Notes under the pieces: model-generated | Seen by the model: the letters and a program-made list of their open reading frames with translations, nothing else | Told to the model about the DNA's origin: nothing | The model's database searches: none | From: Clostridia bacterium | Lineage (GTDB): Bacteria; Bacillota; Clostridia; Oscillospirales; Acutalibacteraceae | DNA: 64,000 nucleotides | Direction of reading: 5' to 3' | NCBI GenBank assembly: GCA_017517865.1 | Contig: JAFWYB010000003.1 | Coordinates: 1-64,000, forward strand | Translations under genes and position numbers: made by a program | Shown: positions 1 through 64,000 of the stretch, piece by piece | Position numbering within the stretch: the stretch's first letter is position 1 | Layout of the letters: the number at the start of each line of letters is the position of its first letter

Positions 1-59
1 GGGAGAGCATCTGCCTTACAAGCAGAGGGTCACAGGTTCGAGCCCTGTTGTTCCCACCA
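1..59 (+). tRNA. tRNA-Val (anticodon TAC), 5' end missing
   Basis: Only the 3' three quarters of the tRNA is in the window, starting in the D loop. The anticodon stem-loop around 12-28 presents TAC in a CTTACAA loop, the T arm is 32-48, and the 3' acceptor strand 49-55 is followed by discriminator A56 and an encoded CCA at 57-59. It is the first of four closely packed tRNAs that form one operon. Confidence 0.9.
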
Positions 60-62
60 CTT

Positions 63-139
63 GGCCCGGTAGTTCAGTTGGTTAGAACGCCAGCCTGTCA
101 CGCTGGAGGTCGACGGTTCGAGCCCGTTCCGGGTCGCCA
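63..139 (+). tRNA. tRNA-Asp (anticodon GTC)
   Basis: Complete cloverleaf: the acceptor GGCCCGG (63-69) pairs with CCGGGTC (129-135) with one G-U pair, and the anticodon stem CCAGC/GCTGG encloses CTGTCAC with anticodon GTC. The T arm is GACGG/CCGTT, the discriminator is G136 and CCA is encoded at 137-139. It lies 3 bp after tRNA-Val. Confidence 0.95.
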
Positions 140-151
140 TTTAATAAATAT

Positions 152-227
152 GCGGATGTAGCTCATCTGGTAGAGCGCCACCTTGCCAAGGTGGAGGTAG
201 CGAGTTCGAGCCTCGTCATCCGCTCCA
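152..227 (+). tRNA. tRNA-Gly (anticodon GCC)
   Basis: Acceptor GCGGATG (152-158) pairs with CATCCGC (217-223). The anticodon stem CCACC/GGTGG holds a TTGCCAA loop with anticodon GCC. CCA is encoded at 225-227. It lies 12 bp downstream of tRNA-Asp in the same operon. Confidence 0.95.
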
Positions 228-232
228 GTTAT

Positions 233-307
233 GGTACCATAGCCAAGCGGTAAGGCCACGGTCTGCAAAACCGTTATGCCCCGGTTCAAATCCGGGTGGT
301 ACCTCCA
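233..307 (+). tRNA. tRNA-Cys (anticodon GCA), prophage integration target
   Basis: Acceptor GGTACCA (233-239) pairs exactly with TGGTACC (297-303). The anticodon loop CTGCAAA carries GCA, discriminator T304, CCA 305-307. The 3' portion from the anticodon loop onward lies inside a 50-bp sequence repeated exactly at 39164-39213, so the phage integrated into this gene and supplies a 3' end that keeps the tRNA intact. Confidence 0.95.
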
Positions 308-311
308 AAAA
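262..311 (+). repeat. attL core (50-bp direct repeat, tRNA-Cys 3' end)
   Basis: Positions 262-311 are identical to 39164-39213 over 50 bp. The repeat starts in the anticodon loop of tRNA-Cys and ends five A residues after the last tRNA-encoded C. The two copies diverge immediately outside (G at 312 versus A at 39214). This is the usual geometry for tyrosine-recombinase integration into a tRNA gene. Confidence 0.95.
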
Positions 312-315
312 GAAA

Positions 316-358
316 AGTCCGAAAAACCTTGATTTTATAAGGGTTTCGGGCTTTTTTG
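316..358 (+). terminator. Intrinsic terminator after the tRNA operon
   Basis: An imperfect 14-15 bp hairpin, 316-330 against 339-352, is followed by a run of T. It lies 8 bp after tRNA-Cys and inside the prophage boundary, so the phage attL arm now supplies the tRNA operon terminator. The terminator originally downstream of the host gene is probably the hairpin now at 39215-39246. Confidence 0.8.
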
Positions 359-422
359 TTTTCTAAATTTATTTTGATTATCAAACGGAAAACAACACAA
401 AACAACATATAATATCACATAC

Positions 423-443
423 AGGTGTGTCAAAAATTAGTCA
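423..443 (+). repeat. Putative integrase arm-binding site, left
   Basis: A 21-bp sequence beginning AGGTGTGTCAAAAATTAG is repeated exactly and in the same orientation at 39102-39122, close to the other prophage end. A shortened version (AAAATTAGTCAAAA) follows at 445-458. Repeats flanking the core on both phage arms are typical of arm-type sites bound by the integrase N-terminal domain; the binding itself is inferred. Confidence 0.6.
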
Positions 444-454
444 GAAAATTAGTC

Positions 455-479
455 AAAAAAGCACCGATTTAATCGGTGC
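455..479 (-). terminator. Intrinsic terminator of the integrase gene
   Basis: A perfect 8-bp hairpin (461-468 with 472-479) is followed on the minus strand by six T (455-460). It overlaps the integrase stop codon at 469-471. Confidence 0.8.
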
Positions 480-1614
480 CCGTTTTCAGATAATCATTAA
501 GTTTTGAGATGTTCTTTTGTTTGTGTTGGCTATCAAGATGCGTATATATTGCAAGAGTTGTCTTTACATCGGTATGTCCCATCTGCTCCTTTGCTGTCAG
601 AACGTCAATCCCCGCCTCATACATTATCGTGCAGAAGGTATGGCGCAGGCAATGCGGAGAGAAGGGCTCGATTGTTATTATCTGTCCTCGCGGATCTGAT
701 TTGTTTCTTTTTATAAAGTTATTTCCGTACTGAATATTCAGATCTATCATATAACTCTCCCAAAGTTTTTGCCATGAAGCGTTTGTCATCATCTTTCCTT
801 GAGCCGATGTGAGAACATAAAGGCTTTTCTTTTCGAGGCCCTTGAGATAATCAATTAGCTTGTCGGGTACCGATACGGTTCTGATGCCTGCAGTTGTTTT
901 AGGCAGCTTGAGCTGATTGTTTTTGAAATCGTAACTCTTGTTGACCGTTATAGTTTTTTTCTCAAAGTCAATATCATTCCAAAGCAGAGCGGTAGCTTCA
1001 CCACGGCGCAGACCTGAGTACATCATAAGCATAGCTGCTGTCTGAGCTCGGTGAGGGAATTCTTCTACCCATTTTCTTTCTGTAGGAGTGAGTGCACGTC
1101 TTTCTCCCGAAACTGCTTGCTTGGGTATTTTGAGATATCTGCAGGGATTGAAGTCGGCGGCTCGGTTTTCTATTGCATACTCAAACACAGAGGAAACAAC
1201 GGAAATATAGCGCTGAAGGGTACGCTTCGATGTTTGCTTGCCTGTTGCAGGATTTTCAAGAAAAATCTTGTTGATTATCGGCTGAAGGTTTTGCTGGTTT
1301 ATGTTTTTAAGCGGTAGGGTACCGACTTCATCAGCAAAGACCTCAGCTCTGGAAGATAATGTACGGTACTCACTGTCGCTTAGCTCTGTGCGGCGGCTGT
1401 TCAGGAGTCTCTGAAGCCACTGATTGAAGGTGTCGTCAACGCTTGTAATGTCAATACCTTTATCGTATTGGCTCCTGAGCTCGGTTTCCTTTTTCTTAAG
1501 CTCGGGTATAGTCTTAGCATAGATATACTTGAATTGCTTTTTGCCTTCGGAGTCGTAGCCAGTGAAGATCCTTGTCTGATACCTTCCGTCACTGCGTTTT
1601 TTATAAGTTGCCAT
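469..1614 (-). CDS. Tyrosine-type site-specific integrase
   Basis: A 381-residue phage integrase that would recombine attP with the tRNA-Cys attB. The N-terminal 50 residues look like the arm-binding domain of Tn916/lambda-type integrases (KKRSDGRYQTRIFTGYD), followed by a SAM-like core-binding domain (about 58-150) and the catalytic domain (about 170-370). The active-site set is present: R203 in SGLRRGEAT, K239 in LPKTTAGIRT, H321 and R324 in HCLRHTF, H347 in MGHTD, and the nucleophile Y357 in IYTHL. It ends 157 bp from the attL core and has its own terminator, the normal position for a phage integrase. Length is typical (about 370-400). An inverted repeat 43 bp upstream of the start could control it. 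Confidence 0.97.
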   Translation of the reverse strand: MATYKKRSDGRYQTRIFTGYDSEGKKQFKYIYAKTIPELKKKETELRSQYDKGIDITSVDDTFNQWLQRLLNSRRTELSDSEYRTLSSRAEVFADEVGTLPLKNINQQNLQPIINKIFLENPATGKQTSKRTLQRYISVVSSVFEYAIENRAADFNPCRYLKIPKQAVSGERRALTPTERKWVEEFPHRAQTAAMLMMYSGLRRGEATALLWNDIDFEKKTITVNKSYDFKNNQLKLPKTTAGIRTVSVPDKLIDYLKGLEKKSLYVLTSAQGKMMTNASWQKLWESYMIDLNIQYGNNFIKRNKSDPRGQIITIEPFSPHCLRHTFCTIMYEAGIDVLTAKEQMGHTDVKTTLAIYTHLDSQHKQKNISKLNDYLKTGTD

Positions 1615-1656
1615 AAATTAAGTCACTCTCCTTGATTTTTCAGGTAAATTATGGTA

Positions 1657-1681
1657 GAATGACAGAGTAATCCCGTCATTC
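1657..1681. promoter_or_regulatory. Inverted repeat upstream of integrase
   Basis: GAATGAC (1657-1663) and GTCATTC (1675-1681) form a 7-bp inverted repeat with an 11-bp spacer, 43 bp upstream of the integrase start on the minus strand. Position suggests an operator or excisionase-type site; no function can be assigned from sequence alone. Confidence 0.35.
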
Positions 1682-1755
1682 TTCTTTGGTTGGTTGAATA
1701 TGGTTTTACATTTGTCCTCACAGCTTTGGTCGGGTGTGAGGGCGTTTTTATTTAT

Positions 1756-2379
1756 TTAAGGTTCATAATCTTCAATGTATTTATCTATTATTTCAATGAT
1801 TGCTGAAAAATAGGATTTTATTTCTGTTTGAATTTTCATTTCGGATCCTAAATCTTTATCGACAATTACAGGCACACTGTCAGTAAACTCTATGTATTTA
1901 TTATAACTGTAATCATATCGAAGCAGTAGTGTCGCTTCGTCAATGTAAGAATCAATGTTCGGATAAACTTTATCTAAATAATCTTCAAAATAAGGTAAAC
2001 GGTTATCTTGAAATTGTGATAGTTCATTATAAGTTGCACCATAGAACATAAGTATACCTTTGTATATATAACGTATAAAGATTTCAACATTTAATTCCAT
2101 AAATTCGTAACGTGCTTTTTTTATCGAATATAATAAGAGTATCAAAGCGGCATCTAATTTTACATATTTGTTTTCGAAAATAGTATTTTTTAATGGTTCT
2201 CCTGACGGGAAAAATATAATAAGGGAAGCCAGTTTGCCGAGAAGAGAAATATTTTTAGGATCCTCTTCGCACTCACGCAGATACTTAAGCAATTTGTTAT
2301 TTGGTTTATTTTTTTGCTTAATTTTATAACCGAAAAAGCAACCAAGAATCAGAAGTAAGATGATTACGAAATATATCAT
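1756..2379 (-). CDS. Hypothetical membrane-anchored protein in the lysogeny module
   Basis: A 207-residue protein not recognised as a known family. It begins with one strong transmembrane segment (residues 2-18, IYFVIILLLILGCFFGY) followed by a basic KIKQKNK stretch, so the remainder is probably cytoplasmic. The rest is mixed helical with many Tyr, Ile and acidic residues and no recognisable catalytic motif. It lies between the repressor and the integrase, reads in the same leftward direction, and is therefore likely expressed in the lysogen. Genes in this position often give superinfection exclusion or other host benefit; that role is a guess from location. It is more AT-rich than its neighbours, which fits an acquired cargo gene. 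Confidence 0.75.
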   Translation of the reverse strand: MIYFVIILLLILGCFFGYKIKQKNKPNNKLLKYLRECEEDPKNISLLGKLASLIIFFPSGEPLKNTIFENKYVKLDAALILLLYSIKKARYEFMELNVEIFIRYIYKGILMFYGATYNELSQFQDNRLPYFEDYLDKVYPNIDSYIDEATLLLRYDYSYNKYIEFTDSVPVIVDKDLGSEMKIQTEIKSYFSAIIEIIDKYIEDYEP

Positions 2380-2418
2380 TAATTTTCCTCCCCACCGCCT
2401 TTGGGCGGCATTTTTATT

Positions 2419-3054
2419 TTAAAACTTAGCTCTGAGCTCTACAACCTTACCGATTACCTGAACGGGAAGGGAATCAACCTCATCCTTTGAAAAATAGAAA
2501 GGCTCAAATGAGGGATTTGTTGAAATCAGAGTAACACCGTTATCGTTCATATAGAACTTCTTAACCGTTGCGTCGTTGCCGTTAACCAGGACAACTGCAA
2601 GCTCTCCATTTTCAACAATATTCTGCTTGCGTACGATTACTACGTCACCCTCGGTAATTCTCGGTTCCATGCTGTTGCCTTTGATTGAAAGAGCAAAGTA
2701 GTCTCCCTGAGCTGCCATATCCTGAGAGATTTCTTCGTAGTCGAGTATTTCTTCAACTGCCTCAATAGGAATACCGGCACGAACATAGCCGAGAACGGGG
2801 ACGGATACAGCCTTCTTGGAAGAATGCAATGCATCACTTTCATTGAACCCCATAAGCCATTCAGGACGTACGTCAAGAGCGTTGCCTATTATTTTTAGTC
2901 TGTCTATAGGTATATTTGAAACAAAACCTGTTTCATATCTTTGCAAAGTGGATTTACTGAAGCCTGTTGCATCTGAAAGAGTGCCGTAAGACCACTGCTT
3001 TTTCTCACGAGCAATTCGCAAACGTTCAGCTGTGATTTTGTTTTTGCTTTCCAT
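2419..3054 (-). CDS. CI/LexA-like prophage repressor (HTH plus S24 peptidase)
   Basis: A 211-residue repressor that should hold the lytic promoter off and be inactivated by RecA-stimulated self-cleavage. Residues 7-65 form an XRE-type HTH (recognition helix in FSKSTLQRYE). The C-terminal half is a LexA/UmuD peptidase: predicted cleavage between A93 and G94 (YVRAGIP), Ser128 in KGNSMEP as nucleophile and Lys165 in ATVKKF as general base. The start at 3054 was chosen because GGAGGTG lies just upstream; a longer open frame reaching 3261 runs back over the operator region and is not credible. It has its own promoter at 3077-3105 and faces the Cro-like gene at 3211. Confidence 0.95.
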   Translation of the reverse strand: MESKNKITAERLRIAREKKQWSYGTLSDATGFSKSTLQRYETGFVSNIPIDRLKIIGNALDVRPEWLMGFNESDALHSSKKAVSVPVLGYVRAGIPIEAVEEILDYEEISQDMAAQGDYFALSIKGNSMEPRITEGDVVIVRKQNIVENGELAVVLVNGNDATVKKFYMNDNGVTLISTNPSFEPFYFSKDEVDSLPVQVIGKVVELRAKF

Positions 3055-3076
3055 ATTAACACCTCCGTGTGGCTTG

Positions 3077-3105
3077 ATTATACAACATAAGTTCAATAAA
3101 TGCAA
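3077..3105 (-). promoter_or_regulatory. Repressor promoter (PRM-like)
   Basis: On the minus strand TTGCAT (complement of 3100-3105) and a perfect TATAAT (complement of 3077-3082) are separated by 17 bp, about 22 bp upstream of the repressor start codon. Confidence 0.7.
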
Positions 3106-3132
3106 CGATTTTTTCAAAAAAATACAAAAAAA

Positions 3133-3148
3133 GTTCCAAAAGTGGGTT
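3133..3148. promoter_or_regulatory. Repressor operator O1
   Basis: GTTCCAAAAGTGGGTT is an imperfect version of the palindrome GTTCCA-N4-TGGAAC found at 3403-3418. It overlaps the first bases of the -35 element of the rightward promoter (3147-3152), so a bound repressor would block RNA polymerase. Confidence 0.7.
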
Positions 3149-3175
3149 GACAAACTAAAAAAGCCGTGATAATAT
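3147..3175 (+). promoter_or_regulatory. Early lytic promoter (PR-like)
   Basis: Consensus TTGACA (3147-3152) and TAATAT (3170-3175) are separated by exactly 17 bp, reading toward the Cro-like gene. The promoter is flanked by two operator copies (3133-3148 and 3182-3197). Confidence 0.85.
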
Positions 3176-3181
3176 AAAGCC

Positions 3182-3197
3182 GTACCACAAGTGGAAC
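3182..3197. promoter_or_regulatory. Repressor operator O2
   Basis: GTACCACAAGTGGAAC matches the same half-sites (GTNCCA...TGGAAC, 4-bp centre) and covers the expected transcription start of the rightward promoter, just before the GGAGG of the Cro-like gene. Confidence 0.75.
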
Positions 3198-3210
3198 GGA
3201 GGTGAAAGAG

Positions 3211-3399
3211 ATGGCAGCACAGGAAATTAAAGTGGCATTGGCAAAGAAAAATATGACTCAACAGGACTTAGCAAAGCTTCTTAATATATCAACTAATAGC
3301 TTATCAAAGAAAATGAACGGCAAGGTTAGCTTTAAGCTTTCCGAAGCTCAGGCTATAATTGAACATTTAGAGGTGGAGCCGTCTATTTTTTTTGCTTAA
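3211..3399 (+). CDS. Cro-like XRE family regulator
   Basis: A 62-residue protein consisting of a single XRE helix-turn-helix (KKNMTQQDLAKLLNISTNSL, then SKKMNGK). This is the typical size of a phage Cro/antirepressor-type regulator opposing CI. The ATG at 3211 was chosen over a GTG at 3202 because GGAGG lies at 3198-3202 with normal spacing. It is the first gene of the rightward early transcript, with an operator just upstream and another (3403-3418) immediately after its stop codon, so it probably binds the same sites as the repressor and limits both promoters. DNA binding is inferred from the fold. Confidence 0.88.
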   Translation: MAAQEIKVALAKKNMTQQDLAKLLNISTNSLSKKMNGKVSFKLSEAQAIIEHLEVEPSIFFA

Positions 3400-3402
3400 A
3401 CC

Positions 3403-3418
3403 GTTCCATAAGTGGAAC
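3403..3418. promoter_or_regulatory. Repressor operator O3 (perfect half-sites)
   Basis: GTTCCATAAGTGGAAC has perfect 6-bp inverted half-sites around a 4-bp centre. It is the best of the three copies and lies 3 bp after the Cro-like stop codon, well downstream of the promoter, so it could act by looping or as a roadblock. Confidence 0.75.
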
Positions 3419-3423
3419 AACAA

Positions 3424-3893
3424 CCCAACCAAAGGAGAATAGGAAGTAGCATATTAAGAAGCGGGAAGTGTAAAAAAGAACCGTATGCGGTGCTATCGCA
3501 TACGATTCTTCCAACATTTGTTTACCCGAAACATATTGCAACTCTTTGGCAGTGATAACCTCAAATTTATCACCGGAAAACACCGCTCATTTTAGCTGCA
3601 TTGAGGAATGCGTGTTTATCCCTTTATGCCTTTGAGTCAAGAAATAGCACTTCCTGCTTCTTAATATGCTGCTTCACTTTCAGCAGTGTTGGCTCTGCTG
3701 AGTTAAAAGCCGATAGCATCAGCTGCGTCGCTACACGCATCGGGAACAGGCAAATTCAAAAGTTTGGTCAATGCGACCGACTCCCTTCTTTGCCTTATAG
3801 GCAAGAACATTTTAGCAGAATCAATTAATAGTGTCAACAAGACACAAACCCGACCAAAAAGAAGAAGTAAAAAACAAGCCCAACCAAAGGAGA
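3424..3893 (+). repeat. 15-bp leader duplication flanking a structured block
   Basis: CCCAACCAAAGGAGA occurs at 3424-3438 and again at 3879-3893. The second copy supplies the ribosome binding site for the gene at 3902. A weaker third version (CCCGACCAAAAAGAAG) lies at about 3849. The two exact copies bracket about 440 bp that contain no credible gene but strong secondary structure, as if the block had been inserted into the leader with duplication of its flank. Confidence 0.65.
3446..3805 (+). ncRNA. Candidate large structured RNA in the early leader
   Basis: Positions 3446-3473 are complementary to 3649-3676 at 26 of 28 positions, forming a long closing helix. Inside it are hairpins at about 3476-3508 (CGTATGCG/CGCATACG extended by AGAA/TTCT), about 3520-3532 (GTTT/AAAC) and about 3550-3571 (GTGATAA/TTATCAC). 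After it come about 3679-3700 (TCAGCAG/CTGCTGA), about 3708-3743 (CCGAT/ATCGG with an inner hairpin), about 3765-3778 (GGTC/GACC) and about 3790-3804 (TTGCC/GGCAA). The two open frames here have no ribosome binding sites. The region lies in the early phage transcript. A phage-borne ornate RNA (compare GOLLD, ROOL, HEARO) or a MITE-like insertion are both possible; I cannot name a family. Confidence 0.45.
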
Positions 3894-3901
3894 TGACTTA
3901 A

Positions 3902-4141
3902 ATGAGAAAGAAACTGATTTACATAAGAGACTGGAATCAGTTGCCGCCGGTGCTGACCGTTGAAGAGGTCGCCCTGCTTATGAGGACCAACGAGCAGGTT
4001 GTCCGTAAGTTCGCAAGGGAAAAGGTAATTCCCGCCGTGAAGTTCGGGAAGAGCTGGCGCTTCGAAAAGAGTGCCCTTCGTGATTATATGGAAGGGGGCA
4101 GGTCTGATGTCAAACCGACCGACTATGTGCCGGCTGTATGA
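3902..4141 (+). CDS. Excisionase-like HTH (MerR-type winged helix) protein
   Basis: A 79-residue DNA-binding protein of the HTH_17/excisionase type. The core PVLTVEEVALLMRTNEQVVRKF followed by AREKVIPAVKFGKSWRF is the standard helix-turn-helix plus wing, and the rest is a short basic C-terminus. AAAGGAGA lies 8 bp upstream of the ATG. In the phage it could act as Xis, steering the integrase toward excision, or as an early regulator; its location far from int and next to the Cro-like gene fits either. It overlaps the following Cys-rich gene by 35 bp. Confidence 0.8.
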   Translation: MRKKLIYIRDWNQLPPVLTVEEVALLMRTNEQVVRKFAREKVIPAVKFGKSWRFEKSALRDYMEGGRSDVKPTDYVPAV

Positions 4142-4292
4142 ATGCGACTACCGAAGCGGCAACTATTGCTGCAGTAGGTGCGAAGCTCGGTGCAGATGTA
4201 AAACCCGTTGTCTTAACGACCCTGCAAAATGCGGATGGTCGATGAAAATACCCAAGGGACAAATAAAAATTTTTGCGGAGGTGAAAAAGTAA
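4107..4292 (+). CDS. Small Cys-rich putative zinc-binding protein
   Basis: A 61-residue protein with nine or more Cys in its first 40 residues (CRLYECDYRSGNYCCSRCEA, then CRCKTRC and CGW), a pattern that suggests one or two zinc-binding knuckles. The start at 4107 is inside the end of the preceding gene and has a G-rich ribosome binding region (GGGGGCAGG). Similar short Cys-rich proteins are common in early regions of Clostridia prophages, but I know no function. It is immediately followed, without a gap, by the gene at 4293. Confidence 0.7.
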   Translation: MSNRPTMCRLYECDYRSGNYCCSRCEARCRCKTRCLNDPAKCGWSMKIPKGQIKIFAEVKK

Positions 4293-4688
4293 ATGGAAAC
4301 ACCATGTAAGTATTGCGGTCAGGTTTATCTGAGCGACAAGGAAACCGAAAAGGAAAGGCTCGAGGATGCAATCAGACAGTGTGACTGTCCCCGCGCTTAT
4401 TCTCATAAGAAGAGAAAGCAGAAGATTTCCGCTGCGGAAATTGAGTTGACTAACGTCTTTGAGTTTAACCCCTTCAACGGTACTCTCGAAAGCGGCGCCT
4501 TTACCGATACGGTAAAGGAAATCCGTCAGGTTATGGAAAGCTTCATACCCCTGATAGTTGATTTCAACGTGCGTTCTCTTACGGTAGCTATTCCCACAGT
4601 AGGTAAAGTAACGATGTGCAGCACGTCTTCAGGTGACATCAAGGTCAGCAAGAAGTGCTCTGCAGGCATCGAAAGAAAAGTTGAGTAA
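4293..4688 (+). CDS. Hypothetical early phage protein with N-terminal Cys motif
   Basis: A 131-residue protein, not recognised. It begins with a CKYCG pair and a later CDC (residues 5-31), which could bind one metal ion, then a basic linker (KKRKQKIS) and a C-terminal domain of predicted alternating strands (about 50-125) without catalytic motifs. GGAGGTG lies just upstream of the ATG. It sits in the tightly packed early operon between a Cys-rich protein and a tiny membrane-like ORF. Confidence 0.7.
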   Translation: METPCKYCGQVYLSDKETEKERLEDAIRQCDCPRAYSHKKRKQKISAAEIELTNVFEFNPFNGTLESGAFTDTVKEIRQVMESFIPLIVDFNVRSLTVAIPTVGKVTMCSTSSGDIKVSKKCSAGIERKVE

Positions 4689-4701
4689 GGAGGTATAAAT
4701 A

Positions 4702-4842
4702 ATGTTTCCCGACATCGACAGCTTCAATATGTTTTTCTTCCCTACGCTGGCACTTATAGTTGCGGCAATGTGGAAGGAAGAGGACATCATAAAATTTATA
4801 AACAGAAAGAGAGGTAAAAACAATGGCATTAAACATAATTAA
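4702..4842 (+). CDS. Tiny hydrophobic early protein (46 residues)
   Basis: A 46-residue ORF with AAGGAGG 7 bp upstream of the ATG. Residues 9-23 are hydrophobic (NMFFFPTLALIVAAM) and are followed by charged residues and a basic tail, so it may be a single-pass membrane peptide. Its 3' end overlaps the start of the next gene by 20 bp, which suggests translational coupling. Function unknown. Confidence 0.6.
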   Translation: MFPDIDSFNMFFFPTLALIVAAMWKEEDIIKFINRKRGKNNGIKHN

Positions 4843-5146
4843 AGAGCTTAAGCTGCGCAAAACACGTAATAAGGTTCTTGAGGCACAGCTTGAGGAGTGC
4901 AAAAAAGAACTCGATGAAAAGAAAAAGCACCTGCATAGAGCGGTGCGAAGAATGAGTTACCTTGAGGATGAGCTTCATAAGGCTCACGAAGAAAACCTTA
5001 CGCTCAAAGGTGAGCTTAAACGGCAGGAGAGGGTTATGGATTTTGTTTTGAAACAGAATACTGATGTTATTTTAGCTTCAGCAAAGCCGGTTCCTCTGCC
5101 GACAATAAGAGTAATGGAGGTGAGAACAGATAAAAGTGCTCCTTGA
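4823..5146 (+). CDS. Coiled-coil early phage protein
   Basis: A 107-residue protein whose residues 5-80 form a long charged coiled coil (heptad pattern of Leu with E/K/R, for example LEAQLEECKKELDEKKKHL). The C-terminal 25 residues are hydrophobic and Pro-containing. No known family. It overlaps the preceding tiny ORF and is the last gene before a 152-bp intergenic region with inverted repeats. Confidence 0.65.
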   Translation: MALNIIKELKLRKTRNKVLEAQLEECKKELDEKKKHLHRAVRRMSYLEDELHKAHEENLTLKGELKRQERVMDFVLKQNTDVILASAKPVPLPTIRVMEVRTDKSAP

Positions 5147-5167
5147 GTATTCAGGTATAAAAAAAGA

Positions 5168-5274
5168 CTTACAGAAGCGGCACCCTCTGTAAGCCACGCC
5201 CAAAGGCGGTAAGTAGCATTCAACTACATAAATAGTATATCACAAAAATGAAAGAATGTCAAACTTACCGCCTT
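5168..5274. promoter_or_regulatory. Intergenic inverted repeats upstream of the rep gene
   Basis: CTTACAGA (5168-5175) pairs with TCTGTAAG (5186-5193), and AAGGCGGTAAG (5203-5213) pairs exactly with CTTACCGCCTT (5264-5274) across 50 bp. Lying directly before the HUH-type Rep gene, the second pair could be an operator or a replication origin hairpin; either is inference. No clear promoter could be assigned. Confidence 0.5.
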
Positions 5275-5298
5275 CAGTAACAGAAAGGCAGATTTAAA

Positions 5299-6060
5299 GT
5301 GAAAATAAGAGTCAAAACAAGGACTTTTTCCGGTGCTGTGTGTGAGCAGGAGGTGTATTACATCTCCGATAAGGTTAAGAGCAGGAAGGATGCAAAGCCC
5401 CGTCTGCGTTTTAAATCAGAAGAGGAGAGAGAAGCCCATAAGCTCGGCATATCAAAAAGAAATCACGCAAGGCTTGTGAATGAAAACTTTTCTCCAACGT
5501 CTGTTTACAGTACGCTGACCTTCGATAACGTAAACGAGGTGCACACCTTCTCCGAAGCGAAGTACATCAGAGATCTCTTTATGCGCCGCCTTAAATATGC
5601 CTACCCTGATGCGGTAATCTTTTTTTATCTCGGCAGAGGTAAGGCGACAAAGAGAATTCACGGTCATATGATTTCCGAGGGCGTACCTGCAGAGGTCATA
5701 GTCAAGCAGTGGAGCTACGGTGAGATTGTTTCCATAGATAACCTTCGGGCGCATAACTACTATAACGGAGTTGACCACGGTCAGGACTATACGGGCCTTG
5801 CAAATTATCTCTTTGAGCATTGGACTCCTGAGCAGGGCGGTCACCGATGGAAAATGACAAGGAATGCCCGACGTCCCGAGCGTGAAGAGCCGAAGGAGAT
5901 AAAAAGAGCCTACTCAGAGGATAAGCCTCCCACACCGCCGAAGGGCTATAAAATGGTTGAAAGCAGGGGTACAAAGTACGGATATATGTACTTTAAGTAC
6001 GTGCTTGACATTGAGCCCGAGAAGAAAAAAGTTAAGAAAAATACAACCGATACGAGCTGA
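5299..6060 (+). CDS. HUH-type replication-associated protein (Rep)
   Basis: A 253-residue protein resembling rolling-circle replication proteins of the ORF2/G2P-like HUH class. Motif 1-like STLTFDN is at 71-77, the metal-binding HUH motif appears as His121-Gly-His123 (KRIHGHMI), and a candidate catalytic tyrosine is Y170 in LANYLFEHW, the usual position of the tyrosine helix. The C-terminal 60 residues are basic and probably disordered. Nicking would make a 5'-phosphotyrosine link at an origin, perhaps in the inverted repeats just upstream. No helicase or polymerase gene is seen in the prophage, so the host replisome would be needed. HUH Rep genes are better known from ssDNA phages and plasmids, which makes this notable in a dsDNA prophage. 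Confidence 0.65.
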   Translation: MKIRVKTRTFSGAVCEQEVYYISDKVKSRKDAKPRLRFKSEEEREAHKLGISKRNHARLVNENFSPTSVYSTLTFDNVNEVHTFSEAKYIRDLFMRRLKYAYPDAVIFFYLGRGKATKRIHGHMISEGVPAEVIVKQWSYGEIVSIDNLRAHNYYNGVDHGQDYTGLANYLFEHWTPEQGGHRWKMTRNARRPEREEPKEIKRAYSEDKPPTPPKGYKMVESRGTKYGYMYFKYVLDIEPEKKKVKKNTTDTS

Positions 6061-6122
6061 TTTTTGAGGTCAGCTTACCGAAACTTGTAAATGTGTAAAG
6101 TTTTACAACGAAAGGAATATAT

Positions 6123-6614
6123 ATGGCAGACTTAGAACATCTTGAACAGAGATTTCAGATGATAAAGGAATTTGCCAGGAAGAAGGAAGAGCTTCCCCGG
6201 TACCAGGGTGAGAATGCTTTCAGCTTTGTTGATGAGCATTACTTTCAGGCTATGAGACACATGTATGCACGTTACCGTCTGCATACGATCCGAAGAGAGC
6301 TTGCCGAGCAGGAGGTAAATAAGTACCAATTGTGTTACATAAGAGACAAGACCTCAGAGGAGACTATGGCACGCGGTTACCGTGAGCTTGACGAGAAGCG
6401 CAGAGGGATTGCTCAATGGACAAAGCAGCTGATGAAGCCTGAAAGCAGAAGCATAAAAGAGCTCTTCGGAATTCTTTTCTGTGAGCTTCTTCCTGCATTA
6501 ACGGACAAGGTAACAGCTGAGAAGATAAAAGAAGGCGCAGGCTATGCTCTCATTACCGGATGCAACAGCCTGAGCGAAGAAGAAATCAAGGAGGTAGAGA
6601 AATGGTACCCATAA
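6123..6614 (+). CDS. Hypothetical early phage protein
   Basis: A 163-residue, mostly alpha-helical, highly charged protein with no recognised domain. The N-terminal half is rich in Arg, Glu and His (FQAMRHMYARYRLHTIRREL) and the C-terminal quarter has a hydrophobic helix (ELFGILFCELLPALTDKV). AAAGGAA precedes the ATG. It overlaps the following gene by 13 bp, so they are probably co-translated. Confidence 0.7.
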   Translation: MADLEHLEQRFQMIKEFARKKEELPRYQGENAFSFVDEHYFQAMRHMYARYRLHTIRRELAEQEVNKYQLCYIRDKTSEETMARGYRELDEKRRGIAQWTKQLMKPESRSIKELFGILFCELLPALTDKVTAEKIKEGAGYALITGCNSLSEEEIKEVEKWYP

Positions 6615-6835
6615 AGTTAGGGATGACTGAGGAGGAGCTTCTCGAGTACATCAAGGAATATTACAGTGACGATGCTGCGGAACATATGGTCAGAACGGTG
6701 AAGGAAAGCGGATATGCTGCTTACGGTGCCTTTGCCGCAAACAAAGCAAGGCTGTCGAGGGATGAGGAGAGGATATATAACCTCTTCAGAGTTCCCGGAT
6801 ATATGCCGCCGAAGAGGAGTGAAGCGGATGCTTAA
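6602..6835 (+). CDS. Small hypothetical protein, coupled to SSB
   Basis: A 77-residue acidic helical protein without recognised motifs. The ATG at 6602 was chosen because AAGGAGG lies 8-14 bp upstream; it overlaps the previous stop codon. Its own stop overlaps the start of the single-strand binding protein gene, which suggests a shared role in phage DNA replication or only tight packing. Confidence 0.65.
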   Translation: MVPIKLGMTEEELLEYIKEYYSDDAAEHMVRTVKESGYAAYGAFAANKARLSRDEERIYNLFRVPGYMPPKRSEADA

Positions 6836-7268
6836 CTGTGCGGTACTTATGGGAAGGCTTACAGCTGATCCTGTTCTTAAGACTACGGCAAGCGGCAAAG
6901 AGGTCTGCAGATTCGGTATTGCTGTTGACAGAGGCGGTACGGAAAGAAAGGCTGACTTCATAAACATTGTCGCCTGGGACAGCGGTGCAAGGTTTGTTAC
7001 AAACCACTTTTCAAAGGGCTCAATGATTGCTGTTCAGGGTGCGATTCAGACAAGCACCTATCAGACGCAGAAGGGTGAGAAGCGTACCGCCTTTGAGGTT
7101 GTGGCAAAGGAGCTGAGCTTTTGCGAGAAGGCTCCTGCATCGGCAAGCGGTACTAAGTCTGCAGGAGTGGTAAAAGGGGAAGCGGCAGAGGAGTTTGCGC
7201 CTTATTACGGTAATGCCACGGCCGCAGACTTTGAAGAAATAACCGATGATGAAGATTTACCGTTTTAG
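6828..7268 (+). CDS. ssb: Single-stranded DNA-binding protein
   Basis: A 146-residue SSB. The OB fold is clear in the first 105 residues: start MLNCAVLMGRLTADP, then FGIAVDRG, FINIVAWDSGARFVTNHF and a GSMIAVQGAIQTSTYQ strand. The C-terminus is the acidic tip DDEDLPF that recruits replication and repair proteins. It coats ssDNA during phage replication and would fit a rolling-circle stage started by the Rep at 5299. The start overlaps the preceding stop codon. Confidence 0.96.
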   Translation: MLNCAVLMGRLTADPVLKTTASGKEVCRFGIAVDRGGTERKADFINIVAWDSGARFVTNHFSKGSMIAVQGAIQTSTYQTQKGEKRTAFEVVAKELSFCEKAPASASGTKSAGVVKGEAAEEFAPYYGNATAADFEEITDDEDLPF

Positions 7269-7280
7269 GGGGGTGGAGAT

Positions 7281-7754
7281 GTGAGTAAAGCAGCATTGAC
7301 AAGCATAAATCCTCCGCACACGAATAACATCTTCTCGGGATTAAAGGGCATAGAGTGGAGAACAAAACCTATGCCTACAGGAAAGCATTATTGCTACGAA
7401 ACCAAAAAATGCTTTGGTGTAGGTAAGGTTATAGGCGAATTTAGGATTTGGCGTGTTGTAAGATACGAAAACATAAGCACGATACCTGAAGGATACATCA
7501 GTTCAGGCTGTGTTCCAATAGAATTTTTAGAAGCATACAGCAAAGGCAGACCGATATATGCGAATTTTATAAAATCACCCGTAAAATACGACAAGCCGAA
7601 AGAATTGAGCGAGTATAAGAAAATAAATCGTGAATGTTGGTATGCATATTTGGGGCTTGCAAAAAGAGATTGTCCCGAATGTCAAAATAAAGGGTGTTTT
7701 ATACAAAGACCGCCGCAGAGCTGGTGTTATGTAGAGGAGCTTGAGGATATATGA
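7281..7754 (+). CDS. ASCH/PUA-like domain phage protein
   Basis: A 157-residue protein of a type common in Firmicutes prophages. The N-terminal INPPHTNNIFSGLKGIEWRT, followed by a GEFRIWRVV strand, resembles the ASCH/PUA-like fold, which binds RNA or modified bases. Four C-terminal Cys (CPECQNKGC, WCYV) may bind zinc, followed by RPPQSWCYVEE. It uses a GTG start at 7281 preceded by GGGGTGGAG. It overlaps the next gene (VRR-NUC) by 4 bp, so it is in the same translational unit. RNA or nucleotide binding is inferred from the family. Confidence 0.75.
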   Translation: MSKAALTSINPPHTNNIFSGLKGIEWRTKPMPTGKHYCYETKKCFGVGKVIGEFRIWRVVRYENISTIPEGYISSGCVPIEFLEAYSKGRPIYANFIKSPVKYDKPKELSEYKKINRECWYAYLGLAKRDCPECQNKGCFIQRPPQSWCYVEELEDI

Positions 7755-8293
7755 GCGTTTACTGTTTACAGTTTGACTGCCGCATGAAGGATTGCCCTAG
7801 GCACCCGGACAGAGCAAAAACAGACAGAGAGGCAAGGCACAGAGATTTTGAAAACAACGTTAACGTCTGTATCAAGCCTGATTTTCTTTCTGCCCTGCAA
7901 GCGGCAGAGAAAAAGAAAGCGGCAGCTCTCCCGGTGCCGACAGAATCAGAAGAGCAGCAGGCTCTTTTCGATTGGGCCGAGAGGCTTACATATCTGTACC
8001 CTGAGCTGGAGCTTATGTATCACATACCGAATGAAGGTAAGCGGAGCAAGGCATACGGCGCCAAGCTCAGGAAGGAAGGGCTTAAGGAAGGCGTGCCCGA
8101 TGTGCATCTGCCCGTTGCCCGAGGACAGTACCATTCTCTTTACATCGAGATGAAGAGAAGAAGCGACAGCGTTACCTCTCAACCTCAGAGAAGGTGGATA
8201 AGAAATCTCAAGAAATATGGTAATGCGGCTTATGTATGCCACGGTTGGGAAGAAGCTGTGAAGGTTATTGAAGAATATTTGAGTTTAAAGTAA
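7751..8293 (+). CDS. VRR-NUC domain nuclease
   Basis: A 180-residue protein. The N-terminal 40 residues contain a Cys/His cluster (CLQFDCRMKDCPRHPD) that could bind zinc. The C-terminal 110 residues are a VRR-NUC (PD-D/ExK) domain: SEEQQALFDWAE, HIPNEGKRS, then GVPDVHLPVA and LYIEMKRR, supplying the D...ExK catalytic residues, and YVCHGWEEA. VRR-NUC proteins are structure-specific nucleases and in phages probably process replication or recombination intermediates. A degraded copy of its last 62 bp is found at 9550-9611, on the far side of the next gene. Confidence 0.88.
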   Translation: MSVYCLQFDCRMKDCPRHPDRAKTDREARHRDFENNVNVCIKPDFLSALQAAEKKKAAALPVPTESEEQQALFDWAERLTYLYPELELMYHIPNEGKRSKAYGAKLRKEGLKEGVPDVHLPVARGQYHSLYIEMKRRSDSVTSQPQRRWIRNLKKYGNAAYVCHGWEEAVKVIEEYLSLK

Positions 8294-8297
8294 GGAG
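8236..8297 (+). repeat. Parental copy of the 62-bp duplication flanking the PAPS-reductase-like gene
   Basis: The last 58 bases of the VRR-NUC gene plus its downstream ribosome binding region align without gaps to 9550-9611 at 50 of 62 positions. The repeat brackets the gene at 8305-9474. Confidence 0.8.
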
Positions 8298-8304
8298 TAG
8301 ATTG

Positions 8305-9474
8305 ATGGAGAGCGTCTATGAGCGTATGGAACGAGAAAATTCCAAGTGGAAAGCGGCAATGTTCCGTGTAAAGCAACAACTACCTTATGAAATCAAAAAA
8401 ATGTATGCAGCAAGAAGAGCACTGCAATTTCAAAGAGAATGCGGACTTAGAGATTTAAATTACCATGTTTCTGTTGGAGGTCTCGACAGTATTACTTTGT
8501 ATCTTTTTTTACTTAGCATAGGCATTGAAGATGTAAAAGCCGTAAGTGTTTCAAGCTTGGAAAATAAGACTATCAGAAAAGTACATAAAGCTTTGCATAT
8601 TGAAGCACTTAAGCCTTCAATGCGTGAAGACGGTACACGGTGGACTAAAGCCAAGATATTACAGGAATTCGGTTTTCCTGTTCTGTCAAAGGAAATAGCA
8701 GCTAAGATTGAACTTTTACAGAATCCTTCGGAAAAGAATAAAACTGTTCGTCACGCTATTATTACCGGGGAAACAGGGGAGTACGGTGGTTTTCAGACAA
8801 GCTCAAGAATGAAACTTTCGCAAATATGGCTTGAGAAATTCGGAGGGTATGAGAACGAAAATGAAGGAGTGAATTATTCAAAACCTGACTTCCTTGTTTC
8901 GTCAAAGTGCTGTTATTACCTGAAAGAGAAGCCTTGTGATGATTGGGCGAAAGAGCACAACAGTGTACCATATCTCGGACTTATGGCTTCTGAGGGTGGT
9001 CGAAGAGCGAAAGGCCTTATGTTACACGGTTGTAATTACTTTGGGTCCTCAACTATCCGCTCGGCACCTTTTGCAATATTTGACAGACAAGATATTCTGA
9101 GACTTGCTCTTGAAATGGATAAATGGTATCAGGAACATTGGAAAAAATTCGGATTTGATTACGTTGAATCGGTTATTCCCAAGGTTTACGGAGAAATAGC
9201 AAAAGACAGTAAAGGAAGATTATACACAACAAAGGCACAACGGACCGGCTGTGAAATATGCGGCTTCGGTGTGCATATGGAAAAAAGGCCACACAGATTT
9301 GACCTGCTAAGAGAACAAAATCCTAAAGCTTGGCAGTATTGGATGTTTGACTGTTGCACCGACAGTGACGGCAACAAATACGGTTGGGGCAAGGTTCTTT
9401 ATTATATCGGTGTTCCTTATGAATGGGACGGCGCTTGCATGGTTAATGAAGTTGGTCAGTTAAGTTTATTTTAA
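8305..9474 (+). CDS. PAPS reductase-like PP-loop protein (IbrA/DndC-like)
   Basis: A 389-residue protein of the phage phosphoadenosine-phosphosulfate-reductase-like family (N-type ATP pyrophosphatases). The PP-loop is VSVGGLDSITLYLFL at about residues 52-66; the usual SGGKDS has become GGLDS. A Cys-rich C-terminal region (GCEICGFGVHMEKRPHRF, then CC) is typical of this family and may hold an iron-sulfur cluster or zinc. The ATG at 8305 has AAGGAG 7 bp upstream. Relatives include DndC (DNA phosphorothioation) and IbrA, which pairs with a ParB-like IbrB; a ParB-like gene follows here. Its substrate is unknown. It is bracketed by a partial duplication, so it looks like inserted cargo. Confidence 0.8.
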   Translation: MESVYERMERENSKWKAAMFRVKQQLPYEIKKMYAARRALQFQRECGLRDLNYHVSVGGLDSITLYLFLLSIGIEDVKAVSVSSLENKTIRKVHKALHIEALKPSMREDGTRWTKAKILQEFGFPVLSKEIAAKIELLQNPSEKNKTVRHAIITGETGEYGGFQTSSRMKLSQIWLEKFGGYENENEGVNYSKPDFLVSSKCCYYLKEKPCDDWAKEHNSVPYLGLMASEGGRRAKGLMLHGCNYFGSSTIRSAPFAIFDRQDILRLALEMDKWYQEHWKKFGFDYVESVIPKVYGEIAKDSKGRLYTTKAQRTGCEICGFGVHMEKRPHRFDLLREQNPKAWQYWMFDCCTDSDGNKYGWGKVLYYIGVPYEWDGACMVNEVGQLSLF

Positions 9475-9490
9475 AAGGAGGTAAAAGCAA

Positions 9491-9562
9491 ATGAGACAGA
9501 AAGTTAAAAAAGCACTCAGTATGTGCGGTGTAGACGGTGAGTGCACAGGATGTCACGGTTAG
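9491..9562 (+). pseudogene. Very short ORF with Cys motif, possible remnant
   Basis: A 23-codon ORF (MRQKVKKALSMCGVDGECTG then CHG) has AAAGGAGG about 11 bp upstream. Its last codons and stop lie in the degenerate VRR-NUC copy (9550-9611). It is probably a recombination scar in which a start region was joined to the end of another gene, although a real Cys-peptide cannot be excluded. Confidence 0.3.
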
Positions 9563-9611
9563 GAAGAAGCGGCAAGGGTAATTGAAGAATATTTAAAATC
9601 AAAATAAGGAG
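9550..9611 (+). repeat. Degenerate copy of the VRR-NUC gene 3' end
   Basis: Ungapped match to 8236-8297 at 50 of 62 positions, including the stop codon region and the following AAGGAG. In this copy the reading frame is closed early by TAG at 9560-9562, so it is non-coding for the nuclease and marks a past duplication or cassette insertion. Confidence 0.8.
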
Positions 9612-9619
9612 TTTTCACT

Positions 9620-10957
9620 ATGGAAAATATCAGAATGATAGAAATTGAAAAAATACATAATCACCCGGATAATCCGAGAAAGGATGTGGGTGATGTTTCG
9701 GAGCTTGCCGAGAGCATAAAGCACTCAGGTATAATGCAGAACCTTACTGTTGTTCCCTTCTGTGACGAATACAGAGTAATCATCGGCCACAGAAGACTTG
9801 CGGCTTCAAAGCTTGCAGGGCTCAAGGAGGTACCCTGCGCTGTTGTTGAGATGAGCGAAAAGGAGCAGATTGCAACAATGCTTTCTGAGAATATGCAGAG
9901 AGTTGATTTGACGGTTGTTGAACAGGCACAGGGTGTGCAGATGCTCTTTGACTTAGGAGAAAGTGTAGCGGCAATTTCCGAAAAGACAGGCTTTTCAGAA
10001 TCTACCGTCAGAAAGAGAATGAAGGTTGCAACTCTCCCTGCGGATAAGCTTAAGGAAGCGGAAAAGAGAGGCGGTACTCTTGAGGAGTATATAAAGTGCT
10101 GTGAAATCGAAAATGAAAAAGAGCGTAAAAAGCTTCTTGAAGCGGCAGGCACAAGAGACTTCAACTGGAAGTACGAATCTGCTATCAAAGAGCAGAAGTT
10201 GAAGAAGAATATTCCTCTCATAAAAAAAGAAATAAAAAAGCTTGCTAAGGAGATAAGCTCCGAAGACCGATGGACTTCGAAATATGACAGTCACAGCAGC
10301 ATTAATATTGTCAAATGGAAGCCAGGCGACAAGCTGATAAAAGGATACAAGGAAGGTCAGGAGTACTTCTGGTCCATTTCATACGGCACGTTGTACATTT
10401 CAGTCAAATCACAGAAGGTAAAGTCTGCCACCCCTAAGAAAAGCAAAAAGGAAATTGAAGCGGAACGTCGCCGTAAGGAATTAAAAAAGCTTTTTGAAAA
10501 GGCTCACAAAATGAGAGTTGATTTCATCCTTAATTTTTCGGCTGCCAAAAAGTTTGAAAAGATTATCACAGAGTATCTCATAAGATTCAATTTTGCAGAA
10601 GTTATTTATTACCGTAACAGTGATGATAACATTTTCAATAAGGCTATGGGAGACAACAGCAACGGTAAATATTATCAGAGACCTGATGCAGAGAAATTCA
10701 ATCAGTGGACAAAAGAAAAAAGCTCCTATGCACTGCTTATTCTTGCTTATGTTAAATCGGGCGATTCATCCTCTGCAAGTTGCTACGAAGGTAAATGGGG
10801 AGAGATGTACCCCGAATATAAAAAGAGTAATCTCCTTGAGCTGTTGTATGAATTCCTCGCTGAGCTTGGGTATCAGATAAGCACAGAGGAAGAACAGCTT
10901 ATAAACGGTACCCATGAGCTTTATGCACAGATAGAAAGTGAGGATAAAAATGACTAA
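9620..10957 (+). CDS. ParB-like protein (phage ParB/IbrB-type)
   Basis: A 445-residue protein. Residues 1-95 are a ParB/Srx N-terminal domain (NHPDNPRKDVGDVSELAESI, then YRVIIGHRRLAASKLAGL, the GxRRxxA box that binds CTP or DNA in relatives), followed by a KorB-type HTH (VAAISEKTGFSESTVRKRMK, about 115-135). The long C-terminal part (200-445) is charged and not recognised. Possible roles are phage partition or regulation, DNA nicking, or partnership with the PAPS-reductase-like protein just upstream, as IbrA/IbrB are paired. AAGGAG lies upstream of the ATG in the duplicated segment. Confidence 0.85.
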   Translation: MENIRMIEIEKIHNHPDNPRKDVGDVSELAESIKHSGIMQNLTVVPFCDEYRVIIGHRRLAASKLAGLKEVPCAVVEMSEKEQIATMLSENMQRVDLTVVEQAQGVQMLFDLGESVAAISEKTGFSESTVRKRMKVATLPADKLKEAEKRGGTLEEYIKCCEIENEKERKKLLEAAGTRDFNWKYESAIKEQKLKKNIPLIKKEIKKLAKEISSEDRWTSKYDSHSSINIVKWKPGDKLIKGYKEGQEYFWSISYGTLYISVKSQKVKSATPKKSKKEIEAERRRKELKKLFEKAHKMRVDFILNFSAAKKFEKIITEYLIRFNFAEVIYYRNSDDNIFNKAMGDNSNGKYYQRPDAEKFNQWTKEKSSYALLILAYVKSGDSSSASCYEGKWGEMYPEYKKSNLLELLYEFLAELGYQISTEEEQLINGTHELYAQIESEDKND

Positions 10958-11342
10958 AACAGCACTGATTACAGAAGAAAGCGGCTATGTTCTTCGATGT
11001 GCCGACGAGAAGACCCTTAAAGAGGTGGAAGCGGCATACAACAAACATCAAGCGAAAAAGCCCGTTGAACACTTTCCCTTTTCCAACTGCCCCGAATGTA
11101 AAACGGGTGTGCACCCGGGTATGAAGTATTGCAGTATATGCGGTCAGGCTCTTGACTGGAGTGAGGAACTTGACCCCATTGTTGAGCTCCTTAAAGAAGT
11201 CCACGATGAAGCGGTAGAGGATTTTGCTCACTTTCTCATTGATAAGGCTGAAAACGGTGTTATCGGTGTTGATGAGCTGCCTGATCTCGTTATTGAGTGG
11301 AAGGAAGGGAAAGGTGAGAGAAATGCAAACGAAAAAATGTAA
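10950..11342 (+). CDS. Hypothetical protein with zinc ribbon
   Basis: A 130-residue protein with a central four-Cys zinc ribbon (NCPECKTGVHPGMKYCSICG, residues about 45-64) and a C-terminal acidic helical half. The ATG at 10950 overlaps the end of the ParB-like gene; an in-frame GTG at 10938 is an alternative. Proteins of this design are common in phage early regions, but the function is unknown. It overlaps the next gene by 20 bp. Confidence 0.7.
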   Translation: MTKTALITEESGYVLRCADEKTLKEVEAAYNKHQAKKPVEHFPFSNCPECKTGVHPGMKYCSICGQALDWSEELDPIVELLKEVHDEAVEDFAHFLIDKAENGVIGVDELPDLVIEWKEGKGERNANEKM

Positions 11343-11583
11343 GGAATGTATTCATTTTGAGGCTTGCAGGCCGTATGTTGAACCTGAAGAAAGCTTTTCT
11401 GAAATTGAAGAGGGTTGTACTGCTTTTGAAAAGAAACCCGACGAGGCTTTTCTGCAAATGGTAAGAAGCCTCGAGATTGAATATGAAATAGCGAAGCGGC
11501 AGAGCTACGTGAGAAAGCCCTTGGCCTTTGCGCTGCATAAGGTGTGGAGAGCCACAGATAAAACCGAGAAAGCGAGGAAGTGA
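11323..11583 (+). CDS. Small Cys-containing hypothetical protein
   Basis: An 86-residue protein with CKECIHFEAC near its N-terminus, a possible half zinc site, and a basic C-terminus (RKPLAFALHKVWRATDKTEK). The start at 11323 has AAGGTGAG upstream within the end of the preceding gene. No family recognised. Confidence 0.6.
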   Translation: MQTKKCKECIHFEACRPYVEPEESFSEIEEGCTAFEKKPDEAFLQMVRSLEIEYEIAKRQSYVRKPLAFALHKVWRATDKTEKARK

Positions 11584-11589
11584 TACAAA

Positions 11590-11964
11590 ATGACAGAAAA
11601 ACAGATAATTAAAGCTTGGGAAGATGCAAAAAAATATGAATTTGTGCCTAATGAACGTTTTATTGATGAAACTCTTGAACTTATCAGATGCAAAAATGCA
11701 GAGATTGAGAGGTTGCAGAAAGAAAACGAAATACTTTCAACCAATGCTGATAATGCTTTTCAGGAAGGGCTTAATGAGAGCAGAGAGCTTTTCAAACAAG
11801 AAGTTGAAGCGGCTATCAGAGCCGAAGCGGTCAAAGAGTTTGGAGAAACATTGAAAGCACATCTTGATGACTTCTACCACACAGAAGAAGATGGTCTTTT
11901 GGAAACCGGTGATTTAATTGACACTCTTGTAAAAGAAAGAATAGGTGCTGACAATGCCGGATGA
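11590..11964 (+). CDS. Coiled-coil hypothetical protein
   Basis: A 124-residue acidic protein, largely alpha-helical. Residues 25-60 form a probable coiled coil (CKNAEIERLQKENEIL), followed by an Ala/Glu-rich helix. No known domain. It lies in the run of small early genes, 6 bp after the preceding stop codon, and overlaps the next one by 11 bp. Confidence 0.65.
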   Translation: MTEKQIIKAWEDAKKYEFVPNERFIDETLELIRCKNAEIERLQKENEILSTNADNAFQEGLNESRELFKQEVEAAIRAEAVKEFGETLKAHLDDFYHTEEDGLLETGDLIDTLVKERIGADNAG

Positions 11965-12148
11965 AAAAGAACAGCTTTTCCTCTGCAAGCCCTGCGCCGA
12001 GGAGATGAAGAACTACAAAACCGTAGCTTCGGTTGAATACATACGCCCGGCAAGAGATAAAGGCACCTGTGAGCTGTGCGGCCGCAGAAGGTTCGGGTAT
12101 GTGTGCGAGGTGGAGTACAGAGACGTGGAAAGGGAGGATGTTAAATGA
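11954..12148 (+). CDS. Small protein with two CxxC pairs (zinc finger-like)
   Basis: A 64-residue protein with CKPC at about residue 13 and CELCGRRR at about 41, an arrangement expected for a single zinc-binding fold. It starts inside the preceding gene and its end overlaps the next start (ATGA-type overlap). Function unknown. Confidence 0.65.
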   Translation: MPDEKEQLFLCKPCAEEMKNYKTVASVEYIRPARDKGTCELCGRRRFGYVCEVEYRDVEREDVK

Positions 12149-12336
12149 ACAACAGACAACTTAAGAAACAGCTCAAAAAAGAAAAAACGAAAGTTAGGCA
12201 GCTTATAAGGCTATCTGAAATTCTGATAAGAGCACTGCGCTATAACGCAAGCGCCACAGGATTATTTTCCACATATCGCGTTGCCGAAGCGGCACAAAAG
12301 AAGCTCAATGAAATCATAGGAGAAAAAAGTGGCTGA
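12145..12336 (+). CDS. Small basic hypothetical protein
   Basis: A 63-residue, strongly basic helical protein (KKQLKKEKTKVRQLIRL). GGGAGG lies just before the ATG at 12145, which overlaps the preceding stop codon. Nucleic-acid binding is possible from charge alone; no family recognised. Confidence 0.55.
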   Translation: MNNRQLKKQLKKEKTKVRQLIRLSEILIRALRYNASATGLFSTYRVAEAAQKKLNEIIGEKSG

Positions 12337-12547
12337 GCAATACATATTCGGTGCTGAAAATATGCCCGAGTGGGTAAGCGGCAGACTTTATCATTATAGG
12401 CGTGAGGACAGCTCAACAGGATATGAAATTGATACCGGTAGGTATATGAAGGTGATTTTTTTCGGGGATAAGCTCATACGTAACGGAGATTTTATCAAGG
12501 TTGAAAGAGGTGACGGCCGTGGCGAAAACAAAACGGTGGACGGATAA
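12329..12547 (+). CDS. Small hypothetical protein (GTG start)
   Basis: A 72-residue protein with predicted beta strands (RLYHYRREDSSTGYEIDTGR, then YMKVIFFGDKLI). It begins at GTG 12329 overlapping the preceding gene, with AGGAG about 9 bp upstream. No recognised domain. It overlaps the following gene in another frame. Confidence 0.55.
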   Translation: MAEQYIFGAENMPEWVSGRLYHYRREDSSTGYEIDTGRYMKVIFFGDKLIRNGDFIKVERGDGRGENKTVDG

Positions 12548-12905
12548 GGAAGATGAATATCTTATTGCTTCTATCAGAAGTGGAAAAAGTTTATATGAAA
12601 TCGGCAAGGATATGAAAAGGAGCGAGAAGTCATTACAAGCGCGATGCTTAAGGCTCAAAATTGATGTTGTGGAGCAGAAGAAAAAAACTAAAGTCAGCTC
12701 CTTTGACCTTGCGGATATTAAATGTCCGTTTTTCGACAGGTTGTACCGTGGAAAGAGTGTAAAGTGCGAAGGAGTATCTGAGGGCGGTTATATTGTTTTA
12801 GGTTTTGAAAGTGAGACTGGATGGGCCGAGCACGTGAGATATTTCTGTAATGTGGAGTATACTCGATGCCCGATATATAAAACCCTTGAAGAAAAATACC
12901 GCTGA
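12519..12905 (+). CDS. SANT/Myb-like HTH protein
   Basis: A 128-residue protein. The N-terminal 45 residues (RWTDKEDEYLIASIRSGKSL, then YEIGKDMKRSEKSLQARCLR) have the Trp-spaced helix-turn-helix of SANT/Myb-like or sigma-like DNA-binding domains found in phage late-gene regulators. The C-terminal half has three Cys (KCPFFDRLYRG, FCNVEYTRCP). GTG 12519 was preferred over TTG 12501 because AGAGGTG precedes it at good spacing. As the last gene before terminase and a strong terminator, it could be the late regulator; that is inference from position. Confidence 0.6.
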   Translation: MAKTKRWTDKEDEYLIASIRSGKSLYEIGKDMKRSEKSLQARCLRLKIDVVEQKKKTKVSSFDLADIKCPFFDRLYRGKSVKCEGVSEGGYIVLGFESETGWAEHVRYFCNVEYTRCPIYKTLEEKYR

Positions 12906-12915
12906 AGCTGAAAAA

Positions 12916-12945
12916 AGAGTGGGGAGAAAATCCTCACTCTTTTTT
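12916..12945 (+). terminator. Intrinsic terminator, copy 1 of 3
   Basis: A 10-bp stem (AGAGTGGGGA with TCCTCACTCT, one G-U pair) with loop GAAAA is followed by six T. The 25-nt stem-loop is identical to those at 17201 and 33657. It closes the early operon before the terminase genes. Confidence 0.9.
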
Positions 12946-12977
12946 GTTAACATAAAAATATCAGGGGGGAGGTTTCT

Positions 12978-13526
12978 ATGGGCGAATCCAAGAAAAAAGC
13001 GAACGCAAAAGGTAAAAAGCAGAGAAAAATACCGTGGCAAACGCTTGAAAATGAATATATTTCTTCCCGGGTGAGCTATAAAGAGCTGTCTGAAAAGCAC
13101 AAAATACCGAAAAGACAGATAGAAAGGTACGCTTCAGAGCATCAGTGGGTTGCAAAACGGCGTGAAATTGTCGGCGAAGTGTCGGCAAACGTAAAAAAGG
13201 CTATTATCAATGATGAAACCAATAAGCAGCTTGATTATCTTTCTGAAATTGGTGAAGCGGCAAAGAAGATAATCGAGGTTGTCACAAAGGCGGTTGAAGA
13301 CGATAAGCAGTTTTTCAGAAGAAGCTTCTATTCCGAGCAGGAGAAGAAGGTTGTTGAGTACGAAACCGAGAAGATTGACGGTGCGGCTGTTAACCAGGTG
13401 CTCAAGGCTCTTGAGAAGGTTACAGACATATACTGCTCTGCTTACGGTATCGAGAGAGAGGAGAACACCAAGAAGTACGAAATCAATGTAAATATGCCTG
13501 AAGGAGCGAAGGAATATGGCGAGTAA
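12978..13526 (+). CDS. terS: Terminase small subunit
   Basis: A 182-residue protein directly before the large terminase, overlapping it by 11 bp. The N-terminus is basic, followed by an HTH (VSYKELSEKHKIPKRQIERY) that would recognise the packaging site, then a helical oligomerisation region and a C-terminus ending near EYGE. The size and layout are those of TerS proteins that bind phage DNA and stimulate the TerL ATPase. GGGGGGAGG lies upstream of the ATG at 12978. The family assignment rests on position plus HTH, since TerS sequences are poorly conserved. Confidence 0.85.
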   Translation: MGESKKKANAKGKKQRKIPWQTLENEYISSRVSYKELSEKHKIPKRQIERYASEHQWVAKRREIVGEVSANVKKAIINDETNKQLDYLSEIGEAAKKIIEVVTKAVEDDKQFFRRSFYSEQEKKVVEYETEKIDGAAVNQVLKALEKVTDIYCSAYGIEREENTKKYEINVNMPEGAKEYGE

Positions 13527-14880
13527 GACTACCATTAACCTTGACCTTTCAAAGACAAATCCGAAGCAGGACAGATTTCTAAGAGCTAAAAAGAAGCACG
13601 TCGGCTTCGGCGGAGCCAGAGGCGGCGGCAAAAGCTGGGTTGTCAGGATAAAGGCAATTCTGTTGTGCCTGTTTTTTGCGGGTATAAAGGTACTCATTGT
13701 AAGAAGAACATACCCCGAGCTTAAGAAAAACCACATAAATGAGATAAGGAAGCTCACTACGGGTATTGCAAGATACAACGATAAGGACAAGGAGCTGACC
13801 TTTGTAAACGGATCCACGATAACCTTTACTTATTGTGCGAAAGACAAGGACCTTGATATGCTGCTGGGTGCTGAATTTGACGTGATATTCCTTGAAGAAG
13901 CGGGGTTGCTGTCTGAGTTTCAGATGAAGAGCATTGTTGCCTGCCTTCGAGGAGCAAACGAATTCCCAAAGAGAGTTTACTATACAATGAACCCGGGTGG
14001 CCAGGGGCATGCTTATCTGAAGCGGATTTTTATTGACCGTAAATACGATATAGGTGAGAACCCTGATGAGTACGAATTCATACAGAGCCTTGTTACAGAT
14101 AACATTGCACTGTTGGAAAAACAGCCCGACTATAAGAAACAGTTGGAGGCACTGCCGCCGAAGCTTCGTAAGGCGTGGCTTGAGGGTGACTGGAATGTGT
14201 TTGAGGGTATGTTTTTTGAGGAATTCAGGGACGATCCCGAGCATTATCTTGACAGAAGATATACTCACGTAATCGAGCCTTTTAATCCGTCAGGGATGAA
14301 CATATACAGAAGCTATGACTTCGGCTATAATAAGCCCTTCTCATGCGGATGGTGGGCGGTGGATGCTCAAGGTGTAATCTACCGTATTCTTGAATACTAC
14401 GGATGTACGGGTGAGCCTAACGAGGGCGTTAAAATGACACCCGATGAGCAGTTTGCCGCAATAGCAAAAATCGAAAGAGAACACCCTTATCTCAGAGATA
14501 AGAAAATACAGGGCGTGGCAGACCCTTCAATATGGGACGGCAGCAGAGGAATATCCGTTGCCGAGACTGCCGCAAAGTACGGAATATACTTTTCACCGGG
14601 TATAAATGAGCGCATAAGCGGCTGGATGCAATGCCATTACAGACTGAAATTTGATAAAAACGGTTACCCGATGATGTACGTATTCAATACCTGCAAGGAT
14701 TTCATAAGAACTATTCCCTTGCTGATGTATTCCGAAACTAAGGTTGAAGATATTGATACTGACCTTGAGGACCACATCGCTGACGAGTGGCGGTACTTCT
14801 GTATGACAAGACCGCTCAAACCCGTGATTCCCGAGGAGATAGCGGATACAAGATTTGACCCGCTCAACAGAAAGAAATAA
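13516..14880 (+). CDS. terL: Terminase large subunit
   Basis: A 454-residue packaging motor. The ATPase domain has a Walker A-like GGARGGGKS at about residues 32-40, a Walker B FDVIFLEE at about 121-128 and a coupling motif in YYTMNPGG. The C-terminal RNase H-like nuclease has acidic residues in YRSYDFGYN, VADPSIWDG and DHIADEWRYF. It would cut concatemers and pump DNA through the portal encoded next. Length is normal for TerL of the terminase_6 type. Confidence 0.97.
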   Translation: MASKTTINLDLSKTNPKQDRFLRAKKKHVGFGGARGGGKSWVVRIKAILLCLFFAGIKVLIVRRTYPELKKNHINEIRKLTTGIARYNDKDKELTFVNGSTITFTYCAKDKDLDMLLGAEFDVIFLEEAGLLSEFQMKSIVACLRGANEFPKRVYYTMNPGGQGHAYLKRIFIDRKYDIGENPDEYEFIQSLVTDNIALLEKQPDYKKQLEALPPKLRKAWLEGDWNVFEGMFFEEFRDDPEHYLDRRYTHVIEPFNPSGMNIYRSYDFGYNKPFSCGWWAVDAQGVIYRILEYYGCTGEPNEGVKMTPDEQFAAIAKIEREHPYLRDKKIQGVADPSIWDGSRGISVAETAAKYGIYFSPGINERISGWMQCHYRLKFDKNGYPMMYVFNTCKDFIRTIPLLMYSETKVEDIDTDLEDHIADEWRYFCMTRPLKPVIPEEIADTRFDPLNRKK

Positions 14881-14893
14881 CAGGAGGTTTATT

Positions 14894-16846
14894 ATGCTTA
14901 ACACAGAAAATAAAGCAAATACTGAAGCTGAAGCGGCTCTGCCTATCGGTAAGGCGGAGATACGTGCAGCTATGCAAAGGTACAAAAAGTACAAGGATTC
15001 GAAAAAGGCACTCGATGACAGACTTAAGAATAACGAAAAATTCTGGCGTATGCGCCATTGGGATGGTGTGACCTCGGGCGGAAAGGTAAACCCTACAGGG
15101 TGGCTTCTTAATGCGGTGCACTCCAAACATGCTGATATGATGGACGGATATCCCGAGCCTTCCTTCAGAGCTAAGGAGCAGAGTGACGTAAGAGAGGCAA
15201 AGATGCTTTCTGAAATTGTACCTGTTGTGCTTGAAGCGGCAGGCTTTAAAACGGTATATGATAAGGTGTGCCGTGACAAAATCAACAAGGGTACGGGCGT
15301 TTACGGTATATACTGGGATTCATCCAAAAACTTCGGCAAGGGTGATATTTCCGTTGAAAAAGTAAACCTTCTCAACCTTTACTTCGAGCCCGGTATTGAA
15401 AACATCCAGGATTCCAAGGAGGTATTTCTTCTTGCTGAGATGAACATTGATGAGGTGAAGTCGCTTTATCCTGAAGCGAAAAATATTCCGTCTTCTTCTG
15501 CTGACAGTATAGAGAGATACGACAGTGATGAAAGCATAGACAGAAGCGATAAGTGCATAGTTTATGATTGGTACTACAAAAAGTGGCAGAACGGCAAGTC
15601 TGTACTGCATTACTGTAAATTTGTAGGGGAAAATGTACTTTATGCGTCCGAAAACGATACCAAAAGACCGCAGGTTCAGATGCTTGACCCGATGACGAGT
15701 GAGGGCATTTTCGATGAAAGAGGAATGCCTGTTATGCAGGATATTGACCTTAGTATTGCGGAAAAGGGCTGGTACGAGCACGGTCAGTATCCCTTTGTAT
15801 TTGACGTTATGTTTCCTGTGGAAGCTTCGCCTTGCGGTCTCGGATATACAGACCTTTTCAAGGGTTCTCAGGAGGATATTGACGAGCTTAAGCACGCCAT
15901 TAAAAACAATGCACTTATATGCTCAAATCCCAAGTTCTTCTATTCAAAGTCGGGAGGTCTCAACCTTGACGATTATGCAGACCCGAAAAAGACCTTTATT
16001 CCCATTGAGGGAAATCTCGATTGTATTATGCAGGTACAGCCTCCGCAGATTCCGAGTATCACTCTTGAGGTAATGATGCAGAGCATAGAGGAGCTCAAGG
16101 AGGTTACCGGCAACAGAGACGTGAACAACGGCTCTACATCTTCGGGTGTAACGGCGGCTTCAGCTATTGCGGCACTTCAGGAGCACGCAGGCAAGCTCTC
16201 AAGGCATTCAATACAGAACAGCTACGAAACGGATAAGTCCGTTTATTATCAGGTTGTTGAGCTCATAAGACAGTTTTACGGCACTGAAAGACAGTTCAGA
16301 ATAACCGGTGAAAAGGGCGAGGATAAATACGTTTCATACTCAAACGTCAATATCAGACCTCAGAGTCTCGGCAACGATTTCGGTGTTGAATCGGGAGAAC
16401 GTCTGCCTCAGTTTGATATCATTGTCACTGCGGCAAAGGCTACCTCATACTCAAAGCTCAGTCAGAATGAGTTTGCGCTTCAGCTTTACGGTGCAGGTGT
16501 TTTCAATCCTGAAAACGCTGATGTTGTTCTGCCTATGCTTCAGATGATGGATTTTGACGATAAGGATAAGGTTATTCAGTCTGTTGAGAAAAATGCAACG
16601 CTTCTGAAAATGAATAAGTATCTTGCTCAGATTGCTCTCGGCATTGCAAGTAAGCACGATCCGAAGGCAGCAGCTCAGCTTATGGCTATGCTTCAGGGCC
16701 AGCAGGCAGGTATGCAGATGCAGAATCCCGCTCAGGTACAGACAGAAATTACGCCCGTTAACAGTGACGGTACTCTTGATAACGGTGAGCACAGCGTTGT
16801 GGAAAAGGCAAGAGAGCGTTCACAGAACAGTACCCAGCCCACATAA
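14894..16846 (+). CDS. Portal protein
   Basis: A 650-residue protein directly after TerL. The long portal type with N-terminal helices (AMQRYKKYKDSKKALDDRLK), a central strand-rich part, a hinge helix (VTAASAIAALQEHAGKLSRH at about residue 430) and a Gln/Met-rich C-terminus (LMAMLQGQQAGMQMQNPAQ) fit podovirus or P22-like portals, which are longer than HK97-type ones. AGGAGG precedes the ATG at 14894; an upstream in-frame start at 14855 lies inside TerL and is rejected. It forms the DNA entry vertex. Confidence 0.9.
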   Translation: MLNTENKANTEAEAALPIGKAEIRAAMQRYKKYKDSKKALDDRLKNNEKFWRMRHWDGVTSGGKVNPTGWLLNAVHSKHADMMDGYPEPSFRAKEQSDVREAKMLSEIVPVVLEAAGFKTVYDKVCRDKINKGTGVYGIYWDSSKNFGKGDISVEKVNLLNLYFEPGIENIQDSKEVFLLAEMNIDEVKSLYPEAKNIPSSSADSIERYDSDESIDRSDKCIVYDWYYKKWQNGKSVLHYCKFVGENVLYASENDTKRPQVQMLDPMTSEGIFDERGMPVMQDIDLSIAEKGWYEHGQYPFVFDVMFPVEASPCGLGYTDLFKGSQEDIDELKHAIKNNALICSNPKFFYSKSGGLNLDDYADPKKTFIPIEGNLDCIMQVQPPQIPSITLEVMMQSIEELKEVTGNRDVNNGSTSSGVTAASAIAALQEHAGKLSRHSIQNSYETDKSVYYQVVELIRQFYGTERQFRITGEKGEDKYVSYSNVNIRPQSLGNDFGVESGERLPQFDIIVTAAKATSYSKLSQNEFALQLYGAGVFNPENADVVLPMLQMMDFDDKDKVIQSVEKNATLLKMNKYLAQIALGIASKHDPKAAAQLMAMLQGQQAGMQMQNPAQVQTEITPVNSDGTLDNGEHSVVEKARERSQNSTQPT

Positions 16847-16857
16847 GGAGGTTTATT

Positions 16858-17187
16858 ATGATACATATTACAGTTTCGCCTAAAAAGCTTCAACTTCGTA
16901 TAAAAGGTCATGCGGATTATGCTGAGCCCGGAAAGGATATTATCTGTGCATCCGTAAGCTATGCCTTTTATAATCTCTGCCAGGTAATGACAGACTATAC
17001 CGACCTCGGACTTCTTTGCAAGGCTCCGAAGATGAAGGACTGCTCAGGCAACAGCTTTATTGAAGTGATCCCGAAAAAGGAGTACGAAAAGAACGTGCAG
17101 ATAGTATTCTCAGTTATTGCAAGAGGGCTTGAGGTGCTCGCAAGTAATTATCCCGAGTTTGTGGATTTCAGGCTTCTTGAGTATTAA
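16858..17187 (+). CDS. Prp-like cysteine protease (head maturation)
   Basis: A 109-residue homologue of ribosomal-processing cysteine protease Prp. The hallmark IKGHADYAEPGKDIICASVS (residues 15-34) supplies His18 and Cys30, spaced as in the His/Cys dyad of Staphylococcus aureus Prp, which removes the N-terminus of ribosomal protein L27. Here it sits between portal and scaffold genes. The scaffold (17287) and the capsid protein (18221) both begin with an L27-like motif ending LQLF, so this protease probably trims both during head assembly. It ends just before the second copy of the shared terminator. Confidence 0.9.
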   Translation: MIHITVSPKKLQLRIKGHADYAEPGKDIICASVSYAFYNLCQVMTDYTDLGLLCKAPKMKDCSGNSFIEVIPKKEYEKNVQIVFSVIARGLEVLASNYPEFVDFRLLEY

Positions 17188-17200
17188 AGAGCATCAAAAA

Positions 17201-17233
17201 AGAGTGGGGAGAAAATCCTCACTCTTTTATTTT
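17201..17233 (+). terminator. Intrinsic terminator, copy 2 of 3
   Basis: Same AGAGTGGGGA / GAAAA / TCCTCACTCT stem-loop as at 12916, followed by TTTATTTTAT. It separates TerS-TerL-portal-Prp from the scaffold and capsid genes, and with a weak T-tract may allow read-through. Confidence 0.8.
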
Positions 17234-17286
17234 ATAATTGAATCAGACACCTCGGAGAGACGAGAGATTTTTTCAGGAGGTTACTT

Positions 17287-18177
17287 ATGAGAGTAACAAA
17301 ACATCTGCATTTTGACCTGCAGTTATTCTCTGAAGGCGGCACCGCATCGGGCGGTACGTCGGCAAGCGGAGGCGCGGGCGGTGCATCGGGCGCTTCATCA
17401 CAGGTCGCCGCTGTGAATACGGGTGATAATTCTCAGAGCCCCGCTGAGGACAGAGCAGCACTGTATCAGAAGTTCAGAACCGATTATAAGGCTGAATTTG
17501 ATGCCGAAGTACAAGGTATAGTCAAAGACAGACTTAAAAAGGCAAGAGAGAATGAAAATGCTGCAAAGCAGTACCGTGAGAAAGCAGGACAGATACTTGC
17601 TATGGTATCGGATAAATACGGCGTTGACCCTGAAGACCTTGACACTCTTCTCGGAAAGGTTACAGAGGATAACGACTATTACGAAAATCTTGCTCTTAAG
17701 AACGGTACAACTCCCGAGCGTGAAAGACAGCTCAAACAAACAGAAAGGGAGAACGCTCAACTTAAGGCAAGGGACGAAGCTCAGAGAAAAAGAGCTGAGT
17801 ACGAAGACTGGGTGGCATCAATGAAGCAGCAGGAGCAGGAGCTCAAGGGTATTTATCCTGACTTTGATTTCATTCGTGAGAGCGAGGAAAACGAGCTTTT
17901 CCAGAAGCTTGTCAGAAACGGCGTAAGTATGAAGAATGCTTATGAGGTTGCTCATCACGATGAGATAATGGCTCAGGGTATGCAGTTTGCGGCAAAGCAG
18001 GCGGCAGCAAAAACTCAGGCTTCTATCAATGCTAACAGTCAGAGACCGAAGGAAAACGGTCTTAATTCATCCTCAACTGCCGATAAGAAGGTTGATATCA
18101 AAAATATGTCACTCAAAGAGCTGCAGGCTTACGGAGATCTTGCACGCCTGGGCAAGAGAATCACCTTCAAGGATTGA
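17287..18177 (+). CDS. Scaffolding protein with Prp-type N-terminal motif
   Basis: A 296-residue scaffold: a Gly/Ser/Ala-rich linker (about 16-48), then a long charged helical region (60-260, including KARENENAAKQYREKAGQIL) and a basic C-terminus (KNMSLKELQAYGDLARLGKR) that would contact the capsid protein. Residues 8-14, HFDLQLF, followed by SEGG, match the LQFF-type cut site of Prp in ribosomal protein L27, predicting cleavage after F14 by the protease encoded just upstream. It directly precedes the major capsid gene, the usual scaffold position. Confidence 0.88.
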   Translation: MRVTKHLHFDLQLFSEGGTASGGTSASGGAGGASGASSQVAAVNTGDNSQSPAEDRAALYQKFRTDYKAEFDAEVQGIVKDRLKKARENENAAKQYREKAGQILAMVSDKYGVDPEDLDTLLGKVTEDNDYYENLALKNGTTPERERQLKQTERENAQLKARDEAQRKRAEYEDWVASMKQQEQELKGIYPDFDFIRESEENELFQKLVRNGVSMKNAYEVAHHDEIMAQGMQFAAKQAAAKTQASINANSQRPKENGLNSSSTADKKVDIKNMSLKELQAYGDLARLGKRITFKD

Positions 18178-18220
18178 GCAGAGGTTTCTCCCGCAAAATA
18201 TCAATAAGGAGAACGACAAA

Positions 18221-19231
18221 ATGAAAAAGTATCTTAAATTCAATCTTCAGCTTTTTGCTGATCCCAATCCCAATGTACAGACAACCGGCTCTGCAGATCT
18301 TACTCCTGAGATGAAGGAGTATTACAATACTCTTCTTCTTAAGCTTATGCAGGCAAATCTTGTGCATACACAGTTTGGTAAAAAGGATTCAATCCCCAAA
18401 AACGGCGGTAAGACAATCCTTTACAGAATGTATTCAGCATTCCCTGCTGTTACCGAAGCTCTTGAGGAAGGTATTACTCCGGATGGTGTTCCTCTCAAGG
18501 TAACCGAAATCAGCAAGACACTTGAGGAGTTCGGTGCATATACAACCCTCTCTGATGTGCTTATTCTTACTGCAATTGATAACAACATCAAGGAAGCAAC
18601 TGAGAAGCACGCTGACAGTGCGGTTCTTACTCTTGACAGAATCGCCCGTAATGAGCTTAATGCCGGCACTAATGTTGTATACGCCGCAAAAGACGGTGTA
18701 AGAGCAACCTCAAGAAGTCAGCTTACCGCCGAGCACCAGCTCACCTATACCGATGTTGCATATATGTCAACAATGCTCAAGAGAAACAATGCGCCTACCA
18801 TTGACGGTAGCTATATTGCTATTGTTCATCCCGACGTGGCTCAGGATATTATGCTTGATGAGCGCTGGATTGACGTTCAGAAATATAAGAACCCCGAAAA
18901 TGTATATAATGGTGAAATCGGTAAGCTTCACAACGTAAGATTCATTGATTCTACTGAAGCTCTGTGTGTTAAAGAAGGTGCAGAAGGTTGCGGTGTTTAT
19001 TCAACTCTTTTTCTCGGCCGTGATGGTTACCATGTTATTGACGTCGGCGGCGCAGGTGTTGAAATCATCGTAAAACCTGCAGGCTCTTCGGGTACCGCTG
19101 ACCCCCTCAATCAGAGAAGTACCGTTGGTTGGAAGGTTCCTATGTTCGGTGTAAAGAGAACTATCGAACAGTATATCTGGAGATTTGAGTCCGGTTCAAG
19201 TCTTTCAAATATGGCTATTGCTAATAATTAA
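18221..19231 (+). CDS. Major capsid protein, N4-gp56 family
   Basis: A 336-residue capsid protein. The sequence from LTPEMKEYYNTLLLKLMQAN through KGGKT-type strands (KNGGKTILYRMYSAF) and EGITPDGVPLKVTEISKTLE resembles the N4-gp56 capsid family, a variant of the HK97 fold. The N-terminus MKKYLKFNLQLFADPNPN carries the same Prp-type motif as the scaffold, predicting removal of 12 residues. AAGGAG precedes the ATG at 18221; an open extension to 17987 overlaps the scaffold and is rejected. It builds the head shell. Confidence 0.93.
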   Translation: MKKYLKFNLQLFADPNPNVQTTGSADLTPEMKEYYNTLLLKLMQANLVHTQFGKKDSIPKNGGKTILYRMYSAFPAVTEALEEGITPDGVPLKVTEISKTLEEFGAYTTLSDVLILTAIDNNIKEATEKHADSAVLTLDRIARNELNAGTNVVYAAKDGVRATSRSQLTAEHQLTYTDVAYMSTMLKRNNAPTIDGSYIAIVHPDVAQDIMLDERWIDVQKYKNPENVYNGEIGKLHNVRFIDSTEALCVKEGAEGCGVYSTLFLGRDGYHVIDVGGAGVEIIVKPAGSSGTADPLNQRSTVGWKVPMFGVKRTIEQYIWRFESGSSLSNMAIANN

Positions 19232-19246
19232 AAAGGAGGCTCTTTT

Positions 19247-19621
19247 ATGGGTCGTAATGTAAACGAAATTCTCTCTAACGGTAATTCCGTTCCCGAGGAA
19301 AACAACAATCCTGCAACACCTGTTCCCGAGGAGAATACTGTTTCCGCAAAAGAAGGTCCGGGAACATGTAAGAAAGCTGAAGAAAAGCTCTCAATTTACG
19401 TACCGAGACTTCCGAACAGCAAGAATCAGCCGCCTCTTGAGGGTAGTATAAACGGTAAGCCTTTTGCTTTGCCCAGAGGTGTTTGGTCTGAGGTTTCACC
19501 TGCTGTTTATGAAATTGTTTCAAGAAGTCTTCAGAATCAGGACGAGGCTGACGACTACTACAACTCAGTGAATGCAATGCTCAACAAGAGAGCAAAGCAG
19601 GAAGCAGGAGACCTCGAATAA
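19247..19621 (+). CDS. Hypothetical head-associated protein
   Basis: A 124-residue protein with a Pro/Glu/Asn-rich disordered N-terminus (residues 10-40) and a compact C-terminal half with a PFALPRGVWSEVSPAVYEIV segment. AAGGAGG precedes the ATG, 16 bp after the capsid stop codon. Position just after the capsid gene suggests a capsid-associated or head-completion role; not recognised as a known family. Confidence 0.7.
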   Translation: MGRNVNEILSNGNSVPEENNNPATPVPEENTVSAKEGPGTCKKAEEKLSIYVPRLPNSKNQPPLEGSINGKPFALPRGVWSEVSPAVYEIVSRSLQNQDEADDYYNSVNAMLNKRAKQEAGDLE

Positions 19622-19630
19622 AAATAAAAT

Positions 19631-19673
19631 GCGGAGGCAGAGAAGCTGTGTGCTTCCCGGCTTCCGCCTTTTT
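19631..19673 (+). terminator. Intrinsic terminator after the capsid operon
   Basis: A 16-bp stem with few mismatches (19631-19646 against 19651-19666, outer part GCGGAG/CTTCCGC) is followed by TTTTT. It would raise the capsid transcript level relative to the tail genes. Confidence 0.85.
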
Positions 19674-19729
19674 GCTTATTGCATAGGTTATGTGCGATAA
19701 GCAAAGAGAAAAAAGGAGGATTTACTACA

Positions 19730-20197
19730 ATGACAGTTAATGAAGCGATACAAACTGCTGACAGAATGGTTAAAAATCATTATTCGGCAGAGGAAAAGGT
19801 GCGCTGGCTCTCGGCGGTTGACACCTTACTGCAGAGAGAGCTTGTTGAAAGATACGAAGGAGGCAGTGAAAGAAACACAAAATACAGCCTTGCAGATTTT
19901 AACACGGAGCTTATCGCTCAATGTCCTTATGACGAGATGTATGTTTTTTATCTTCTTGTTAAAATATACTATTTTAACGGAGAAATTGACCTTTATAACA
20001 ATGCTGCCGAAGAATACAATAACAAGCTCAATGAATTCAGAAAATGGTATGTAAGAAATCATCGCGATTTGCCTACACCTAAGCTTTATCCTAACAGAAT
20101 GAGAAGCGGCGGTTCCTTCAGTGCCGACCTCTTCAACAGAGCTATGGAAGCGGCAAACGGATACAAAGGAGAAAAGAAAGATGTTTCAGCCGAGTAA
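19730..20197 (+). CDS. Probable head-completion/connector protein
   Basis: A 155-residue helical protein (NEAIQTADRMVKNHYSAEEK at the N-terminus, then several amphipathic helices and a Gly/Arg tail). Size and place right after the capsid module match head-completion proteins such as P22 gp4 or gp6-type adaptors, but sequence alone does not prove it. AAAGGAGG precedes the ATG at 19730. It overlaps the next gene by 17 bp. Confidence 0.65.
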   Translation: MTVNEAIQTADRMVKNHYSAEEKVRWLSAVDTLLQRELVERYEGGSERNTKYSLADFNTELIAQCPYDEMYVFYLLVKIYYFNGEIDLYNNAAEEYNNKLNEFRKWYVRNHRDLPTPKLYPNRMRSGGSFSADLFNRAMEAANGYKGEKKDVSAE

Positions 20198-22070
20198 GAG
20201 CGGAGTAAAAGCTTACAGTGATACGATTATGGATTTCGGAGGTCTGAATCAGCGCGTAAGAGGTAACGAAAATGAGTTCTACGATATGAAAAATATGTCA
20301 AGTGACTGTTATCCGTTGCTTTCGCCGAGAAAAAGACGTGTTACAGCTTACATAACCGATAAAGAAATAACTTGCCTACAAAACAAAGAAGCGCTCATAT
20401 GGTGCGAAATTGACGAAAATATGAGCAGGCTCTATGTGAACGGTTACGAGATTGAATATTTTCGCTCAGATAATTTGACATCTGAAAGGAAAATTGTCAG
20501 TATGGGAGCTTATATTTTACTCTTTCCTGACGGCAAGTATCTGAATCTTCTTGATTATGAGGATTGCGGAACGCTTGGCAATAAAAATGTTATCGCTGAT
20601 TTGCGCCCACCTTCAGAGGGCGGTACCACAAACGGTATAAAAATAAGGCTCTCGACAATTGATGGTCAGGTTCTTAGTGTTAAAACAACCTCAGAAACAG
20701 CTCCGATGAATCCTGCAAACGGTGAATTGTGGTCTGATACAAGTAGTGAAAGCAGCGTTATAAAAAAGTGGGATTCAAGCACTAATCAGTGGCTTCAGCT
20801 TTCTTCTACCTATATAAAAATCACAAAAACCGGAATAGGCATAGGTTTTAAGAAATGGGATACAGTCACCTTATCCGGTTTTATAAACCCCTATTTATAT
20901 TTGGGAGACGGAAATTATACAAGAGAGGGAACCGAGAGATTGGCAAGTCAGCTGATGATACTCAACTCAAACGGGATAATCTTATATGATGTGCAGGATG
21001 ACTATATCGTTGTAGCCGGTGTGCTCGATAAAGGTTGCTATCTTCTTGAGGGTTCTGTAACAGTAGAAAGAAAAGTTCCCGATATGGATTTTGTCATAGA
21101 GTGCAACAACAGACTGTGGGGATGTAAGTACGGTCTTGTTGGAGGTAAGGTTGTAAATGAGATTTATGCCTGCAGACAGGGCGATTTTAAAAACTGGTTT
21201 GCATATCTCGGTATTTCAACAGACTCGTATGCAGTTTCTTTAGGCTCGGACGGACATTTTACAGGTGCCTCTGTTTTTAATAAATGCCCGGTATTTTTCA
21301 AGGAGAATTATATTCATCAGATTTATGGCAGTACGCCGTCTTCATATCAGGTGCACACAACCGAGTGTGAGGGGGTGCAGAGAGGGCAGGGCGATTCGGT
21401 AGCCACGTGTAATAACGTGCTGTTTTATAAAGGTCCGACAGGCTTTTTTGCATACACGGGTGCATTACCTCAAAAAATTTCACGTTGTATCAATATCGGT
21501 CAGTGGGAAAAGGTGATCGGCGGCGGAGTCGGTGATAAACTTTATTTTGCATGCGGAGCTAAAGACGGAGAGAAGAGTATATATGTGTACGATACTGCCT
21601 TCGGTATTTGGCATAAAGAAGATTGCAGAAATGTTCGAAGCTTCAGCCGTGACGGACATTTGCTTTATATGCTCGTAAAAGAGGAAGGAAAAAGCAGAAT
21701 TGAATCTGTTACGGATGAAGCGGATACATCACTTTTGGGGAACGTGAGCAGTTATGAAAATGAGGATGAGGTAGAGTGGTTCGCTGAAAGCGTTGATATC
21801 GGATATAACGATGTTAATATGAAGTATGTACAGAAAATTACCGTAAGAGCAAAACTCAGTGAGGAATCTGAATTCCGAGTGTATATTTCCTGCGACGGTG
21901 AAGCTTTTAAAAAGGTTGGATTTGCAAACAACTCTGAAGGCGTACATACAGGTGAAATTTCTTTTGTTCCTGAAAGATGCGAATATTTCAGATACCGTAT
22001 TGTCGGTACGGGTGACGTGAAGATAATTTCAATCAAAAAAACGGTGATACAAGGGAGCGACAGATCATGA
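20181..22070 (+). CDS. Tail hub/nozzle-like protein
   Basis: A 629-residue protein, almost entirely predicted beta strand, beginning DFGGLNQRVRGNENEFYDMK, then NMSSDCYPLLSPRKRR. The opening pattern (a list of reference values followed by repeated short strands, then GVQRGQGDSVATCNNVLFYK) is typical of beta-propeller tail-hub proteins of podoviruses (P22 gp10 or T7 gp12-like). AAGGAG precedes the ATG at 20181. It overlaps both neighbours. If correct it forms the short tail tube; assignment is by composition, size and position. Confidence 0.6.
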   Translation: MFQPSKSGVKAYSDTIMDFGGLNQRVRGNENEFYDMKNMSSDCYPLLSPRKRRVTAYITDKEITCLQNKEALIWCEIDENMSRLYVNGYEIEYFRSDNLTSERKIVSMGAYILLFPDGKYLNLLDYEDCGTLGNKNVIADLRPPSEGGTTNGIKIRLSTIDGQVLSVKTTSETAPMNPANGELWSDTSSESSVIKKWDSSTNQWLQLSSTYIKITKTGIGIGFKKWDTVTLSGFINPYLYLGDGNYTREGTERLASQLMILNSNGIILYDVQDDYIVVAGVLDKGCYLLEGSVTVERKVPDMDFVIECNNRLWGCKYGLVGGKVVNEIYACRQGDFKNWFAYLGISTDSYAVSLGSDGHFTGASVFNKCPVFFKENYIHQIYGSTPSSYQVHTTECEGVQRGQGDSVATCNNVLFYKGPTGFFAYTGALPQKISRCINIGQWEKVIGGGVGDKLYFACGAKDGEKSIYVYDTAFGIWHKEDCRNVRSFSRDGHLLYMLVKEEGKSRIESVTDEADTSLLGNVSSYENEDEVEWFAESVDIGYNDVNMKYVQKITVRAKLSEESEFRVYISCDGEAFKKVGFANNSEGVHTGEISFVPERCEYFRYRIVGTGDVKIISIKKTVIQGSDRS

Positions 22071-23746
22071 GATATTATGAACATATTTCTGCTTCCGGTA
22101 CTGCTGAGCAGAAGCTTGAGCAAGTGATTGAATATCTGTATAAGCTCACAGATATTATGAACTACAATCTTGACAGTACATCGCCTGAAGGTATCTGGAA
22201 AGCCACAAACGAAGCACTCAGAATTGATAGTGCTGCGGCAAAAAGTGAAGAACAGCTTCGCAAGGATGAGTACACCTCTTTGCGAAATCTTATTGTTAAG
22301 TCGGCAACGAATATTCTTAAGGTAGAGGACTCTCTGTCATACACTCTCAGTGGCGGATATATTGCAGAAAGTGAGGACGGTTTTTTTAAGGAGGACGGTT
22401 ATCTTAACATTGAGGGTACACCATATAATATTGCTCAGTATTATAAGTACCAAAGTGCTGTTGTGAACAATGTGAAATCTTATACACAGAGTCTTGATGC
22501 GTATTTGAAAATGGGTATTCTCGAAAAGAATGGAGAAGAGCCTGTTTTCGGTATGGATATAGGCTACAACAAAAGTTCTTTTATTTATGACGGTACTGAA
22601 TATGAGACAATTCCTTCAAAGGTAAGAATAACACCGGAACGAATAGGCTTTTATATCGAGAATGAAGAAATATCATACATAAGCAAAGGAAAAATATATT
22701 TTCCTTATGCGACTATTGAAGGTGGCTCTATCAATATAAATGAAGGCACCTTTAAGGTCGATGAGCTTGGTAATCTTACTGCTTCAAGCGGCACGTTTTC
22801 CTGCAGTGACGGTTCATCAAAGGTTGCTGTAGAAAACGGTGCTATTAAGTGCTATGTAGATGATAAGCACTACGGTACTATTATATCTGCCATTGACGGA
22901 AATATCGATAATGAAAATCCGATGATGTATATCGTATCTAATCAGCTTGAGTGTGCAGGTACCTGCCTGAAGGCAAGCGAAGACAGCTGGTATATACAGT
23001 TTGCTCAGGATATGCAGGATGCGATAAAGGTAAGACATCAGTTTTACGGTAATGTGCATATCAAGGGCGAGATGCTCGTTGACGGTTATATATATAACAA
23101 AGGTAATCTTCTTATCGGTGTGAGCTCAAGCCAAAACGTTCTGGTCGGCTCGGCTGACCGAAGCGGCCACACGTTTATATATTCGGGTGAAAACAATGAT
23201 ATCAGGCTTTACGGTAAAAATATCCGTTTGAATGCAACACAGTACATTTACGTTCCTTATGGCGCAAGTATGCTGTTCAAAACCTCGAGTGAAGCTTCTT
23301 ATACGCAAGGTATATATTGCGGTACGGTACAAAGCAGAATAGGTATGCACGTCGGTATGGATGCCGAGTCGCTGTTTCTTCACGGTGATGTTATGCTCGC
23401 TTCTGGCGCAGCCGTAACATCTGACCGAAGATTGAAAAAAGATATAAATACCCTTGACGAAAGGTACGAGAAGCTTTTTGATTTGCTTGAGCCTAAAAGT
23501 TTTCGATACCGTATGTATTCACAAAAGGAGCATACAGGTTTTATAGCCCAGGATATAGCAGACGCATTGACTGTGAGCGGCTTTGATACGGAAAATACAG
23601 GCGCGTTCGTAGCAATTAAAACCACAACAGGAGAGGAATTTGCTCTTGTTTACGAAGAGTTTATAGCACTTAACACTTTTATGATTAAAAAGTGTCTTAA
23701 AAGAATAGAAGAGCTTGAAAAAATAATAAAGGAAAAGGCGGTATAA
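22067..23746 (+). CDS. Tail spike/fibre with S74 intramolecular chaperone
   Basis: A 559-residue host-recognition protein. The N-terminal 90 residues are helical (attachment), the middle is beta-rich fibre, and the last 115 residues form a peptidase S74 chaperone domain (TSDRRLKKDINTLDERYEKL, EPKSFRYR, HTGFIAQDIADAL, LVYEEFIALNTFMIKKCLKR). The Ser and Lys of SDRRLKKDI are the expected autocleavage residues that release the chaperone after trimer folding. It overlaps the preceding gene by 4 bp. Confidence 0.9.
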   Translation: MRYYEHISASGTAEQKLEQVIEYLYKLTDIMNYNLDSTSPEGIWKATNEALRIDSAAAKSEEQLRKDEYTSLRNLIVKSATNILKVEDSLSYTLSGGYIAESEDGFFKEDGYLNIEGTPYNIAQYYKYQSAVVNNVKSYTQSLDAYLKMGILEKNGEEPVFGMDIGYNKSSFIYDGTEYETIPSKVRITPERIGFYIENEEISYISKGKIYFPYATIEGGSININEGTFKVDELGNLTASSGTFSCSDGSSKVAVENGAIKCYVDDKHYGTIISAIDGNIDNENPMMYIVSNQLECAGTCLKASEDSWYIQFAQDMQDAIKVRHQFYGNVHIKGEMLVDGYIYNKGNLLIGVSSSQNVLVGSADRSGHTFIYSGENNDIRLYGKNIRLNATQYIYVPYGASMLFKTSSEASYTQGIYCGTVQSRIGMHVGMDAESLFLHGDVMLASGAAVTSDRRLKKDINTLDERYEKLFDLLEPKSFRYRMYSQKEHTGFIAQDIADALTVSGFDTENTGAFVAIKTTTGEEFALVYEEFIALNTFMIKKCLKRIEELEKIIKEKAV

Positions 23747-23748
23747 AA

Positions 23749-24090
23749 ATGAAAACAACATTTAAAACAATTCTCGACAGCGTTCCTGCGTTGCAAACAC
23801 TTACAAAGATGAGCTTCAGAGCTTCTGAGGCCGTTGCTCTTTCTCGCCTTGTAAAAAAGCTTGACGGCGAATTAAAGGTTTTTGATAATGTCAGAAAAAA
23901 CTACGAAAAAAAGTATGAAAACGAAGAGTTGATGAAACACTTAAACTCTCTTCTCGGTCAGGAGTGTGAGGAGTATGAAAAAATTACACTTACGCTTTCA
24001 GAAGACAACTCGATAGATGCCGCCACCATTCTTAATTGCGAAGAATTTATTGATTTTGTAATAAAGGAGGATAAAGATAATGGCCAGTAA
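23749..24090 (+). CDS. Hypothetical protein in tail module
   Basis: A 113-residue, mainly helical protein (MKTTFKTILDSVPALQTLTK, a coiled-coil middle, acidic C-terminus). It starts 2 bp after the spike gene and overlaps the next gene by 11 bp. The style resembles small tail-assembly or chaperone proteins, but no family was recognised. Confidence 0.6.
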   Translation: MKTTFKTILDSVPALQTLTKMSFRASEAVALSRLVKKLDGELKVFDNVRKNYEKKYENEELMKHLNSLLGQECEEYEKITLTLSEDNSIDAATILNCEEFIDFVIKEDKDNGQ

Positions 24091-25105
24091 AATGTCGTCT
24101 TCTTCCGCGTGGAAAAACTATCAGAGCATTCTTAAGACAAAGCCCGGTGATTTCAAGTATTCCGCGAAAAAGCCCGCATGGAGCTATGATGATTCTAAGC
24201 TCAATGCCTATTATGATATGCTTCTTAATCGAAAAGATTTTACCTTTGATCTGGATAAGAATGCCTTATACGGTCAGTATAAGGATTTTTATACAAAACA
24301 GGGTCAGCTTGCCATGATGGATACCGCGGGTCAGGCAGCTGCTTTGACGGGTGGTTACGGCAACAGTTATGCAACTGCTGCGGGACAACAGGCGTATCAG
24401 CAGAATCTTGACCAGCTCGGAGAAATGGTTCCCGAAATTTACGGACTTGCGCTTCAGCAGTATCAGATGGAAGGTGAACAGCTTTATAACAAATATGCTC
24501 TTGCTGCCGGAGAAAGAGATGTTGCATACAATCAGTATCTCGATAACCTTAACAGATATTACAGAGATTACGATGCTGCTTACCAGAAGCATAGTGACAG
24601 TGTCGACCGTTGGTATAACGATGCAAATATGGCATACGGTATGTACGGTGATGCACGTGATTATGAATATCAGCAGGAGAGGGCAGCCGTTCAGGATAGC
24701 CAGTGGGCTAAGGAATTTGCAGAGAGTCAGAGGCAGTCGGATAGAGAACACAGTCTCAGGATGAAACAGCTTGAAGCAGACCGAGAAGCCTTTGAAAGGG
24801 ATTATGAAATGTGGGAAAAAGAATTTAATGCTAAATACGGCGGCACAGGAAACGAACCTGTGGTTGAAGAATCTAAGCCTGAAGACCAGGGTTCAAATAA
24901 ATCGGAGCTTACACAAGCTGAGAGGTTAGCGGCTTTAGGTATGAGCGAAAAGGAAGAGCAGGTTGTTATGGATATAATCGAAGAAATTCAAAATAAAGGT
25001 ATGGTCGGTGATACAGAACGCTTGAGTAACTTTATAAGCGAATACGGAAAGGATCTTACTCTTTCACAGCTTAAGGCTCTCAGAATTATATTTTTAGGTG
25101 AGTGA
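24080..25105 (+). CDS. Internal virion/ejection protein candidate (Gln/Tyr-rich helical)
   Basis: A 341-residue protein dominated by Gln, Tyr, Ala and charged helices. The middle has GGYGNSYATAAGQQAYQQNL followed by long heptad-like helices (120-250), a pattern of podovirus internal or ejection proteins encoded next to very large virion proteins. The C-terminal 70 residues form a separate helical domain after a Pro/Glu linker. It lies between the spike and the giant protein gene. The ejection role is inferred from neighbourhood and composition. Confidence 0.6.
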   Translation: MASKMSSSSAWKNYQSILKTKPGDFKYSAKKPAWSYDDSKLNAYYDMLLNRKDFTFDLDKNALYGQYKDFYTKQGQLAMMDTAGQAAALTGGYGNSYATAAGQQAYQQNLDQLGEMVPEIYGLALQQYQMEGEQLYNKYALAAGERDVAYNQYLDNLNRYYRDYDAAYQKHSDSVDRWYNDANMAYGMYGDARDYEYQQERAAVQDSQWAKEFAESQRQSDREHSLRMKQLEADREAFERDYEMWEKEFNAKYGGTGNEPVVEESKPEDQGSNKSELTQAERLAALGMSEKEEQVVMDIIEEIQNKGMVGDTERLSNFISEYGKDLTLSQLKALRIIFLGE

Positions 25106-25119
25106 GACGGAGGTTTAAA

Positions 25120-28100
25120 ATGAAACGTAAATCTTTATTTGAAGATGAAAATTCCAGCTATCAGAAATTTGTCAAATCCGGAGCTAAGAAGAAAAGTTCA
25201 GAGTCTTTATTTGAGGATGAAAACTCAAGCTACAGCCACTATGTTATCGGTGAAAAGCTTAAGGAAGCAGAAAGAAGTGCACGAATAAGAGCTGAGGCTG
25301 TCGATAAAGATTTTTTAAATTCTGAAGCGTATGCTGATGTAAACAGCAGTAGTTATAATCAGGCATTTAAGGAATACAGAGAAGTAAAAGCTGCCCTTGA
25401 TGATTATAATAGCTATATCGAAAACAGAAGAATAAGCAAAATGTCTTTGGGTGAGCTTGATGCCGTTATCGCTGACTACGATGAAAAGATAGCTTCCCAT
25501 AAAAATTACGTAAAATGGGATAAGGGTTGGTTGCCCGGTGGTTTAAGTCCGGATGAAGCGTCATATCATAAGGATGAGATGAATAAACTTGAAAACGAAT
25601 CGGCAAAATACAGAACAAGAAGAGACTACGTTAAAGCGCAGGAAGTGACAGGATCACTTCCTGCCGATGTCGTTGAATTGCTTGATAAGTATAACAACAT
25701 TTTATATTCTCAGCAGGGAACCGATTTTTCACAGATAGCATCTGCTTTTATGGGTGCAGGCGGTGAAGGTGGCGGAAACAGGGTACAGTATTCATCAAAC
25801 GAAAATATAAAAAACCATATTGCTAAAGAACTCGCCGAAAGAGGATATGAGAACTTTTCAGAGCTTGCAGAATACAGAAAATATATAACTGATGTCGAAT
25901 TTACCGATGAATATACACAGCGGTGGGAAGATTTTACGAAGGAGCATCCTGTTGCTTCTTCGGTTTTAAACCTTGCGATGGCTCCGGCAAGAATGGTAAC
26001 AAGCTCGGTAGGAGCTCTTGACGGTATCGGTAATCAGTCAGATCTTGGATTTAATCCTTATAACCCTTACTATGCTCTTACTCACGCCAACAACGCGAAG
26101 CAGAGCGTTATAATTGACTCCTTCGACGAGGGGATTATTTCAAAAGATGCGAAAACATTCCTTTACAATACTGCGGAAAGTGCAGTGGAGAGCATTCTTT
26201 CGAGTGTTGCATTCGGAGGAGGCGGAGGAGCCGTGCTCGGTCTTGGTGCCTTTGGTGATACTGTTCTCGGCACGGTTGAAAAGGGCGGCAACTATGAGGA
26301 TGCGCTTTTTTCAGGTATTCTTGCCGGTACATTTGAGGGGTTATTTGAAACAGTTTCTATAGGCCAGCTGAAAGCCTTTAAGGATATTCCCGTAAACAGT
26401 TTAAAGGACGTGCTTCGTAATATAGGCAGTGGTGTGCTTGTAAACGCATCTGAAGAAACTCTTACCGAATTAGCCAACGTTATGAGTGATTATATGATTA
26501 ACGGTGGTGTATCAGATTACTACAATGCTGTTGTTGCATATATGGATGACGGTATGGGCGAAGCAGAGGCGAAACGAAAAGCGGCAGGAGACATAGGCTC
26601 AAGAATCTTTGAAGCGGGTGTCAGCGGTGGACTTATGGGTGCAGGCTTCGGTGCAGGCGGAAGTGCAGTAAGCTACGGAAAGAGCCTGTATAACAGATAT
26701 GAGTCGGGTAAGGGCACAGTAGAAGGCGGTCAGCTCGGTACTCTTGTTGACGGCGCAGCAGACGTGCAGGGTGATGATAAATATAAGAGCCTTTATGAAA
26801 GTGTTGTAAAAAGTCAGCAGGCGGCAGAGAAGGATGCTGATTATGATTACTCTATGAAGGAGTACTATAAGGTCGGTAAGCTCTCAGAACGTCTTGCTGA
26901 GACAACGGAATCAGAGAGAAATAGCATAGTCAGAAGTGCCGTTTCTGACAGATTCAAAAGCCTTGGTGAAACGGGTGACATCAACATTCTTTCTTCTGCG
27001 GTTACTAAGACGGTATTCGGGGAGAAGCTTACACACAAGGAAAAAGCAGCTCTCAAAGACAGTAAACATGCACAGCAGGTTATCAATGAGGCGGGCGACG
27101 TTTACGGAGAGTACTCATCGGCGTGGGTTGACAAAACAAAGGCTGATGTTGATGCTCTTTATGAGAGAAGATACTCTCCCGAAACAGCAGCATTGTCAGA
27201 AAGTACCGAAACAAAGAAGTACTCCGATGAAAACTACGTTAACCGTGTAAAAGAAACGGTTATTGAAAAAGGGCAGAACAAGGATGCGTTTGATAAGCAA
27301 TTCGACCTCTTTCTGAGCTACGGCCGTCAGGGCGTTGATTTTGATACTGTCAAGGACACTGTTCCCGAGAGTGCGGGTGTAAGTGAACGTCAGCTGAAGG
27401 CGGCTTATGACCTCGGCGCCGAGCTCGATGCACAGTCAAAGCTTGACGTTGTTACCGGTATTTCATCAGTAAAGGGCGGAGAGGTTTACGTTACCACAAC
27501 TGCAGGCAATACAAGGAAGCTTTCCGAACTTAATGTGGAAGCGGCAACGGGACAGCTTGTAAGGAGTGCTTCGAAGTATGACAAAGATACTGCGAATGCT
27601 TTTATTCGTGGATACAACAGAAGTGCAACTGTTTCAAGCTATGCCAGAGCCTTTGATGCATTCTACAGTGCAGGTGTATCAAGCTCAGATGCGAAGTATT
27701 CTGACGTACTCGAAAAGAACAAGTCTCTTATCAAATATATGGATAACGCCGATGTCGCAAGGAAAGCCTTTGATATGGGCAGAGCCGAGAGAACAAAGGC
27801 TGACAAAGCGATTAAACAGAAAAAGCAGACAGGTGCACATCCTGCAAAGGGTACATATCAGAGCAAGACTGTTTCTGTTGGTGAAGAGGCTGTTGATGAA
27901 TTTTACAGTGCCCTTGCAAAAAAGACGGGCATTGACATTGACAGAGTGCATAATATATTAAACAACAAAAAACAGGTTGCAAATGCGCAGTATGACCCGA
28001 CAAAGCACAAAATGACGGTTTCTGCTTCGGCACAGAATGAATTGCAGGCTTCGGTGCATGAGCTCACTCACGCTGCCTTTGCCTACAACACCGAAAAGAT

Positions 28101-31100
28101 GAAGCCTGTTAAAAAGGCTGTTATTGATTATTTCCTTTCACAGAATTCCGAATCAGAGTTTGAAGAGATCCTTCGTCAGTACGGTGCAAGCTATGAGGGT
28201 GACAGCAGAGCCGATATCGAAGAAGAGTTCGTTGCTGATGCACTCGGTGGTATGTTCACAACTGAAGAGGGTGTGCAGGACTTCCTCAACTGGCTTCAGG
28301 AGGAAAGCGGATATAAGGCAGAAGAAAAGAAAACCATTCTGCAGAGAATTACAGAATGGCTGAATGACATTATTGAAGCTATCAGAGATATAATGAATTC
28401 GGGTGAGCTCAACGGTGCAGGCAAGTTCTTTGCAAAGGAAAATTGCGACGAGCTTGTAAGAATCAGAAAGCAGTTTCTTGAAGCTCTTGACGGCGCAGGG
28501 GTGAATTACCGTGAAGGCGGTGCTGTTGAGGGGAATGTGAAATTTTCGAACAAACGTTTGACAAATGGTACTGAAACAGCGTATAATAATGACAACGAAT
28601 ATCTCACAATGGCAAACAGAGCAAAGCCGAATGCACGGTCAAGCATAAACTGGGTGTATCAGCAAGAGCTTTTTTCTTTCAAGGAGAACAAATTGTTCTT
28701 TGAAAAGATAAGTGAGATAAATCAAGGTTCAGGGGCGTTCATTCAAAACCTTGACGGTGAATATATGTTGCCGATTGGTAACAAAATTGTTTTTACCAAC
28801 GGTGACTATGATACACCATATATCAGCAAAGTCATTGAAGTAATGACAGAATATGACACAAGATTCGAAGAGGTCAGGAGGTTAGTATTCGATTATGAAA
28901 AAGGGTTACGATCCAACTTCGCCAATGAGACAAGAATTTTTAAAAACATGTATGGACATGGGTATATCTACGAGTACAATAGCGGATTTAACGGAGCCTA
29001 TGAAATGGGCGACGGAAAAAGAAAAAGAAAAAATCGCAAAAGTATTATTGAAAATTATTTCAAGAGCCAAAACAGAGGAAGAAATGCTGGAAATGGCAAC
29101 AAAGAGCTTCGGAGCGGAAGCGATGAAAAGAGAGTAAAGTTTTCCCTCCCACTCTCCAACCTCAATGATCTCCACCGCAGCACTATTGATAAGGTGACAG
29201 AGCTGGGCAAGGTCACTGCTCAGATGCAGGCTCACATACTGCGTATAGGCTCAAATCTCACAAAGAGAGAACTGTCTGCTCTTAAGATTCAGGAGATTGC
29301 AAGAAAACTGAAGGTTGACTATGCTTCAAAGCTTGATATTCACGATTTATCGGGCAGATTGACAGAACTTTATACTCTCATCAATGAGGGAGGAGCATCC
29401 TATGATGTGCTTCGTGCTCATCTTGACGATATAAAGGAAAGGCTTCTCAAGGAATCAAAGTATATGAAGCCTGATATAAGTGAAGCGGCAAAGGAACGTC
29501 TGAGAGAAATCAGAAAAACTCCCGTGAGCATCAACGAAACACAGCTGGCAGAGATCCTCAGTATGTACGGCAATATGACTAACTTCAGAAGGTACACCGG
29601 CTTACAGATAACCAAGGACGGTACACCTCTTGAAATGCGTTGGTCTGAATGGGCTGATATGTCGGGTATGTTTGATCCTGAGATTTCCGATGCGGATATG
29701 CCCATAAGACTTGCCGAGATTGTTGATTCTCTCAAGAATACATACGAGGATGAAAGCGGATACGACCTTGATTCTGCGAGAGACCAGCTCGATGCGGATA
29801 TATGCGCCGCATATCTTGAGATACCGACTGTGTCGGAGCTGGGTAACCGTTTCTTTGAGATAGAGCAGGAGCTTCTTACGGAGCTTAAGGAGCAGAGAGA
29901 TCTTTATACAAGTACCTTCAACAAAACCTATGCTCTTGCAAGGAAAGCGGCAAAGAATGACTTTGACCGTCAGCTCGTGAATGCAAAGGCAAGAATGGAG
30001 CAGAGAGTACAGAACATAGCCGATACGAGACTTCGTGAGAAGAAGCGTAACCGACTGATTAAAACCGTCAAGAGGCTTGACCGACTTCTCCGTAATCCCG
30101 GCAAGGGTGCACCGAGTGCCGGTGTGAATAAGTACGACCAGGAGTATGTGCATCTGACAAATATTCCCGAAGAAATGAAAAGAACGGTTATCGACTTCTG
30201 CAGTGTGTTTATTGACAATGATGCAGGTGTGTTCACCGGAAAATATACTGACAGTGAAAACGTTGTCAGAAAGAAAATAAATGAGCTCAGAAAACAGTAT
30301 CAGAACCTCAAGCAGAGTGAGTCTTATATCGGTACTTCCGTCAGTGATGAAATGACAGCAAAGCTCGAAAAGCTTCATGACATTGTTGCTGACAAGAGGC
30401 TGGCACAGCTCACTGCTGCCGAGCTCGATATGGTGAATGAAATTGCCGACCACCTTATGGCGGTAATTAATAATGAAGTCAAGATGTGGGTTAACGGTAA
30501 GCAGACAAAGGTTGCTGACATAGGAAAGTCTGCACTCAATGAGCTGGCAGGCAAGGGAATGAAGGGATATATTCAGGCGATGAAGGGTATCGATAAGCTC
30601 AGTGTTATGAACCTGAAGCCGATATATTTCTTTGAAAAGGTTGGCGGTATTCTCGAAATGCTCTGGAAGGATATTCTCGGCGGTCAGGATAAATATGTTC
30701 GTAATATGCAGTTTGCTCAGCAGAGGTTCAGCGATATTGCAAAGAAGTATCATCTTGACAGATGGACGGATGATAAGGCAGAAACCTTCACCACGGCACA
30801 GGGACACGAAATCAGCCTTACAAGAGGACAGGCTCTTCTCATTTGGGCAACCTGGAAGAGAGAAGGCAAGGCAGGCAAGGACAGTAAGCACCTTTTTGAG
30901 GGCGGTATTGTTTATCCCGATACGGTAAAGAAGGCATCTGAAAAAGGTAAGAAGGGACTTCCTGAGGTGCTGCAGAAGGTTTATGAGGACGGTACTGCTC
31001 ACCGCATCCGTGTGGAGGACATGCTCAAAATTGATGAATGGCTTACAGATGAGCAGAAAAAGTATGCCGACGAGTTGGTGTCTTTCCTTTCAACAGACAT

Positions 31101-33651
31101 CGGCGCATGGGGTAATGAAATTTCAATGCAGCTTTACGGTGTCAACAAATTCAATGAAAAGTATTATATACCCTTCAACTCTGCAAAGAATTATCTTTAC
31201 AAGGGTATGGGTGAGGAAGGCACAAAGCTTCTCAAGAGCGAAGGCTTTACCAATGAAACAAAGTGGGGAGCTTCCAATCCTCTTGTAGTTGATGATTTTA
31301 CCAATGTTGTTGTTAAGCATATTGAAAGAATGAGTATGTATAACTCAATGGTTATCCCTCTTGATAACTTCTCAAGGGTATGGAATTACCAGGAGAGAGC
31401 CAATGCGGAAAGCAACGAGTCTATGAAAGATGTCAAGGCGGTCTTTGCTACTGCCTGGGGCGAGGAATACAAGAAGTACGTTGATAACCTTTTGCGTGAC
31501 ATCAACGGCGGTGTTATGGGTGATACCCGTGAGCTCGGCGATAAGTGGCTTTCCAAATTCAAGAAAGCGGCAGTTATGGGATCTCTTTCGGTTATGATTC
31601 AGCAGCCTTCGGCAATTGTGAGAGCTATGAGCGAGGTTGACGTGAAATACTTTGTTTCATCCTCATTCGGTCAGCGCAAGGCGGCCTACGAGGAAGCTAT
31701 GAAGTATGCTCCTGTCGCAGTACTCAAGGAAATCGGCGGCTTCGATACGGTAAGCGGTCAGAGTATGGCTGACTGGATGCTCAAGAGAGAATATAAGGGT
31801 ATGGATAAACTCAAGGCTTTCTTTAAAGACAGTCAGTTCCGTGACGATGTGTTATCCTGGGGACCTGCCTGGGCTGACCGTGTAACGTGGGCGCATATAT
31901 GGCTTGCCTGTAAAAACGAGGTAAGAGTAAAGAACAGTCTCACGGGTGAGGCTCTTCTCGAGGCCACGGGTAAGAGATTTACAGAGGTTATAAACAAAAC
32001 TCAGGTTTATGATTCGGTACTCTCAAGGAGTGCTGCAATGAGAAGCAATACTGTGTATATGAAGATGATTACTGCATTTATGGCAGAGCCTACAACATCA
32101 CTTAATATGCTGATGAGCGGTGTGGATAAGCTTAAAACGCCGGATACACGCAAGAAGGGCGCCGGTATGATAGCAAGTGTTGCCACAGCTCAGCTCCTCA
32201 ACAGTATATTAGTGTCATTTATATATGCAGCAAGAGACGACGATGAAGAGAAAGGTTACTGGGAAGTGTGGTCCGGTGACTTTGTCGACAACTTTCTTAA
32301 CGGTCTGAATCCTCTGACGATGATTCCGATTGTCAAGGATATATTCAGTCTGATTAGCGGATATAGTGTAGACAGAAGTGACATGACGGTCATATCGAAC
32401 TTTGTTGATTCAATCAATGCTTGGAGGAGTGATAACAAGTCAATCGGAGAAAAGATATCCGGTACTGTAGGAAGCGTGGCAGACTTGTTTGGTATTCCGC
32501 TGAAAAATCTGATTCGTGATGTTAAGGCTGTTATAAATGTACATAACAAGGTGAAAAGCGGTTCAGACTCCACCTTTGTGGGAGCGCTGACGGAGATGCG
32601 TGACAGTGTGCTCGGGGTTGTAGATCCTATCGGCTTTATTGACAACAGTAATGACAGACATCTTTATAACGCATGGGTTAAAGGTAATAAAGATTTTTAT
32701 GAAGAATACGCCTCCCGTTATAAGTCCGGCAGCAGTATAAAGTCAGCACTTGAAAATCAGATTGAAGAAAGGTACGTAAAAGGAAAACTTGACTACGACG
32801 AAGCTTTTGAACTTTACAGAAAACTCGGCTACAGTGAAAACGAGGCAACGTATAAGCTTAGAGAGCTTGAGGAACCCGTTGAGGATGAAGAGGCAGAGGA
32901 TAAATATGCAGATTTCTACAGTTTTGACGGGGCTGGAGGTATTCAGGATAAGGCTGATGCCGAAAGAGAGGAAGAACGTCAGCAAGCGGCAGAGAAAGAC
33001 GAGGAGTACTCCGAGGATAGCGATTATAAGTGGCTCGATGAAGCTCTTGGAAGCGGCAACCTTAAAGATATTGAAACCGAAACCAAATATCTAATAGATA
33101 AAGGCGTTTCCGAAAGTGATGTAAATTCCCATGTGTCCGGCTGGTTAAAGAAAAACGATACTGACGTTATAGCTGCAGGAAACGAATATGCAATTGGTGA
33201 TTTCAGCACATTCGAAAGTACGGTAAAGCTTATTGCCGAGAGGTATGGTGTGAGTGAAGCTGTGGCGGCCAAGGCTGTCAGAAGCGTTGCAGGAGAAAGC
33301 GGCAAGGAAATCGAAGGTACGATATACGTCAATGCAGATTTACATAAGGCTATTGAGTTCGGTAATGATACCGTGAGCAAGAAGATAGCATCTGCAATTA
33401 TCGAAGCGAAAACTCAGCAATATATTACCGAAGGGAAAAATAGCTACGAAGCTCAGAAGAGCGCAAGAAGTGCAGTGAGACAAAGTATCAATTCCAAGTG
33501 GAAGGAAACCTATCAGAAGGCTGATCCGGCAACGAGAGTTCAGATATGGCAACATATGTACGCTACAGGTGCATATGATTATCTCGGGCAGCTTGACGAT
33601 ACACTCAAAAAATGGCGTACCGAGTGGGAAGAGGAGCAAAGGAAAAAATGA
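25120..33651 (+). CDS. Giant polyvalent virion protein with zincin domain
   Basis: A 2843-residue protein, the longest gene of the phage. The N-terminus has a duplicated SLFEDENSSY (residues 5-14 and 30-39). Hydrophobic Gly-rich stretches follow (for example GGLMGAGFGAGGSAVSYG near 510), suited to membrane passage. A zinc-metallopeptidase motif HELTH lies at 980-984 with a downstream EEEFVADALGG. Two VKFS segments (1140-1143 and 1339-1342) bracket a cassette-like domain. The C-terminal 1500 residues are long helices with a hydrophobic part near 2350-2420. This is the build of large polyvalent proteins injected with phage DNA; a tape-measure role is less likely because no tail-tube genes exist. 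ATG 25120 has GGAGG upstream. Confidence 0.85.
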   Translation: MKRKSLFEDENSSYQKFVKSGAKKKSSESLFEDENSSYSHYVIGEKLKEAERSARIRAEAVDKDFLNSEAYADVNSSSYNQAFKEYREVKAALDDYNSYIENRRISKMSLGELDAVIADYDEKIASHKNYVKWDKGWLPGGLSPDEASYHKDEMNKLENESAKYRTRRDYVKAQEVTGSLPADVVELLDKYNNILYSQQGTDFSQIASAFMGAGGEGGGNRVQYSSNENIKNHIAKELAERGYENFSELAEYRKYITDVEFTDEYTQRWEDFTKEHPVASSVLNLAMAPARMVTSSVGALDGIGNQSDLGFNPYNPYYALTHANNAKQSVIIDSFDEGIISKDAKTFLYNTAESAVESILSSVAFGGGGGAVLGLGAFGDTVLGTVEKGGNYEDALFSGILAGTFEGLFETVSIGQLKAFKDIPVNSLKDVLRNIGSGVLVNASEETLTELANVMSDYMINGGVSDYYNAVVAYMDDGMGEAEAKRKAAGDIGSRIFEAGVSGGLMGAGFGAGGSAVSYGKSLYNRYESGKGTVEGGQLGTLVDGAADVQGDDKYKSLYESVVKSQQAAEKDADYDYSMKEYYKVGKLSERLAETTESERNSIVRSAVSDRFKSLGETGDINILSSAVTKTVFGEKLTHKEKAALKDSKHAQQVINEAGDVYGEYSSAWVDKTKADVDALYERRYSPETAALSESTETKKYSDENYVNRVKETVIEKGQNKDAFDKQFDLFLSYGRQGVDFDTVKDTVPESAGVSERQLKAAYDLGAELDAQSKLDVVTGISSVKGGEVYVTTTAGNTRKLSELNVEAATGQLVRSASKYDKDTANAFIRGYNRSATVSSYARAFDAFYSAGVSSSDAKYSDVLEKNKSLIKYMDNADVARKAFDMGRAERTKADKAIKQKKQTGAHPAKGTYQSKTVSVGEEAVDEFYSALAKKTGIDIDRVHNILNNKKQVANAQYDPTKHKMTVSASAQNELQASVHELTHAAFAYNTEKMKPVKKAVIDYFLSQNSESEFEEILRQYGASYEGDSRADIEEEFVADALGGMFTTEEGVQDFLNWLQEESGYKAEEKKTILQRITEWLNDIIEAIRDIMNSGELNGAGKFFAKENCDELVRIRKQFLEALDGAGVNYREGGAVEGNVKFSNKRLTNGTETAYNNDNEYLTMANRAKPNARSSINWVYQQELFSFKENKLFFEKISEINQGSGAFIQNLDGEYMLPIGNKIVFTNGDYDTPYISKVIEVMTEYDTRFEEVRRLVFDYEKGLRSNFANETRIFKNMYGHGYIYEYNSGFNGAYEMGDGKRKRKNRKSIIENYFKSQNRGRNAGNGNKELRSGSDEKRVKFSLPLSNLNDLHRSTIDKVTELGKVTAQMQAHILRIGSNLTKRELSALKIQEIARKLKVDYASKLDIHDLSGRLTELYTLINEGGASYDVLRAHLDDIKERLLKESKYMKPDISEAAKERLREIRKTPVSINETQLAEILSMYGNMTNFRRYTGLQITKDGTPLEMRWSEWADMSGMFDPEISDADMPIRLAEIVDSLKNTYEDESGYDLDSARDQLDADICAAYLEIPTVSELGNRFFEIEQELLTELKEQRDLYTSTFNKTYALARKAAKNDFDRQLVNAKARMEQRVQNIADTRLREKKRNRLIKTVKRLDRLLRNPGKGAPSAGVNKYDQEYVHLTNIPEEMKRTVIDFCSVFIDNDAGVFTGKYTDSENVVRKKINELRKQYQNLKQSESYIGTSVSDEMTAKLEKLHDIVADKRLAQLTAAELDMVNEIADHLMAVINNEVKMWVNGKQTKVADIGKSALNELAGKGMKGYIQAMKGIDKLSVMNLKPIYFFEKVGGILEMLWKDILGGQDKYVRNMQFAQQRFSDIAKKYHLDRWTDDKAETFTTAQGHEISLTRGQALLIWATWKREGKAGKDSKHLFEGGIVYPDTVKKASEKGKKGLPEVLQKVYEDGTAHRIRVEDMLKIDEWLTDEQKKYADELVSFLSTDIGAWGNEISMQLYGVNKFNEKYYIPFNSAKNYLYKGMGEEGTKLLKSEGFTNETKWGASNPLVVDDFTNVVVKHIERMSMYNSMVIPLDNFSRVWNYQERANAESNESMKDVKAVFATAWGEEYKKYVDNLLRDINGGVMGDTRELGDKWLSKFKKAAVMGSLSVMIQQPSAIVRAMSEVDVKYFVSSSFGQRKAAYEEAMKYAPVAVLKEIGGFDTVSGQSMADWMLKREYKGMDKLKAFFKDSQFRDDVLSWGPAWADRVTWAHIWLACKNEVRVKNSLTGEALLEATGKRFTEVINKTQVYDSVLSRSAAMRSNTVYMKMITAFMAEPTTSLNMLMSGVDKLKTPDTRKKGAGMIASVATAQLLNSILVSFIYAARDDDEEKGYWEVWSGDFVDNFLNGLNPLTMIPIVKDIFSLISGYSVDRSDMTVISNFVDSINAWRSDNKSIGEKISGTVGSVADLFGIPLKNLIRDVKAVINVHNKVKSGSDSTFVGALTEMRDSVLGVVDPIGFIDNSNDRHLYNAWVKGNKDFYEEYASRYKSGSSIKSALENQIEERYVKGKLDYDEAFELYRKLGYSENEATYKLRELEEPVEDEEAEDKYADFYSFDGAGGIQDKADAEREEERQQAAEKDEEYSEDSDYKWLDEALGSGNLKDIETETKYLIDKGVSESDVNSHVSGWLKKNDTDVIAAGNEYAIGDFSTFESTVKLIAERYGVSEAVAAKAVRSVAGESGKEIEGTIYVNADLHKAIEFGNDTVSKKIASAIIEAKTQQYITEGKNSYEAQKSARSAVRQSINSKWKETYQKADPATRVQIWQHMYATGAYDYLGQLDDTLKKWRTEWEEEQRKK
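28895..29137 (+). CDS. Possible nested out-of-frame ORF inside the giant gene
   Basis: An 80-codon ORF in another frame. AGGAGG lies at 28876-28881, 13 bp before its ATG (longer than ideal). The product reads like a natural helical protein (MKKGYDPTSPMRQEFLKTCM ... EKEKEKIAKVLLKIISRAKT), whereas the main frame over the same bases is a low-complexity Lys/Arg/Asn/Gly run. It stops at 29135-29137, exactly where the main frame resumes with VKFSLP. It may be the tail of an inserted cassette whose frame was shifted, or a nested gene. Confidence 0.35.
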   Translation: MKKGYDPTSPMRQEFLKTCMDMGISTSTIADLTEPMKWATEKEKEKIAKVLLKIISRAKTEEEMLEMATKSFGAEAMKRE

Positions 33652-33656
33652 TAAAA

Positions 33657-33687
33657 AGAGTGGGGAGAAAATCCTCACTCTTTTTTT
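33657..33687 (+). terminator. Intrinsic terminator, copy 3 of 3
   Basis: The same AGAGTGGGGA / GAAAA / TCCTCACTCT stem-loop followed by seven T. It lies 5 bp after the giant gene and separates it from the host-range and lysis genes. Confidence 0.9.
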
Positions 33688-33714
33688 GTATAATTTTTTA
33701 AAGAGGTGAGATAA

Positions 33715-34065
33715 ATGATAGCAATCAAACGCGGAACAACACCTAATATTATCATCGAGATTGAAGATGTCAATATGGACGATATAACTGAGGTGCATTT
33801 TGCCTTCAAAGCCATTGACGATGAAACGGCGCCGCTGCTGTTTCCGGAAAAGGAATATGTCAAAAGCAAGAACCCTGAAAGCTTTTACAAAGTGAACGAT
33901 GAAAAGTTTGAAGTAAATATTAAGCTTAAGGAGAAGGAAACTTTCAAAATTCCAAAAGGCTATTTTTATGTTGATGTTCTTCCGATAGCAGGAGAGGAAC
34001 GGCTTGATACCGGAAAGCCTCTGAAAATGGAGAGCTTCGGTACTTACTTCAAAGAGGTGGAATGA
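33715..34065 (+). CDS. Hypothetical beta-rich virion protein (baseplate-like)
   Basis: A 116-residue protein with alternating strands (IAIKRGTTPNIIIEIEDVNM, then DDITEVHFAFKAID) that resembles the N-terminal domain of phage baseplate upper (BppU-like) proteins. AGAGGTGAG precedes the ATG. It is followed 1 bp later by the SGNH hydrolase, so the two are probably co-translated and both near the tail tip. Function inferred from neighbours. Confidence 0.55.
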   Translation: MIAIKRGTTPNIIIEIEDVNMDDITEVHFAFKAIDDETAPLLFPEKEYVKSKNPESFYKVNDEKFEVNIKLKEKETFKIPKGYFYVDVLPIAGEERLDTGKPLKMESFGTYFKEVE

Positions 34066-34066
34066 T

Positions 34067-35197
34067 ATGGCGACGGCTAAAGTGAAAAGTACAGTGTCTG
34101 CCAAGGTTAAAATTCAGGAAGCGAACAAGGCAAAAACGAAGGGAATTATGACCTTTTTCGGAGAAGGAAAGTCAGCGTATGAGGTTGCTGTACAAAACGG
34201 GTTCAAAGGGACAGAGCAGGAGTGGCTTGATAGTATCAGACCTAAAGTAAGTGCTGAAAATTTAACCTTGCTGAAACCTCTTGCGGGAAAGAAAATACTT
34301 TGCCTCGGCGACAGTATTATGGGCAATGACAGGGTTAACGGTGTTCCGTCGTATCTTGCTGAGTATTCCGGTGCTACTGTGTATAACGGCGGTTTTGGCG
34401 GAACCTTTCTTTCTGTAAGAAATACCGATTCTCCAAATGTTTGTTACGACTTGCCTAATCTTCTTGAGGCGAAGCTGAGTGGTGAATGGTCGGCGCAGGA
34501 ATTGCAGGCAACTTTAACCGTATTCAAATACTTTGCTGAATCAATTGAGATGCTGAAAAATCTTGATTTCAATGAGCTTGATGTAATAACTCTTGCTTAC
34601 GGTACAAACGACTGGACTGCCGGAGAAAACTCAGAGTATATGATTTCCCACTTGAAAGAGTCAATTGATAAAATACAAAGAAATTGGCCCCTTATTAGAA
34701 TTCTTGTAATTACCCCTATATGGAGATATTTCGGTTCAGGAAGCTCAAATGGTGATAATTACAAAGGATACGGAGAGGGTTTTACTCTCAGAGAATGGGC
34801 ACAAAAAATAGAGCAAGCGGCAAAAGAAAAACATATAAGTGTACTTAACGCTTATGAAAATATGCCGTTATCAATAAATAATGCGGCTACATATTTTGAT
34901 AAAAATTCATCGACAGATGATGGGCTTGACCATACTCATCTTAACGAAAAAGGCAATCAGATGTATGCGCAGATTATTTACGGTAAGCTTTGCAGTATGT
35001 TTGCTTCAGCCTGTGAAGACGTCAATAACTCTGAGCACGAAGGGCTGAAAATAGACAATACTTTAAAGATAAACGAATTAGGGCAGTTAGGTGTTAATAC
35101 TGCGGATGAAGCTTCGGCGGATAATACCTTGCCGATAACCTCAGCTGCTGTACACACTCAACTGGGCAATATAGAAATTTTACTTTCAACAATATAG
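34067..35197 (+). CDS. Virion SGNH/GDSL hydrolase
   Basis: A 376-residue protein with an N-terminal attachment region (1-75) and an SGNH esterase domain. The blocks are LCLGDSIMG (block I, nucleophile Ser), GGFGG (block II Gly), YGTNDW (block III Asn) and DGLDHTHLNEKG (block V, Asp/His). Such enzymes on tails remove acetyl or other ester groups from host surface glycans during adsorption. The C-terminal 60 residues are a helical tail typical of phage structural proteins. It sits among fibre genes, supporting a virion role. Confidence 0.85.
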   Translation: MATAKVKSTVSAKVKIQEANKAKTKGIMTFFGEGKSAYEVAVQNGFKGTEQEWLDSIRPKVSAENLTLLKPLAGKKILCLGDSIMGNDRVNGVPSYLAEYSGATVYNGGFGGTFLSVRNTDSPNVCYDLPNLLEAKLSGEWSAQELQATLTVFKYFAESIEMLKNLDFNELDVITLAYGTNDWTAGENSEYMISHLKESIDKIQRNWPLIRILVITPIWRYFGSGSSNGDNYKGYGEGFTLREWAQKIEQAAKEKHISVLNAYENMPLSINNAATYFDKNSSTDDGLDHTHLNEKGNQMYAQIIYGKLCSMFASACEDVNNSEHEGLKIDNTLKINELGQLGVNTADEASADNTLPITSAAVHTQLGNIEILLSTI

Positions 35198-35212
35198 AAG
35201 GAATGATTAAAA

Positions 35213-36100
35213 ATGAGTATTGCAGATGAAATAAGCAGAATAACAGCTAACAAGAACACGATAAGAAATAAGCTTATCGAATTGGGCCTTGCTGAGTCAC
35301 AATCTAATTTAGATGTTCTCGCTGCGGCTATAGGAGATATTATAAATCACGGCGCGGTTCAGGTAAGTGTGAAGGAGGGTACAACTTACACCATTCCAGC
35401 AGGTTATCATAACGGAAGCGGCATTGTAATAGCTTTATCTGATGCTGAGGGGGATGCTGAAAAGTTCAAACTTCAGGCAAAAAGTGTTGTGCCTACCAAA
35501 TCACAGCAGAATATAACGTCAGATGAAGGCTATTATGCATTGTCGGCAGTGACGATAGAAGCAATACCTGAGGCTTATCAGGATGTATCGGCAGTTACAG
35601 CTGTTGATGAAACTGTTCTCACCGGTAAGATATTTGTTACGGCAGATGGTGTAGTTCATACGGGTTCTATGACAAATAACGGCGCTGTTGCTGTGACATT
35701 GAGCGGTACAACCGTTACTTATACCGTGCCAAAGGGATATCACAACGGTTCGGGAAAGGTTTCTATTGCACTTGAAACGAAAACAGTAACACCTACCAAA
35801 TCGAAGCAGGAAATTATACCAACATCTGGTAAAGTCCTCAGCAAGGTTACGGTTAATCCTATACCTGATGAATATCAGGATGTAACAGAAGTAACCGCGG
35901 AAGCAGCACATATTCTTGAGGGGAAGAAAATTGTTGATTCAGAAGGAAATATAGTGGCGGGTTCTATGAAAAACAACGGAAATTTTAATGCTGAAATCGA
36001 CGGCTTGTCAACAACCTCTTATGTAGTGCCCGCAGGTTATACAGGCGGCGGTACAGTAAGTCTTACATCAGATATTGAAGAAGCACTTGCCGCTATCTAA
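35213..36100 (+). CDS. Repetitive tail-fibre protein
   Basis: A 295-residue protein built from internal repeats. NGAVQVSV..GYHNGSGIV, NGAVAVTL..GYHNGSGKV and NGNFNAEI..GYTGGGTV are three copies of one unit, alternating with two copies of PTKS-Q-I..AIPEAYQDV / PIPDEYQDV plus an LTGKIFV / LEGKKIV segment. The pattern is that of beta-rich fibre shafts with Gly-rich turns. Residues 1-40 are a helical trimerisation-like start (MSIADEISRITANKNTIRNK) shared in style with the next gene (MSVQSEINRINQNVANTYTS). Confidence 0.75.
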   Translation: MSIADEISRITANKNTIRNKLIELGLAESQSNLDVLAAAIGDIINHGAVQVSVKEGTTYTIPAGYHNGSGIVIALSDAEGDAEKFKLQAKSVVPTKSQQNITSDEGYYALSAVTIEAIPEAYQDVSAVTAVDETVLTGKIFVTADGVVHTGSMTNNGAVAVTLSGTTVTYTVPKGYHNGSGKVSIALETKTVTPTKSKQEIIPTSGKVLSKVTVNPIPDEYQDVTEVTAEAAHILEGKKIVDSEGNIVAGSMKNNGNFNAEIDGLSTTSYVVPAGYTGGGTVSLTSDIEEALAAI

Positions 36101-36113
36101 GGAGTGAAACAAA

Positions 36114-36341
36114 ATGAGCGTTCAAAGCGAGATAAACAGAATTAACCAAAACGTAGCTAATACTTATACCTCTTTGAGTGGACTCGGAGCGACTGTGCCT
36201 TCAAGTAAAAATAGTGATAATCTTCCTGCAACGGTAAACAGCCTTAACGGGAAGCTTGACGCCGATACTGTTGACGGTTGGCACGTTCAGGTCGGTACAA
36301 ACGTAACGCCTAAAACCGGCCATCTTACGTTTATAGGGTAG
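36114..36341 (+). CDS. Small fibre-associated protein
   Basis: A 75-residue protein whose first 35 residues resemble the N-terminus of the preceding fibre (SVQSEINRINQNVANTYTSL) and whose end (DADTVDGWHVQVGTNV) has the DGWHVQ/DGYHLK motif also found near the end of the next gene (TVDGYHLKVQ). It probably assembles with these fibres. AAGGAG precedes the ATG. Confidence 0.65.
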   Translation: MSVQSEINRINQNVANTYTSLSGLGATVPSSKNSDNLPATVNSLNGKLDADTVDGWHVQVGTNVTPKTGHLTFIG

Positions 36342-36349
36342 GTGGTTAA

Positions 36350-37228
36350 ATGGGCGCTAAAATTAAAACGCTAAATCTAACAAGCGCAGGTGTATCAACA
36401 TCAGGGGGTACAACAGTAAGCGGTGCAAGTTGGACTACGGGGAATTTAAAAGCTAATGGTGGTTCAGAAACTTTAAAAATTACTATTGATTTAGCTTCTA
36501 TATTTGGTGAGTATTCGGCGGTGACTACTTGCAGCGTATCATTCAACGCTAAAGGCGATAGAAAAATGTGGGCGGCTGGTGAAGTAACATCTGGTTACTA
36601 TACATCTTCAAGTACAGTTCAAAAGCTGTCAGGAAATGTAGCTTACAGCTCGGATGAACCATCCTCGCATAGTTGGAATGTAAGCGAAGATATTAAAAAA
36701 AATGGAAAAGTAGAATTATATATAACGGTAAAAAACCCTATAGCGGCACTAACTAATAAATTCTATTTTACCAATATCAGTATAACAGTTGCCGTCAGCA
36801 CACCTGATTACACTATCACAACAGTGGCAAGTCCAACTGAGGGCGGTACAGTTTCAGGCGGTGGAACTTACGAAAGCGGTAAAAGCGTATCACTCACGGC
36901 AACGGCTAATGAAGGTTATAGTTTCAGCGGGTGGTCTGACGGAAATACAAGCAACCCGAGAAGTGTAACAGTTACCGCTAATGCAACATATACGGCAATA
37001 TTTACGCTTAACAAAATCAACAACATTTATGTCAACACAGTAAAGCCGAAGGATATTTACTTTGACGACAGTAATATAGTTTTTGTTGTTGACGGAGAAA
37101 TACCCACTCTACCGTCTTCACTGTATGATACCGTTGACGGATACCATTTAAAGGTGCAGAACACAGTTTCGAGTGGAATGACCAAGTGTAAACACGTTTA
37201 TAAAGATTTAGTAAAAGTTTACGGATAA
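36350..37228 (+). CDS. Adhesin-like virion protein with InlB-type repeat
   Basis: A 292-residue protein. Residues 1-150 are beta-rich and Ser/Thr/Gly-rich. Residues about 158-222 form one divergent InlB B-repeat (ITTVASPTEGGTVSGGGTYE, then GYSFSGWSDG and YTAIFTL), a surface-binding fold common in Firmicutes adhesins. The C-terminus ends with TVDGYHLKVQ and a basic tail. Located between fibre and endolysin genes, it is likely a receptor or cell-wall contact protein of the virion. Confidence 0.75.
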   Translation: MGAKIKTLNLTSAGVSTSGGTTVSGASWTTGNLKANGGSETLKITIDLASIFGEYSAVTTCSVSFNAKGDRKMWAAGEVTSGYYTSSSTVQKLSGNVAYSSDEPSSHSWNVSEDIKKNGKVELYITVKNPIAALTNKFYFTNISITVAVSTPDYTITTVASPTEGGTVSGGGTYESGKSVSLTATANEGYSFSGWSDGNTSNPRSVTVTANATYTAIFTLNKINNIYVNTVKPKDIYFDDSNIVFVVDGEIPTLPSSLYDTVDGYHLKVQNTVSSGMTKCKHVYKDLVKVYG

Positions 37229-37246
37229 AGAAAGGAAGGTACTTTT

Positions 37247-38077
37247 ATGAAAAATTATTTAACTTACCCTTGTAAAATTATGAGGATAACTCAGAACTAC
37301 ACGGGAACAACATCACACCTGCCTTATTCTACGGGAAAGCCGAAGGATTATCCCTGGGACGAAGGGTGTACCGACACAGGCAGAGATTATTGCTACTGCC
37401 CCTGCGACGAGATGAAGGTAAAGAGAATCTACGGAGTAGGAAGCGGCGGCACAAATACTATCTGGCTTGAGAGTACATCAGAGGTGCTCTTCGCCGACGG
37501 TACTGAGGACTTCTGCACAGTGCTTATCATTCATCCGAACGATGCTGACCTTAAGAAAATCAAAGAGGGTCAGCTCTTCAAAAGGGGAGAAGCCATCTGC
37601 AGAGAGGGCAGAGACGGATGTTCTTCTTATCATTTTCATTTTTCAGCGGGTAAAGGTAAGTACAGTGGTAACGGTTGGAAAAAGAATGACAATGGGAAGT
37701 ACGTGCTTACAACAACCAAGGGTACGTATAAACCTGAAAAGCTTTTCTTTGTCGATACAGCTTTTACAAAGGTGGTTAACACCAAGGGTATTAAGTTCAA
37801 GGAGCTCCCCGAAGAAAAACAGAAGTATGCACCCGGTATTTACAAGGTTACAAAGGCTCTGCTCCTTCACGTAAGAAGCGGCCCCGGTACGAAGTACGCA
37901 AAGAAGAAATACTCTGAGCTTACAGCTGATGCACAGAAGAAAATCAAAAAGCGTGCGAAGTACAAAGCTAACGGCTACGTTATGGGCTTGACCTTCAGCG
38001 TATACGAAACCGACGGCGACTGGGGTTTAACTCCTTCCGGATGGGTGCACCTCGGATATTGTACACAGCAAAGTTGA
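37247..38077 (+). CDS. Endolysin-type M23-like peptidase with SH3 domain
   Basis: A 276-residue lysis enzyme. Residues about 25-145 resemble the M23 (LytM-type) fold of Clostridia phages: TDTGRDYCYCPCDEMKVKRI, GVGSGGTNTIWLES, LFKRGEAI and the HxH zinc motif in SSYHFHFSAGKG. Residues about 195-272 are an SH3-like cell-wall binding domain (LLLHVRSGPGTKYAK, GWVHLGYC). It would cut cross-bridges in peptidoglycan. The next two genes encode holin-like membrane proteins, completing a lysis cassette. The first zinc ligand His is not obvious, so catalysis should be regarded as probable. Confidence 0.8.
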   Translation: MKNYLTYPCKIMRITQNYTGTTSHLPYSTGKPKDYPWDEGCTDTGRDYCYCPCDEMKVKRIYGVGSGGTNTIWLESTSEVLFADGTEDFCTVLIIHPNDADLKKIKEGQLFKRGEAICREGRDGCSSYHFHFSAGKGKYSGNGWKKNDNGKYVLTTTKGTYKPEKLFFVDTAFTKVVNTKGIKFKELPEEKQKYAPGIYKVTKALLLHVRSGPGTKYAKKKYSELTADAQKKIKKRAKYKANGYVMGLTFSVYETDGDWGLTPSGWVHLGYCTQQS

Positions 38078-38089
38078 GGCGAGGGAAAT

Positions 38090-38398
38090 ATGAAGGATCT
38101 TATCATCAAGTGGGCGGTACCGTTCATATGCGGGGCGATTATAGGGCTTATATCAGCTCTCTTTGTGAAGGTGAAAGCCCTTGCCAATGGTGTGCAGTGC
38201 TTGTTAAGGATGAAAATTATTGAGATGCACGACAAGTACACCGAAAGAAAATACTGTCCTATCGCAATCAAAGAAGCGGCATCAAGAACATACAAAGCTT
38301 ATCACGGTTTAGGAGGTAATGACGTTGCAACAGCTCTCTATAATGAACTGCTCGAATTACCAACCGAAAAACCTAAAACTGACAATGAAAATATTTAA
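38090..38398 (+). CDS. Small membrane protein, possible holin
   Basis: A 102-residue protein with one clear membrane segment near the N-terminus (WAVPFICGAIIGLISALFV) and a charged cytoplasmic part. It lies between the endolysin and the LLH-type holin, 12 bp after the former, and GAGGGAAAT precedes its ATG. A second holin, antiholin or spanin-like helper are all possible. Confidence 0.6.
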   Translation: MKDLIIKWAVPFICGAIIGLISALFVKVKALANGVQCLLRMKIIEMHDKYTERKYCPIAIKEAASRTYKAYHGLGGNDVATALYNELLELPTEKPKTDNENI

Positions 38399-38419
38399 AT
38401 AAGAAAGGAAGAACGAACA

Positions 38420-38815
38420 ATGAAAAACACATTTAACATCACACCCGTTTTTGAAATTATTATTTCACTCATCTCACTCGTATTTTCTGTATACATACTT
38501 CCGAAGCTCGGAAGCTTCCTCAAAGAAAAGCTCTCTGAAGAGCAGAGAAAGAAGCTTGCTGAGTGGGTCAAGATTGCCGTAGCCGCAGCGGAACAGAAGT
38601 ACAAAGGAAGCGGCAGGGGAGCAGAGAAAAAGAAATACGTTAAAGAATTCTTGCTTTCAAAAGGCTTTACAATCGACTTTGACGAGCTCGAAGCATTGCT
38701 TGAAGGAGAAGTATATAAACTCACCCAGGGCAGCGGATATCTTATTGAAGAACCTGGAGAGCATGGCGCTTGGTTCCCTACAACTGAAGAAACAACTGCA
38801 GAAGAGGCAGAGTAA
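38420..38815 (+). CDS. Phage holin, LLH family
   Basis: A 131-residue protein with an N-terminal membrane helix (FEIIISLISLVFSVYILPKL) followed by the charged helix KEKLSEEQRKKLAEWVKIAV and AAEQKYKGSGRGAEKKKYV, the pattern of LL-H family holins (one N-terminal segment and a long amphipathic region). The acidic Glu/Thr-rich tail is a typical regulatory end. It would open the membrane for the endolysin. A strong terminator follows directly. Confidence 0.85.
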   Translation: MKNTFNITPVFEIIISLISLVFSVYILPKLGSFLKEKLSEEQRKKLAEWVKIAVAAAEQKYKGSGRGAEKKKYVKEFLLSKGFTIDFDELEALLEGEVYKLTQGSGYLIEEPGEHGAWFPTTEETTAEEAE

Positions 38816-38819
38816 GATT

Positions 38820-38856
38820 ACTCCCGAAGGCTATAAAGCTTTCGGGAGTATTTTTT
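38820..38856 (+). terminator. Intrinsic terminator after the lysis cassette
   Basis: A 12-bp stem ACTCCCGAAGGC / GCTTTCGGGAGT (38820-38831 with 38838-38849) is followed by ATTTTTT. It ends the late transcript. Confidence 0.9.
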
Positions 38857-38917
38857 GTTTATTTTTCGATTTTTCATAACTAAATATATGTCAATATATT
38901 TTAAGGAGTGAAAATTT

Positions 38918-39094
38918 ATGATTTTCAAAGAAACAGGCATCAGACATCCGCTTTATGTGACAACACTCAGTAACGGTGTGACTCTTCAGGTCTACGGTGA
39001 ACGGGCTGAAGGTGACGACGGTAAGGTTTATCGCCACGTTGGTGAAGAGATTGCCGGGGTGTTAATTACAGTAGGGTGGGAGTGTGAGGAGTAA
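38918..39094 (+). CDS. Small ORF at the right prophage end
   Basis: A 58-residue ORF with AAGGAGTG upstream of its ATG and a composition like a real small protein (a strand-rich MIFKETGIRHPLYVTTLSNG, acidic C-terminus). It is the last gene before the attR arm site. No family recognised; it may be a small cargo gene. Confidence 0.5.
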   Translation: MIFKETGIRHPLYVTTLSNGVTLQVYGERAEGDDGKVYRHVGEEIAGVLITVGWECEE

Positions 39095-39101
39095 ATGCGA
39101 T

Positions 39102-39122
39102 AGGTGTGTCAAAAATTAGTCA
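39102..39122 (+). repeat. Putative integrase arm-binding site, right
   Basis: Exact 21-bp copy of 423-443 in the same orientation, 41 bp inside the attR core. Together the two copies would flank the core in the circular attP. Confidence 0.6.
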
Positions 39123-39163
39123 AACATACTAAAAAACCGCATAAACACTGAAGGTACTATATT

Positions 39164-39213
39164 TCTGCAAAACCGTTATGCCCCGGTTCAAATCCGGGTG
39201 GTACCTCCAAAAA
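39164..39213 (+). repeat. attR core (50-bp direct repeat)
   Basis: Identical to 262-311. It is the 3' end of the original tRNA-Cys displaced by integration, now without a 5' half. Just upstream the sequence is phage (AGGTACTATATT), and just downstream is the host terminator. Confidence 0.95.
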
Positions 39214-39214
39214 A

Positions 39215-39246
39215 CAAAGGACTTCGAAAGAAGTCCTTTGTTTTTT
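39215..39246 (+). terminator. Original host terminator of the tRNA operon
   Basis: CAAAGGACTT (39215-39224) pairs perfectly with AAGTCCTTTG (39231-39240), followed by six T. It lies 1 bp beyond attR, so before integration it terminated the tRNA operon. Confidence 0.85.
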
Positions 39247-39251
39247 GTGTT

Positions 39252-39383
39252 TATGTCCGCAGGACATAACTTCATTTATCTGCTTTAGCAGATAACTTCA
39301 TTTGAGCGTAGCTCAACTTCGTTACGCTTGCGGACACAAAACGAAGTGTGCCTGACGGCACAATGAAGTTGCCCTACGGGCAA
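39252..39383. repeat. Cluster of short hairpins separated by AACTTCAT
   Basis: At least five small palindromes follow each other: 39252-39268 (TATGTCC/GGACATA), 39276-39295 (TTATCTGC/GCAGATAA), 39302-39316 (TTGAGC/GCTCAA), 39347-39362 (TGTGCC/GGCACA) and 39369-39383 (TTGCCC/GGGCAA). They are separated by AACTTCATT, AACTTCG, AACGAAG or AATGAAG. ACTTCGTT and AACGAAGT form a further stem around the middle. There is no gene. It is probably a host-type repeat element at the prophage junction. Confidence 0.75.
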
Positions 39384-39388
39384 ACAGA

Positions 39389-39417
39389 TTGACTTTTTTT
39401 GTTTGTTGTTATACAAT
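39389..39417 (+). promoter_or_regulatory. Promoter of the small membrane-protein pair
   Basis: TTGACT (39389-39394) and TACAAT (39412-39417) with a 17-bp spacer, 17 bp upstream of the ATG at 39435. Confidence 0.65.
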
Positions 39418-39434
39418 AAACTTGAGGTGATTAT

Positions 39435-39797
39435 ATGGATTTTATTATTTATTTTTGTATATGTATTTTTGCAGTAATAATTTTTGCTTTATACATCAGG
39501 AAAATTATAAAACCATATAAACAAAGAGAAAAAATTGAATCCAATTCATCGTCTTTGGAGATAAAAACTGAATTTGAAACTGTTAAGTTTCAGGCTGAAA
39601 TAGTTAATTTGTTCTGTCGTGTTGATATGGTAGGAATCAAAACACCTAAAACTGTTACAATTTATACCGTTGAATTTAAAAATGATGATGAGTTAATTAA
39701 ACTTGATATTCCTCAGGAAATGTATGATGGTCTTGAAATAGGACAAATCGGTGAAGTAACATTGGTTGAGGGGAAATTGTATAGTTTTATCGTTTGA
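39435..39797 (+). CDS. Hypothetical membrane-anchored protein
   Basis: A 120-residue protein with a single N-terminal membrane segment (FIIYFCICIFAVIIFALYI), a basic stop-transfer region (RKIIKPYKQREK) and a small beta-rich domain (KFQAEIVNLFCRVDMVGI, then a C-terminal GEVTLVEGKLYSFIV strand). The layout resembles small Firmicutes proteins with an N-terminal anchor and an OB/SH3-like domain. It is AT-rich and shares a promoter with the next small membrane protein. Function unknown. Confidence 0.7.
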   Translation: MDFIIYFCICIFAVIIFALYIRKIIKPYKQREKIESNSSSLEIKTEFETVKFQAEIVNLFCRVDMVGIKTPKTVTIYTVEFKNDDELIKLDIPQEMYDGLEIGQIGEVTLVEGKLYSFIV

Positions 39798-39830
39798 TTT
39801 AATTATATGTTAGTAAAGGAGTAGAGTTTT

Positions 39831-39998
39831 ATGAGGATGATTATTTTGATTAGTTCGTTTTTAGTTCTTATTTCTTGTATAGTTATGGCGATAGTGCAGA
39901 TTAAAGAAAAGAAGTTTAAGTCCCCGTTTATGTTGTTGATAGTTTTTACTTTTTTTACTGCATTGTTTATGATTCTTAAAATGTTTGGTGTTTTATAA
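39831..39998 (+). CDS. Small two-helix membrane protein
   Basis: A 55-residue ORF with AAAGGAG upstream of the ATG. Two hydrophobic segments (IILISSFLVLISCIVMAIV and FMLLIVFTFFTALFMIL) are linked by a short basic loop (KEKKFKSP), so it is probably a double-spanning membrane peptide. It is 33 bp after the previous gene. Confidence 0.6.
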   Translation: MRMIILISSFLVLISCIVMAIVQIKEKKFKSPFMLLIVFTFFTALFMILKMFGVL

Positions 39999-40015
39999 TA
40001 CTGATTTTTTATGAT

Positions 40016-40200
40016 AAAACTAATGGTTCTAAAATGAGACGTACTCTCATGATGTTCACCCAAAAGTGAACCAAAGTCGAAAACCCTTGATTTATCAAGG
40101 GTTTTCAGCATTTTTAAGACCAACTTTTTGACTTTTTACCAACAGAACCAAAATCGTCATTTTTTAAGACCACCCGGATTTGAACCGGGGCAATGTGCAA
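40016..40200. repeat. Dispersed repeat copy A with tRNA 3'-half relic
   Basis: This non-coding segment contains ATGAGACGTACTC, a hairpin GTTCACCC/GTGAAC, a terminator-like stem at 40079-40106 (GAAAACCCTTGA/TCAAGGGTTTTC) and, at 40169-40191, 23 bp exactly complementary to the T arm and acceptor of tRNA-Cys (278-300). From 40034 on, 45 bp match 61915-61959 at 38 positions without gaps, and the tRNA-like part recurs near 62001-62026. Its first 30 bp also match 57969-57998 with one mismatch. Confidence 0.7.
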
Positions 40201-40222
40201 AACTGAATAAAAACTAATACAT

Positions 40223-40271
40223 AAGACCTGTTTTAAAGAAATCTGATTTCTGAAAAAAAGGTCTTTTTTTA
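40223..40271. terminator. Hairpin downstream of the AraC-type regulator gene
   Basis: AAGACC (40223-40228) pairs with GGTCTT (40260-40265) around an inner AGAAAT/ATTTCT stem, followed by a T-run on the + strand. It lies 4 bp beyond the regulator stop codon and could terminate transcription from the left; on the minus strand the T-run is missing. Confidence 0.45.
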
Positions 40272-40274
40272 TTG

Positions 40275-41228
40275 CTATTCAATATCCCTATATTTCTTCG
40301 GGCTCATACCGAACTGCCTTGCGAATATCCTGTGGAAATAGCTTTTGTTTTCATAGCCCACAGCCTTTGAAATCTCGTCAACTCCTATTTTTGTGTTTTT
40401 TAACAGATATGCTGCCTGAGACAGTCTTTTATCCTGCAAAAGCTCGGTGTATGTCTTGCCCGTATGATTTTTTATTTCGTGGCTGAGCCAATAAAAATCA
40501 TAATGCAGCAGCTTTGCCGCCTCGGTAAGGCTGCCGTTTTTGTAATTTTCTTCTATGTATTTGAAAATCTGAAGTATAGCTGCTTCTTCTTTTGACTGAT
40601 AAGTAAGCTTGTCCGTATGATTGAGCAGCTGCATAAAAAGAAGTCCCATAGTCGTCTGGTTGATATTTCTTTTGTTGGATGCATTGCTTGTAAGTGTCCA
40701 CAAAAGATTTTCAATAAGATTCTGCACGGGGAGAACGTCGGAAACCTTAAAGTGCAGATAACCCGGGTTTTCTTCTTTGAAAAGCGACTCAATAAGGAAC
40801 TTTTTTAAAGGCGTCTCTTCGGCACCTAACATTTCAAGTGTTTTGTGGAAAAACTGAGGAAGAATGATAAAATTTACGGCTATATCATTGCCTGATGCAG
40901 GTAGAATTTCCTGCTTTGCATTCTGGCCGAGGAAAAGAAGCTCTTCTTCTGAAAGGTCAATGGTTTTACCGTTTATGATATGAGTAGTCTTGCCTGTGCA
41001 CATATAAACCACCTCAACAAAATCGTGGGTGTGCTCGGGAAAATGAATGAATCTTGTGTGTGTTCTGATTGTAATGAGCTTTCCGTCCTTGAGAAGCTTT
41101 CTCGAAGAAATAATATTATCATCGTTTTCCGTATAAATACTGCTGTCTACTGTGCTTCTGCCGTCGAGTATTGCCTGCTCTTCATCGGTTACGGGAATAA
41201 GCTCTTTCAGAATTTCACGGTTTATCAT
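40275..41228 (-). CDS. AraC family regulator of the rhamnose operon
   Basis: A 317-residue transcription factor divergent from the rha operon. The N-terminal half is a cupin sensor (RFIHFPEHTHDFVEVVYMCT, then GKTTHIINGKTIDLSEEELL). The C-terminal 100 residues hold the two AraC helix-turn-helix motifs (SLTEAAKLLHYDFYWLSHEI and VDEISKAVGYENKSYFHRIF, then FARQFGMSPKKYR). By position it is the functional counterpart of RhaR/RhaS and probably activates the kinase promoter when L-rhamnose is present. Two 10-bp direct repeats 22 bp apart in the divergent region (41277-41308) are good candidates for its binding site. Confidence 0.9.
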   Translation of the reverse strand: MINREILKELIPVTDEEQAILDGRSTVDSSIYTENDDNIISSRKLLKDGKLITIRTHTRFIHFPEHTHDFVEVVYMCTGKTTHIINGKTIDLSEEELLFLGQNAKQEILPASGNDIAVNFIILPQFFHKTLEMLGAEETPLKKFLIESLFKEENPGYLHFKVSDVLPVQNLIENLLWTLTSNASNKRNINQTTMGLLFMQLLNHTDKLTYQSKEEAAILQIFKYIEENYKNGSLTEAAKLLHYDFYWLSHEIKNHTGKTYTELLQDKRLSQAAYLLKNTKIGVDEISKAVGYENKSYFHRIFARQFGMSPKKYRDIE

Positions 41229-41276
41229 ATAATCACCTCTGTGAGATTATACATTTTTACGGTGTGAAAATCAATA

Positions 41277-41345
41277 CAAATAAGGATACTTTTTTAAGCA
41301 AATAAGGACCTTTAAAACACAGATACTTAGTGATATTATTATAAT
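41277..41345 (+). promoter_or_regulatory. Rhamnose operon promoter with AraC-type direct repeat
   Basis: CAAATAAGGA occurs at 41277-41286 and 41299-41308, two helical turns apart, as expected for an AraC-family dimer. A TATAAT lies at 41340-41345, but no good -35 is present at 17 bp, which fits an activator-dependent promoter. The repeat ends about 9 bp from the expected -35 position. Confidence 0.7.
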
Positions 41346-41394
41346 GAATTATTGTGAGGAGTTTTTTTGTATCAAGATTAAGGGGAACAGACGG

Positions 41395-42768
41395 ATGAAC
41401 ACTTATTATTTAGCTATTGACATCGGTGCTTCTTCGGGCAGACATATTCTCGGTCACATTGAAAACGGCAAGCTCTGCCTTGAAGAAATCTACCGATTTG
41501 ACAACAACATAAAAAATGAAAACGGTACTCTCATATGGGATATAGATAGCCTTTTTGCCCGGGTGAAAGCAGGTATAAAAAAGTGCAGGGAAATCGGAAA
41601 AATCCCGAAAACAATCGCCATTGATACCTGGGGCGTAGATTATGTGCTTCTTGACGAGAACAAAAAAGAAATTCTCCCCGCTGTGTCCTACCGTGACGGC
41701 AGAACTGTGGAAAGCCCAAAGGCAGTCAATAATATAATCAGTCAGGCTGAATTATATAAAAGAACCGGTATACAAAAGCAAAATTTCAATACAATTTATC
41801 AGCTTTATGCGGATAAGCAAAGTGGTAAACTCAGTAAGGCAAAGCACTTTCTTATGATGCCCGAATACCTTTCCTTTAAGCTGACAGGCGAAATCAGAAA
41901 CGAATACACAAATGCAACCACTACTAACCTCGTTAATGCTGAAAATAAGCAGTGGGATAAAGAAATACTCGATACTCTCGGCATACCGTATGAAATTTTT
42001 TGCTCTCTATCACTTCCGGGTACAGTTGTGGGTAGCTTCACAGAGCGGGTTAAAAATGAAATCAGCTTTGACAGTACGGTCATTCTCTGTCCTTCTCACG
42101 ATACGGCTTCTGCCGTTGCGGCTTGCCCCGTTGACGGTGAAAGTGTATATATTTCATCAGGCACCTGGAGCCTCATAGGTACAGAAAATCCTGTTCCCGT
42201 ACTCACCGAAAAGGCACTTGAAGCTAACTTTACAAATGAGGGCGGAGTAGAATATCGCTTCCGTTTCCTCAAAAACATTATGGGTATGTGGCTGTTTCAG
42301 AATATCCGCAGAAACATAAACAAAGAGCTTACTTATGATGAAATGATGAGCCTTGCAAAGACAAGCACCTTCACCGAAAAGATTGATCCCAACGACAATG
42401 CATTTCTTGCTCCCGAAAATATGATTGAGGCGGTAAGAAATTATCTCGGCAAGCCTGATTTGATGCTTGCTGACGTGCTTTCAAGTGTTTATCATTCCCT
42501 TGCCGAGTCTTACAAAAAAGCAACCGAAGAAATTGAAGACATCAGCGGCAAGGAAATCAAGGCAATACATATTGTCGGCGGCGGCAGTAAGGATAAGTAC
42601 CTCAATAAGCTCACGGCAGAATATACAGGCAAAAAGGTATACACAGGTCTTATGGAAGCCACGGCAACAGGAAACATACTTTCACAGATTATGTATAACA
42701 AAAAAATAACTCTCATCGAGGCGAGAGAAATCATTAAGAGAACCTTTGATATAAAGGAGGCAGAATGA
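41395..42768 (+). CDS. rhaB: Rhamnulokinase
   Basis: A 457-residue FGGY-family sugar kinase that phosphorylates L-rhamnulose with ATP to rhamnulose 1-phosphate. It has the N-terminal ATPase-fold motif YLAIDIGASSGRHILGHI, TIAIDTWGVDYVLLDE, YRDGRTVESP, SSGTWSLIG and the C-terminal adenosine motif HIVGGGSKDKYLNKL. An in-frame ATG at 41344 overlaps the -10 element (41340-41345), so the start at 41395, preceded by AAGGGG, is preferred. It is the first gene of the rha operon and overlaps the isomerase start by 4 bp. Confidence 0.95.
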   Translation: MNTYYLAIDIGASSGRHILGHIENGKLCLEEIYRFDNNIKNENGTLIWDIDSLFARVKAGIKKCREIGKIPKTIAIDTWGVDYVLLDENKKEILPAVSYRDGRTVESPKAVNNIISQAELYKRTGIQKQNFNTIYQLYADKQSGKLSKAKHFLMMPEYLSFKLTGEIRNEYTNATTTNLVNAENKQWDKEILDTLGIPYEIFCSLSLPGTVVGSFTERVKNEISFDSTVILCPSHDTASAVAACPVDGESVYISSGTWSLIGTENPVPVLTEKALEANFTNEGGVEYRFRFLKNIMGMWLFQNIRRNINKELTYDEMMSLAKTSTFTEKIDPNDNAFLAPENMIEAVRNYLGKPDLMLADVLSSVYHSLAESYKKATEEIEDISGKEIKAIHIVGGGSKDKYLNKLTAEYTGKKVYTGLMEATATGNILSQIMYNKKITLIEAREIIKRTFDIKEAE

Positions 42769-44009
42769 TGTCAAGATATAGCGAAGCTAAAGAAATATAT
42801 TCACGCTACGGCATCGACACGGATAAAGCACTTGAAGCACTTAAAAATGTATGTGTTTCCGTTCATTGCTGGCAGGGTGACGATGTTATCGGATTTGACA
42901 GCAAGGAGGCTCTTTCCGGCGGTATTCAGACCACGGGTAACTACCCGGGCAAGGCATGCACTCCCGAGGAGCTTATGGCAGACTATGACAAGGCGTTTTC
43001 ACTTATGCCGGGTAAAAAGAAGCTGAATCTTCACGCTTCTTATGCTATCTTTGAAGAGGGTGAAACTGTAGGCAGAGACAAAATCGAGCCCAAGCACTTT
43101 AAAAAATGGGTGGACTTTGCAAGGGAAAGAAATATGGGTATCGACTTTAACCCAACCTTCTTTTCACACCCTATGGTTAAGGATAATCTCACTCTTTCTT
43201 CACCTGACGAAGAGGTGCGTGCATATTGGGTAAATCACGGAAAAGCCTGCCTTAAAATTGCCGAATACTTTGCAGAGGAAACAGGCATACCCTGTGTTAT
43301 GAATATATGGATTCCCGACGGCTATAAGGATATTCCCGCCGACAGACTTTCACCGAGAATGAGATTCAAAAAGAGCCTTGATGAAATTCTCGACACACCG
43401 TACAATAAAGAAATGGTATATGTAACTTTGGAATCAAAGGTATTCGGCATTGGTCTTGAAAGCTACACCGTAGGCTCGGCTGAATTCTGCCTCTCATACT
43501 CCGATTACAAGGGCATTACTCCTCTTATGGATAACGGTCATTACCACCCGACAGAAATGGTAAGCGACAAGATTTCATCACTTCTTCTCTTTAACGAAAA
43601 GATTGCCCTTCATATAACAAGGGCAGTCCGTTGGGACAGCGACCATGTGGTTATTTTTGACGATGAAACCAAAGAGATAGCAAAAGAGATTGTCAGAAAT
43701 GATGCACTTGAGAGAGTGTTCATTGCGACAGATTATTTTGATGCATCAATCAATCGTATTGCCGCTTGGGTAACGGGTGTCAGAAGCGTGCAAAAGGCGT
43801 TACTGTTTGCACTTTTACAGCCCGACGAAAAGCTGAAGCAGTTACAGAATGAAAGCAACTTTACTGAGATTATGTATCTTCAGGAAGAGATGAAAACTGC
43901 GCCCTTCGGCGATGTGTGGAATGAATATCTTGAGAGAGAAAATGTACCGACAGATTATCTTACAGAAGTTAAGAAATATGAACAGGAAGTTCTGGTGAAA
44001 AGAGTATGA
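42765..44009 (+). CDS. rhaA: L-rhamnose isomerase
   Basis: A 414-residue enzyme interconverting L-rhamnose and L-rhamnulose, close to the usual 417-419 residues. Family segments include VSVHCWQGDDVIGFD, GIQTTGNYPGKA, LNLHASYAIFEEGE, GIDFNPTFFSHP, NIWIPDGYKD, LMDNGHYHPTE and HITRAVRWDSDHVVIFDD, which contain the metal-binding Glu, Asp and His residues. It overlaps rhaB and rhaD by 4 bp each, so the three enzymes are translationally coupled. The complete pathway rhamnose, rhamnulose, rhamnulose-1-P, DHAP plus lactaldehyde is encoded. Confidence 0.97.
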   Translation: MMSRYSEAKEIYSRYGIDTDKALEALKNVCVSVHCWQGDDVIGFDSKEALSGGIQTTGNYPGKACTPEELMADYDKAFSLMPGKKKLNLHASYAIFEEGETVGRDKIEPKHFKKWVDFARERNMGIDFNPTFFSHPMVKDNLTLSSPDEEVRAYWVNHGKACLKIAEYFAEETGIPCVMNIWIPDGYKDIPADRLSPRMRFKKSLDEILDTPYNKEMVYVTLESKVFGIGLESYTVGSAEFCLSYSDYKGITPLMDNGHYHPTEMVSDKISSLLLFNEKIALHITRAVRWDSDHVVIFDDETKEIAKEIVRNDALERVFIATDYFDASINRIAAWVTGVRSVQKALLFALLQPDEKLKQLQNESNFTEIMYLQEEMKTAPFGDVWNEYLERENVPTDYLTEVKKYEQEVLVKRV

Positions 44010-44821
44010 AGGATATTTTAGCTGCTCCCTTTGTGGAGGAAATGAAAAAGACCACCGCAAATATGTACCGTCTCGGCTGGGATGAAAGAAACGGCGGAAA
44101 TATAAGCTATATGCTCGAGAAAAATGAGGTAGGGGAGTATCTTGACCTTAATAATGTAATCCGTACAATTCCTACGGGCTTTGATGCAACCGATCTTACA
44201 GGTAAAATCTTTATCGTAACAGGTACGGGTAAGTACTTCAAAAATGTTACGGATGACCCAGAAACAAACCTTGGTATTATCAGAATTGCCGAAGACGGCA
44301 CAAAGGCTGAGCTCCTTTGGGGTTATAAAGACGGCGGTAAGTTTACAAGCGAGCTTCCTGCTCACCTTATGAGTCACATGGCAAGACTTAAGGTTGACCC
44401 CGAGAACAGGGTTATAATGCACACACATCCGACACACACTCTTGCTATGAACTATGTTCACGAACTCGACGAAAAGAAATTTACTCACACCCTTTGGGAA
44501 ATGTGCACCGAGTGCATTGTAGTTTTTCCCGACGGTGTAGGTGTTCTTCCCTGGATGCTTTGCGGCACAAATGAAATTGGTGAAGCAACGGCAAAGAAAA
44601 TGGAAGAATTCCGTCTTGTTGTGTGGGGCATGCACGGCATTTACGGTGCAGGTAAGACTATGGACGAAACCTTCGGCCTTATTGAAACTGTTGAAAAGGC
44701 AGCTCAGATTTTTATGCTGACGGCACATCTACCAAGAATCAACACAATAAAAGATGAAGAAATGGTTGAGCTTGCGGAGTTCTTCGGTGTCAATTACAGA
44801 AAGGATTTTCTGAATATATAA
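44006..44821 (+). CDS. rhaD: Rhamnulose-1-phosphate aldolase
   Basis: A 271-residue class II aldolase (family length about 274) splitting rhamnulose 1-phosphate into dihydroxyacetone phosphate and L-lactaldehyde. It contains the N-terminal GWDERNGGNISYML, the Zn-binding MHTHPTHTLAM and VVWGMHGIYGAG, and the C-terminal ETVEKAAQIFML. It ends the tightly overlapped rhaBAD set; the next gene follows 37 bp later without a terminator. Confidence 0.97.
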   Translation: MKDILAAPFVEEMKKTTANMYRLGWDERNGGNISYMLEKNEVGEYLDLNNVIRTIPTGFDATDLTGKIFIVTGTGKYFKNVTDDPETNLGIIRIAEDGTKAELLWGYKDGGKFTSELPAHLMSHMARLKVDPENRVIMHTHPTHTLAMNYVHELDEKKFTHTLWEMCTECIVVFPDGVGVLPWMLCGTNEIGEATAKKMEEFRLVVWGMHGIYGAGKTMDETFGLIETVEKAAQIFMLTAHLPRINTIKDEEMVELAEFFGVNYRKDFLNI

Positions 44822-44858
44822 TCAACCCGACAAACAATTATTTGCGGAGGATGAATTT

Positions 44859-46073
44859 ATGAATGTAAAGGAATATATCGAGAATAATTGGGATAATACA
44901 ACCCGTTTATTTACAGAGGATGATGATACATTAATAGGCTTGCCGCATCCCTATACTGTGCCCTGTATAGAAGGGAAATTTCAGGAAATGTATTATTGGG
45001 ATGTTTATTTCACAAATGTAGGTCTGATAAAATCGGGACGTTTGTCACAGGCAAAAAATAATGTGGATAATATGTGTTATCTGATAAATAAATTCGGATT
45101 TGTTCCTAACGGAAACCGCACTTATTATCTTTCCCGTTCACAACCACCTTTTCTTTCACAAATGGTTCGCTGCATTTACGAGCAGACGGGAGATATCAGG
45201 TGGCTTGATGAATGTTACAAGGCTCTTGAAAAAGAGTATAAATTCTGGGAAAATGAACGTCAGACGCCCTGCGGACTTAACCGATATTACGGAAGCTTTA
45301 ACCGTGATGAGCTGATGAGCTTTTGCGGACTTTTATGCAATCGCTTCAATATCGAAAAGCCTGATGATGAAAGCATTGCAGAGTGTTACGGTAAGGCTAT
45401 GTATTCTTTTGCGGAAAGCGGATGGGATTGCAACAGCCGTATGGGGCTTGACTGTTATAATTATGCTTGGGTGGATCTGAATTCTTTGCTGTTTGGTATG
45501 GAAAGTGATATGGCGTTTTTTTCTGCCGAGCTTAAAAACGGATGCGAGGCAATGTGGAATGAAAAAGCAAATAGCAGACGAGAGATGATGAAAAAGCTTT
45601 TATGGGACGATAAATCGGGGGCTTTCTATGATTATAATTTTGAAACAGGAAAACAAGCTGATATTATATCGGCCGCACAGTTTTATCCGTTATTTTCAGG
45701 TGTATGCACTAAAGAAGAGGCTGAACGCACGGTTGAATTATTATCTGAAATCGAAGCAGAGTTCGGTGTGGCTTGCTGTGAAAAAAGAGAGGATTTATAC
45801 GGCCTGCAGTGGGACTACCCGAACGGATGGGCTTGCCTGCAATATTCTGTAGTGCACGGGCTTTTGCGTTACGGCTACCGCAAGGAAGCACTTCGCATCG
45901 CTGAAAAATATAAGCGTTTAGTGGAAAAAGTCTTTGAAGAAACCGGAAAATTATGGGAAAAATATGATGTTACAACGGGCACTGTTTCACATAATAAAGA
46001 ATATGAAACTCCTGCTATTATGGGGTGGACGGCCGGTGTTTATATTGATTTTTGTTCCTTGACGGGAGAATAA
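44859..46073 (+). CDS. Trehalase-family glycoside hydrolase (GH37-like)
   Basis: A 404-residue (alpha/alpha)6-barrel enzyme. Both trehalase signatures are recognisable: EGKFQEMYYWDVYFTNVGL (residues about 38-56, PGGRFxExYxWD-like) and LQWDYPNGWACLQYSVVHGL (about 310). No signal peptide, so it is cytosolic. In a rhamnose operon the substrate may be a disaccharide other than trehalose, imported by the symporter at 51934; that is inference. GCGGAGGATG precedes the ATG. It is in the same transcript direction, 37 bp after rhaD. Confidence 0.85.
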   Translation: MNVKEYIENNWDNTTRLFTEDDDTLIGLPHPYTVPCIEGKFQEMYYWDVYFTNVGLIKSGRLSQAKNNVDNMCYLINKFGFVPNGNRTYYLSRSQPPFLSQMVRCIYEQTGDIRWLDECYKALEKEYKFWENERQTPCGLNRYYGSFNRDELMSFCGLLCNRFNIEKPDDESIAECYGKAMYSFAESGWDCNSRMGLDCYNYAWVDLNSLLFGMESDMAFFSAELKNGCEAMWNEKANSRREMMKKLLWDDKSGAFYDYNFETGKQADIISAAQFYPLFSGVCTKEEAERTVELLSEIEAEFGVACCEKREDLYGLQWDYPNGWACLQYSVVHGLLRYGYRKEALRIAEKYKRLVEKVFEETGKLWEKYDVTTGTVSHNKEYETPAIMGWTAGVYIDFCSLTGE

Positions 46074-46129
46074 ATTCAAGAAGAGATAACTGTAAACAAA
46101 GAAAACAATGTCGCAAGGAGATTTTTTTT

Positions 46130-47245
46130 ATGAACAGATATTTCAAACATACTCCTGCAGTTTTTGCAGTTGACAAGTACTATCAGATTATGATGCCATG
46201 CGAAGGTTCCTGCTTTTTCTTTGTAAAGGTTGGAGATAAATTTTATTATGATGAATCAAACGGAATCATGTGTTCAAGGAGTAAAATACATAGGGTAGAA
46301 GTGCCGTCGGATGAGCTTGATAAAGCCGGAGAATATACTGTTTGCATCCGACCGATTATCATAAGAAAAGCATACTTTTCAAAAACAAAAAAGGTGATTG
46401 AAAAGACATATAAATTTTACCCCATACCCGAAAACAACATCAGAGTATATCATATCGCTGATGCCCACAATAATATTGAAGAGCCGATAAAAGCTGCAGA
46501 AACTTTCGGAAGCATTGATTTTCTGATTTTAAATGGTGATGTTATTGAGGACAGCAACAATCCCGCGAATTTTATGAACATATATGTAATTGGTTCCCGT
46601 TTGACAAAAGGTGAGAAACCTATAATTTTCTCAAGGGGCAACCATGATTTAAGGGGTAATTTTGCTGAGAAGTTTGCAGAATATACACCTACTCATCTGG
46701 GCAACACGTATTACAGCTTCCGCCTCGGTAATATCTGGGGAATTCTGCTTGACTGCGGTGAAGACAAGAACGATGACCACGAAGAATACGGTTACACGGT
46801 TGCATGCCATGTGTTCAGAGAACGTCAGACAGATTTCCTGAAAAAAATAATCGAAAATAAAGAAAGCGAATACGAGGCCGAGGGCGTAAAACACAGACTT
46901 GTTATTTCTCACAACGCTTTTGTTCACAGATATCAGCCTCCATTTGATATCGAACAGGATATTTTTGCCGAATGGTCGAAGCTTCTCAGAGAAAATGTAA
47001 AACCTGAGGTTATGATTTGCGGCCATGCACATGAGTTGAATATTTATTATCCAGAAAACAGCGAATGGAACACCAACGGCAGCATTTGTCCCGTTGTGAT
47101 CGGCAGCACGGTTGAAAAGAATAAGCCTGTTTATTTCGCAGGTTGCGGTTATGTTTTTAATGATGAAAATATTGATATTATTTTCACAGACAGCAACGGT
47201 GAAGTGTTAAGAAAAGAACAATTGCACTTTGAAAATAAATCATAA
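46130..47245 (+). CDS. Cytosolic metallophosphoesterase A
   Basis: A 371-residue calcineurin-like phosphoesterase. The N-terminal 95 residues are beta-rich and unrecognised. The catalytic part shows the metal-binding series HIADAHNN, LNGDVIED, SRGNHDLRG, LVISHNA and CGHAHEL. No signal peptide. AAGGAG precedes the ATG at 46130; an upward in-frame extension to 46052 overlaps the preceding gene and is rejected. It is one of three unrelated-looking metallophosphoesterases in this sugar locus. The substrate could be a phosphorylated sugar or a phosphodiester in the glycan. Confidence 0.88.
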   Translation: MNRYFKHTPAVFAVDKYYQIMMPCEGSCFFFVKVGDKFYYDESNGIMCSRSKIHRVEVPSDELDKAGEYTVCIRPIIIRKAYFSKTKKVIEKTYKFYPIPENNIRVYHIADAHNNIEEPIKAAETFGSIDFLILNGDVIEDSNNPANFMNIYVIGSRLTKGEKPIIFSRGNHDLRGNFAEKFAEYTPTHLGNTYYSFRLGNIWGILLDCGEDKNDDHEEYGYTVACHVFRERQTDFLKKIIENKESEYEAEGVKHRLVISHNAFVHRYQPPFDIEQDIFAEWSKLLRENVKPEVMICGHAHELNIYYPENSEWNTNGSICPVVIGSTVEKNKPVYFAGCGYVFNDENIDIIFTDSNGEVLRKEQLHFENKS

Positions 47246-47271
47246 TAAACTTTGACAGATAACAGACATGA

Positions 47272-47300
47272 TTGTAATTATGTTTTGTATACGGTATAAT
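47272..47300 (+). promoter_or_regulatory. Internal promoter before metallophosphoesterase B
   Basis: TTGTAA (47272-47277) and TATAAT (47295-47300) with a 17-bp spacer, 37 bp upstream of the ATG at 47338. It divides the sugar locus into at least two transcription units. Confidence 0.75.
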
Positions 47301-47337
47301 AATTTCGAAAAAATAATTATTTGTAAGGGATTAAACT

Positions 47338-48675
47338 ATGGATGTAAAGAAAAATATAAACTTTTATCTTGTTACGGATACGCACTATCTTAATAACGTG
47401 TTGGAACCCGGTGGAGAAGCCTTTGAAAAAAACATGGTCACAGAACAGTTTTTTGTTAAGGAAAGTGGTGCGATTATAAGCTCAACTTTCGACAAAATTA
47501 TTGAAGACAAAGAAACTGATATTGTTATTCTTCCGGGTGACCTTGTAAAAAACGGTGAAAAAGAAAGTAATAATGGGTTTCTGAAAGAGCTTTATAGACT
47601 TAAAGAAAATGGTAAAAAAGTTTATGTTATAACAGCCGGTCACGATTATAACGACTCTGCCTATGTCTTAAAAGGTGATGGTCGTGCGCCTGTTGAGGGT
47701 ACAGACTATGACGATTTGTGTGAAATGTATGGCGATTTCGGTTATGGTGATGCTATTGCATTTGATGAGCCGACACACTCTTATGTTGTAGAAATCAGTA
47801 GTGGTGTGAGAATGCTCGCAATTCATTGTGACAGTAAGGGCCAACCAAAAGGTACGATGGATGACAGACTTATGGCTTGGGCAAAAGAACAGCTTGATAA
47901 GGCAAGAAAAGACAACTGCTTTGTTTTTGCAATTTGTCACTATCCGATTATTCCACCTGTACCTGTTTTTGAGTTAGTTGGAGATGCAAAAATAAAGGAT
48001 TGGAGAAAGATTGCTTCGTTTCTTGCTGATAACGGAGTTGAACTTGTGCTCACAGGTCATATGCATATTCAAAGCATAAACGAGTTTTATTCAGAAAAAG
48101 GCAACCGCCTCATTGATGTATGTACATCTGCTCTTGTGGGAAGCCCTGCAAAATACAGAAAAATCACCATAGATGAAAATTCTGTTCTTAAGGTTAAAAC
48201 ACTTGATGTGCCTGATTTTGGATGGGACTTAAACGGTCTTACACCTCAAGAGTATTTTGATAATCATTTCTCTTCTGCGATTGTTGCAAGAGTACGTGGC
48301 GCACTGGGCGGTGGAAATGGAATTGTAAAGCACCTTAAGGCATTTGCAAGAAAGCGCTTTGACAAAATGACGGTTAAGTCATTAAAGCGTTTGCTTTGCT
48401 TAAAACGAGATAAAGAATTTGACAAGAAAAAGTTTTCAGATTTTGTTGGTGAAGTCGGCTTAAGCATATTCACAGGTGATATGCCTTATGTTGAGGGGAC
48501 AGCAGGATATAACCTTCTTGCAGGTATTCTTGACAGGTTTTCATTTGTGCTTAAAAAGGTTGAACCTAAACTTAGCAAAAATGGTGAAAAAATTGATTTA
48601 AGAAGTATGCTTCTTAACACTATCGGAAACAAAAAAGACTTTTCGGATAATAATGCCGAATTTACACTTAAATAA
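47338..48675 (+). CDS. Cytosolic metallophosphoesterase B
   Basis: A 445-residue calcineurin-like phosphoesterase with no signal peptide. Metal ligands appear in YLVTDTHYLNN (residues about 8-18), LPGDLVKNGEKESN, TAGHDYND, FAICHYPIIPPV and LTGHMHIQSI. The C-terminal 150 residues are a separate helical region. Sequence outside the motifs differs from the enzyme at 46130. It is followed 26 bp later by the large glycoside hydrolase gene. Confidence 0.88.
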   Translation: MDVKKNINFYLVTDTHYLNNVLEPGGEAFEKNMVTEQFFVKESGAIISSTFDKIIEDKETDIVILPGDLVKNGEKESNNGFLKELYRLKENGKKVYVITAGHDYNDSAYVLKGDGRAPVEGTDYDDLCEMYGDFGYGDAIAFDEPTHSYVVEISSGVRMLAIHCDSKGQPKGTMDDRLMAWAKEQLDKARKDNCFVFAICHYPIIPPVPVFELVGDAKIKDWRKIASFLADNGVELVLTGHMHIQSINEFYSEKGNRLIDVCTSALVGSPAKYRKITIDENSVLKVKTLDVPDFGWDLNGLTPQEYFDNHFSSAIVARVRGALGGGNGIVKHLKAFARKRFDKMTVKSLKRLLCLKRDKEFDKKKFSDFVGEVGLSIFTGDMPYVEGTAGYNLLAGILDRFSFVLKKVEPKLSKNGEKIDLRSMLLNTIGNKKDFSDNNAEFTLK

Positions 48676-48701
48676 ATTCACAATATCGTAAGGTGAATAA
48701 T

Positions 48702-51700
48702 ATGTTATATAAAAAGAACGTTGAAAAATCACTAAAAACAGAACTTTTTAAAAATCCTACATCTGAATTCCGTGGAACACCTTTCTGGGCACTTAACTCA
48801 TATTTGACAAAAGAAGAATTATGCCGTCAGATAGATGTATTCAAGGAAATGGGACTCGGCGGATTTCATCTTCACGTAAGAACAGGTCTTGAAAACGAGT
48901 ACCTGGGCGAGGAATATATGAGTCTCATTAAGGCTGCTGTTGATAATGCAAAGAAAGAAAAAATGCTTGCATGGCTTTATGACGAAGACCGTTGGCCATC
49001 GGGTGCTGCAGGTGGACTTGTAACAAAGGACGAAAAATACAGAAGCAGATGTCTTCTTTTCACTCCGTACAGAGAAGCCGAAAATTATGCCGTAAACACC
49101 TCCAGTTCTGAGGGTGGGAGAAGCGGAAGAGGAATGCTTATTGCCTGTTATGATGTCGTTCTTGATAATGAAGGCTTTCTTTCTTCATATAAAAAAATCA
49201 GCGAGGACGATGAAGCTGAAGGCACAAAGTGGTACGCCCTTCTTGAAATACACACACCCTCAAGCTGGTATAACAATCAGACATATCTTGACACATTGAG
49301 CCGTGAGGCTGTTAAAAAATTCATCGAAGTAACCCATGAAAAATATAAAGACAAAGTAGGAGATGAATTTGATAAAACAGTTCCCGCTATTTTCACTGAT
49401 GAGCCTCAGTTCACAAGGAAAAGAGTTCTTAACAATTCATTTGATAAAATGGATATTACAATGCCGTGGACTGATAAGGTTCCTGAGCTTTACAAAGAAA
49501 TGTATGGTGAAGATATTTTTGACACCCTTCCTGAAATTTTCTGGGATAAGCCCGGCTCTGAACCCTCTGTGCACCGTTACAGATACCACGATTTTATTGC
49601 TGAATTATTTGCAACATCATTTGCCGATACTGTGGGTAAATGGTGTAATGAAAATGGAATTGCCCTTACGGGACATATGATGCAAGAGCCTACACTCAAT
49701 TCACAAACAGCATCCCTTGGTGAAGCAATGCGTTCATACAGAAGCTTTAAGCTTCCCGGCATTGATATGCTTTGCAATCGGCATGAATTTACTACTGCAA
49801 AACAGACACAGTCTGCTGTTCATCAGTACGGTTATGAGGGTATGCTTTCAGAGCTTTACGGTGTAACAGGTTGGGACTGTGATTTCAGAACATATAAGCA
49901 TCAGGGCGACTGGCAGACTTGTCTTGGCGTTACAATCCGTGTCCCTCATCTTTCGTGGTATGCGATGAAGGGTGAAGCAAAACGAGATTATCCTGCTTCA
50001 ATCCACTATCAGTCACCATGGTACAAAAAATATAATCTTATTGAAGATCATTTCGCAAGAGTAAACACTGCACTTACACGAGGCAAGCCTGTTGTAAAAG
50101 TGGGTGTTATTCATCCCGTTGAAAGCTTCTGGCTTCATTGGGGACCTAATGACAAATCGGCAATATTCAGAGAAAGTCTTGATGAAAGGTTTTCCAACGT
50201 TACAAAGTGGCTTCTTGAAGGTAGTATAGATTTCAATTTTATTTCAGAGTCGCTTCTCCCATCTCTTTGCGGAAAAGGAAATGCGCCCTTAAAGGTCGGC
50301 GAAATGGAATACGATGCGATTGTCGTTCCCGGGTGCGAAACCTTGAGAAAAACAACAGTTGAAAGACTTGAGCAATTCCGTGAGAATGGCGGTAAACTCA
50401 TTTTTATGGGTGATGCGCCTTCGCTCGTTGACGCTGTACCTTCTGATTATGCAAAATCACTTTTTGAAGAGAGTGAAAAAATCGACTTTTCTCGTGCATC
50501 ACTTCTCACAGCACTTGAGGATGTAAGAACTCTCACAATAAGATATGCTAACGGAAAACTTACGGATAATTACATATATCAGCTCCGTGAAGACAATGAC
50601 TGCAAATGGCTTTTCATCTGCCCTTCAAAAGAACCTGATAACAAGCATATAGATAACGGTAAAGATATTCAAATTATTCTGAATGGCACATTTTCACCTG
50701 AAATTTACAACACAGAAAATGGTGAAATTAAACCGATTAAAGCAGAATACCGAGAAGGAAAGACCATTATTCGTTATCGTATTTTTGGTTATGACTCAAT
50801 TCTTCTCAAACTCGTTGATGGTAAAACTGATTGTGAAAAAGCACAGCATATCCCTTCAACCTCAGGTGAAAAGCTTTGTGAAATGTGTGATTATGAGTTG
50901 TCTGAAGAAAATGTGCTTGTTCTTGATATGGCTGAGTGGAAGCTTGACAGTGATGAAGCTTGGTCAGAAAAGGAAGAAATTCTTCGCCTTGATAATCTTA
51001 TAAGAGAACGCCTCGGAATGAACAAAAGAGGCGGACATGTTGTTCAACCTTGGGTATATGGGAAATTGCCAAAGGACCACAAAGCAACGCTTAAATTTAC
51101 GTTCAAGAGTGAAATAGATTATGATGGCGCAGTTCTTGCTCTTGAGGATGCTGATGTTGCAGATGTAATCTTTAATGGTGAAAAAATTACTCAACGAGAG
51201 GAAGGCTTCTATGTCGATATTTCAATCGGCAAAATGAAGCTCGGCAATATCGTAAAGGGTGAGAATATACTTGAAATCACTCTTCCCTTCGGTGAAACTG
51301 CAGGTCTTGAAAATGTGTTTGTTCTCGGTGATTTCGGTGTAAGAGTAGCGGGCTCTGTTGCAGTTGTTACTGAGCTTCCCGAAAAAATAGCATTTGGTTC
51401 TTTGCTCAATCAGGGCTTTCCATTCTATTCAGGTGCAGTTACGTATAAAATGAAGGCTGTAGCAGAAAACGGAAGTCTGACAGTAACCGCAAGTGACTAT
51501 ATAGGTGCTCTTATTGAAGTAAGTGTTGACGGTGAAATTAAGGGCGATATTATTTATCCACCTTACACACTTGAAATCAAAGGTATTCCTGACGGTGAAC
51601 ACGAGATAGGCTTAAAGCTTTATACTCACCGTTATAACTCATTCGGACCGATTCACCTTGTTAATGTAAATGAAAAATGGCATGGCCCGGATGCTTGGAG

Positions 51701-51776
51701 AACTAAAGGAATAAATTGGAGTTATGAATATGTTCTTCGTACCACAGGTATTCTCAAAACTCCGGGCATAAGTTAA
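48702..51776 (+). CDS. Large glycoside hydrolase, GH106/alpha-L-rhamnosidase-like
   Basis: A 1024-residue enzyme without signal peptide. The N-terminal barrel begins FRGTPFWALNSYLTKEELCR, then QIDVFKEMGLGGFHLHVRTG, with DEDRWPSGAAGG near residue 90 and acidic FTDEPQFTRKR near 230. The middle has a GATase-like region (IVVPGCETLRKTTVERLEQF) and the C-terminus (about 770-1020) a galactose-binding-like domain. This architecture matches GH106-like and related unassigned families, several of which are alpha-L-rhamnosidases; the rha operon nearby supports rhamnosidase activity, but this is not proven. AAGGTG lies before ATG 48702. Confidence 0.75.
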   Translation: MLYKKNVEKSLKTELFKNPTSEFRGTPFWALNSYLTKEELCRQIDVFKEMGLGGFHLHVRTGLENEYLGEEYMSLIKAAVDNAKKEKMLAWLYDEDRWPSGAAGGLVTKDEKYRSRCLLFTPYREAENYAVNTSSSEGGRSGRGMLIACYDVVLDNEGFLSSYKKISEDDEAEGTKWYALLEIHTPSSWYNNQTYLDTLSREAVKKFIEVTHEKYKDKVGDEFDKTVPAIFTDEPQFTRKRVLNNSFDKMDITMPWTDKVPELYKEMYGEDIFDTLPEIFWDKPGSEPSVHRYRYHDFIAELFATSFADTVGKWCNENGIALTGHMMQEPTLNSQTASLGEAMRSYRSFKLPGIDMLCNRHEFTTAKQTQSAVHQYGYEGMLSELYGVTGWDCDFRTYKHQGDWQTCLGVTIRVPHLSWYAMKGEAKRDYPASIHYQSPWYKKYNLIEDHFARVNTALTRGKPVVKVGVIHPVESFWLHWGPNDKSAIFRESLDERFSNVTKWLLEGSIDFNFISESLLPSLCGKGNAPLKVGEMEYDAIVVPGCETLRKTTVERLEQFRENGGKLIFMGDAPSLVDAVPSDYAKSLFEESEKIDFSRASLLTALEDVRTLTIRYANGKLTDNYIYQLREDNDCKWLFICPSKEPDNKHIDNGKDIQIILNGTFSPEIYNTENGEIKPIKAEYREGKTIIRYRIFGYDSILLKLVDGKTDCEKAQHIPSTSGEKLCEMCDYELSEENVLVLDMAEWKLDSDEAWSEKEEILRLDNLIRERLGMNKRGGHVVQPWVYGKLPKDHKATLKFTFKSEIDYDGAVLALEDADVADVIFNGEKITQREEGFYVDISIGKMKLGNIVKGENILEITLPFGETAGLENVFVLGDFGVRVAGSVAVVTELPEKIAFGSLLNQGFPFYSGAVTYKMKAVAENGSLTVTASDYIGALIEVSVDGEIKGDIIYPPYTLEIKGIPDGEHEIGLKLYTHRYNSFGPIHLVNVNEKWHGPDAWRTKGINWSYEYVLRTTGILKTPGIS

Positions 51777-51933
51777 ATTGTTTCAATGTGCAAAAGACAT
51801 TTTTATAATTATAAGATATTATGTTTTAATGTAGCATTTGCATAAATACTATCGTCATTATTTGTAATTCTAATATATAGTCTTTAATAAAAAAATGTGT
51901 TAAAATTAATTAAAATTAGCTTCAGGAGATGAT

Positions 51934-53469
51934 ATGATGTTTAAAAACAAAAAAACTTCTTCTTCGGAAATTCCGAAGAATGCTTTAACAGGAAATGAAG
52001 GCAAGTACATATCGAAATTCGAGTACGCCTGCGTTATGCTCGCAAGAATCGGCGGCATGTTCGGTACAACCCTTACGGGTACACTTGCCACAGCATTCTT
52101 ACACGAACTTTATTTCGGTCCTGTAGGTGTTGATTCCGATTCAATTGCGGATATTCTTGCCGTACAGACGACAATGACAACTATTTTAGGTATTGCAATG
52201 GGTGCTATTTCCGGTATGATTATCCAGAAGTTCAGAACCCGTTGGGGCAGATATCGCCATTGGTATGTTATTTGCCTTATTCCTATATTCACTCTTACTG
52301 CCTTATACTTCTACGTTCCCCAGGGATGGACTATTCAGCAGATGACCCTTTTCCGTTACGGAATAGCCTGCTGTCAGACTATATTCAATGCCTTTAACAA
52401 TGCAGGACAGAATATTATTCAGGTTATTTCTCCCAACCCCAAGGAAAAGAAAACCGCTGCAACAATATGGCAGTTATCTTATTATATCGGCTACGGCGGA
52501 GCTTATATTGCAACCTTTGTTTACGGTATTTTCAGCGATGACAAGAATGCGATGTATATGACACTCGCTCTTGTTGCAGCTGTTGTTACAGCCTCCGGTA
52601 ACCTTATGTGTGCCTTCTTCTGTAAGGAAAGAATTGAGTTGCCTCAGAAGGAAAAGGTAAAGGTTTCAAAAACTCTTCTGTCTCTTTTCAAAGACAGAAA
52701 CTACCGTGCCTTCCAGTATATGCAGTGGGGTACTAATTTTGCTATGCTCGGTAAAATGTCAACCTTCCTTGTTGCTATTACAGTAGGCTCATCAAAGAAC
52801 CTTCTTCTTACACTTCCGACCGCTATCGGTACTGTTGTAGGTAATCTCATTACTACAAAGCTTTCAAAGAAGTATGAGCCTACAAAGCTTCTCAAATTCT
52901 GCGGTATCTATTCACCCGTTGCAGCAGGTGTACTCTTCGGCATCTGCTTTATTGAAGCAAAAATGGGTATCAGATTCTTCGAAGGCTGGAACAGTATATT
53001 CTTCTATGTATTCTATTTCATTTTTGGTATCGGTATCGGTATTCAGGAGCTTTCAAAATCTCACTTTGATGTTGAATTTTATGATTATCTTGAATGGAAG
53101 ACAGGCGAAAGAATGGAAGCTGTTCAGGGTATTATCCCCGGTTGGATCAACTCCGGCTTCAACTACCTCAAGGAGCTTGCTATACCCTATATGGTTGCAT
53201 GGGCAGGCTATGAGTCTTCAAAGGTAGGTAACCTTGTTGAAACAATGCAGGCCCGTCCCACATATCTTGATACTTGTCTCAAGCTTTTAGCCTTCCTTCT
53301 CTTCGGCTATACTATTGCCAACGTTATCAGAGCTGTTGTGCTCAAATTTGCCTATAATGTTGAAGGCGATAAGAAGCAACAGATGTACCGTGAGCTTGAA
53401 GTAATCAGAGCAGAGCGCCATAAGGAAAATGAATCAATCAGACAGACAAAGGAAGCCAGTGGCGAATAA
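51934..53469 (+). CDS. GPH family sugar:cation symporter
   Basis: A 511-residue membrane transporter of the glycoside-pentoside-hexuronide (MFS) family with about 12 hydrophobic segments. Typical regions are ARIGGMFGTTLTGTLATAFL near the start, GAISGMIIQKFRTRWGRYRH (cytoplasmic loop with the R-x-G-R-x-R pattern) and FNAFNNAGQNIIQVISPNPK. It probably brings a rhamnose-containing glycoside or disaccharide into the cell with Na+ or H+. CAGGAGATG precedes the start. A weak promoter (TTGTAA at 51862-51867, TAATAA at 51885-51890) is upstream. Confidence 0.9.
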   Translation: MMFKNKKTSSSEIPKNALTGNEGKYISKFEYACVMLARIGGMFGTTLTGTLATAFLHELYFGPVGVDSDSIADILAVQTTMTTILGIAMGAISGMIIQKFRTRWGRYRHWYVICLIPIFTLTALYFYVPQGWTIQQMTLFRYGIACCQTIFNAFNNAGQNIIQVISPNPKEKKTAATIWQLSYYIGYGGAYIATFVYGIFSDDKNAMYMTLALVAAVVTASGNLMCAFFCKERIELPQKEKVKVSKTLLSLFKDRNYRAFQYMQWGTNFAMLGKMSTFLVAITVGSSKNLLLTLPTAIGTVVGNLITTKLSKKYEPTKLLKFCGIYSPVAAGVLFGICFIEAKMGIRFFEGWNSIFFYVFYFIFGIGIGIQELSKSHFDVEFYDYLEWKTGERMEAVQGIIPGWINSGFNYLKELAIPYMVAWAGYESSKVGNLVETMQARPTYLDTCLKLLAFLLFGYTIANVIRAVVLKFAYNVEGDKKQQMYRELEVIRAERHKENESIRQTKEASGE

Positions 53470-53499
53470 TAAAACAAACTGTTGAGAAAAAATATATTT

Positions 53500-53940
53500 A
53501 TGAAAATTACATCTGAAAGCACACTCTCAGAGGTACTCAAAAATCCCATCCCTTGGGATGACAGTGAAAACGCAGGCTTCACAACGGGTGCACCCTGGCT
53601 TCGTGTTAATGGTGACTATAAGCAGTGTAATGTAAAGGCTCAGCTTCAGGATGAATCAAGTACGTTTCACTATTACAGAAGGCTTATGGAACTACGCAAG
53701 AAAAACAAATCGACTTTGGTTTACGGTGATTTCAGACCTCTTGAAACAAATGACGAAACCTATTGTTTTTACAGAGAGTCAGGCGAAGGAAAGTTCTATA
53801 TTGAAATGAACCTTACTGAAAACGAAATCGACAGACCAAGACAAGCTGAAGGTGAATGTGTGCTTTCAAATTATTCCCTTTCTTCAGATAAGCTTCGAGC
53901 TTATGAAGCAAATATATACAAAGTAAAAATTACTGAATAA
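53500..53940 (+). pseudogene. C-terminal fragment of a GH13 alpha-glucosidase
   Basis: A 146-codon ORF. From residue 16 the sequence (PIPWDDSENAGFTTGAPWLR, then a VKAQLQDESSTFHYYRRLME segment and LVYGDFRPL) is the end of the catalytic barrel plus the C-terminal domain of oligo-1,6-glucosidase-type GH13 enzymes, which are normally about 550 residues. The catalytic triad region is missing. The first 15 residues (MKITSESTLSEVLKN) are unlike GH13 and no good ribosome binding site precedes them. It is most likely a deletion remnant fused to unrelated sequence, although an intact frame of 146 codons suggests recent loss or retained expression. Confidence 0.8.
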
Positions 53941-53952
53941 GGAGCTGGAATT

Positions 53953-55224
53953 ATGTTTAAAAAATTGATTCTCTTTGTTTTATCACTGTTTGCAATTACC
54001 GTTACGGCAGGTGCCCTGTCCTTCGCAGCAGGAGCAGCACTTATGCCCGATAACGAAAACGTGGATTACAGCCCCGCTGACCCTCAACAGCAGGTTGATA
54101 AAACCATAAGATTTGATTCTGAGGGTAAGCTTAAGATATTGCATATCGCTGACACTCACCTTGAGTACGACAAGAATTTTGATGCATCCATATGGGTAGT
54201 TGCAGAGGCATGCGACATTGAAAAGCCTGACCTTGTTGTGCTTACCGGCGACAATGTAAAGCCTTATGATGACCCTGAGCAGACAAAGAAGCTCATCAAC
54301 GCCCTGATGAATATTTTTCAGTCGAGAAATATTCCTGTTGCTGTAACCTTCGGCAACCACGATTCAGAGGCAGGTCCGATGACAAGAAAGGATATTATGG
54401 ACTATTACAGCACCTTCCCCTGCGTAATTTCCGTTGACACGGGTGAGGAATTCAAAAACTGTGCAACATTCAATATTCCCGTTCTTGCTTCAGACAGTGA
54501 CGAAGTTAAATTCAATATCTGGGTGTTTGATTCAGGCGATTATGATGAAGATGAGCCCAGACATTATGACCGTGTACGCACTGAGCAGATAGAATGGTAC
54601 AAGGAAACCGCAGCAAAGCTCAAGGAGGAAAACGGCGGCGAAACTGTCAACTCCGTTGTTTTCCAGCATATAATTGTACCTGAGGTTTATGACGCTCTTA
54701 AGAAGATTAACTTCTGGCAGCCCTACTCAGTAAAGCATATTTACAACGAGACGGAATACTATACCTTTGACCCCAATGTTGTAAACTACGGAACTCTTAA
54801 CGAGAAGCCCTGCCCCGGATACTACAACGATGGTCAGTTTGACGCTATGGTAGAAAATGGCGACGTGCTTGCTATGTTCACAGGTCACGACCATACAAAC
54901 GCCTTCGGTGTAAGACATAAGGATATTGATATTTATACCTCACCTATGTCACGCTATAAGGGTCTTGCCTACACAACTCAGTACGGCTACCGCGTGGTTG
55001 AAATCGATGAAGATGACACCTCCACCTACGAAACACGTGTAGAGCGTCTTTATGATGTATTCGATTTTGGTTATATAAAGACTGCAAGAGAGAATGGCGA
55101 TAAGTATTCAGCTGCACTTTCCCTTGAGCTTGCCGTAAAGGGATTTGTTCAGAAGGTGTTTACGAAGCTCTGGCAGACAGCTGTTGAAGTTATTACAGGC
55201 AGAACAGTTGCATACCCGGACTAA
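53953..55224 (+). CDS. Exported metallophosphoesterase C
   Basis: A 423-residue phosphoesterase with an N-terminal signal peptide or anchor (FKKLILFVLSLFAITVTAGA, residues 2-21, followed by LSFAAGAALM). The catalytic domain has HIADTHLEYD, LTGDNVKPYDD, TFGNHDSEAG, VFQHIIVPEV and FTGHDHTNAFG, as in Icc/purple-acid-type PPases. It would act outside the membrane, possibly removing phosphate from a surface glycan before uptake. AAGGAGCTGG precedes the ATG. Confidence 0.9.
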   Translation: MFKKLILFVLSLFAITVTAGALSFAAGAALMPDNENVDYSPADPQQQVDKTIRFDSEGKLKILHIADTHLEYDKNFDASIWVVAEACDIEKPDLVVLTGDNVKPYDDPEQTKKLINALMNIFQSRNIPVAVTFGNHDSEAGPMTRKDIMDYYSTFPCVISVDTGEEFKNCATFNIPVLASDSDEVKFNIWVFDSGDYDEDEPRHYDRVRTEQIEWYKETAAKLKEENGGETVNSVVFQHIIVPEVYDALKKINFWQPYSVKHIYNETEYYTFDPNVVNYGTLNEKPCPGYYNDGQFDAMVENGDVLAMFTGHDHTNAFGVRHKDIDIYTSPMSRYKGLAYTTQYGYRVVEIDEDDTSTYETRVERLYDVFDFGYIKTARENGDKYSAALSLELAVKGFVQKVFTKLWQTAVEVITGRTVAYPD

Positions 55225-55536
55225 ATCAAACAAAAAAACAGCAACGTTATTTGAAAAAAGTGAACATACTGATACAATATTGTACGATGTAAGAGTAAAA
55301 TGTAAGGCAAGGTCTCAGCTTTGACCTTGTCGTGCTTGCATCAATGAGTAGTTCTTATCTGGATTGGAATTACAATGATCCTGAGTTGGCGGTGGCGGGA
55401 ACAATAATGGCATGGGTTTGAGTTCTTGTTTGTAAGAATTGCACCGATTACTTTTTTGGCTTCTGTAGTTGGAATTGTAGCGACATATGAGAAAAGATAA
55501 ATTTCAGTTTGACTGTTAGACAAATTCCAATTTGGT

Positions 55537-55686
55537 GATTCTCAGTTGGATGTTATTGTAACTGAGAACATATTTGGTGTCATCCTTTCCGACGAAGCGT
55601 CAATGATTACATGCTCAATAGATATGATACCTTCGTCAAGTCTATGTGCCGCTTCCTACGGACTTTATGAGCCTATTCACGGTTCT
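55537..55686 (+). pseudogene. leuB (3-isopropylmalate dehydrogenase) remnant
   Basis: About 50 codons match the C-terminal third of Leu[35 protein letters not shown] and [10 protein letters not shown]. Conserved residues are altered (GDILSDEAS has become GVILSDEAS, and MITGS has become MITCS) and everything before and after is missing, so the fragment is non-functional. The remainder of the 588-bp gap between 55225 and 55812 shows only a 7-bp hairpin near 55311-55332 and no gene. Confidence 0.85.
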
Positions 55687-55721
55687 AAAATGAGACCTAT
55701 AGCAAACGAAAATCCGTTCTC
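55681..55721 (+). repeat. Dispersed repeat copy C (GGTTCTAAAATGAGAC)
   Basis: GGTTCTAAAATGAGAC followed by CAAACGAAAATCCGTTC shares most of 41 bp with 57976-58017. It starts exactly where the leuB remnant loses similarity, so the repeat is probably the breakpoint of the gene loss. Confidence 0.65.
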
Positions 55722-55751
55722 GATAGAGGATATTTTTTGTTTAGAAAGTGA

Positions 55752-55780
55752 TTGATTTTGTAAAGAAAAACTAGTATAAT
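55752..55780 (+). promoter_or_regulatory. Promoter of the secreted hydrolase gene
   Basis: TTGATT (55752-55757) and a perfect TATAAT (55775-55780) separated by 17 bp, 32 bp upstream of the TTG start. Confidence 0.8.
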
Positions 55781-55812
55781 TCGAATATAAGATTACAAAA
55801 GGAGAGATTATA

Positions 55813-57384
55813 TTGAAAAAGTTTATTTCTTTTTTATTATCATTAACACTTGTTTTTTCACTTGCAGTTCCTTGCTTTGCGGCTGAAGATGCCGAAGAAT
55901 ATCCGACTGTTTATGTTATCGGAGCTCATAAAAATGAAATTTTCAATGCGAAGGATGAAAAGATTTATCCTATTGAAGCTGATATCGGTGCAAGAATAAA
56001 GGAAGCTATTATTCCTTGCCTTGAAAAGCTCGCAATAGGTATGCTTACTGATGACTACGAGGAATATGCAGAGGAATTTAACAGTGCTATGGCTCCTATT
56101 TTTGAAGAGTTGGTTCTTGATAAAAACGGTGATGTAAGCAACGGCTCTTATACAAAGTACTATTCTTCTACAGAAAATATTATCGGTAAGACATCAGGCT
56201 ACAGTGTATGGGATGGCAGATTCTGGTATGACTGGCGTGAATCACCGATTAAGACAGCAGGCGAACTCAAGCTCCATATCGACAATGTCATTTCTGCAAC
56301 GGGAAAGGACAAGGTTCAACTTATAGGCCGCTGCTACGGTGCAAATGTAGTTGCTGCATATCTTGAGCTTTATAAGGAACATGCGATCAAATATGTATCT
56401 GATGTTTCTTATTATTCATCTTCAGCTCTCGGTATTGATTTTATGAGTGCTATTTATTCGGGTGAGATTTATCTTGATGATGTAGCAATTACCAATTTTC
56501 TTAACTACTATGTTGAAAATGAAGACCTTTTTGAAGATGAATCAACAGGTGCACTTGTTCAGACTTTTGTTGAGGTTTTGAGATACGCCAAGATTCTTGG
56601 CCTTGCAGGTGATGCCCTTACAGATTTTTTCAACAAGTTCAAGGATGATTTGCTTCCGTTAGTTCTCCGAAACTCATTTGGTGGTTGGCTTTCATATTGG
56701 GCAATGGTTACTCCTGAGCTTTATGAAAAAGCAAGAGATTATATCTTTGGTACTGAGGAATTAAAGAGTGAATATGCAGGTTTTATTGCCAAGGCTGATA
56801 AGTATCACTACGATGTTCAAGTAAACATTGTTGATACAATGGTTGAGCTTGACAAAGCAGGTATCAATTTCTATAACTTCACAAAGTATAACTTCCCCGA
56901 AATACCTGTATATAAGGGTGCACATACACAAGGTGACGCAGATACATCGGTTTACAGACAGTCCTTCGGTGCGACTGCCGCAGACTACGATAAGGTTTTT
57001 TCAGAGAAATATTTAGCATCAGTTCCGGCTGAAAAGCTTAAGTATATTTCACCTGACAGGAAGATTGATGCATCAACATGTCTCTTCCCTGATAAGACAT
57101 GGTTTATAAAGGATCTTCACCACGACTTTTTCGGTCCCTTACAGAATATGTCAATGGAGATAATGAGATATGACCTTACTGTAGAGAACGAAAAGTATCC
57201 TCAGTTCCTCACTCACATAGGAAAAGGAGATGTTGTCGTTGATGAATTGATTATCACCGAAGGCACAGACGAAGATGCAGACAAAGAAGAAAGCACCTAT
57301 TTTACTGTTTTGATCCGTTTCTTTACTGCTTTCTTCAATTTTATCAGAGATATTTTAAAAGGTGAAATCAGCTTTTCAGAATAA
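55813..57384 (+). CDS. Secreted alpha/beta-hydrolase-like protein with Cys nucleophile
   Basis: A 523-residue protein with a signal peptide (FISFLLSLTLVFSLAVPCFA, cleavage near residue 23). The core has YPTVYVIGAHKNEIF and a nucleophile elbow QLIGRCYGANVVAAY in which Cys174 replaces the usual Ser (G-R-C-Y-G), and a late PDKTWFIKDLHHDFFG segment supplying the candidate catalytic His. The C-terminus is hydrophobic and aromatic (YFTVLIRFFTAFFNFI), possibly a membrane anchor. It resembles lipase- or PGAP1-like proteins of gut Clostridia. TTG start with AAAGGAG; monocistronic between its own promoter and terminator. Confidence 0.75.
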   Translation: MKKFISFLLSLTLVFSLAVPCFAAEDAEEYPTVYVIGAHKNEIFNAKDEKIYPIEADIGARIKEAIIPCLEKLAIGMLTDDYEEYAEEFNSAMAPIFEELVLDKNGDVSNGSYTKYYSSTENIIGKTSGYSVWDGRFWYDWRESPIKTAGELKLHIDNVISATGKDKVQLIGRCYGANVVAAYLELYKEHAIKYVSDVSYYSSSALGIDFMSAIYSGEIYLDDVAITNFLNYYVENEDLFEDESTGALVQTFVEVLRYAKILGLAGDALTDFFNKFKDDLLPLVLRNSFGGWLSYWAMVTPELYEKARDYIFGTEELKSEYAGFIAKADKYHYDVQVNIVDTMVELDKAGINFYNFTKYNFPEIPVYKGAHTQGDADTSVYRQSFGATAADYDKVFSEKYLASVPAEKLKYISPDRKIDASTCLFPDKTWFIKDLHHDFFGPLQNMSMEIMRYDLTVENEKYPQFLTHIGKGDVVVDELIITEGTDEDADKEESTYFTVLIRFFTAFFNFIRDILKGEISFSE

Positions 57385-57426
57385 GCGAATACACTATCTT
57401 CCAATTTCATTTAGAGCTATTAAACA

Positions 57427-57457
57427 CAAAAATCCCGTTCATTGAGCGGGATTTTTG
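57427..57457. terminator. Intrinsic terminator after the secreted hydrolase
   Basis: An 11-bp perfect stem CAAAAATCCCG / CGGGATTTTTG with a 9-nt loop; the stem itself carries the A and T tracts, so it can work in both directions. Confidence 0.85.
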
Positions 57458-57527
57458 CGGATGCCATATAATTGGTCGGTGGAGCGTAGTGACGGCGTTT
57501 GTGGAAAAGAAATGATTATGCACCCGA

Positions 57528-57556
57528 TTGTAATTTCAGATTATGTGTGGTATAAT
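57528..57556 (+). promoter_or_regulatory. Promoter of the cupin gene
   Basis: TTGTAA (57528-57533) and TATAAT (57551-57556) separated by 17 bp, 32 bp upstream of the ATG. Confidence 0.8.
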
Positions 57557-57588
57557 CAACTCGAATAAGAATTTGCGGAGGCTTATAA

Positions 57589-57936
57589 ATGATACAAAAG
57601 ACAAACTTGAAAGATATTGTTAACTTGGTTGATGATTTGTTCTTATATAAGAGAGTTGGTACACTCAATAATCATATGCTAAATGTATTACAGGCTGAAA
57701 ATAGAACTTTGGATTTTCATATACACGAATCCTCTGACGAAATGTTTTATTGTATTGAGGGTGAATTTGATATTGAATTTGAGGATGGATTAACACATAT
57801 GTGCGAGGGTGATTTTATAATTATACCTAAAGGCACAAAACATCGTCCTATATGCAAAAACTTAGTCAAGTGCCTTTTGATTGAGGTGGAAGGAACATTG
57901 AACAATGACAATACAGGCGGCACATACAAAGAGTAA
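57589..57936 (+). CDS. Small cupin-domain protein
   Basis: A 115-residue single-cupin protein. Cupin motif 1 is FHIHESSDEMFYCIEGEFDI (residues about 43-62, with His, His and Glu as metal ligands) and motif 2 is GDFIIIPKGTKHRPI. This is the minimal size for the fold. Such proteins may be sugar isomerases, dioxygenases or ligand-binding proteins; the substrate cannot be told from sequence. TTGCGGAGG precedes the ATG. It is monocistronic. Confidence 0.85.
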   Translation: MIQKTNLKDIVNLVDDLFLYKRVGTLNNHMLNVLQAENRTLDFHIHESSDEMFYCIEGEFDIEFEDGLTHMCEGDFIIIPKGTKHRPICKNLVKCLLIEVEGTLNNDNTGGTYKE

Positions 57937-57968
57937 AACAGTATCTTTTCACTAACTTCTTATTTGTT

Positions 57969-58040
57969 AAACTAATGGTTCTAAAATGAGACGCACTCCC
58001 AAACGAAAATCCGTTCACGTAAGTGGGCGGATTTTCGTTT
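57969..58040. repeat. Dispersed repeat copy B ending in a perfect hairpin
   Basis: 57969-57998 matches 40017-40046 at 29 of 30 positions (AAACTAATGGTTCTAAAATG then AGACG...). It continues into a 13-bp perfect stem AAACGAAAATCCG (58001-58013) / CGGATTTTCGTTT (58028-58040) that could terminate transcription of the cupin gene. The rest of the gap to 58187 shows nothing recognisable. Confidence 0.75.
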
Positions 58041-58187
58041 ATATTATTCATTCTTCAATATTCATTGATGAAGAACAGATTTTTAATGGATGATGAATTT
58101 ACAGTGCTTGTCCTTTTCTGAGCCTTGAAGCACATTTTCTTTTTTATTGATGATATATTTATTTGCATTGCTATATTTGAATATATC

Positions 58188-58216
58188 TTGAAAAAACTTG
58201 TGCATATTGTTATAAT
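58188..58216 (+). promoter_or_regulatory. Promoter of the reductase-ABC importer operon
   Basis: TTGAAA (58188-58193) and TATAAT (58211-58216) with a 17-bp spacer, 31 bp upstream of the ATG at 58248, which is preceded by AAGGAGG. Confidence 0.8.
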
Positions 58217-58247
58217 ATTCATATAAAATCCGAAGGAGGTTTCAATT

Positions 58248-59183
58248 ATGAATAAACCTTTATATCCCAAGTGCGCCGTTCCCGCTTCCGAGGTTGCAAG
58301 AATAAAAGGTTTGGGATTTTTAAGAGATAAAACAACCGAAGATAAATTCAACTGCAGAGTTCTTACAATAAACGGCAGAGTCAGCAGTGATTTTATGCGC
58401 GATGTTGCTGAGGCTGCTGATAGGTTCGGTACGGGTAAACTCGCTATGACGTCAAGAATGACCGTTGAAATTCAGGGAATTCCTTATGCCGATATAGATG
58501 ATTTCATCGCTTTTATCAATTCAAAGGGTATTGAATGCGGCGGCACAGGACCGAAGGTGCGCCCTGTTGTTTCATGCAAGGGAACAACTTGTCAGTACGG
58601 CCTTATTGATACTTTTTCACTTTCGGAAAAAATTCACGATAAATTTTATGTTGCCTATCACGGAGTTAAGCTTCCTCATAAATTCAAAATCGCAGTCGGA
58701 GGCTGTCCTAATAACTGCGTAAAGCCCGATATCAATGACCTTGGCATCATCGGTTACAGAAGACCGGTCGTTTCTGATAAATGTGTCGGTTGCGGTCTTT
58801 GTGCAAAAGCCTGCCCTATGGGAGCAATAACTATGGAAAATAAGCTTCCTGTAACAGACAGAGAAAAGTGTAACAGCTGCGGCAGATGTATTGCGGCCTG
58901 CAGGGTTGACGGAATGAAAATTGAAAATGGCGGATACAGACTTTATCTCGGAGGCAGATGGGGTAAAAAGGTGGGCAGAGGTACGCCTCTGGATTATATT
59001 TTTGAAACCGAAGAAGAAATTCTTTCTGCTGTTGAAAAAACCATTCTCTTTTACAAGGAAGAGGGTTTTGCAGGTGAACGCTTTGCAGATACAATGGCAA
59101 GAGTTGGCTTTGATGCAGTGAAAGAAGCTGTGCTTTCAGATGAAATTCTTAAAAGAAAAGATGAGATTCTCAAGGATGAATAA
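58248..59183 (+). CDS. Sulfite/nitrite reductase-like siroheme ferredoxin protein
   Basis: A 311-residue protein. The first 190 residues are a nitrite/sulfite reductase unit with the siroheme-[4Fe-4S] ligands in SCKGTTCQYG and GGCPNNCVKPDINDLG. Then come two [4Fe-4S] ferredoxin motifs, CVGCGLCAKACP and CNSCGRCIAACR (about 183-235), and a helical C-terminus. The layout is like the catalytic subunit of anaerobic sulfite reductases (AsrC-type) and short dissimilatory-like reductases. It is the first gene of an operon whose next three genes encode a FecB/C/E-type importer, and its stop overlaps the binding-protein start, so the enzyme may act on the imported metal chelate or tetrapyrrole; that link is inference. 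Confidence 0.88.
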   Translation: MNKPLYPKCAVPASEVARIKGLGFLRDKTTEDKFNCRVLTINGRVSSDFMRDVAEAADRFGTGKLAMTSRMTVEIQGIPYADIDDFIAFINSKGIECGGTGPKVRPVVSCKGTTCQYGLIDTFSLSEKIHDKFYVAYHGVKLPHKFKIAVGGCPNNCVKPDINDLGIIGYRRPVVSDKCVGCGLCAKACPMGAITMENKLPVTDREKCNSCGRCIAACRVDGMKIENGGYRLYLGGRWGKKVGRGTPLDYIFETEEEILSAVEKTILFYKEEGFAGERFADTMARVGFDAVKEAVLSDEILKRKDEILKDE

Positions 59184-60117
59184 GAAAAGTACGGTTATTG
59201 CAGCTATAGCTGTTGTTTTGCTGATTTTTATTTCGGGTGCGGTTGAAATCAATAAGACTGAAAGCAGCGGAGAATATTTTACATTCACCGATAGCGAGGG
59301 GAATATTGTTGAGCTTTCTCATAAACCTCAGAAAACGGCAGTGCTTTTTTCTTCGCTTGCTGAATGTTGGATTGAGGCAGGTGGTGAGGTTTATGCAACT
59401 GTAGGTGAAAGCATAGACAGAGGCCTTGTAAAAGAGGGCACAGAGCTCGTTGACAGCGGTGCCGGTAAAACTATTGATACGGAAAAGCTTATATCTCTGG
59501 AACCTGATTTTGTAATTTGCTCGGCTGATGTAGCAGCTCACCGTGATGTTGCTTCTGCTCTGAAAAAAGCAAAAATTCCTGTTGCAATGCTCAGGATGGA
59601 CACCTTTGAGGATTATCTTACTATTCTCAAGGTGCTCACAAAAATAACAGATAAAAGCGAAAATTACGAGCAGTATGGTGGAAAAATAAAAAAAGAAATT
59701 GAGCAGATAATCAACGACGGACAAAGAGAGGATAACCCCAAAATTCTCTTTGTGCGCTCGGGCTCATCGTACAGCTCCGCAAAGGCTAAAAAGGCAGATG
59801 ATAATTTTGCGGCAAAAATTCTTGAGGATTTTGGCTGTGTCAATATTGCCGATAAGGCAGAGCTGCTTCTTGACAACCTCAGTGCCGAAGTAATACTCAA
59901 GGAAAATCCGCAGTATATTTTCGTGTCAGTTATGGGCGGTTATGATAACAGCAAGGCATATATGGAAGAACTTCTGGGCAGGAAAGGGTATGCTTCTCTT
60001 GAAGCGGTGAAAAACGGCAGAGTGTATTTCCTCCCTAAAGAGCTGTTTCAGTATAAGCCCTGCGGCAGATGGGCAGAAAGCTACAGATATATTTCATCAA
60101 TTTTAAATAATGAGTGA
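59176..60117 (+). CDS. ABC importer substrate-binding protein (FecB/BtuF type)
   Basis: A 313-residue periplasmic-binding-protein-like fold (TroA/FhuD class III). After an N-terminal membrane segment (TVIAAIAVVLLIFISGAVEI) without a lipobox Cys, the lobe 1 motif FTFTDSEGNIVELSHKPQKT, EAGGEVYATV, LISLEPDFVICSA and the late NGRVYFLPKELFQYKPCGRW mark the family that binds iron-siderophores, haem or cobalamin. The absence of a lipoprotein Cys means it is probably held by its uncleaved N-terminal helix. ATG 59176 overlaps the preceding stop; a start at 59140 lies inside the previous gene. Confidence 0.88.
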   Translation: MNKKSTVIAAIAVVLLIFISGAVEINKTESSGEYFTFTDSEGNIVELSHKPQKTAVLFSSLAECWIEAGGEVYATVGESIDRGLVKEGTELVDSGAGKTIDTEKLISLEPDFVICSADVAAHRDVASALKKAKIPVAMLRMDTFEDYLTILKVLTKITDKSENYEQYGGKIKKEIEQIINDGQREDNPKILFVRSGSSYSSAKAKKADDNFAAKILEDFGCVNIADKAELLLDNLSAEVILKENPQYIFVSVMGGYDNSKAYMEELLGRKGYASLEAVKNGRVYFLPKELFQYKPCGRWAESYRYISSILNNE

Positions 60118-61121
60118 TGCTTATGACAAGAAAAATAAAAGTTAAATCAGCACACGGTAAAATCGGCCTTGTGCTGATTTTACTCTTTTTAAGTATGTTA
60201 TCACTTCGTTTCGGAAGTGCAGAAATGACAGATTCGGATTTTTTCGGCGGCCTGTTTAACCGCCGGGGCTATGAAACCGAAAGAATAATTTTGCTCACGC
60301 TCAGACTTCCCAGAATTCTTGCGGCAATTATTGCCGGTGCAGGTCTTTCTGTTTCGGGTGTTATTCTTCAAAGTGTAACGGGAAATGAGCTTGCGTCACC
60401 GAATATTATAGGTGTAAATGCAGGCGCGGGTTTTTCTATGGTGCTTATGCTGTTCTTCGCACCGCAGACGGTTTATTTAAGACCGTTTGCGGCCTTTATC
60501 GGTGCCTTTCTTACAACAATATTTATTCTTATTACCGCATCAAAGGGACAGTTCTCAAAAACAACCGTTATTCTCTGCGGTGTTGCAATAACAGCCGTGC
60601 TCAATGCGGGGATATCGTTTATTACATACCTGAATCCCGATGTTATTATGGATTACAGCTTCTTTTCGGTAGGCGGTGTTGCGGGAACAGAAATAAAGGA
60701 ACTTATTCTGCCTGCATTTGCAGTTGCTTTTTGTGTGCTGATAACCCTTGTGCTTTCCGTAAAAATAGATATTCTGTGTCTTGGTGACAGTATTGCCAAT
60801 TCATTGGGCGTTAACGTTAAGCTTCTTCGTGTGGCTTGTCTTGCAATAGCGGGACTTTCGGCGGCTTCTGCGGTATCTTTCGCAGGCTTACTCGGATTTG
60901 TAGGGCTTGTCGTACCTCACATTGCAAGAAAAATAACCGACGGAAGCGTGAGTGAACTGCTGAAAGTGTCGGTACTCATAGGCGGAATTTTAGTGGTTTT
61001 TGCAGATTTTATCGGCAGAACGGTGTTTGCTCCGTCTGAAATTCCCGTAGGTATTATTATGGCTTTTGTCGGTGCTCCGTTTCTTCTTTATATTGTTATA
61101 AGGAGGAGCAAAAATGCTTGA
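60117..61121 (+). CDS. ABC importer permease, FecCD/BtuC family
   Basis: A 334-residue, ten-helix permease. Family motifs include RLPRILAAIIAGAGLSVSGV and LASPNIIGVNAGAGFSMVLM near the first third, and FAGLLGFVGLVVPHIARKIT near residue 260, which contacts the ATPase. The start overlaps the binding-protein stop (ATG 60117, or GTG 60114). It forms the channel for the chelate delivered by the preceding gene product. Confidence 0.95.
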   Translation: MLMTRKIKVKSAHGKIGLVLILLFLSMLSLRFGSAEMTDSDFFGGLFNRRGYETERIILLTLRLPRILAAIIAGAGLSVSGVILQSVTGNELASPNIIGVNAGAGFSMVLMLFFAPQTVYLRPFAAFIGAFLTTIFILITASKGQFSKTTVILCGVAITAVLNAGISFITYLNPDVIMDYSFFSVGGVAGTEIKELILPAFAVAFCVLITLVLSVKIDILCLGDSIANSLGVNVKLLRVACLAIAGLSAASAVSFAGLLGFVGLVVPHIARKITDGSVSELLKVSVLIGGILVVFADFIGRTVFAPSEIPVGIIMAFVGAPFLLYIVIRRSKNA

Positions 61122-61869
61122 GTTTAAAAACATAAGTGTTACCAAAAATAAAAAAGATATTCTGCAGAATGTCAGCTTCTCGGTCAAGCCACACACAATT
61201 ACGGCAATAATAGGAAAAAACGGAAGCGGAAAATCAACCCTTATTTCCTGCCTTACGTGTGAGAGTAAATATAAGGGAACGATTTTCTTCTCTGACGAGG
61301 ATATTTCTTTGCTGAGCTCAAAGCAAAGATCGAGATTAGTTTCTCTTCTTCCGCAAAATCTTCCTGCAATACCTGTAACGGTTGAAAGACTGGCAGAAAT
61401 GGGAAGAAATCCCTATACAGATATAGGCAAAAGGCTTTCGGAAAAAGATGAGCAGCAGATAGAAAAAGCAATTGAGAGTGCAGGAATCGCAAATATACGC
61501 CACAGAAAGCTGACTGAAATTTCGGGTGGCGAAAGGCAGAAGGCTTATATCGCGATGCTTCTTTCTCAGAATACCCGTGTTGTTGCTCTTGATGAGCCTA
61601 CTGCTTATATGGATGTGCAGGTGGAAAAGGCATTTATGTCACTTGTACGTGAGCTTAAAGAAAAACACAAAAAAACTCTTCTTGTGGTTATGCACGACCT
61701 TTCGGCAGCGGCAGAAATTGCAGACTATATTCTACTTTTGGATGAAGGCAGGGTTAGGGAATTCGGAAAAACCAAGGATGTTCTGAAAAGCGGAGCTATA
61801 GAAGATGTTTTTTGTGTGACACGGTATGAATGTGAATTTGAAGCGGAAAAGAGAATAATTTTCAGATAA
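61114..61869 (+). CDS. ABC importer ATPase, FecE/FepC type
   Basis: A 251-residue ATPase with Walker A GKNGSGKST (34-42), Q-loop LLPQN, signature ISGGERQK and Walker B VVALDEPTAYMD, then the H-loop VMHDLSAA. It overlaps the permease by 8 bp and completes the importer. The closest functional classes are iron-siderophore, haem and vitamin B12 uptake. Confidence 0.95.
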   Translation: MLEFKNISVTKNKKDILQNVSFSVKPHTITAIIGKNGSGKSTLISCLTCESKYKGTIFFSDEDISLLSSKQRSRLVSLLPQNLPAIPVTVERLAEMGRNPYTDIGKRLSEKDEQQIEKAIESAGIANIRHRKLTEISGGERQKAYIAMLLSQNTRVVALDEPTAYMDVQVEKAFMSLVRELKEKHKKTLLVVMHDLSAAAEIADYILLLDEGRVREFGKTKDVLKSGAIEDVFCVTRYECEFEAEKRIIFR

Positions 61870-61910
61870 AAGTGAATTAACCATCCTGCTGAATTGTATA
61901 GCTGCGTTTA

Positions 61911-62040
61911 TGTAATGAGACGTACTGCCGTGATGCTCGCCCGAAATTGAACCAAAGTCCGAAAAGCTTGGCTTTGTTGCGCTGAACCGGAAATGTTGCT
62001 TTTTAGACGGCTCGGATTTGACCCCGGAAGATAAAATAAT
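61911..62040. repeat. Dispersed repeat copy D with degenerate tRNA-like segment
   Basis: 61915-61959 matches 40034-40078 at 38 of 45 positions without gaps (ATGAGACGTACT ... GAACCAAAGTC). A degenerate tRNA T-arm-like segment (CTCGGATTTGACCCCGG) lies at 62011-62027, at a comparable distance to that in copy A. Non-coding. Confidence 0.65.
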
Positions 62041-62078
62041 CGGTGGTCCTGGTTAGTTTGATATGTGCATTATAAATC

Positions 62079-62107
62079 TTGACAAAATTGATTGTCACAA
62101 ATATAAT
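62079..62107 (+). promoter_or_regulatory. Strong promoter with internal palindrome before the metal-linked ABC operon
   Basis: TTGACA (62079-62084), 17-bp spacer and TATAAT (62102-62107). The -35 and spacer contain TTGACAAAATTGATTGTCAC, an inverted repeat TGACA-N8-TGTCA, placed where a repressor would block polymerase. Confidence 0.75.
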
Positions 62108-62136
62108 TATAATAATAAACAAAAGGAGGAAAAAGC

Positions 62137-62433
62137 ATGAAAAAGCATACCAAAGTCTTATGCGTAGCAATTTGTGCGGTGCTTTGTGCAAGTGTTTTTT
62201 TCTCCGTGTGGCCTGCTGCTTATGACCACAGCCATGATTGCTTAGGCGAAAACTGTCAGTATTGTCAGGCAGTTTCATTACAGCAGGAGCTTATGAGACT
62301 TGTTCTTTTCGGCTGTTTCAGTACAGTATTTGCTTTTATTTTTATACAGCTGATTGTAAATTGTAATTTACGTGGAGACGGTAAAAAACAAAACGTCAAC
62401 CTCGTTGCAAACAGAGTAAAACTTACAGCTTAA
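62137..62433 (+). CDS. Small membrane protein with Cys/His metal-binding loop
   Basis: A 98-residue protein with two hydrophobic segments (VLCVAICAVLCASVFFSVWP, residues 8-27, and LVLFGCFSTVFAFIFIQLIV, about 55-74). The loop between them holds YDHSHDCLGENCQYCQ, a cluster of two His and three Cys suitable for Zn(II) or Cu(I). AAAGGAGG precedes the ATG. It is the first gene after the palindromic promoter and precedes a LolD-type ATPase and an FtsX-type permease whose outer domain is His-rich, so a role as metal sensor, chaperone or subunit of that transporter is inferred. Confidence 0.75.
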   Translation: MKKHTKVLCVAICAVLCASVFFSVWPAAYDHSHDCLGENCQYCQAVSLQQELMRLVLFGCFSTVFAFIFIQLIVNCNLRGDGKKQNVNLVANRVKLTA

Positions 62434-62471
62434 TATTATCCGCTTTTAACAAGCCTTAAAGCATGGGCACA

Positions 62472-62500
62472 GAACAGCTGTGTCTTTTTCGGCGTATTTT
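62472..62500 (+). terminator. Weak hairpin between small membrane protein and ATPase
   Basis: CACAG/CTGTG with a 5-nt loop followed by TCTTTTTC. It may attenuate transcription into the ABC genes, or be chance. The rest of the 140-bp gap shows no gene. Confidence 0.35.
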
Positions 62501-62573
62501 ATGATGCGTCTCAGTCTGCTTTTTATCGGGCTTGTTTTTTTGTGTTCAAAATAAAAACAAAGGTGGATAAACT

Positions 62574-63215
62574 ATGATAAAGATTAAAAATGTTTCAAAG
62601 CATTTTGCTAACGAAACAGCTATAGATTACTCTGATATAACATTTGAAAAAGGTAAAAGCTATATGCTTTTAGGTGCATCCGGATGCGGTAAATCAACGC
62701 TTCTCAATATGATTGCAGGCATACTGTCACCTGAGACCGGTACCATTGAAATAGCCGGTGAAGATATGACAAATAAAAGTCAGAAAGAAAAAGATAAGTT
62801 CAGAATTCAGAAGATCGGATACATCTTCCAGGACTTTAAGCTTATTCCAGAAATGACAGTTATGGATAATATTTCAATTCTGCGGCTTGAAAAGGTGGAT
62901 ATATCCGGAATTGATAAAGTTCTTGATGCTTTAGGCATACTTGACAAGAAGAACAAAAAGGTCAAGCACCTCTCGGGTGGTGAAAAGCAGAGAGTTGCAA
63001 TAGCAAGAGCTATAGTTAAAAAGCCTGAAATCATTCTTGCAGACGAGCCGACGGGCAATCTTAACTTTGCCATCGGTGAGGCTGTTATAAAACAGCTTAT
63101 GGAAGTTTCCAAGGATAAAACTCTTATTGCCGTCACCCACGATGAAAGACTCGGCAAATACTTTGACCATATCATAGATATGAATCAGGTGACAGGAGGC
63201 AGAAGAGATGTTTAA
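62574..63215 (+). CDS. ABC transporter ATPase, LolD/MacB type
   Basis: A 213-residue ATPase with Walker A GASGCGKST (34-42), Q-loop FQDFKL, signature HLSGGEKQRVAIARA and Walker B IILADEPTGNLN, the ADEPTGNLD-like form that marks the MacB/LolD (mechanotransmission) group, not metal importers of the ZnuC type. Its end overlaps the start of the FtsX-type permease, so they form one transporter. Upstream lies the small Cys/His membrane protein. Confidence 0.95.
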   Translation: MIKIKNVSKHFANETAIDYSDITFEKGKSYMLLGASGCGKSTLLNMIAGILSPETGTIEIAGEDMTNKSQKEKDKFRIQKIGYIFQDFKLIPEMTVMDNISILRLEKVDISGIDKVLDALGILDKKNKKVKHLSGGEKQRVAIARAIVKKPEIILADEPTGNLNFAIGEAVIKQLMEVSKDKTLIAVTHDERLGKYFDHIIDMNQVTGGRRDV

Positions 63216-64000
63216 GTTTGCATTTAAAAATATGGCTATCAAAAAAGCCAAAATTGTACTCATTGTCATTTCGATTGTAATCTCAGCCTGTGTAGGCATA
63301 CTCGCATATAATATTTCCGAGCAGGTTGACAGCGGCTTCAAAACAACAGCCGCTTACTATGATATTATTATCGGTCCGTCAGGCTCATCGACTCAGCTTG
63401 CTATGAACACAATGTTCTTCACAGATAAGCCTCTCGGCACAATATCTTATGAATATGTAGAACAACTTCAGAAGGATACACGGGTCAATAAGGTGGTTCC
63501 TTTTACAATGGGCGACTCATATAACGGTGCTAAAATTGTTGGTACCACTGCCGATTTCCTTGAGGGTAAGGAGCTTCGTGAGGGTGTGATGTATTCTGAA
63601 AAATTTGAGTGTGTCATCGGCTCTGCCGTGGCTGAAAAATACTCACTTTCCCTTGGCTCAACTCTTGTGACTTCCCACGGACTTACCGAAGGCGGTCACG
63701 CTCATGAGGGCAATCCTCTTACGGTTGTGGGTATACTTGACGAAACTAAAACCGCCTATGATAATGTGATTTTTACTCCCTGTGAAACCGTATGGGCAAC
63801 TCACTCGCACAGTGATGTAGAAAGCGAAGAGGCTCAAGAAGTGCTCGATGATGAGCACGGGGAAACGGCTGACGAGCACACTCATACAGACGAAGATGCT
63901 CACAGTCATCAGGAGTCATCAGATACCCGCGAAGAGCACGGTGAGGTATGTGCAATTCTTGTAAAAAGCAAGAGCTTCAATGCCTACAGTCAGCTTTCGG
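63208..64000 (+). CDS. FtsX/MacB-type permease with His-rich outer domain (partial)
   Basis: The first 264 codons of a permease cut by the window end. After one membrane helix (IVLIVISIVISACVGILAY, about residues 16-34) comes a MacB-like extracellular domain (FKTTAAYYDIIIGPSGSSTQ, later VVPFTMGDSYNGAKIVG). It contains GLTEGGHAHEGNP and a long insertion with ATHSHSD, DDEHGE, DEHTHTDEDAHSHQES and EEHGE, at least ten His in about 50 residues. Such runs bind Zn(II), Ni(II) or Cu(II). The architecture recalls the zinc-responsive PA4063-PA4066 and Zrg ABC systems of Proteobacteria. The start overlaps the ATPase gene. Confidence 0.85.
   Translation, partial: MFKFAFKNMAIKKAKIVLIVISIVISACVGILAYNISEQVDSGFKTTAAYYDIIIGPSGSSTQLAMNTMFFTDKPLGTISYEYVEQLQKDTRVNKVVPFTMGDSYNGAKIVGTTADFLEGKELREGVMYSEKFECVIGSAVAEKYSLSLGSTLVTSHGLTEGGHAHEGNPLTVVGILDETKTAYDNVIFTPCETVWATHSHSDVESEEAQEVLDDEHGETADEHTHTDEDAHSHQESSDTREEHGEVCAILVKSKSFNAYSQLS

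Follow-up and report, generated by a model that had tools for sequence, protein, structure and literature searches.

A prophage of a Clostridia bacterium encodes its own Prp-family cysteine protease, which very probably cuts the N-terminal leaders of the phage scaffold and capsid proteins during head assembly. The genes, the conserved dyad, the leaders, the synteny and the coevolution of enzyme and leaders were observed in sequence, and on this basis a phage-owned processing protease of the L27 type, changing in step with the structural leaders, appears to be what is new here. The window, meaning the whole stretch of 64,000 nucleotides that was analysed, sits inside a prophage and carries an integrase, a repressor, replication genes and ParB-like genes. 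The features concerned are as follows:

469-1611, minus strand: integrase
2419-3258, minus strand: repressor
13516..14880, plus strand: large terminase, start of the head module (phrog_2, PF03237)
14855..16846, plus strand: P22-type portal (PF16510, 121 bits)
16858..17187, plus strand: phage-encoded Prp cysteine protease, 109 aa, dyad His18/Cys30, Asp27 (PF04327)
17287..18177, plus strand: putative scaffold protein, predicted substrate 1, 296 aa (phrog_13908, 180 bits)
17287..17328, plus strand: leader MRVTKHLHFDLQLF of the scaffold, with Ser15 as the first residue after the predicted cut; second of 219 ORFs by leader PSSM
18221..19231, plus strand: N4-gp56-type major capsid protein, predicted substrate 2, 336 aa (TIGR04387, 236.7 bits; phrog_1357, 246 bits)
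18221..18256, plus strand: leader MKKYLKFNLQLF of the capsid, with Ala13 as the first residue after the predicted cut; first of 219 ORFs by leader PSSM

The Prp ORF lies directly downstream of the portal ORF, which ends at 16846, and the scaffold ORF begins 99 nt after Prp. The protein matched PF04327 with 62.1 bits (Pfam profile, curated cut-off 27) and phrog_4478, annotated "peptidase", and its AlphaFold model had a pLDDT of 90.4 and a pTM of 0.82. In the alignment with S. aureus Prp (4peo), which is gap-free here, G17, H18, G25, D27, C30 and S34 correspond to G21, H22, G29, D31, C34 and S38. The dyad His and Cys are exact, and the equivalents of Gly21, Asp31 and Ser38, described as needed in the S. 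aureus enzyme (PMC9405229), are present as well. The window Prp shares with the host Prp (MEROPS C108)/L27 system of S. aureus the family, the dyad, the Asp/Gly/Ser active-site residues and, as predicted for the phage, a substrate of the LQxF/A type (PMC9405229; the slash marks the cut), but it lies in a phage head operon and its predicted substrates are scaffold and capsid. It fell below the cut-off of the ribosomal-processing equivalog (NCBIfam PRK14553 models; best 35.3 bits, cut-off 171), as did the chromosomal host Prp (56.5 versus 135); only the host copy is located between L21 and L27. Elsewhere in the window, a PAPS-reductase-like gene was seen in the early region of the prophage (8302-9474), and a 2849-aa ORF without an NCBIfam match lies downstream of the head module (25102-33651).

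The scaffold match phrog_13908 is annotated "unknown function", and we inferred the identity of this protein from its position between portal/Prp and capsid and from the original prediction. The capsid start was taken as the ATG at 18221; a longer TTG frame runs from 17987. The nearest named relative, among the best 80 of 355 GTDB matches, was a Clostridia assembly (L201) with a 93% identical capsid, and dN/dS against it was 0.054 for Prp, 0.039 for terminase, 0.086 for portal, 0.10 for capsid and 0.20 for scaffold.

Upstream of the predicted cuts, the scaffold has 14 residues (MRVTKHLHFDLQLF followed by SEGG; FDLQLF/SE) and the capsid 12 (MKKYLKFNLQLF followed by ADPN; FNLQLF/AD), the cut position being taken by analogy from L27 and phage 80alpha (PMC9405229, PMC5744158). 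Among the 219 window ORFs (both strands, 60 aa or longer), a leader PSSM whose training set included the window locus scored the capsid at 23.2, the scaffold at 19.1 and the next best ORF at 9.1. These results confirmed what had been proposed from the window alone: a Prp with a His18/Cys30 dyad between portal and scaffold (ORF 16858-17187, Pfam match and 4peo alignment), an N4-gp56-type capsid (TIGR04387), and L27-like leaders on scaffold and capsid, which were the top two.

The window genome carries a second Prp between L21 and L27, and its host L27 starts MLKINIQLF/AHKK. The phage Prp is 34% identical to the Prp of its own host over aligned columns. In the tree, phage Prps stood apart from host Prps, with 5 label changes versus about 114 after shuffling. 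Repeated capture of the host Prp was therefore dropped as an origin, since the phage copies cluster apart on about 100 alignment columns and a host sample drawn from the phylum of the window plus a small number of named genomes. P3 was Gln in all parsed long host L27 (44/44, 28/28 and 14/14, in sets that may share genomes), so that non-Gln phage leaders differ from the host substrates. Among the control genomes, E. coli gave no Prp match.

Relatives of the capsid were collected from genomes (15 of 150 and 9 of 398, with the window's own genome in both sets), viral contigs (best 80 at most per scan) and GTDB genomes (best 80 of 355). A capsid ORF was present in 399 of 400 loci, and 252 were left once capsids more than 90% identical had been removed. 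Prp was called at an HMM E-value up to 1e-4 on the same strand within 6 kb, which gave 169 loci with Prp, 56 without Prp over at least 3.5 kb upstream, and 27 too short to judge; these 27, with less than 3.5 kb upstream, and truncated scaffolds were left out before counting. The PSSM was cross-trained, so that the scaffold model scored capsids and the capsid model scored scaffolds, and it was frozen with a threshold at the 99th percentile of 1637 background ORFs before application to the 252 loci.

The order Prp, scaffold, capsid was found in 164 of the 168 loci with a scaffold, and the remaining 4 were fusions. A capsid leader was called in 145/169 Prp-carrying loci, a scaffold leader in 145/168, and at least one in 164/169; look-alikes were visible in the other 5. 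Outside the PSSM training set, the counts were 52/62 and 51/62. Loci without Prp (at least 3.5 kb upstream) had a capsid leader in 18/56 and a scaffold leader in 12/44 cases. The raw association was strong for the scaffold leader, which was called in 97/109 loci having Prp and in 6/37 lacking it (Fisher 4e-16). An early independent-pair test on the tree, which used starred branches only, gave 4.8 pairs in the same and 0.3 in the opposite direction for scaffold leader against Prp presence (median p 0.06, few pairs), and 1.5 versus 0.8 for the capsid leader (median p 1, one direction); for scaffold P3 against capsid P3 it gave 5.4 versus 0.5 (median p 0.125, few pairs). Because independent pairs on the tree are few, presence and absence are a weak, phylogeny-bound argument, and the covariation tests carry the weight. 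Single-sequence scans of viral_contigs yielded no match with Prp and one locus with the capsid, and there were only three, weak, matches among GenBank phages. Two Prps were present in 8 of 100 same-family genomes, the second copy standing beside an N4-gp56-type capsid in 7 of the 8.

Leaders in loci without Prp were considered as a counter-example. Among the 18 capsids concerned, 12 came from whole genomes searched for Prp, and 8 of these 12 genomes have a Prp behind a portal on another contig, so the objection was dropped; for L037, L226, L235 and L274 the Prp search did not show a portal-linked copy.

Scaffold and capsid leaders change in concert. When leaders were swapped between sisters in 67 branch-disjoint pairs, scaffold-capsid similarity became lower in 39 and higher in 6 (p 5e-7), although this test, the enlarged set and the use of all branch-disjoint pairs were chosen after the first independent-pair result had been seen. 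The control position P2' gave 11 versus 10; the swap test on an earlier, smaller set had given 28 versus 5. By position, the ratios were 29:4 at P6, 25:9 at P5, 4:0 at P4, 12:4 at P3, 15:2 at P2, 2:0 at P1 and 10:2 at P1', with weaker covariation at P3 alone (p 0.08) and P1' (p 0.04). Odd leaders often came in pairs on scaffold and capsid: LHTLMF/DG on both proteins of L150, P2 Ala in L155, L157 and L163, P2 Gln in L252, P2 Arg in L278 and L259, P1 His in L115, and P4 Phe in L107 and L178. Unpaired examples also occur, for instance in L176 and L220. Shared ancestry as the only cause was dropped, because the effect persists in branch-disjoint sister pairs. Leader exchange between the two genes as the sole cause was also dropped, since codons differ (the window leaders share F, L, Q, L and F, with 4 of 5 encoded by different codons) and D27 is left unexplained; some exchange may have occurred, because the frequency of same-codon matches is somewhat higher inside a locus (414/790) than in comparison with its nearest neighbour (317/698).

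The leaders also covary with the enzyme. After loci with either leader below 3 had been dropped, 159 of the 169 were kept, 158 with an aligned Cys. P3 Gln was present in 93/114 capsids and 86/114 scaffolds when Prp had D27, compared to 0/44 and 0/44 when it had not. In independent pairs the ratios were 11:0 for the capsid (p 0.001) and 8:0 for the scaffold (p 0.008). D27 was the top of 101 Prp columns for P3 Gln in both rankings, the next columns including Y21, A22, E23, G25, K26 and I28 of the same loop and I2, P57, V6 and I68 elsewhere. In the crystal of S. aureus Prp with a peptide, P3 Gln is hydrogen-bonded to Gly29 and Asp31 (PMC9405229), to which window G25 and D27 align, so that an independently observed contact predicts the pair linked in evolution. 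The 44 Prps without D27 had a loop gap in 37 cases and an acid one position closer to Cys in 19, and P1' was Asp or Glu in 39/44 of their scaffolds versus 25/114 with D27, and in 31/44 versus 20/114 capsids. As a separate observation, the Prps L306, L311, L313 (1479-1797) and L315, from the genomes of L208, L209, L229 and L205, have an unusual DLCC[CA] active-site stretch, and the capsid leader P3 there is Thr (L[DN]LT[LM]F/D).

Prp and scaffold were joined in one frame, with a predicted leader cut site at the joint, in 4 of 168 loci: L187 (a viral contig) and three Faecalibacterium loci with fusion ORF regions at 4550-5968 (L272), 5019-5972 (L273) and 4574-5926 (L277). The joints read FDLQLF/GD or V[ED]LQLF/A. 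Separate translation of the scaffold is possible in Faecalibacterium, because an in-frame ATG stands just upstream of the leader in all three joints; in L187 the closest in-frame start found upstream, a GTG, precedes the leader by 18 codons and falls within the Prp domain. The three Faecalibacterium genomes have a short L27 (MAHKKG) directly after L21, with Prp missing from L21-L27, and the five Prp copies that were found in them are all Prp-scaffold fusions, with two fusion elements each in the genomes of L272 and L277. In a fourth Faecalibacterium assembly (L279) Prp is unfused, and L27 was not found in a search of that assembly. The hosts of L219, L228 and L207 also have a short L27 and one Prp each, behind the portal and before the scaffold. 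Thus, in six short-L27 hosts, every Prp copy found (8/8) follows a phage-type portal and either precedes a scaffold or is fused to it, three of these genomes being metagenome assemblies in which a second Prp may be missed. Among 18 genomes with L27, 14 had the long form with P3 Gln, 3 the short form, and 1 (L258) was not parsed.

The three Faecalibacterium fusion ORFs probably sit in gene transfer agents. L272 is strain APC923/61-1, named as a carrier of FpGTA I (PMC12946183), and has a terminase, a portal, the Prp-scaffold fusion and a capsid of the window's family; from strain and gene content, we inferred that this locus is the FpGTA I operon. FpGTA is a gene transfer agent, whereas the window element is a phage, and in the main text of that paper neither "Prp" nor "protease" occurs (PMC12946183). 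Portal-Prp pairs apart from the scaffold and capsid contig were noted in the genomes of L205, L208, L209, L229, L264, L265, L268 and L270, clearly so for the long contigs (L264, L268, L229) and less so for the short ones (L209, L265). Such loci are L491 (7814-9903 and 18374-19804), L493 (8058-9800), L494 (6393-10146), L495 (2848-4967) and L618 (8801-10971), flanked by a class I tRNA synthetase in L491, by an NAD-dependent DNA ligase in L495, to which an ORF in L493 is 76% identical, and, by eye, by an enolase in L493. They look like dispersed, GTA-like gene sets, in agreement with a report of GTA activity in Ruminococcaceae and Oscillospiraceae (PMC12946183).

Taken as a whole, one tentative reading, which we hold as conceivable rather than probable, is a specificity switch of phage Prp: where the loop Asp is kept, P3 Gln would order the active-site loop, and where it is lost, so is P3 Gln, with Asp or Glu at most P1' positions, as though the acidic group had been handed over by the enzyme to its substrate. 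The module would then have passed to gut gene transfer agents, with a self-releasing Prp-scaffold polyprotein as the only Prp left in the cell.

A Prp-based scan (best 80 of 518, plus L496; 81 loci, 59 after deduplication) extended the Prp-leader system beyond the window phage and the N4-gp56 capsid, which the original prediction had not foreseen. None of the capsid and scaffold models of the window type matched these loci. In the usual layout, Prp is followed by leader proteins at about +380, +1000 and often +3600, and leaders were called in 122/660 same-strand versus 1/618 opposite-strand ORFs, in 51 of 59 loci. Among eight proteins scanned from three loci, PHROG matches were to a head scaffolding family (phrog_172), a major head family (phrog_544) and a major tail family (phrog_238). 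Tail proteins of this last family carry LQLF/AE leaders in the Prp-carrying phages L499 (9599-10129) and L576 (9676-10209), and Prp may trim tails as well as heads; an L27-like motif has been noted on the phi13 major tail protein (PMC5744158).

Alternatively, the leaders might be processed by the host's L27 enzyme, as happens in 80alpha, and the phage copy would be a spare or serve another purpose. The window leaders do resemble that of host L27 (INIQLF), the window genome has a host Prp, and P3 Gln leaders occur in 14 of the 18 leader-bearing capsids of loci without Prp. However, the leaders covary with D27 of the phage Prp, non-Gln leaders occur in hosts whose L27 has Gln, the Prps found in the six short-L27 hosts are all of phage type, and Prp-scaffold fusions exist, which makes this explanation improbable. 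It is very unlikely that the leaders are uncut docking tags and the phage Prp a binder or assembly chaperone. The 80alpha scaffold leader is indeed required and its cleavage is not, and neither scaffold nor capsid cleavage is needed for viability (PMC5744158), but both proteins are in fact cut (PMC5744158); the catalytic His and Cys of Prp were invariant where aligned (166/166 and 168/168), and Phe occupied P1 at 105/108 capsid sites and 106/108 scaffold sites of the model set, which the model itself had selected. That the phage Prp targets the host, for example by cutting L27 or other host proteins during takeover, is hardly credible: the family originated as an L27 protease (PMC9405229), but Prp stays in the head operon with its order kept in 164/168 loci, is retained in short-L27 hosts and coevolves with capsid leaders.

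The preferred reading is cleavage by the dedicated phage enzyme. The phage (prophage) would supply a Prp-family cysteine protease. During head assembly this enzyme would bind the leader (consensus [LIF][ND]LQLF) at the N-terminus of freshly synthesised scaffold and capsid and cut after the last Phe, removing 14 residues from the scaffold and 12 from the capsid. The phage rather than the host enzyme would do most of the cutting; host Prp may also act on the near-canonical leaders of the window, because they are close to the host L27 leader. In the weakest step, drawn by analogy with 80alpha, the leader would be a shared handle for scaffold folding or assembly that is later removed. The original prediction of a self-contained, L27-mimicking maturation system, for which a survey of Prp and leader co-occurrence had been named as a check, thus gained support from the gene order (164/168), the called leaders (164/169 Prp-carrying loci), the concerted leader change, the D27-P3 link and the six short-L27 hosts, although host Prp could also cut here.

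HK97 gp4 and T4 gp21 are classical phage-encoded prohead proteases of the serine, herpesvirus-like type; they are alike in serving head maturation, but are not Prp. A CR-clan protease of phage Cp-1 reportedly trims about 40 residues from its own capsid protein. As cited in PMC9405229, it is likewise a phage-encoded relative that trims a capsid N-terminus, but it is another enzyme of that clan with a longer extension and the L27-like motif is not mentioned there; it is the nearest precedent found. Phage 80alpha carries leaders of this type on its scaffold and its capsid (PMC5744158, PMC9405229), but lacks its own protease and is cut by host Prp, whereas the window phage has Prp in its head operon. 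In PMC5744158, 80alpha is presented as the first phage found to be processed by a host protease. In the literature covered, including the available parts of PMC9405229, PMC5744158, PMC6893505, PMC8569155 and PMC12946183, we found no phage-encoded Prp described as processing proteins of a phage, and the 2015 and 2017 Prp papers may contain a mention.

The occurrence of a phage-owned Prp with two lineages of capsid, as well as in what is probably a gene transfer agent of gut bacteria, suggests a general route of head, and perhaps tail, maturation. Across the loci, many enzymes are naturally paired with their predicted substrates, from which Prp specificity could be read, and this is relevant to Prp as a target for drugs. 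In hosts apparently without a ribosomal Prp, the capsid role could be studied alone.
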